From a virus, in IMG/VR virus record IMGVR_UViG_3300002140_000156, positions 1 through 20,840 of that record: a DNA stretch of 20,840 nt. One strand, given 5' to 3'. A program made the position numbers and the translations under genes. Positions 1 through 20,840 of this stretch are shown one piece after another (the first letter of the stretch is position 1; each line of letters opens with the position of its first letter). The notes under the pieces were generated by a model, which was not told the origin of the DNA, searched no databases, and saw only the letters and a program-made list of their open reading frames with translations.

Positions 1-1
1 A

Positions 2-148
2 AAAATAGTAACTCTATTGAAACGCAAAGATGGTCTAATGATACCTGACTTTTATGGCTTTGAAATAGGAGAAGAATTTGTATATGGATATGGTCTAGAT
101 GATTATGGATTAAAACGTCATCTTAACTATATTGGTTACAATAAATAG
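2..148 (+). CDS. Purine (hypoxanthine-type) phosphoribosyltransferase, C-terminal end only
   Basis: Only the last 48 codons are inside the window, read in frame back from the TAG stop. The visible end contains IPDFYGFEIGEEFVYGYGLD followed by a Tyr-Ile-Gly close to the terminus. This matches the conserved C-terminus of hypoxanthine/guanine phosphoribosyltransferases, whose usual form is PDFVGFEIPD-x-FVVGYGLD. These enzymes make IMP or GMP from a free purine base and PRPP. The catalytic PRPP loop would lie upstream and is not visible, so substrate and integrity cannot be judged. A purine salvage enzyme just before the DNA polymerase fits a phage nucleotide-supply role; that is inference. Confidence 0.72.
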   Translation, partial: KIVTLLKRKDGLMIPDFYGFEIGEEFVYGYGLDDYGLKRHLNYIGYNK

Positions 149-177
149 TTTTACAACCATCAAATATGTATCGATGG

Positions 178-187
178 CATTATAATA
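178..187 (+). promoter_or_regulatory. Possible promoter -10 region before the polymerase
   Basis: CATTATAATA lies in the 69-base gap between the phosphoribosyltransferase stop and the polymerase start, about 30 bases before the ATG. It resembles the CATTATATTA core of the boxes at 2739, 9821 and 10799, but the spacing to the start codon differs. In such AT-rich DNA the match is weak evidence on its own. Confidence 0.25.
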
Positions 188-217
188 ACTGTAAATTTAA
201 AAAAAACGAATAAATTA

Positions 218-2731
218 ATGGGATATCAAGCAATAGGTTACGACAAAAAAAATGGCATCATGCACATATGGGATGATGAATTAGGTCACAACAAGTTTCC
301 ATTTCAACCATATGGATATCTTCCGGATGAAAATGGACAATATCAATCATTAGACGGAACTAGATTAAATAAAGTTCCAGGCAATCATCGAGATAATTCT
401 AAATCGTTTGAATCTGACTTAAATGAAGAAGTTAGAACATTGATTGATTTATATTATGAATCAGATGAGCCTTCTAAAGGTCATAGAGATTTCTTCTTTG
501 ATATTGAAACAGCAAAGGATGAAAATGGTTATAGTACAATAGATGATGTTCGAACAGCAATTACATCTATTGCATATTATGATAAGGCCGGCAAAGATCG
601 ACGAGTGTTAATTCTAGATGAAAAAGGCCGCATAAAAGAGCAGGAAATACAAGGCGATAATTATGTATTAGAGATATTTCGTACCGAAAAGGACTTACTA
701 ACACGATTTATTAATAAATTTGCAGAAATACAACCAACTGTAATCACAGGATGGAACACTGATGGTTATGACGTTCCATATTTAATGGGTCGTTGTAAAA
801 AGGTATTAGGAGCTCAATCAATCAAGAAGTTTTCTCCAGCAGGAATAGTTGAACAAACTAAATCAGGTAAGTGGAAGATATTTGGAGTATCAAGTTTAGA
901 TTATATTAAATTGTATAAAAACTTTACATATACTGAACTACCTAATTACCGATTAGACACTGTTGCTAAAAAAGAATTAGGCCACGGCAAAGTAGAATAT
1001 GATGGTGATTTAGACACATTATTTACTCAAGATATTCACAAGTTTGCATATTATAACATGACTGACGTTGACTTGGTTTATGATATGGACGAAAAACTTC
1101 AACTATTAAACTTAGCACGTACAATTTGTCACAAAGGACATGTTCCTTATGAAGATGTTTATTATGCATCTAAATATTTGGATGGCGCTGCAATTGTAGA
1201 TTTAAAAAGAAATGGATATGTCGCTCCGAACAAACAATTCAGATTTATTGAAGAAGAAACAATAGCCGATGCATTAGCCGGAGCATATGTAATGGCGCCC
1301 GTTCCTGGATTGTATAAATGGATATATGATTTAGATTTAACTTCACTGTATCCAAGCATCATTATGACAGCAAATATTTCTCCAGAAACTAAAATAGGAG
1401 TTATTAAAAATTGGAATCAAGAATGTTTGTTAAGTAAAACTCCAACAGCAGTCGACTTTATGGATGGAACATATGCACAAGACATTAAACAATGGTTATT
1501 AGACAACAATTACTCAGTAGCCAGTAACGGCGCCGTATATAGAAATGATCAACGAGGATTCCTCCCAAAGATTCTAGAAAAATGGTTTGATGAACGTGTT
1601 ATTTACAAAGACAAACGCGATACATTTGAGGTAGGAACAGAAGATTATAAATTCTATGATGCAATGCAGTTAACACAAAAAGTATTGCTTAACTCATTCT
1701 ATGGAGTATTAGGATTAAAAACATTCCGATTCTATGATTTAGATAATGCCGGCGCCATTACTGCGGTAGGTCAAAGTATTATTAAATTCTCAGCAAAAGT
1801 TATTAATAACTATTACAAGAAAGAACTAGGAACCGATCACTTTATTAACGCATCAGGCGGCAAAGCAGAATTTGCATTTTATACAGATACAGATTCAACT
1901 TTTTGTAGCAGTGAGCCATTAATTAAACATCGTTTTCCTGGATGTGATACTGAAGATGAACAGTTCATGATTGAACAAACTAATGCAATTGCATCGGAGA
2001 TTCAAAAAACTGTTAATACAATGTATGATCAATATGCAAAAGTATTTCATAATACAACGTCACATCGATTCCAAATTAAACAGGAATATATTGCTAAATC
2101 TGGTTTGTGGATTGCAAAGAAAAGATATGCACAGTGGGTTATTTTTAAAGAAGGCAAATCTACGGATAAATTAGATGTAAAGGGATTAGATGTTGTAAGA
2201 TCAAGTTTCCCGGAAGATTTTAAAAAGATCATGAAAGAAACTTTATGGCATATACTTAAAGGTAAAGATAAACAAACTACATCGACATTGATACATGATT
2301 TTAAAAGTAATATCAAAACATCAAAAGTATTGAATGTAATGAAGAATTCGGGCATCAAAGAAATGTCTAAATATATACGAGGAAGAAAACCATTTACAGG
2401 ATTCATAAAAGGCACCCCAGCTCATGCTAAAGCAGGTATCAACTTTAATGATATGTTAACAACATTAACAACTGACATATTACCTATTTCAAATGGAGAA
2501 AAAGTAAAATGGGGTTATATGTTGAATAATCCATATGGATTTGAAACAATGGCACTTCGAGGTTATCAAGATCCACCTGAGTTAGTAGCATTTGCAGAAC
2601 AATATATTGATCGTAATAAAATGTTTGCATCTGACCTTAGCAACAAGTTCAATGATTTCTATGCAGCAATGGGTTGGGGAGCATTACCTGAAAATAATAA
2701 TGCAAATAAATTTTTTACATTTGGAAAATAG
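218..2731 (+). CDS. 43: Family B DNA polymerase, T4 gp43-like
   Basis: Replicative DNA polymerase with 3'-5' proofreading, 837 residues against 898 in T4. Exonuclease motifs are in order: FDIET with Asp95 and Glu97, GWNTDGYDVPY with Asp185, and YNMTDVD with Asp283. Polymerase motif A is DLDLTSLYPSI near 371-381, motif B is KVLLNSFYGVLG near 487, and motif C is YTDTDS at 555-560 with the metal-binding Asp557 and Asp559. A KKRY motif follows. No key residue is missing. The C-terminus ends NKFFTFGK, in the place where T4-type polymerases carry the peptide that docks on the sliding clamp. The start has no Shine-Dalgarno sequence, only an A-rich leader. In T4 the polymerase gene lies downstream of the clamp and loader genes; here it lies upstream, separated by a five-gene insert. 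Confidence 0.97.
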   Translation: MGYQAIGYDKKNGIMHIWDDELGHNKFPFQPYGYLPDENGQYQSLDGTRLNKVPGNHRDNSKSFESDLNEEVRTLIDLYYESDEPSKGHRDFFFDIETAKDENGYSTIDDVRTAITSIAYYDKAGKDRRVLILDEKGRIKEQEIQGDNYVLEIFRTEKDLLTRFINKFAEIQPTVITGWNTDGYDVPYLMGRCKKVLGAQSIKKFSPAGIVEQTKSGKWKIFGVSSLDYIKLYKNFTYTELPNYRLDTVAKKELGHGKVEYDGDLDTLFTQDIHKFAYYNMTDVDLVYDMDEKLQLLNLARTICHKGHVPYEDVYYASKYLDGAAIVDLKRNGYVAPNKQFRFIEEETIADALAGAYVMAPVPGLYKWIYDLDLTSLYPSIIMTANISPETKIGVIKNWNQECLLSKTPTAVDFMDGTYAQDIKQWLLDNNYSVASNGAVYRNDQRGFLPKILEKWFDERVIYKDKRDTFEVGTEDYKFYDAMQLTQKVLLNSFYGVLGLKTFRFYDLDNAGAITAVGQSIIKFSAKVINNYYKKELGTDHFINASGGKAEFAFYTDTDSTFCSSEPLIKHRFPGCDTEDEQFMIEQTNAIASEIQKTVNTMYDQYAKVFHNTTSHRFQIKQEYIAKSGLWIAKKRYAQWVIFKEGKSTDKLDVKGLDVVRSSFPEDFKKIMKETLWHILKGKDKQTTSTLIHDFKSNIKTSKVLNVMKNSGIKEMSKYIRGRKPFTGFIKGTPAHAKAGINFNDMLTTLTTDILPISNGEKVKWGYMLNNPYGFETMALRGYQDPPELVAFAEQYIDRNKMFASDLSNKFNDFYAAMGWGALPENNNANKFFTFGK

Positions 2732-2738
2732 AATAAAA

Positions 2739-2757
2739 TTCATTATATTATAGTATG
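2739..2757 (+). promoter_or_regulatory. Start-codon-overlapping AT box, copy 1
   Basis: TTCATTATATTATAGTATG, where the last three bases are the start codon of the next gene. The same 19 bases occur at 9821-9839, and a 17/19 match occurs at 10799-10817, always ending exactly on an ATG. If TATATT serves as a -10 element, transcription would begin at or next to the ATG, giving a leaderless mRNA. A translational operator over the start codon, of the kind T4 RegA binds, is the alternative. Confidence 0.55.
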
Positions 2758-3180
2758 ATTGGTTATAGAACACATTGGTATGGCAAAGAAGTAGAAGGCC
2801 GATACACAGATATTGAAACATTGTTTATTGCAGATATTAAAGGACTTGACAAAATTGTTAAAGGAAACATTGCTCACATTTATTTTTGTTCTGGAGCAAC
2901 GCAACAATTAATAGAACATGAAAAGTGGGACATGGTATTTGGAATGATTTCTGATACCAGTTTCGTAACAATTGAAGTTACTCCAGGTATGTTAGAAAAG
3001 ATACCTCCAATGATTCGAATTCGTGCACACATTTTATTAATGTTAAATTGTACGGATGCTGCATTATTAAAACAAACAGATAGCATCAAAGTTGTATATG
3101 CAGATTATTCTTTATATTGCACAACGGTTCATAATATGCAACAGGTTACTCCAGACATGTATAAATTTGATAGACAATGA
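2755..3180 (+). CDS. Hypothetical protein, 141 aa
   Basis: I do not recognise this protein. It appears soluble, with no signal peptide or membrane segment, and alternates beta-strand-like hydrophobic stretches (HIYFCSGATQQLI, FVTIEVTPGML, IKVVYADYSLYC). It has several cysteines but no paired metal-binding pattern. It starts exactly at the end of a repeated AT box, and its stop overlaps the next gene's start as ATGA, so it is likely the first gene of the unit leading to the nucleotidyltransferase, QueD-like, glycosyltransferase and DpdA-like genes. A role linked to those genes is only a guess from position. Confidence 0.8.
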   Translation: MIGYRTHWYGKEVEGRYTDIETLFIADIKGLDKIVKGNIAHIYFCSGATQQLIEHEKWDMVFGMISDTSFVTIEVTPGMLEKIPPMIRIRAHILLMLNCTDAALLKQTDSIKVVYADYSLYCTTVHNMQQVTPDMYKFDRQ

Positions 3181-3578
3181 TACGGGGAGTTATAGCAGGA
3201 AATTTTGATGTATTACATCCAGGATACATTGCAATGTTTAATGAATGCATAAAGCACTGCGATAGACTTATAGTATGTTTACACGAAGACCCATCGATCG
3301 AACGACCAGAAAAACTTAAACCAATTTTACATTGGTCTGATCGTTTAAAAATACTAGATTCACTTACGCAAGTCGACTATGTATTTCCATATAAAACAGA
3401 AGCTGAACTATATGACGCTTTAATTAAAGGAGATTTTGATGTTAGATTTCTAGGCGATGATTATATAGGAAAAACTTATACTGGTGATGATCTTAATATT
3501 CCTATACAATATCTAGACAGAAATCATGGTTGGTCTACAACAAAATACAAACAATTAATAGCAGATTCATTAAAATGA
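3177..3578 (+). CDS. TagD-like cytidylyltransferase (nucleotidyltransferase fold)
   Basis: A 133-residue member of the small nucleotidyltransferases that include glycerol-3-phosphate cytidylyltransferase (TagD). These condense CTP with a phosphorylated alcohol or sugar to give a CDP-activated group. The N-terminal signature is GNFDVLHPGYI (residues 8-18). The usual HxGH nucleotide-binding motif reads His14-Pro-Gly16-Tyr17, so the second histidine is replaced by tyrosine. Further family features are a Trp-Ser-Asp-Arg segment before the helix that follows the central strand, LGDDYIGKTYTGDDL, and the C-terminal HGWSTTKYKQLI matching the family's GISTT-x-x-K motif. It overlaps its neighbours by ATGA on both sides. 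Next to a glycosyltransferase and a DpdA-like gene it could supply an activated polyol or sugar; that is inference. The tyrosine leaves activity uncertain. Confidence 0.85.
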   Translation: MIRGVIAGNFDVLHPGYIAMFNECIKHCDRLIVCLHEDPSIERPEKLKPILHWSDRLKILDSLTQVDYVFPYKTEAELYDALIKGDFDVRFLGDDYIGKTYTGDDLNIPIQYLDRNHGWSTTKYKQLIADSLK

Positions 3579-3916
3579 AATATAGCGTAGTAGTAACATT
3601 TAGCATTGAAGGATTTCATAATTGGCCTGATGCTAAAGACATTTTTCCAGAAGTAGCATTTTTATCAGATAGACATCGACATATGTTTGGGTTCCGTTGT
3701 TATGCGACAGTAACACATACCGATCGAGATGAAGAATTTATTTTGATGCAACGCAAATTAAAATCACAATTAAGAACTAATTTTGGAGGCAATATCTTAG
3801 AATTTGGTACTATGAGCTGTGAAATGATTGGCGAATGGTTATTAGAAAATAATGAAAATCTTTACAAAGTAGAAGTTTGGGAAGATTGGGAAAATGGTGC
3901 AATAATTGAAAGATAA
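3575..3916 (+). CDS. QueD/6-pyruvoyl-tetrahydropterin-synthase-like T-fold protein
   Basis: A 113-residue protein. The start is set at the ATG overlapping the previous stop; an in-frame ATG at 3530 would give an unlikely 49-base overlap. The pattern follows the PTPS/QueD family in order: F-S-I-E-G-F-His15 (family FxxAAH), His34-Arg-His36-MFGF (family HGH plus strand), DRDEEFILMQRKL (family DF plus helix), MSCEMIGEWLL with Glu83 (family PTxEN helix), and VEVWED with Glu103 near the end. His15, His34 and His36 would form the zinc triad. QueD's catalytic cysteine, normally four residues before the HGH motif, is Leu30 here, so chemistry may differ. QueD makes carboxy-tetrahydropterin on the route to preQ0, the kind of base DpdA enzymes use. 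The neighbouring DpdA-like gene supports a link. The assignment is mine from motif order and needs a profile search. Confidence 0.55.
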   Translation: MKYSVVVTFSIEGFHNWPDAKDIFPEVAFLSDRHRHMFGFRCYATVTHTDRDEEFILMQRKLKSQLRTNFGGNILEFGTMSCEMIGEWLLENNENLYKVEVWEDWENGAIIER

Positions 3917-3917
3917 C

Positions 3918-4952
3918 ATGAAAATATTTTTAGTAGATTTAGAATCAGTACCAACAAGGTATACGTGTGAGTGGAAAACACATATTCCAGAACTATTACG
4001 TAGCAACGGATTTGATGTAACTGTTATTGAGGGCGATTTGAATATTCCAAAGTCAACAACTCCGGGAGCATTTTTAAATTTTGGTGGAACTAATATGTAT
4101 AAAGCTACTCAAGTACATAGCTTGGCAGAGATGTTTACAACCGGAAAGATTGCTGCCGGCGACCATATTATCTTTACAGATGCATGGCACCCGGGTATCA
4201 TCAATGTTAAATACATGAGCGAGCTTTTAAATATTCCTATTGTAACGCACGGTCTTTGGCACGCGGGATCATATGATCCAAATGATTTTTTAGGTCGTCT
4301 CATAAAAGATAAGCTCTGGATTAAACATGCTGAGTTAGCATTTCTTTATGCATTTAATCATAATTGGTTTGCAACGACAGCCCATTTTAATTTATTATGC
4401 AAGACATATGATGTTGCATTTGAATCATCAATAAATAAGACAGGTTGGCCAATGGAATATACTAAAGACAAAATTAAATCTATCAATTGGGCCGACAAGA
4501 AAAACATTATAGTTTTCCCACATAGAATTGCCCCAGAAAAGCGATTAGATTTATTTGAAGAATTATCGAAACGCCCTGAATTAAGTCATTATGAATTTCG
4601 AGTGCCAATGTCTGAAAAGCTCACTAAAGCTGAGTATCATGCATTGCTTCAAGATGCTAAATTTGCAATATCATTTGCAGATCAAGAAACATTGGGGATT
4701 TCTATGTATGAATCTGCTTGTGCAGGTGCATGTCCATTAGTACCAACTAGACTATCATATATTGAAATGTATGATCCAGTATTTAAACAAGCAAATACAC
4801 TTGACAGCACAGTTAACGCTATATTGTCATATGAACAAGAGGATATGACATCTGATATTTTATCTCTTGTTAATAAATTACATAAAAAATATTTTTCAGC
4901 AACAACATTAATTAATAAATTGAAACAGTACAATGAGCAAAGAACAGCCTAA
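3918..4952 (+). CDS. GT-B fold glycosyltransferase (GT4-like)
   Basis: About 344 residues. The start chosen is the ATG at 3918, two bases after the previous stop; an in-frame TTG at 3906 is less likely. The N-terminal half has a nucleotide-fold opening (MKIFLVDLESVP). The C-terminal half has the sugar-nucleotide region of GT4 enzymes: FPHRIAPEKRLDLFEEL, then Glu257-x7-Glu265 in QETLGISMYESACAGACPLVP. No membrane segment or signal peptide is seen, so it is cytosolic. Its 3' end overlaps the DpdA-like gene by 20 bases, tying the two together in translation. It is well away from the main glycosylation island, which makes a DNA-modifying role (a sugar on a modified base, as T4 glucosyltransferases do) worth considering. 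The acceptor cannot be read from sequence. Confidence 0.85.
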   Translation: MKIFLVDLESVPTRYTCEWKTHIPELLRSNGFDVTVIEGDLNIPKSTTPGAFLNFGGTNMYKATQVHSLAEMFTTGKIAAGDHIIFTDAWHPGIINVKYMSELLNIPIVTHGLWHAGSYDPNDFLGRLIKDKLWIKHAELAFLYAFNHNWFATTAHFNLLCKTYDVAFESSINKTGWPMEYTKDKIKSINWADKKNIIVFPHRIAPEKRLDLFEELSKRPELSHYEFRVPMSEKLTKAEYHALLQDAKFAISFADQETLGISMYESACAGACPLVPTRLSYIEMYDPVFKQANTLDSTVNAILSYEQEDMTSDILSLVNKLHKKYFSATTLINKLKQYNEQRTA

Positions 4953-6201
4953 GCGATTTATATACTTTCCGTCTTTATCGGCCGGCAGTATGGTATCGGC
5001 ATTCAAAAAGGACATGAAATTTACATCCGGTGATCCTGTAAAATTTTATGACTCACGATATCCAGAAAATTGGAGACATCCATATTTCCTAATTACAGCA
5101 GGACACCATTACAAGAAAATGGATTTCCGCAATGAAATTGGATTAGAAAAAGATGTATTAGTATTTGGAGATTCGGGAGGATATCAGATTGCAACCGGTG
5201 CATTGCCATATAGCAACGAATTACGTGAGAAAATATTCCATTGGTTAGAAGCTAACAGTGATGTAGCAGCAAACTTAGATATTCCGCCTAAAACAAAATA
5301 TAGAAATAAATTTGCAGAATGTGCAGATATTAGTTATGACAATTTTGCTTATTTTGAAAAACATCAAAGCGGTAAGACAAAATTCTTAAACATGTTGCAA
5401 GGATCAAACTCCGCTGAATATACTTGGTGGTATCATAAATTTAAGCATTTTGATTTCCAAGGCTGGGCAATTGGAGGACCTCAAAAATTAGTTGACTTTA
5501 TGTTTGCATTATCATTAATGCTTAAAGAAAAAGAATTTGAAAATACTCGAATTGAATATCTTCACTTGTTAGGAATTAGTAAAATTTCTGATTTCTTTAT
5601 TCTATCGACAATGCAAAAGTTAATGAATCAACATTACGGCGGAAGAATTACAGTAACAACAGATTCTTCATCGCCAGGCCAATATCCAGTATATGGAACA
5701 TATCTTCATTCAACTAACTTCAAGACACAGACGTTTTCTGAATTATATTTTCCAAAGAATGCAGAATATCGTCGCAAGTCGCATATCAAACAAGGTAAAG
5801 TTGGAGATGTAAATGGAATTGATTTAACACAAACTGTGCCATGTCAATTAGGTTGCCCAGCATGTGCTGATTTTACATATGAATATCTAGGTGGTAAAAC
5901 AGATGCAGGACTAGATCGTTATTCTCAAGAAGCTATGCCTAGAATGGTTGTTCATAACACGCATTTATATGTAACTGCTGCGGAACAAATCAATCAATTA
6001 GTTGATAGCCATGTTGAATTATTAGAAACTGTTGTTCCTAAACCATTATATGATGTAATTTTATCATTACACGAAATGTTTGCAGACCCAGACAATGCCC
6101 CTCAGATATACGAAAAGTATATTAAAACATATAAAAAGTTCGGAGGAGATTCAATCTCAACAACCGACGCAGAAAATTTTAATAAATATTTTACATTTTA
6201 A
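4933..6201 (+). CDS. dpdA: TGT-like DNA 7-deazaguanine transglycosylase (DpdA-type)
   Basis: A 422-residue member of the tRNA-guanine transglycosylase superfamily. It has the substrate-binding GDSGGYQ motif with Asp80, a NLDIPPK segment, GWAIGG (matching the family's AIGG loop), and TDSSSPG with Asp244 in the nucleophile position. A zinc site follows: Cys304-x3-Cys308-x2-Cys311, then His341 in VVHNTH. Tracing these shows all catalytic and zinc ligands present. Among phages such proteins usually act on DNA (DpdA), replacing guanine with preQ0 or a relative and blocking host restriction enzymes. A position between polymerase and clamp genes supports DNA over tRNA as substrate. The last residues, NKYFTF, nearly copy the polymerase tail NKFFTF, suggesting the enzyme docks on the sliding clamp (inference). 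A tRNA substrate is the main alternative. Confidence 0.85.
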   Translation: MSKEQPKRFIYFPSLSAGSMVSAFKKDMKFTSGDPVKFYDSRYPENWRHPYFLITAGHHYKKMDFRNEIGLEKDVLVFGDSGGYQIATGALPYSNELREKIFHWLEANSDVAANLDIPPKTKYRNKFAECADISYDNFAYFEKHQSGKTKFLNMLQGSNSAEYTWWYHKFKHFDFQGWAIGGPQKLVDFMFALSLMLKEKEFENTRIEYLHLLGISKISDFFILSTMQKLMNQHYGGRITVTTDSSSPGQYPVYGTYLHSTNFKTQTFSELYFPKNAEYRRKSHIKQGKVGDVNGIDLTQTVPCQLGCPACADFTYEYLGGKTDAGLDRYSQEAMPRMVVHNTHLYVTAAEQINQLVDSHVELLETVVPKPLYDVILSLHEMFADPDNAPQIYEKYIKTYKKFGGDSISTTDAENFNKYFTF

Positions 6202-6214
6202 AAACAAATAAACA

Positions 6215-6922
6215 ATGGAAAAAAGCAAATTACAATCATTTATTAATCGTTATTATTTAGCAGGAAATTGCGAAGCAGTTATACTAAAAGAAAACGAAAC
6301 CGGAGTTGGATGTGAATTGATTGATATGGATCAAACCGTAGTCGGAAAAATTCAATGGAAGACTACAGCATTTATGAAAGGATCATTAGGAATTAATCAC
6401 ACGGGTGCATTAACAAAAATGCTTTCTGCATTAGGAGAAAATATCAATATTGATGTTAAAGATGCTGCTGGCAAAAATTATGCAATGAAGATTACAGAAG
6501 GTAACACTCAGTTAACTTTTATGTTAGCAGATACCACAGTAATTCCTGCAGTACCAAGTATTAATGCAGAACCAGACTACTTAGTTAATATACCAATCAA
6601 TGATGAATTTATTAACAAGTTTATTAAAGCTAAAAATGCATTACCAGATGCAAAGAACTTTGCAATACAAGTACAAAATAGTAAAATTAAATTTATTATT
6701 AATTATTCAACAGTTAACGCTGATAATATTTCATTTGAAATGGATGGAGGATCAACAGATATTGAGCCAATTTGTTTTTCAGCAGACAAACTTAAAGAAA
6801 TATTGGTTGCAAATAAAGGTGACACTGGCCAGCTGCATGTTTCGACAGAAGGATTAGCTCGTATTAATTTCACAGGCAATGACTTTGAATCAACTTATTG
6901 GTTAGTTCAATTACAAAACTAA
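6215..6922 (+). CDS. 45: Sliding clamp, T4 gp45-like
   Basis: A 235-residue protein close in size to T4 gp45 (228). It has the two-domain alternation of short strands with few long helices expected of a clamp monomer, and fits the gp45 pattern: an early LQSFINRYY helix, a central hydrophobic connector near VNIPINDEFINKFIKAKNAL, and a C-terminal STYWLVQLQN edge strand. Three such subunits ring the DNA and hold the polymerase. Identity rests strongly on its place before dUTPase, gp44 and gp62, keeping the T4 order clamp, large loader, small loader. The ATG follows an A-rich stretch with no Shine-Dalgarno sequence. Confidence 0.85.
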   Translation: MEKSKLQSFINRYYLAGNCEAVILKENETGVGCELIDMDQTVVGKIQWKTTAFMKGSLGINHTGALTKMLSALGENINIDVKDAAGKNYAMKITEGNTQLTFMLADTTVIPAVPSINAEPDYLVNIPINDEFINKFIKAKNALPDAKNFAIQVQNSKIKFIINYSTVNADNISFEMDGGSTDIEPICFSADKLKEILVANKGDTGQLHVSTEGLARINFTGNDFESTYWLVQLQN

Positions 6923-6923
6923 T

Positions 6924-7352
6924 ATGCAAGTTAAAATTAAAAAATTACATCCAGATGCAGTTATTCCTAGTTATGCAAAAGCTGGGGATGCTGCAATGGA
7001 TTTGACTGCAATCTCCGTAGACAAAGATGAATATGGTAATCTAGTATATGGGACAGGTCTAGCATTTGAGATTCCAGAAGGACATGTAGGATTCGTATTT
7101 CCTAGATCATCAAATAGCAAAACAGATTTATATTTAACTAATCATGTAGGAGTTATTGATTCTGGCTATCGAGGGGAAGTTATGTTTAAATATCGACCAA
7201 AGCATAGCTTAATAGACGCTAAAATACATCATCAAGGCGATAGAATTGGTCAATTAATAATTATGCCATATCCACACGTTAATTTTATAGAAGTAGATGA
7301 GTTATCAGATACCGATCGAGGAGACAAAGGATTTGGATCAACAGGTAAATAA
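6924..7352 (+). CDS. dut: dUTP diphosphatase (trimeric dUTPase)
   Basis: Hydrolyses dUTP to dUMP and pyrophosphate, keeping uracil out of DNA and supplying thymidylate synthesis. At 142 residues it has the normal length of the homotrimeric family, and all five motifs are present: AGDAAMDL (20-27), PRSS (60-63), NHVGVIDSGYRGEV (73-86) with catalytic Asp79, GDRIGQL, and the C-terminal arm RGDKGFGSTG (132-141) that closes on the nucleotide. It starts one base after the clamp stop and ends six bases before gp44, so it has been inserted between two genes that are neighbours in T4. Confidence 0.96.
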   Translation: MQVKIKKLHPDAVIPSYAKAGDAAMDLTAISVDKDEYGNLVYGTGLAFEIPEGHVGFVFPRSSNSKTDLYLTNHVGVIDSGYRGEVMFKYRPKHSLIDAKIHHQGDRIGQLIIMPYPHVNFIEVDELSDTDRGDKGFGSTGK

Positions 7353-7358
7353 AGAAAA

Positions 7359-8285
7359 ATGTACGGAAACACAGAAAATACACTTTGGGTTGAATCGTTT
7401 AGACCCGATACATTAGAAGGATATATTGGTAATGAGCATATCATTGAAAAAGTTAAGATTTTTATTGAAAATGGCGATGTACCACATTTATTATTTTACG
7501 GTCCAGCAGGAACCGGCAAAACAACGCTAGCTAAAATTATAGCGGGATCGGTAGAAGCAGATATCATGTATATCAATGCGTCTGACGAAAACTCAGTAGA
7601 TGCAGTTCGAGATAAGATAAAGCGATATGCATCAACAGTAGGATTTAAACGTTGGAAGATTATAATTCTAGACGAAGCTGATTATTTAACACCAAATGCA
7701 CAAGCAGCTCTTCGCAACTTGATGGAAACATATAGCAAAACTACACGTTTTATTTTAACATGTAATTATGTTGAAAAGATCATCGATCCGATACAATCAC
7801 GCTGTCAGACATTTGCAATTACGCCGCCAAATAAATCAGATGTTGCTAAAAGATTAGTAACGGTATTGAATGAAAAGGGAGTTGAATATGATATTAAAGA
7901 TATTGCAGCAATTATAAATTCTTCATACCCTGACATTCGTCGTGCAATCAATGCAGCACAAGCTTCGGTAGTAAATAATAAATTACAATTAGACAAAGCA
8001 AGTTCGCTTCAGGCAAATTATATGTCAGAAGTTTTAGAATTATTAAAAAATTCTAAAGATAAAAAAGCAGCATTTAATAAAATTCGTCAAGTAATTGCAG
8101 ATAGCAAAGTTAGAGACTTTACTCCAATGTACACATTCTTATATGATAGTTTAGATGAGTTTGCAATCGGCCATATTGGAGGAGCAATTTTAATTATTGC
8201 AGAAGCACAATTTAAAGATGCATCGGTGGTTGACAAAGAAATTAACATCATGGCTATGTTTGTAAATTTATTAAACGAAATTTAA
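7359..8285 (+). CDS. 44: Clamp loader large subunit, T4 gp44-like AAA+ ATPase
   Basis: A 308-residue AAA+ protein (T4 gp44 has 319) that, as a tetramer with one gp62, opens and loads the sliding clamp. It shows the loader opening WVESFRPDTLEGYIGNE, Walker A GPAGTGKTT (48-56), Walker B ILDEADY around Asp105, sensor 1 TCNYVEKI, and the arginine-finger SRC motif at 147-149, which acts on the neighbouring subunit. The C-terminal helical collar follows. All ATPase residues are intact. The gene is followed after one base by a small unknown gene, then gp62. Confidence 0.96.
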   Translation: MYGNTENTLWVESFRPDTLEGYIGNEHIIEKVKIFIENGDVPHLLFYGPAGTGKTTLAKIIAGSVEADIMYINASDENSVDAVRDKIKRYASTVGFKRWKIIILDEADYLTPNAQAALRNLMETYSKTTRFILTCNYVEKIIDPIQSRCQTFAITPPNKSDVAKRLVTVLNEKGVEYDIKDIAAIINSSYPDIRRAINAAQASVVNNKLQLDKASSLQANYMSEVLELLKNSKDKKAAFNKIRQVIADSKVRDFTPMYTFLYDSLDEFAIGHIGGAILIIAEAQFKDASVVDKEINIMAMFVNLLNEI

Positions 8286-8286
8286 T

Positions 8287-8499
8287 ATGTCAATTGCATA
8301 TCACAAATCAAATGTGACGATTGTATTTAAAACATCAACTCGGAGCAATTCTAAAACTAAAATAAAAACTTTTAGAAACAAAAGTATTGATGATGTTTTA
8401 GAAAAGAAATTACCGGGAATACCTGATAATGCAGTTATTGTAGAGATGGGTCTAGGAAGTGAATTTGAACAAAAATGGAAAAACAAATATAAACTATAA
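8287..8499 (+). CDS. Small hypothetical protein, 70 aa
   Basis: Not recognised. It is a basic, lysine-rich protein of 70 residues with strand-like segments (NVTIVFKTST, AVIVEMGLG) and no cysteine pairs or membrane segment. It starts one base after the gp44 stop and ends two bases before the gp62 start. In T4 the two loader genes are adjacent and translationally coupled, so this small gene is an insertion within a conserved pair. Tight spacing supports it being expressed. Confidence 0.7.
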   Translation: MSIAYHKSNVTIVFKTSTRSNSKTKIKTFRNKSIDDVLEKKLPGIPDNAVIVEMGLGSEFEQKWKNKYKL

Positions 8500-8501
8500 A
8501 A

Positions 8502-8954
8502 ATGGCAGACGAAAAAAAGGGTGCAACAATCTTTGATTTTATTGATGGGGTAACTAGCAAAAAGAAAGAATGGAATAAATGGTCTGAAACCGATCAGGGT
8601 AAGTTTTCTCCATTCATTGTTAACAGATGGTTATCTATGCGTCAGGATTTAACAGAGCTTATTAATGAGTTACAAACATATACAATCGGATTGTTACGAC
8701 CAAAAGAAACTTATCGACTGTATCATGAATTTTTACCAACAAATCGAAGCTTTGCAAAGTATATTAAAGGTAAGAAAGATGACAAGTATTCAGATAAATT
8801 AATTGCACAATTATCGGAACATTACAAAGTAAGCAAATTAGAAGCATCTGATTATGTTGAATTGTTAGATCAAACAACTTGCACCCGTCTGCTAAATTTA
8901 TATGGTTATACTGAGGGAGAAGTAAAGACCATGATTAAAGGGGTTAGAAAATGA
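8502..8954 (+). CDS. 62: Clamp loader small subunit, T4 gp62-like
   Basis: A 150-residue protein (T4 gp62 has 187). The N-terminal part has the gp62-type pattern IFDFIDGVTSKKKEW followed by PFIVNRWLSMRQD (37-49). The rest is helical and charged, with no ATPase motifs, as expected for the clamp-interacting, non-ATPase subunit. Position after gp44 supports the call. Its stop overlaps the next start as ATGA. The protein is shorter than the T4 form, which is common in divergent relatives. Confidence 0.82.
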   Translation: MADEKKGATIFDFIDGVTSKKKEWNKWSETDQGKFSPFIVNRWLSMRQDLTELINELQTYTIGLLRPKETYRLYHEFLPTNRSFAKYIKGKKDDKYSDKLIAQLSEHYKVSKLEASDYVELLDQTTCTRLLNLYGYTEGEVKTMIKGVRK

Positions 8955-9166
8955 ACGTAAACACACAATCACATTACAAAGGTAAGGATAGCCTTTATAA
9001 ATTTGCTGAAGAGTGGGGTTTGAATAGCTATGAGTTTGATATCATTAAACGCATTGTAAGATGCCGGCACAAAGGTTTATTTGAACAAGACTTAAATAAA
9101 ACTAAAGATTTAATTGACATTTATTTGAAAGAAATGTTATCAAATCAATTGGAACTAACAAAATAA
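8951..9166 (+). CDS. DUF3310-like small protein
   Basis: A 71-residue protein that resembles the phage DUF3310 family. It has HYKGKDSLYKFAEEWGL near the start (family HY-x-G near a helix), then IIKRIVRCRHKG (family KYIxRxxxKG) and EQDLNKTKDLIDIYL (family DLxKAxxYL). Members are small helical phage proteins of unknown biochemical role, sometimes labelled nucleotide-kinase-like without good evidence. It overlaps the gp62 stop by ATGA and is the last gene of the replication run before an AT-rich gap. Confidence 0.7.
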   Translation: MNVNTQSHYKGKDSLYKFAEEWGLNSYEFDIIKRIVRCRHKGLFEQDLNKTKDLIDIYLKEMLSNQLELTK

Positions 9167-9180
9167 TTTCATATAATATA
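9167..9180 (+). promoter_or_regulatory. Promoter-like box with TATAAT
   Basis: TTTCATATAATATA lies in the 25-base gap before the gene at 9192. It contains a perfect TATAAT (9172-9177), and its start resembles the TTCATTATATTA boxes. Initiation about seven bases downstream would leave a leader of under ten bases. No -35 element was identified. Confidence 0.4.
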
Positions 9181-9191
9181 AAAAAAGACAT

Positions 9192-9743
9192 ATGGCAAAT
9201 CACGTTACCTCAGTATTAGAGATTGAATTTACTTCGGCTGAAGATGCTATACGCTTTTCAGAATGGACGGCACATTACCCAATTGATGAATCGATAACAT
9301 ATGGCGAACGCATTGAATTATGTTGTGAAACTATGTTACAAAATCTATATCCAGATAAAGAAGATACTAGAGATTATTATATTGAAAATCTAGGAGCTAA
9401 ATGGATTTATTTTGATGACACTGAGCGATGGGAAACCACTATGTTTATTTCATGGACAACCGCATGGGATTTCCCAGAAAAATTATTCAATAAATTAACT
9501 GAATATTTGCAATCTGAATACAAAGGATTTATATGCAAATGTACCTTCGAAGATGAAGGCTTTGGATTTGTAGGAGCCGCAGTTTCAAATGACACTTGGT
9601 CTGATATTGAATACTATGAACCAATTGATGAACTTGTAGAATATCGAGATGAAGAAGATTATCTATCTGATGACTTTTATGAAGTCATATGGCAGCGGAA
9701 AGACGAAATGTTGCAAGAATGTTTAGCAAATATACAAGAATAA
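9192..9743 (+). CDS. Api92-like / YubB ferredoxin-like-domain protein
   Basis: A 183-residue acidic protein. The N-terminal MANHVTSVLEIEFTSAEDA, the middle ENLGAKWIYFDD, and the tryptophan-rich WETTMFISWTTAWDFPEKLFNKL resemble the Api92-like family with a YubB ferredoxin-like domain, found on plasmids and phages and of unknown molecular function. The end is highly acidic (EYRDEEDYLSDDFYEVIW). A promoter-like box precedes it and a terminator follows it, so it may be a short unit of its own. Acidity suggests a DNA-mimic or protein-binding role, but that is speculation. Confidence 0.6.
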   Translation: MANHVTSVLEIEFTSAEDAIRFSEWTAHYPIDESITYGERIELCCETMLQNLYPDKEDTRDYYIENLGAKWIYFDDTERWETTMFISWTTAWDFPEKLFNKLTEYLQSEYKGFICKCTFEDEGFGFVGAAVSNDTWSDIEYYEPIDELVEYRDEEDYLSDDFYEVIWQRKDEMLQECLANIQE

Positions 9744-9762
9744 TCTAAATTACAAATAAAAG

Positions 9763-9793
9763 AAAGTCGTAGCAGAAATGCTGCGGCTTTTTT
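9763..9793 (+). terminator. Intrinsic terminator with GNRA loop
   Basis: The stem pairs 9763-9774 with 9779-9790 around a GAAA tetraloop. All twelve positions pair, including two G-U wobbles and three A-U pairs at the base, and the T-run continues to 9793. It lies 20 bases after the Api92-like stop and 28 bases before the next AT box, marking the end of a transcription unit. It is the only clear terminator in the window. Confidence 0.9.
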
Positions 9794-9820
9794 ACTGTTC
9801 GGTTGGTTTTTATCTTAAAT

Positions 9821-9839
9821 TTCATTATATTATAGTATG
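9821..9839 (+). promoter_or_regulatory. Start-codon-overlapping AT box, copy 2
   Basis: TTCATTATATTATAGTATG, identical over 19 bases to the copy at 2739-2757 and again ending on the start codon of the next gene. Its position just after an intrinsic terminator supports a promoter function here. Confidence 0.6.
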
Positions 9840-10796
9840 AAAGAAAATGTAAATTACATTGCCCCAATATACAAGTTAGCATTGCGAGATGCAACAACGG
9901 TACCTAGAAAGATATCATACTCACAATGGTCAATGTACGAAAAATGTCCACAACAATGGAAGTTAGCATATATTGATGGGTTAGCCCCATTTCAGTCTAG
10001 CATCGATACCTGCTTTGGAACAGCATTTCACGAAACACTGCAAACATACTTAACCGTAATGTATACTGATTCAGTTAAACGTGCTGATGCAATTGATTTA
10101 AGAGAATTGCTAACAACAAATCTACGTAATGAATACGCAAGAACGGTAACTGAATTAGAAGGCAAACATTATTCAAATCCACTTCAATTAGCAGAATATT
10201 TAGAAGACGGAGCTGCAATATTAAATTGGTTTAAGAATAGACGATCAACATATTTTACTACAAAGGATCATGAGCTAGTAGCAATAGAAATGGAACTATG
10301 TACACAGGCATCGCCGGGAAATACATCAGTATTTTGGTATGGATTTATTGACGTTGTAATACGCAATACAAAGACCAATGAAATTATTATTATTGACATT
10401 AAAACTAGTAGACAAGGCTGGAATAAATATCAAAAAGCTGACACATTAAAAATGGCTCAACTTATTGCATATAAAAATTATTTTTCGGCACAATTTGGTA
10501 TTCCTAAAGAAAAAATACACGTTGAGTTTTTTATTGTAAAACGAAAGTTGATTGAAGATTCAATGTTTCCACAGAAGCGTGTGCAACAAGTAATTCCAGC
10601 ATCAGGTACAGTTACACAAAAGAAAGTTCAAAAATCAATTGATAAGTTTGTAGAAGATTGTTTTGATTTAGAAGGCAATAAGAATGCTGCTAGAAACTAT
10701 ATGTCATTGGCAGGAAAAGGAGCTAAGAATTGTAAGTATTGTCCGTTTAAAGAAGATTATGTAAATTGTCCTAAAGAAAATAGGATTCGAGAATGA
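9837..10796 (+). CDS. PD-(D/E)XK nuclease with probable Fe-S cluster (Cas4/AddB-like)
   Basis: A 319-residue RecB-family nuclease. The core is seen as FGTAFHE with His65, YGFIDVVI with Asp172, and IIDIKTSR with Asp187 and Lys189, followed by a QLIAYKNYF helix (the Q-x3-Y motif). Four cysteines are placed as in Cas4 and AddB: Cys37 in YEKCPQQW, then Cys299-x2-Cys302-x8-Cys311 at the C-terminus, a pattern that binds a 4Fe-4S cluster bracketing the nuclease. Catalytic residues are intact. With no CRISPR array or Cas genes nearby, a role in phage replication, recombination or DNA end processing is most likely. It starts on an AT box after the terminator, so it begins a new unit. Confidence 0.9.
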   Translation: MKENVNYIAPIYKLALRDATTVPRKISYSQWSMYEKCPQQWKLAYIDGLAPFQSSIDTCFGTAFHETLQTYLTVMYTDSVKRADAIDLRELLTTNLRNEYARTVTELEGKHYSNPLQLAEYLEDGAAILNWFKNRRSTYFTTKDHELVAIEMELCTQASPGNTSVFWYGFIDVVIRNTKTNEIIIIDIKTSRQGWNKYQKADTLKMAQLIAYKNYFSAQFGIPKEKIHVEFFIVKRKLIEDSMFPQKRVQQVIPASGTVTQKKVQKSIDKFVEDCFDLEGNKNAARNYMSLAGKGAKNCKYCPFKEDYVNCPKENRIRE

Positions 10797-10798
10797 AA

Positions 10799-10817
10799 TT
10801 CATTATATTAAATTATG
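10799..10817 (+). promoter_or_regulatory. Start-codon-overlapping AT box, copy 3
   Basis: TTCATTATATTAAATTATG matches copies 1 and 2 at 17 of 19 positions, with the same distance to the ATG. It begins two bases after the nuclease stop codon and fills the entire gap to the next start. Confidence 0.5.
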
Positions 10818-11021
10818 ATTAGTTACAAACATAAACATGTATATGTATACACATTTCCGGTGTCATCAAAGACATCCGGATCTATAGACCACGAGTATAC
10901 ATTATGCACAAACATTGATAATCCTAATTGTAAAGAAAATAGAACTTTGTTAGAATCTATGTTAAGATTAGTTTATGGTCATATGCCAAAGAGTGTTAAA
11001 TTTTTATATGAAAAACGATGA
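10815..11021 (+). CDS. Small hypothetical protein, 68 aa
   Basis: Not recognised. The N-terminal half is strand-rich (KHVYVYTFPVSS) and contains two cysteines eight residues apart. The C-terminal half is a likely helix (TLLESMLRLVYGHM). It is preceded by a copy of the AT box and overlaps the SLOG-type gene by ATGA, so expression and coupling are plausible. Function unknown. Confidence 0.65.
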   Translation: MISYKHKHVYVYTFPVSSKTSGSIDHEYTLCTNIDNPNCKENRTLLESMLRLVYGHMPKSVKFLYEKR

Positions 11022-11422
11022 CAAAAGTAGCAGTAATAGGAAGTACGGGTTGGCAAAATAAAAGAAAGATTCAACAAACATTGCAAGAACTAAAAAAGAA
11101 GTTTGGCAATGACTTAGTTGTAATTGGCGCCGGAGGAGCTGAAGGTGCGAATCATATGGTTAGAAAATTTTCTATAGAATTTGCAATCGAATACAAAGAA
11201 TTTAATCCATCATTTTCAGGATATAATTTATATTCAGCAATGCCAGAATCATATTATGGCAAATCATATCATTTTAGTCAATTACATCATCGCATGAAGC
11301 TAATTGCTCAACAATGTGATTACATGATGATATTAACCACAGAGAATGCGTTAGATCCAGTCTTAAAGACAGCATTTACAAATGTCAAAAAATTAGAAAA
11401 ACCGGTTGTTATCTTAGGATAA
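11018..11422 (+). CDS. SLOG-fold (DUF2493/YspA-like) nucleotide-binding protein
   Basis: A 134-residue single-domain protein with a Rossmann-like opening, KVAVIGSTGWQNKRKIQQTL, and the second family motif VVIGAGGAEGANHMVRKFSIE, in which the glycine turn precedes a helix. The end, KLEKPVVILG, fits the final strand. SLOG proteins of this type are common in phages and are thought to bind nucleotides or nucleotide-derived ligands; the substrate is not known. It overlaps the preceding small gene by ATGA and is followed by a 31-base gap containing the first class B box. Confidence 0.7.
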   Translation: MTKVAVIGSTGWQNKRKIQQTLQELKKKFGNDLVVIGAGGAEGANHMVRKFSIEFAIEYKEFNPSFSGYNLYSAMPESYYGKSYHFSQLHHRMKLIAQQCDYMMILTTENALDPVLKTAFTNVKKLEKPVVILG

Positions 11423-11423
11423 C

Positions 11424-11444
11424 ATATTTATATTTAAAGTTATA
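11424..11444 (+). promoter_or_regulatory. AT box class B, copy 1 (before glycosyltransferase island)
   Basis: ATATTTATA, two to three A/T bases, then AAAGTTATA. An almost identical arrangement occurs at 15626-15644. The complement of the core reads TATAAATA, the T4 late promoter box, but pointing away from the genes, so its meaning is unclear. An AAGGA ten bases before the ATG here is one of the few Shine-Dalgarno-like sequences in the window. Confidence 0.4.
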
Positions 11445-11453
11445 AGGAATAAA

Positions 11454-12944
11454 ATGGAGTTACCAAAGTTACAAAAGATTGACCCTAGCAAACCACAAAA
11501 AAAGAAAATTTTATTGTTAGGAGATGATTTTCGATTACCGTCTGGAATCGGAACCGTTAGTAAAGAAATTATTTTAAATACCGTTAAAGAGTTTGATTGG
11601 ATACAATTAGGAGCAGCAATCAATCATCCCGATGCCGGCAAGGCATTTGATCTTTCACAAGAGATTGTAAAAGAAACTGGCGTTGAAGATGCATCCGTAA
11701 AATTAATTCCGTGGAACGGGTATGGTGATCGCAATATATTGTTTGCAATCATCAATCAAGAACAACCAGATGCAATACTTCACTTTACTGATCCTAGATA
11801 TTGGACATGGCTATATGCGGCTGAACATGAAATAAAAACAACATTTGGTATTCCAATTACATATTATTCAATTTGGGATGATTTACCATTTCCTATGTGG
11901 AATGCACCATATTACGGAAGTTGTGATATGATTATGGGAATTAGCAAGCAATCTGATAATATTCATAGAGAAGTTCTTAAACAGAATGGCTTTGGGGTAA
12001 TTAATTACGACGAATCTAACATTGTTCCTCAAGATAAAAAATGGAACGATGTTATAACAGGATATGTTCCACACGGGTTAAATCATAATATATTTAAACC
12101 ATTACCATCAGATGATGTTGTAGTAAGTTCAATGCAAAAACAAATTAAAGAGACACACGATGTCGATTTTGTTGTAATGTGGAACAATCGCAATATTAGA
12201 AGAAAACAACCAGGGGATGTTATTTTAGCATTTAAAACATTTGTAGATGCATTACCAGAATCAAAACGTAACAAAGTAGCATTGTTAATGCACACACAGC
12301 CTGTAGATGAAAACGGAACTGATTTAAGGGCTATATGGAAAACATTAGCACCTAATTGTAAAGTAATCTTTTCGGAACAAAAATTATCTGCACAAGAGCT
12401 TAATGCAATGTATAATGTAGCTGATGTAGTAGTTAACATCGGATCAAATGAAGGATGGGGACTTAGTTCAACCGAATCAATGTTATCAGGAACTCCTATT
12501 ATTAACAATGTAACTGGAGGATTGCAAGATCAATGTGGATTTGAAGATGAAAATGGTGAGTGGATTAGATTTGATGGCGAATTTTCAACAAACCACACCG
12601 GTAAATATAAAAAACATGGTATATGGGCAAAGCCAGTATTTCCAAGCAATAGATCCTTGCAAGGATCACCACAAACACCATATATATTTGATGACAGAGC
12701 AAAATATGAAGATGTAGCAGAAGCTATTTTATATTGGTATGAAATGACCGAGGAAAATAGGTCCGCATGCGGATATGAAGGTCGAACATGGGCATTAGCT
12801 AATGGATTGACTGCAGAACAAATGGGTAATACAATGATTTCAATGTTTCAAGATTTATTTGCAATGCATAGAGAACGAAGACCATTGTTTACCGTAACAA
12901 AAGTAACTCCAACAAAATACGAACGAACAGGAATAGTAGCATAA
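11454..12944 (+). CDS. Family 4-like glycosyltransferase (GT-B), 496 aa
   Basis: A large GT-B enzyme. After a basic N-terminal tail (MELPKLQKIDPSKPQKKK) comes the first Rossmann domain, ILLLGDDFRLPSGIGTVSKE. The C-terminal domain carries VVMWNNRNIRRKQP and the nucleotide-sugar motif Glu333-x7-Glu341 in NEGWGLSSTESMLSGTPIINN. No membrane segment is seen. It begins the glycosylation island and overlaps the next GT by TAATG. Donor and acceptor cannot be read from sequence. Its first residues LPKLQKI (3-9) are repeated exactly as the last seven residues of the next protein, through different codons. The two may form a pair, share a docking partner, or derive from one tandem protein; these are inferences. 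Confidence 0.88.
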   Translation: MELPKLQKIDPSKPQKKKILLLGDDFRLPSGIGTVSKEIILNTVKEFDWIQLGAAINHPDAGKAFDLSQEIVKETGVEDASVKLIPWNGYGDRNILFAIINQEQPDAILHFTDPRYWTWLYAAEHEIKTTFGIPITYYSIWDDLPFPMWNAPYYGSCDMIMGISKQSDNIHREVLKQNGFGVINYDESNIVPQDKKWNDVITGYVPHGLNHNIFKPLPSDDVVVSSMQKQIKETHDVDFVVMWNNRNIRRKQPGDVILAFKTFVDALPESKRNKVALLMHTQPVDENGTDLRAIWKTLAPNCKVIFSEQKLSAQELNAMYNVADVVVNIGSNEGWGLSSTESMLSGTPIINNVTGGLQDQCGFEDENGEWIRFDGEFSTNHTGKYKKHGIWAKPVFPSNRSLQGSPQTPYIFDDRAKYEDVAEAILYWYEMTEENRSACGYEGRTWALANGLTAEQMGNTMISMFQDLFAMHRERRPLFTVTKVTPTKYERTGIVA

Positions 12945-14176
12945 TGAGAAAAGTAGTTATAGCGTCGCCAGTAGCGACACAATCGGGTTATGGGCATCAC
13001 GCACGTGAAATTATAACGAATATTATTGAACAACGAGGAAATGAATGGGATGTTAAATTAATTTCATTGCCATGGGGACATACTCCAATGACGTATCCAA
13101 TATCAACGGATTTGCAATTGAGAATAATTCCATTGCCATTACAAGAACAACCTGACATATGGATACAAGTATCAGTTCCAAATGAATTGCAAGTAGTAGG
13201 TAAATATAATATCGGAGTAACTGCAGGAACTGAAGGAAGCATTTGTCCACCAGACTGGATCGATAAATTAAATGCAATGAATTTAGTTATAGTTCCAAGT
13301 GAATTCACAAAAACAGTATTTGAAGAAACGGCAAAACAATCTAATAAAGTAATAACCACTAAAATCCAAGTAGTTCCGGAATATTTTGATGAAACTGTAT
13401 ATACAAATAAACAAGTAGATCCATTAAGTGAATTAGATGCAATTACAGAAGACTTTGCATTTTTATCTGTAGGACATTGGTTGTCTGGCCACGCTGGTGA
13501 AGATCGTAAAAATATCAGTGGATTGGTTCATAGATTTTTTCATACATATAAAGACAAAAAAGACACACCTGCTTTAATATTAAAAACTAGTGGTGCAACG
13601 TATAGTATAACAGATCGCATTGAAATGGAAAGTAGAATAAACCAAATTGCAGAACAGTTTGGTAATGCAAAACTTCCAAATGTTTATTTAGTGCACGGTG
13701 AATTGTTAGATGATGAAATGAATGCATTGTATAATCATCCAAAAGTTAAAGCAATGATATCATTTACCAAAGCAGAAGGGTTCGGCCGACCATTATTAGA
13801 ATTTTCAACAACGGGTAAACCAATCATTGCTCCGTATTATTCAGGACAAACAGATTTTCTTAAAAAAGATTTTATTTGTGAATTACCAGGAGTACAGACC
13901 CCAATTCATGCTTCAGCTCAAAACGAATTTTTAATTAATGGTGCAACATGGTTTACTCCTGATTATGGATATGCTGGCAAAATGATGCAAGAAGTTCAAA
14001 AGAACTACAAGAAATGGTTAGAGCTAGGTAAGCGTCAACGCTATTTCGTTAATTCAGGATTTACTAAAACAGCAGTAGCAGCAGTATATGAACAAGTATT
14101 AGCAACAGTAGATGCTGGGGTTGAATCTATTCCTAAACCAGTAGAATTAAAACTACCTAAATTGCAAAAAATATGA
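12944..14176 (+). CDS. Family 4-like glycosyltransferase (GT-B), 410 aa
   Basis: A GT-B enzyme opening with VVIASPVATQSGYGHHAREI, where the glycine-rich loop follows the first strand. The middle has FLSVGHWLSGHAGEDRKNISGL. The donor-binding motif is Glu278-x7-Glu286 in AEGFGRPLLEFSTTGKPIIAP, and KLPNVYLVHGELLDDEMNALY precedes it, as in GT4 enzymes. It is coupled to the upstream GT by TAATG and to the GT2 by ATGA. The C-terminal tail after the last helix (PKPVELKLPKLQKI) carries the LPKLQKI heptapeptide seen at the start of the upstream GT. Substrates are unknown. Confidence 0.88.
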   Translation: MRKVVIASPVATQSGYGHHAREIITNIIEQRGNEWDVKLISLPWGHTPMTYPISTDLQLRIIPLPLQEQPDIWIQVSVPNELQVVGKYNIGVTAGTEGSICPPDWIDKLNAMNLVIVPSEFTKTVFEETAKQSNKVITTKIQVVPEYFDETVYTNKQVDPLSELDAITEDFAFLSVGHWLSGHAGEDRKNISGLVHRFFHTYKDKKDTPALILKTSGATYSITDRIEMESRINQIAEQFGNAKLPNVYLVHGELLDDEMNALYNHPKVKAMISFTKAEGFGRPLLEFSTTGKPIIAPYYSGQTDFLKKDFICELPGVQTPIHASAQNEFLINGATWFTPDYGYAGKMMQEVQKNYKKWLELGKRQRYFVNSGFTKTAVAAVYEQVLATVDAGVESIPKPVELKLPKLQKI

Positions 14177-14796
14177 AAATAACATACGCTATTACAGTGT
14201 GTAATGAGTTTAAAGAAATTCAAAAGCTTGTTACACACTTGCTTAAATATAAAAGACTACAAGATAATATTGTTATATTGTTCGACAGTAAAAATGGAGA
14301 CATAGAGATTGAATCTTTTTTACGATCACATTCTATTAACAAAGAATTTGCCTGGCATAAAGGTGAGTTCGAAGGTCATTTTGCAGATTGGAAGAATAAG
14401 TTAACTAGTTTATGCACTGGAGATTATATTTTCCAAATTGATGCAGATGAGATACCAAATGAATATCTTATAAAAAATCTACCATTAGTATTAGAGATAA
14501 ACCCAGAAGTTGATATGTTAAGAGTACCTAGAGTCAATACTGTAGAAGGATTAACTGAGGAGCACATTAAAAAATGGGGATGGAATGTAAATGAAAAAGG
14601 TTGGGTCAATTGGGCTGATTGGCAAATGAGAATCTATAAAAAACATCCAGATATTAAATGGAAAAATAAAGTTCATGAGTTATTAGATGGCTTTAAAAAT
14701 CACAGTATGTTACCATTAGAAGAAGAATGGGCTTTATATCATCCAAAAACAATTGAACGACAAATAAAACAAAATAATTATTACGATACATTATAA
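14173..14796 (+). CDS. Family 2 glycosyltransferase (GT-A)
   Basis: A 207-residue GT-A enzyme. It begins MKITYAITVCNEFKEIQKLV, the usual GT2 opening, and has the metal and nucleotide-sugar DXD motif as Asp90-Ala-Asp92 in FQIDADEIPN. The later WADWQMRIYKKHPDIKWKNKVHE resembles the WaaE/KdtX-like GT2 group that acts on core oligosaccharides. It is rather short but reaches the family's C-terminal helices. There are no transmembrane helices, so it is not a processive polymerase. It overlaps the genes on both sides, so it is part of one translationally coupled block. Confidence 0.88.
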   Translation: MKITYAITVCNEFKEIQKLVTHLLKYKRLQDNIVILFDSKNGDIEIESFLRSHSINKEFAWHKGEFEGHFADWKNKLTSLCTGDYIFQIDADEIPNEYLIKNLPLVLEINPEVDMLRVPRVNTVEGLTEEHIKKWGWNVNEKGWVNWADWQMRIYKKHPDIKWKNKVHELLDGFKNHSMLPLEEEWALYHPKTIERQIKQNNYYDTL

Positions 14797-15605
14797 TGAA
14801 TTTTATATCTACAAATCATCAAGGCGGTATTGGAAATGTTATGTTTAAACTAGCCGCGGCAATTAGTTTAGCATTAGATAATGACATTGACTATATATTT
14901 TCTAATGAATTCTTACGACCTATAGATCGAATTTCTACAAAAGGTTTTGACGATTATCGCGTATATTATGATAATATTTTACGTAATATACCATTTATTA
15001 ATAACTTACCATATGGTTATGCTGTGTATAATCAAATTGGATTTCATTATCAAGATATTCCATATCAAACTAATACCAATTTATTGTTAACTGGTTATTA
15101 CCAAAGTGATAAATTTTTTAGTAATAATAAACAATACATTATAGATTTATTTAAACCATCAGATGAAAACAAAAAATTAATACAATCATCATATAATGAT
15201 TTAAATCAATATGTTTCAATTCACGTAAGGCGAGGGGATTATTTACAGTATCCTGACCATCATCCACTACAGACTATAGAATACTATCAGTCAGCAGTAG
15301 ATACATTTGGACTAGATAAAACGTATATGATATTTAGTGATGATATCGACGGATGTAAATCTATGTTTGAGTTTATACCAAACAAAATTTTTCACAATTC
15401 AGGAACTGATTGGCTGGATATGTATATAATGAGTATGTGTGAACATAATATTATTTGTAATAGTAGTTTTTCTTGGTGGGGTGCTTATTTGAATGAAAAT
15501 CCTAATAAAATAGTAGTCGCACCAAAAAGATGGTTCGGACCTATATATTCTGCATGGGATACATCAGATCTAATTCCAACATCATGGACAATTATTGATA
15601 AATAA
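14796..15605 (+). CDS. Family 11 fucosyltransferase (alpha-1,2-type)
   Basis: A 269-residue GT11 member, which transfers fucose from GDP-fucose, usually in alpha-1,2 linkage. Motifs in order are NHQGGIGNVMFKLAAAISLA at the start (family GGLGNQMFQ), HVRRGDY at 143-149 (donor-binding HxRRGDY), FSDDIDGCKSMF, and CNSSFSWWGAYLN near the end. All are characteristic, and the length is normal. It pairs logically with the GT10 fucosyltransferase and GDP-mannose 4,6-dehydratase further downstream. It starts on the last base of the GT2 stop. Confidence 0.92.
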   Translation: MNFISTNHQGGIGNVMFKLAAAISLALDNDIDYIFSNEFLRPIDRISTKGFDDYRVYYDNILRNIPFINNLPYGYAVYNQIGFHYQDIPYQTNTNLLLTGYYQSDKFFSNNKQYIIDLFKPSDENKKLIQSSYNDLNQYVSIHVRRGDYLQYPDHHPLQTIEYYQSAVDTFGLDKTYMIFSDDIDGCKSMFEFIPNKIFHNSGTDWLDMYIMSMCEHNIICNSSFSWWGAYLNENPNKIVVAPKRWFGPIYSAWDTSDLIPTSWTIIDK

Positions 15606-15625
15606 CATTGGATTTTTAAAAAATA

Positions 15626-15644
15626 ATATTTATAATAAAGTTAT
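15626..15644 (+). promoter_or_regulatory. AT box class B, copy 2 (before cupin gene)
   Basis: ATATTTATAATAAAGTTAT ends directly against the ATG at 15645 and is nearly identical to 11424-11443, which has one base more in the spacer. It fills a 39-base gap between the fucosyltransferase and the cupin gene, suggesting an internal promoter or start-site control for the second half of the island. Confidence 0.4.
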
Positions 15645-16058
15645 ATGGAAAAAATATTTAGTAAACAACAACCAGACAAACTGTTGCATGTTATAGTTAG
15701 AAAAAGCGATCTAACTCCCGGGAGAATAGAAGTAATATCAGAAGAACATTTTATTCAGTGCGCACTTCTTAATATGCAACAAGGCAAAACATTTCAGCCG
15801 CATAAACATATATGGAAAGAACGAACTCGAAATGTAATTGCACAAGAATCTTGGATTGTTATACAAGGTAGCGTAAGATGTACATTTTATGATTTAGATG
15901 ATCAAATTATTGTTGAACCAATATTATATCCAGGAGATGCTTCATTTACTTTAGAGGGTGGTCATAATTACCTAATATTAGAAGATAACACATTAGTATA
16001 CGAATATAAAACAGGTCCATATGAAGGACAGCGTTTTGATAAAACCTTTATAGATTAA
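15645..16058 (+). CDS. Cupin-fold protein of sugar biosynthesis type
   Basis: A 137-residue single cupin. Metal-binding residues are suggested by QPHKHIWKERT (two histidines and a glutamate) and a late histidine in GGHNYLILEDN; the ESWIVIQGSVRCTFYD segment fits the first cupin strand pair. Such proteins occur in O-antigen and capsule clusters (WbuC and relatives), some acting as sugar isomerases or epimerases and others unassigned. Here it sits between a fucosyltransferase and a PhyH oxygenase, which supports a sugar-modifying role. The exact reaction cannot be assigned. Confidence 0.75.
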   Translation: MEKIFSKQQPDKLLHVIVRKSDLTPGRIEVISEEHFIQCALLNMQQGKTFQPHKHIWKERTRNVIAQESWIVIQGSVRCTFYDLDDQIIVEPILYPGDASFTLEGGHNYLILEDNTLVYEYKTGPYEGQRFDKTFID

Positions 16059-16061
16059 AAT

Positions 16062-16955
16062 ATGGAAATAATTAAAAATTTTAAAACAGACAAAAACGCA
16101 TTAACATTACCTTGGACAGAATCTCCATTTTTCTACGATTTATTAGAATCATCTAATTTAACCGAAGAAGAACGACAAATGGCAATTGATTTCAATAAAA
16201 AAGGTTATTTGATTATTGATTTAGAATTAACAAATAATTTTGTTGATGATATCGTTACCGATATGTATGATGCGGTTAAAAGAGATAGTGTTACTTTTCA
16301 AGCAGAATTTTATACATATTCAGATAGCCCGAGAATTTTTGAGGAATGGAGAAATAGTGATAACATTAAAAATTTATGTTTAAACTCAAAATTAATAAAA
16401 ACGTTAGAGTTTCTTTACAACAAAGAAGCATTTCCATTTTCAACAATAAACTTTATTAAAGGATCAAATCAACCACTTCATAGCGATACAATACATTTCC
16501 ACACAATTCCACAATTATGGATGTCTGGAGTTTGGGTGGCATTAGAAGATACAACTACTGAGAACGGAACTCTTAATATTGTTCCGGGAAGTCATAAATG
16601 GAATATTTACGATTACCAAAGTTTAGGATTACCACATCCTGATGATTATGCAGACGGTGAAAAAAATAACTATAGAATTTATGAAGATTTAATAACAGGC
16701 CTTGTAGAAGCACATAAAGTTGATGTTATGCCAGTACCATTAAAAAAAGGACAAGCCTTAATATGGTCCGCAAATTTACTTCATGGCGGAATGAAAATTG
16801 TGGATGAAAATAGTACACGATTGACACAAGCAATTCATTATTTTTACAAAGATTGTACTAAATATTATCATCCAATGTTTTCAAAACCACATGACGGCAT
16901 ATATGCTGATAAATGGTGTAATGAAGAAACTAATATTAAAACATATAAAAAATGA
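16062..16955 (+). CDS. PhyH-family Fe(II)/2-oxoglutarate dioxygenase
   Basis: A 297-residue phytanoyl-CoA dioxygenase-like enzyme. The Fe(II) triad is His140-x-Asp142 (LHSDT) and His241 (LLHGG), and 2-oxoglutarate would bind Arg253. The family's GTLNIVPGSHKW segment lies between them. All active residues are present. Such enzymes hydroxylate small molecules or side chains with oxygen and 2-oxoglutarate. In this island the substrate is probably a sugar, lipid or nucleotide-sugar intermediate. It starts three bases after the cupin stop and overlaps the SDR by ATGA. An alternative is modification of a nucleobase, since phage dioxygenases can act on DNA bases, but the sugar-gene surroundings argue against it. 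Confidence 0.88.
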   Translation: MEIIKNFKTDKNALTLPWTESPFFYDLLESSNLTEEERQMAIDFNKKGYLIIDLELTNNFVDDIVTDMYDAVKRDSVTFQAEFYTYSDSPRIFEEWRNSDNIKNLCLNSKLIKTLEFLYNKEAFPFSTINFIKGSNQPLHSDTIHFHTIPQLWMSGVWVALEDTTTENGTLNIVPGSHKWNIYDYQSLGLPHPDDYADGEKNNYRIYEDLITGLVEAHKVDVMPVPLKKGQALIWSANLLHGGMKIVDENSTRLTQAIHYFYKDCTKYYHPMFSKPHDGIYADKWCNEETNIKTYKK

Positions 16956-17599
16956 AAAAAATAGTTATTTTTGGTGGTAGCGGAGGCATAGGATCTTCAA
17001 TTGTAAATTTATTAAATAATTACAATATCACTTCATTAGGTAGTAAAGACGTTAATGTATCAAATTTTCATAATGTTAAACAATTTTTTGATACAAACAC
17101 ATATGATATTGTAATAAACTTAGCAGGAATAAATCATGATGTATTTATACATAAAATTAATGAAACTCATCTAAATAGTATTGACAAACAAATTGATGTT
17201 AATATAAAAGGGAATATTAATATTATCAGTAATTGTTTGCCTTCGATGCGAGAAAATAATTACGGCCGAATTATTACAATATCATCAGTATTAGCAGAAA
17301 AGCCGGTAATGAGTACAGGAATATATTCTGGATGTAAAGGTTTTATAGATTCATTTATTAAAACTGTTGCATTAGAAAATGCTAATAAAAATATTTCATG
17401 CAATAGTATTCAATTGGGTTATTTTGATGCTGGACTAACACATAAAATACCAGAACCAGTTCGAGATAATATTCAAAATAGTATTCCAATGAATCGTTGG
17501 GGCACAATTGAAGAACTAGCAAACTTAATTGAATTTTTAATACAAACACCGTACGTAACGGGAACAAATATCAAAATCAATGGCGGCATCGATTTTTAA
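16952..17599 (+). CDS. Short-chain dehydrogenase/reductase
   Basis: A 215-residue classical SDR. It has the NAD(P)-binding GGSGGIG (8-14), the NLAG motif, a serine in IISSVL-type context near 111-112, and the catalytic Tyr125-x3-Lys129 (YSGCK). The C-terminal TGTNIKINGGIDF matches the FabG-like end. At this length it is on the short side but complete. Members reduce or oxidise alcohols and ketones, and here the substrate may be a sugar or the PhyH product. The next gene starts within its last 20 bases, so the two are coupled. Confidence 0.92.
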   Translation: MKKIVIFGGSGGIGSSIVNLLNNYNITSLGSKDVNVSNFHNVKQFFDTNTYDIVINLAGINHDVFIHKINETHLNSIDKQIDVNIKGNINIISNCLPSMRENNYGRIITISSVLAEKPVMSTGIYSGCKGFIDSFIKTVALENANKNISCNSIQLGYFDAGLTHKIPEPVRDNIQNSIPMNRWGTIEELANLIEFLIQTPYVTGTNIKINGGIDF

Positions 17600-18116
17600 A
17601 AAAGAAGGCATCGATTCGTATATCGATACTACATGTAGAATAAAACATCCAAAAAATTTAGAGATTGGAAATTATGTTGCAATCGATATGGGTGTTTATT
17701 TATCAACATCTGCGACTATAGGAGACTATGTACATATAGCTCCATATTCATGTATTATTGGCGGAATTGATAGTAATTTAATCATGGAGGATTTCAGTGG
17801 TATATCTGCCGGCTGCAAAATTTTATGTGGTAGTGATGACTTTACTAACGGTATGATGAATCCGCAAGTGCCACAACAATATCGTTCTCCTAAGATATCA
17901 TATGTTCATTTTAAACGGTTTTCATGTGTAGGAGTTAATTGTGTAGTGATGCCTGGAGTAACATTAGCAGAAGGTTCCGTAGTGGGGTCAAATTCAGTTT
18001 TAACAAAAGATACAGAACCTTGGACAATATATGTAGGTAATCCTGCTAAACCTATAAAAATTCGAGATAATGAAACAATATTACAATATGCAAAAGAATT
18101 AGGATATGCAAAATAA
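17580..18116 (+). CDS. Left-handed beta-helix (hexapeptide) acyltransferase
   Basis: A 178-residue hexapeptide-repeat protein related to sugar O- or N-acetyltransferases. Turns of the left-handed beta helix show as repeating I/V-G-x-x pairs: LEIGNYVAIDMGVYLSTSA, IGDYVHIAPYSCIIGGID, and later VGVNCVVMPGVTLAEGSVV followed by VGNPAKPIK. The conserved NPAK end of the family is intact. The start is the ATG overlapping the SDR stop by 20 bases; the next in-frame ATG would remove the first coil. Beside an aminotransferase it may acetylate an amino sugar made from a keto-sugar, giving something like N-acetylperosamine; that is inference. Confidence 0.9.
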   Translation: MAASIFKKEGIDSYIDTTCRIKHPKNLEIGNYVAIDMGVYLSTSATIGDYVHIAPYSCIIGGIDSNLIMEDFSGISAGCKILCGSDDFTNGMMNPQVPQQYRSPKISYVHFKRFSCVGVNCVVMPGVTLAEGSVVGSNSVLTKDTEPWTIYVGNPAKPIKIRDNETILQYAKELGYAK

Positions 18117-18172
18117 ACTAAAAACAATGTTTTATATCTTTCTTTAATATTAAAACAATTAAAAGGCTTAGA

Positions 18173-18766
18173 ATGAATTTTAATACAGTAACGGAATTTG
18201 AAAATCAAATTGCAGAATTTTTTGGTGCAACATATGCGGTAGCAGTCGATAGCTGTACTCATGGCATAGAATTAGCATTGCGATATACTAATACTATTCA
18301 CATTAATGTACCAAAGCATACTTATTTATCAGTTCCATTTCTGGCTAATAAACTAAATATAGAATTAGTTTGGAGAGATGAAGATTGGGTAGATTATTAT
18401 TATTTAACTGCAAACGTTATTGATGCTGCTGTACTTTGGAAATCTAATAGCTATATTCCAAATACCTTTATGGGAGTTAGTTTTCAATTCCAAAAACATT
18501 TATCACTAGGAAGAGGTGGAATACTGTTAACAGACAACAAAGAAGCTGCAATTAAAATAAAAAAGATGTCATACGACGGAAGACTTCCAGGATTACCATG
18601 GCGAGACCAAGACATTGATACTATAGGATATCATTATTACATGACACCCGAGACTGCTCAATTAGGATTAGACAAGTTACCAGCAGCAATAACAAATACA
18701 CCTAGACAGTGGGTAGTAACTGATTGGCCAGATTTAACACAAATGAAAGTTTTTAATGATAAATAA
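18173..18766 (+). CDS. Short DegT/DnrJ/EryC1-type aminotransferase
   Basis: 197 residues, about half the usual 370. The PLP fold opening is present: FENQIAEFFGATYAVAVDSCTHGIELAL, then the strand with VIDAAVLW (family D-A-A), and Lys108 in SFQFQKHLSLGRGG, where the family carries the PLP-binding lysine. GYHYYMTPETAQLGLDKL matches the family's GYNYRM segment. Everything after that, including the C-terminal small domain with its substrate-binding residues, is missing, and the protein ends in a short tail and normal stop. No continuing frame for the lost domain is visible, because the next frame already encodes a GT10 enzyme. It may be a compact phage form or a decayed gene. A 56-base gap separates it from the acyltransferase. 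Confidence 0.78.
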   Translation: MNFNTVTEFENQIAEFFGATYAVAVDSCTHGIELALRYTNTIHINVPKHTYLSVPFLANKLNIELVWRDEDWVDYYYLTANVIDAAVLWKSNSYIPNTFMGVSFQFQKHLSLGRGGILLTDNKEAAIKIKKMSYDGRLPGLPWRDQDIDTIGYHYYMTPETAQLGLDKLPAAITNTPRQWVVTDWPDLTQMKVFNDK

Positions 18767-19568
18767 AATACCAATTAATATGATAGGGGGAGGTTTCTAT
18801 CATGACATATGTTCAAGTGCAGGTAGTGAGCCAAAATTAATTGAATGGAAAAAAGATGGCTCTGCAAATATGTCTATACATATTGATCATCATATACAAC
18901 AGCCAATTGATAAAACTAAAAAGAATTTTGCTTGGCTATCTGAATCAAAAACGATTAATCCTGAATTGTATGAATGGTGTATACATAATGTAGATTATTT
19001 AACTAATAACTTTGAATTAATTTTTACTAATGATAAAAGTTTATTAAGATTATCATCTAAATTTAAATTAGTAATTTGTAGTGCAGCCCCGTGGGTAAAA
19101 CAACATGATATATTCACAAAAACTAAATTAGTATCAATGATTGCATCTAATAAATCTTCATGTCCCGAACATGAACTTAGAAAAAATGTAATAAATAGAT
19201 TTAAAAATGATATTGATTTATATGGAAGAGGATATGTAGAAATTTCTGACAAATCAATAGGATTAAATGATTATTACTTTTCTATATGCATGGAAAATCT
19301 TACATACAGTAATGGGTATTCAGAAAAAATAACAGATTGCTTCGCTACTGGAACAATCCCGGTATATTATGGTAGTCCGGATATAGGAGAAGTTTTTAAT
19401 GAAGATGGAATAATTCAGTTAACTGATAATTTTTCAATAAATGAACTTACGCCTGAATTATATTGGTCTAAAATTGAAGCAGTACGAGATAACTTTCAAC
19501 GAGCTATTAACTTTCCAATTGCGGAAGACTGGATTTATGATACATATATTAAAAATTTGGAAAACTGA
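18756..19568 (+). CDS. Family 10 fucosyltransferase (alpha-1,3/4-type)
   Basis: A 270-residue GT10 member, which uses GDP-fucose. The defining donor-binding block is present: YYFSICMENLTYSNGYSEKI followed by TDCFATGTIPVYYGSPDI, with the conserved Ser-Glu-Lys at 189-191 and the G-x-x-P-V-Y-Y-G turn. The preceding NRFKNDIDLYGRGY matches the family's helix and strand with DxYG. Length is in the bacterial range. It overlaps the aminotransferase end by 11 bases and is followed by a 23-base gap before the dehydratase. Together with the GT11 gene it argues that the finished glycan contains fucose. Confidence 0.93.
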   Translation: MINKIPINMIGGGFYHDICSSAGSEPKLIEWKKDGSANMSIHIDHHIQQPIDKTKKNFAWLSESKTINPELYEWCIHNVDYLTNNFELIFTNDKSLLRLSSKFKLVICSAAPWVKQHDIFTKTKLVSMIASNKSSCPEHELRKNVINRFKNDIDLYGRGYVEISDKSIGLNDYYFSICMENLTYSNGYSEKITDCFATGTIPVYYGSPDIGEVFNEDGIIQLTDNFSINELTPELYWSKIEAVRDNFQRAINFPIAEDWIYDTYIKNLEN

Positions 19569-19591
19569 TAAAAAATTAATATAATAACAAT

Positions 19592-20563
19592 ATGAAAAAA
19601 GCATTTATAACAGGCATCGCAGGTCAAGACGGATCTTACCTAGCAGAATATTTAGTATCATTGGGATATGATGTTCATGGAATTGTACGACGGAATTCGG
19701 TTGCCGAACATCAACAAAGTAGAATCGAATCAATTAAAGATAAACTACATATATACTACGGAGACTTATTAGATCAGTCTAGTTTAGAACGATTATTAGA
19801 TGAGATTCAGCCAGATGAAATATATAACTTTGCAGCACAAAGCCATGTACGAATTAGTTATGATATTCCTCAATTTACAGCACAAACAAATGCAGTAGGA
19901 GTGCTAAATATATTAGAAGCCTATAGACGAGCTTGCCCAAAAGCTAAGTTTTATCAAGCAAGTAGTTCTGAAATGTTTGGAAGTTCAGTTGACTCTGACG
20001 GATTTCAACGAGAAACAACTCCAATGAATCCAGTATCCCCATATGGTTGTACTAAAGTATTTGGATATAATATCGTACGCAATTATCGTAATGCATATAA
20101 ATTACATGCTAGCAACGGTATTTTATTTAATCACGAATCGCCGCGCCGCGGCGCTAACTTTGTTACAAATAAAGTAGTTAAAGCTGCTGTGATGATTAGT
20201 TTAGGATTAGATGATAAGTTAGAATTAGGTAATATGGATGCATATCGAGATTGGGGACATTCATATGATTACGTACGAGCAATGTATTTAATTATGCAAC
20301 AACCCCAAGCTGGTGATTGGGTAGTAGCTACTGGCGAAACAAGATCAGTTCGAGATATGTGTGAATATGTTTTTGGTCAACTAGGCCTAGACTATAAACA
20401 TTATGTATTGCAAAATGAGAAGTTCTTGCGACCAGAAGAATTACCATATCTTAAAGGAGATTCAACAAGAATCCGTACTGAGTTAGGTTGGAGTCCGACG
20501 TATACATTTGAAAGTATGATGGATGAGATGATTGCCTTTTGGAAAACTATTTTGACAAAATAA
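19592..20563 (+). CDS. gmd: GDP-mannose 4,6-dehydratase
   Basis: Converts GDP-D-mannose to GDP-4-keto-6-deoxymannose, the precursor of GDP-fucose, GDP-rhamnose and GDP-perosamine. 323 residues (E. coli 373). The NADP-binding motif is TGIAGQDGSYLAEYL (from residue 7), with Ala in place of the common Thr. The catalytic set is SSSE with Glu127 and YGCTK with Tyr151 and Lys155. NFAAQSHVRISYDIP and NHESPRRGANFVTNKV are characteristic of the family. A GDP-fucose synthase (fcl) is not inside the window; it may lie beyond the end or be supplied by the host. The AT-rich gap before the ATG contains TTAATATAATAACAATATG, loosely like the start-overlapping boxes. Confidence 0.97.
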   Translation: MKKAFITGIAGQDGSYLAEYLVSLGYDVHGIVRRNSVAEHQQSRIESIKDKLHIYYGDLLDQSSLERLLDEIQPDEIYNFAAQSHVRISYDIPQFTAQTNAVGVLNILEAYRRACPKAKFYQASSSEMFGSSVDSDGFQRETTPMNPVSPYGCTKVFGYNIVRNYRNAYKLHASNGILFNHESPRRGANFVTNKVVKAAVMISLGLDDKLELGNMDAYRDWGHSYDYVRAMYLIMQQPQAGDWVVATGETRSVRDMCEYVFGQLGLDYKHYVLQNEKFLRPEELPYLKGDSTRIRTELGWSPTYTFESMMDEMIAFWKTILTK

Positions 20564-20840
20564 TGAACATAACAGCATATATAATTAATTTACTACATCG
20601 TCAAGATCGATACGATCATATGGTTGAGGAAATGAAAAAATTATCAATTCCATATCAATTCATCCCCGGTATTATTGATGAAACCAAAACATGTTTTCAA
20701 TCTCAAAGAGAATGTGTACGACTCGCAAAAGAAAATAAATTACCATATATTCTAATATTAGAAGATGATGCTGTATTTACAGATCAAGTAGTTGAGATTC
20801 TAGAACAAGCATTAGCAGAAGTACAAACAATGAAATGGGA
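20563..20840 (+). CDS. Family 25 glycosyltransferase, N-terminal part
   Basis: The first 92 codons run off the window end. The opening ITAYIINLLHRQDRYDHMVEEM matches the GT25 start (YVINL-x-R-x-x-DR), and LPYILILEDDAVF carries the acidic Glu67-Asp68-Asp69 metal and donor motif. GT25 enzymes act on lipooligosaccharide or protein hydroxylysine. The ATG overlaps the dehydratase stop as TAATG, so the island continues downstream. A reduced SH-A region (SQRECVRLAKEN) is present. Confidence 0.85.
   Translation, partial: MNITAYIINLLHRQDRYDHMVEEMKKLSIPYQFIPGIIDETKTCFQSQRECVRLAKENKLPYILILEDDAVFTDQVVEILEQALAEVQTMKW

Follow-up and report, generated by a model that had tools for sequence, protein, structure and literature searches.

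The locus described here raises the question of why an enzyme whose predicted task is to exchange ordinary guanines of the phage DNA for modified bases should carry the C-terminal tail of a DNA polymerase. The window, that is the whole stretch of DNA analysed, is a viral record of 20,840 bases, and its polymerase, DpdA-like, clamp and clamp-loader genes, with the features inside them, lie on the plus strand. The polymerase gene (218..2731) encodes a family B, gp43-like enzyme of 837 aa (Pfam DNA_pol_B, 2.8e-39; phrog_262, 1.9e-175) with the C-terminus NNNANKFFTFGK and the last residues NKFFTFGK before the stop. The DpdA-like base transglycosylase of the TGT fold (4933..6201, 422 aa) has the C-terminus STTDAENFNKYFTF and finishes with AENFNKYFTF. 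The polymerase tail A829-N-K-F-F-T-F-G-K837 (2702..2728), the probable clamp-docking counterpart, is kept in relatives and stands in the same place as the T4 clamp-interacting peptide SLDFLF; the DpdA-like hexapeptide NKYFTF (residues 417-422, 6181..6198) is kept in about 150 relatives. At the DNA level 17 of 18 bases are identical between positions 2705-2722 (AATAAATTTTTTACATTT, polymerase) and 6181-6198 (AATAAATATTTTACATTT, DpdA-like), and a degenerate pattern of the shared 18-mer matched only these two sites in the record. This likeness had been pointed out in the first-pass annotation, and its positions and residues proved to be exact; the limits of the tail had to be redrawn, since the conserved core is F416-x-x-[FY]419-F420 and not the last four letters.

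The identity of the enzyme was addressed mainly by structure. On its AlphaFold model (pTM 0.81) the DpdA-like protein has the TGT/DpdA fold: all 17 Foldseek matches at E<=0.001 were TGT-type (E 5.9e-8 to 2.3e-5), and 7ui4, a DpdA described as DNA preQ0 insertase, was among them. The likeness to TGT in sequence is weak (profile matches at E 0.008-0.02; Pfam E 0.021, TgtA E 0.0077), and searches of PDB sequences with the protein and with its profile returned chance matches only. Several residues that are invariant in 36 homologues look like the catalytic and zinc residues of TGT, an equivalence judged from the motifs: D80 in GDSGGYQ (5170..5172; TGT motif DSGG[FY]Q) is the candidate equivalent of TGT Asp102, D244 in TTDSSS (5662..5664) is the candidate nucleophile, and C304-x3-C308-x2-C311 together with H341-N (5842..5955) may form a zinc site comparable with the CxCxxC...HN of TGT, with the Cys spacing CxxxCxxC here against CxCxxC there.

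Hundreds of relatives, a large family of environmental T4-like phages, were found in IMG/VR, and about 160 of them were read. The pattern F-x-x-[FY]-F near the end was kept in every complete DpdA tail (about 150 relatives, with DpdA-like proteins 68-100% identical). In the main type, represented by 85 distinct tail DNAs, F416, [FY]419 and F420 were each present in 85/85, and the residues between them varied (E/N/K/V/H, N/A/E and K/E); F416 and F420 were also invariant in the 36 diverse homologues. The core of the window protein, F416-N-K-Y419-F420 (6178..6192), has the PIP-like spacing h-x-x-[FY]-F. The final residues are FKF or FTF, FKL once, with an extra Asn in two loci, and in the clade L068-L077 F-x-x-F-F is kept and the change comes only after the core (FNQFFGQKTN; the ends are GQKTN or GQKQN). 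Alignment of homologue C-termini had been suggested as a check of the clamp reading, and it gave a tail kept across the family rather than one lost or replaced by unrelated ends. The polymerases of the relatives end in [KR]FF[STNK]F, with or without a further G, K, N or Q, within the pattern N-N-x-[AVML]-x-K-F-F, the exceptions being L050, with FSY, and L131, with a broken ORF. In L131 the best polymerase ORF has the end VKTQRGIVKVCNLKETDEII where the usual tail would be expected, and an intein or intron may have split it. In Microcystis phage Mel-JY01 the polymerase (43%) ends LSKFFNFK, and there is no DpdA between polymerase and clamp. The connector that precedes the DpdA tail (residues 397-412, ..TYKKFGGDSISTTD; 6121..6168) is modelled with mostly low confidence towards its end, yet its sequence is conserved, TYKKFGG[DS]SISTTD being near-invariant in the 85 distinct tails; this exceeds the needs of a simple tether, and the connector may contact DNA or the clamp.

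In order to weigh the likeness against chance, the last 12 residues of each gene were scored against the polymerase tail of the same genome. The DpdA-like protein of the window scored 35, and the next gene 14. It ranked 1 in three relatives with about 200 genes each (G001, G002, G004) and 2 in G003, behind a minority-strand ORF. In these four relatives the ORFs ending in [FYW]F.F.{0,2} were the polymerase and the DpdA-like gene only, plus one FFWF ORF in G001. Random tails would be expected to do as well 0.04-0.28 times per genome in the relatives with DpdA on top. The match in a single relative is thus only modestly improbable and is modest evidence by itself; the weight rests on the conservation and on the independent case described below. 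As a control, the same scoring was applied to T4 (127 ORFs in the segments read), where gp55 and gp33 ranked 1 and 2 for likeness to the gp43 tail; both are proven gp45 ligands, the tails of which are interchangeable with that of the polymerase (PMC2988020). With phmmer, no homologue of T4 gp55 came to light among the relatives.

The observation that carries most weight comes from Vibrio phage 2.275.O, a remote phage in which the tail likeness recurs independently and with a different motif: the polymerase ends AANNTDLFDW and the DpdA-like protein VLNNNDLFGW. The latter was the best match to its own polymerase tail, with a score of 39 versus 29 for the next among 2,018 gene tails of seven genomes. 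The polymerase of 2.275.O is remotely gp43-like (24-30%) and a gp44-like loader is also present; its DpdA-like protein is related to that of the window over about 106-121 residues only (34%), and its gene follows that of the polymerase at a short distance, homologues of QueF, QueC and FolE being in the vicinity. In the same phage an 89-aa ORF (MG592671.1, 118668-118937) has the end QLMLSSLFEW, which resembles the tails of the polymerase and the DpdA-like protein, and could be a third clamp client.

A polymerase-like tail is not universal among DpdA-like proteins. When IMG/VR was scanned with the enzymes of 2.275.O and PA5oct, no relatives turned up. PA5oct itself was considered as a third case (polymerase end HFDSLFGW) and set aside: SFNSLF lies 36 residues before the end of its DpdA-like protein, which ranked 11th when the last 60 residues were scanned. 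No such tail was found in nt-1 DpdA2, GR7B and Voja-6; the tail of nt-1 DpdA2 is unlike that of its own polymerase, GR7B gave no T4-type polymerase match, and Voja-6 was judged from the DpdA end alone. Phosso (VEGLF at the end) and L165/L166 (GGIFS) have suggestive ends, and were not retained, there being no T4-type polymerase in the stretches read.

According to the AlphaFold model, the tail is predicted to be a mobile segment outside the core: pLDDT is about 50 for residues 401-422, with a short helix at 413-419, and residues 405-422 have low confidence and no packing. The tail has the sequence features of clamp-interacting and PIP peptides, i.e. a hydrophobic pair with an upstream hydrophobic residue, near the terminus and outside the fold. 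Peptides of the form h-x-x-[FY][FY] are established ligands of PCNA-type clamps, and the PIP-like spacing of the tail core fits a clamp of the PCNA type. The T4 polymerase tail SLDFLF occupies a hydrophobic pocket of gp45, where it forms a single-turn helix (PMC12746103). In the relative L034 a TAA read as Gly would join tail and clamp into a natural tail-stop-clamp read-through; its AlphaFold model gave a tail pLDDT of about 31-45 and no confident docking, and the first domain of the clamp was also poor.

The gene that directly follows is the proposed docking partner. It encodes (6215..6922) a protein that by modelling has the two-domain fold of a PCNA/gp45-type sliding clamp (Foldseek PCNA, 3.7e-12, with the model of a homologue; PRK01115 clamp model, E 1.5e-4). 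After it come a dUTPase and the adjoining clamp loader, with a large gp44-like subunit (7359..8285; phrog_168, 2.1e-84) and a small gp62-like one (8502..8954; phrog_225, 8e-18), and wherever a locus carries both, the DpdA gene stands immediately 5' of that for the clamp. Precursor genes are found as well: in one relative FolE, QueD and QueE closely precede the polymerase gene. In four large relatives (140-169 kb) QueC was not found, though relatives carry FolE, QueD and QueE, a pattern that suggests CDG as precursor.

Taking these together, we consider it quite probable that the tail of the DpdA-like protein is a clamp-interacting peptide of the polymerase type, which couples 7-deazaguanine insertion to replication; the docking itself is a prediction. 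Since the enzyme ends like the probable clamp-holding peptide of the polymerase, a tether between base swapping and the replication machinery is probable. A tether of this kind had been suggested in the first-pass annotation, and the tail kept family-wide, the adjoining gene for a clamp of predicted PCNA/gp45 fold, the logic of gp43/gp55/gp33 and the case of 2.275.O all support it, with binding as the predicted step. In the mechanism that we propose, the TGT-fold DNA transglycosylase would put a 7-deazaguanine base, most probably CDG or a compound derived from it, in the place of guanine. Its core (residues ~1-400) would be joined through the connector to F416-x-x-[FY]419-F420-x-F422, which would form a short helix and plug the hydrophobic pocket of the phage gp45/PCNA-like clamp. 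The clamp remaining on the new duplex DNA would carry the enzyme along, and base swapping would in this way be replication-coupled and aimed at phage DNA. We infer that the tail binds in the pocket and that the enzyme works processively behind the fork, and we likewise infer the chemistry of the base that it inserts. We also lean, with reasonable confidence, towards a wider statement: T4-type phages would at least twice, with different peptides, have given a DpdA-type transglycosylase the clamp-docking tail of the polymerase, and the clamp would deliver guanine-to-7-deazaguanine exchange to nascent phage DNA.

Other origins of the shared tail were weighed against this reading. The near-identity of the 18 bases in the window could suggest that one gene end was recently copied onto the other, or converted to it, without any function; recent copying had also been considered in the first-pass annotation. 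Across the relatives, however, the polymerase and DpdA tails are 1-8 of 18 bases apart (mode 4-6), the window being the extreme of this range; synonymous changes occur at invariant Phe codons, at F416 and F419, and in L144 both proteins end NKFFKF with different codons. Recent conversion was rejected on account of these differences, and with a tail common to the whole family we regard functionless copying as highly improbable. The preference for TTT as the Phe codon of F420 and F422 was looked at too, and it is accounted for by the general TTC-TTT use in FF pairs. It is quite unlikely that the tail serves the structure or the dimerisation of the enzyme, or is kept for some other reason, its polymerase likeness being a coincidence within one lineage. 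The high conservation of the neighbouring connector would fit such a role, as would the chance expectation in any single relative; the unpacked, low-confidence state of residues 405-422 and the invariance of the core amid varying residues speak against it, and a different polymerase tail matched by a correspondingly different DpdA tail in 2.275.O is something that a one-lineage coincidence cannot explain.

The clamp may also not be the true partner: the tail could dock on another replisome component common to the polymerase and the DpdA-like protein, such as the clamp loader, the single-strand binding protein or the helicase, and replication coupling would still hold. In the relatives, similar h-x-x-[LF]-F peptides form the ends of a gp32-like single-strand binding protein and of a 91-aa protein, so short hydrophobic tails appear to be used more widely in these phages. 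T4 gp32 is to our knowledge not a recognized clamp ligand. Against another partner, the extreme tail of the T4 polymerase is the clamp-binding peptide and the window polymerase has its tail in the same place, and it is the clamp gene that immediately adjoins the DpdA-like gene; we therefore hold this alternative to be unlikely, and prefer docking on the clamp.

The closest precedent for such docking is T4 itself, where gp43, gp55 and gp33 (SLDFLFG, SLDFLYEAND and TLDFLL) place the polymerase tail at the extreme C-termini of non-polymerase proteins; T4 uses the shared tail for late transcription, whereas the carrier here is a DNA base transglycosylase, and LDFL gives way to NK[FY]F[TKS]F or, in 2.275.O, to DLFxW. 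PIP-box proteins of the archaeal and eukaryotic PCNA share the h-x-x-[FY][FY] peptide and a clamp of PCNA fold, and differ in that the present motif has no leading Gln, stands at the extreme C-terminus and belongs to a T4-type phage replisome. Post-replicative DNA modification on the clamp is known in the DNMT1 type of coupling. Another phage DNA-modifying enzyme associated with the clamp is the T4 alpha-glucosyltransferase, which co-purifies with gp45 according to a statement in PMC13216743 citing Sommer 2004; that study itself finds that the level of modification is not chiefly set by the contact with the clamp (PMC13216743). It glucosylates hmC, ends CFKEQFDIITK and binds gp45 without a polymerase-like tail, thus DNA modification in association with the clamp has a precedent. 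The new element is that a TGT-type base exchanger carries the polymerase's own tail. The DpdA/DpdA2 proteins of phages such as 9g and nt-1 are alike in the TGT fold (the 7ui4 match) and in the 7-deazaguanine synthesis genes of the genome; the window protein differs in being too distant for Pfam TGT (E 0.02), and nt-1 DpdA2 in having no polymerase-like tail. A link between DpdA and the sliding clamp was not found in the open-access papers searched; only two of them contain both terms, and one of these, PMC10002423, mentions the two separately.

If the proposal is true, the clamp tether would be a direct and general answer to how DpdA reaches phage DNA, avoids host DNA and works processively. 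It would tie the timing of hypermodification to the fork, and would add base exchange to the T4 'tool-belt', next to transcription (gp55/gp33) and glucosylation (alpha-glucosyltransferase). Comparing the last residues of every gene with the polymerase tail of its own genome, which recovers gp55 and gp33 in T4, offers a cheap genomic route to clamp clients.

Further genes of the relatives have ends of related type. The phage endonuclease I (PF05367, Holliday-junction resolvase type; L186:8081-8563, plus strand, also in G001, G003 and G004) has the PIP-like ends PKRFFS, VRKFFA, VKRFFS and IKTFFG, and is a second candidate clamp client. The 91-aa protein (L187:10230-10505, plus strand, G001, G003, G004) ends TLTKLF in 4/4 large relatives and has no Pfam or PHROG match; it is possibly a small clamp-binding factor, perhaps gp33-like. 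The gp32-like single-strand binding protein (L188:17012-17788, plus strand) ends SAF[DN]DLFN in relatives, an h-x-x-L-F tail.

Sugar-related genes accompany the locus. A glycosyltransferase-like gene (3906-4952; Glycos_transf_1, E 0.0014) lies between the polymerase and the DpdA-like gene in the window, also stands beside DpdA in G001, and its product might decorate the inserted base. After the replication block, genes of glycosyltransferase-like and sugar-nucleotide-like type form a long series over 11454-20840, which includes a GDP-mannose dehydratase-like gene (19592-20563), assigned from sequence only.
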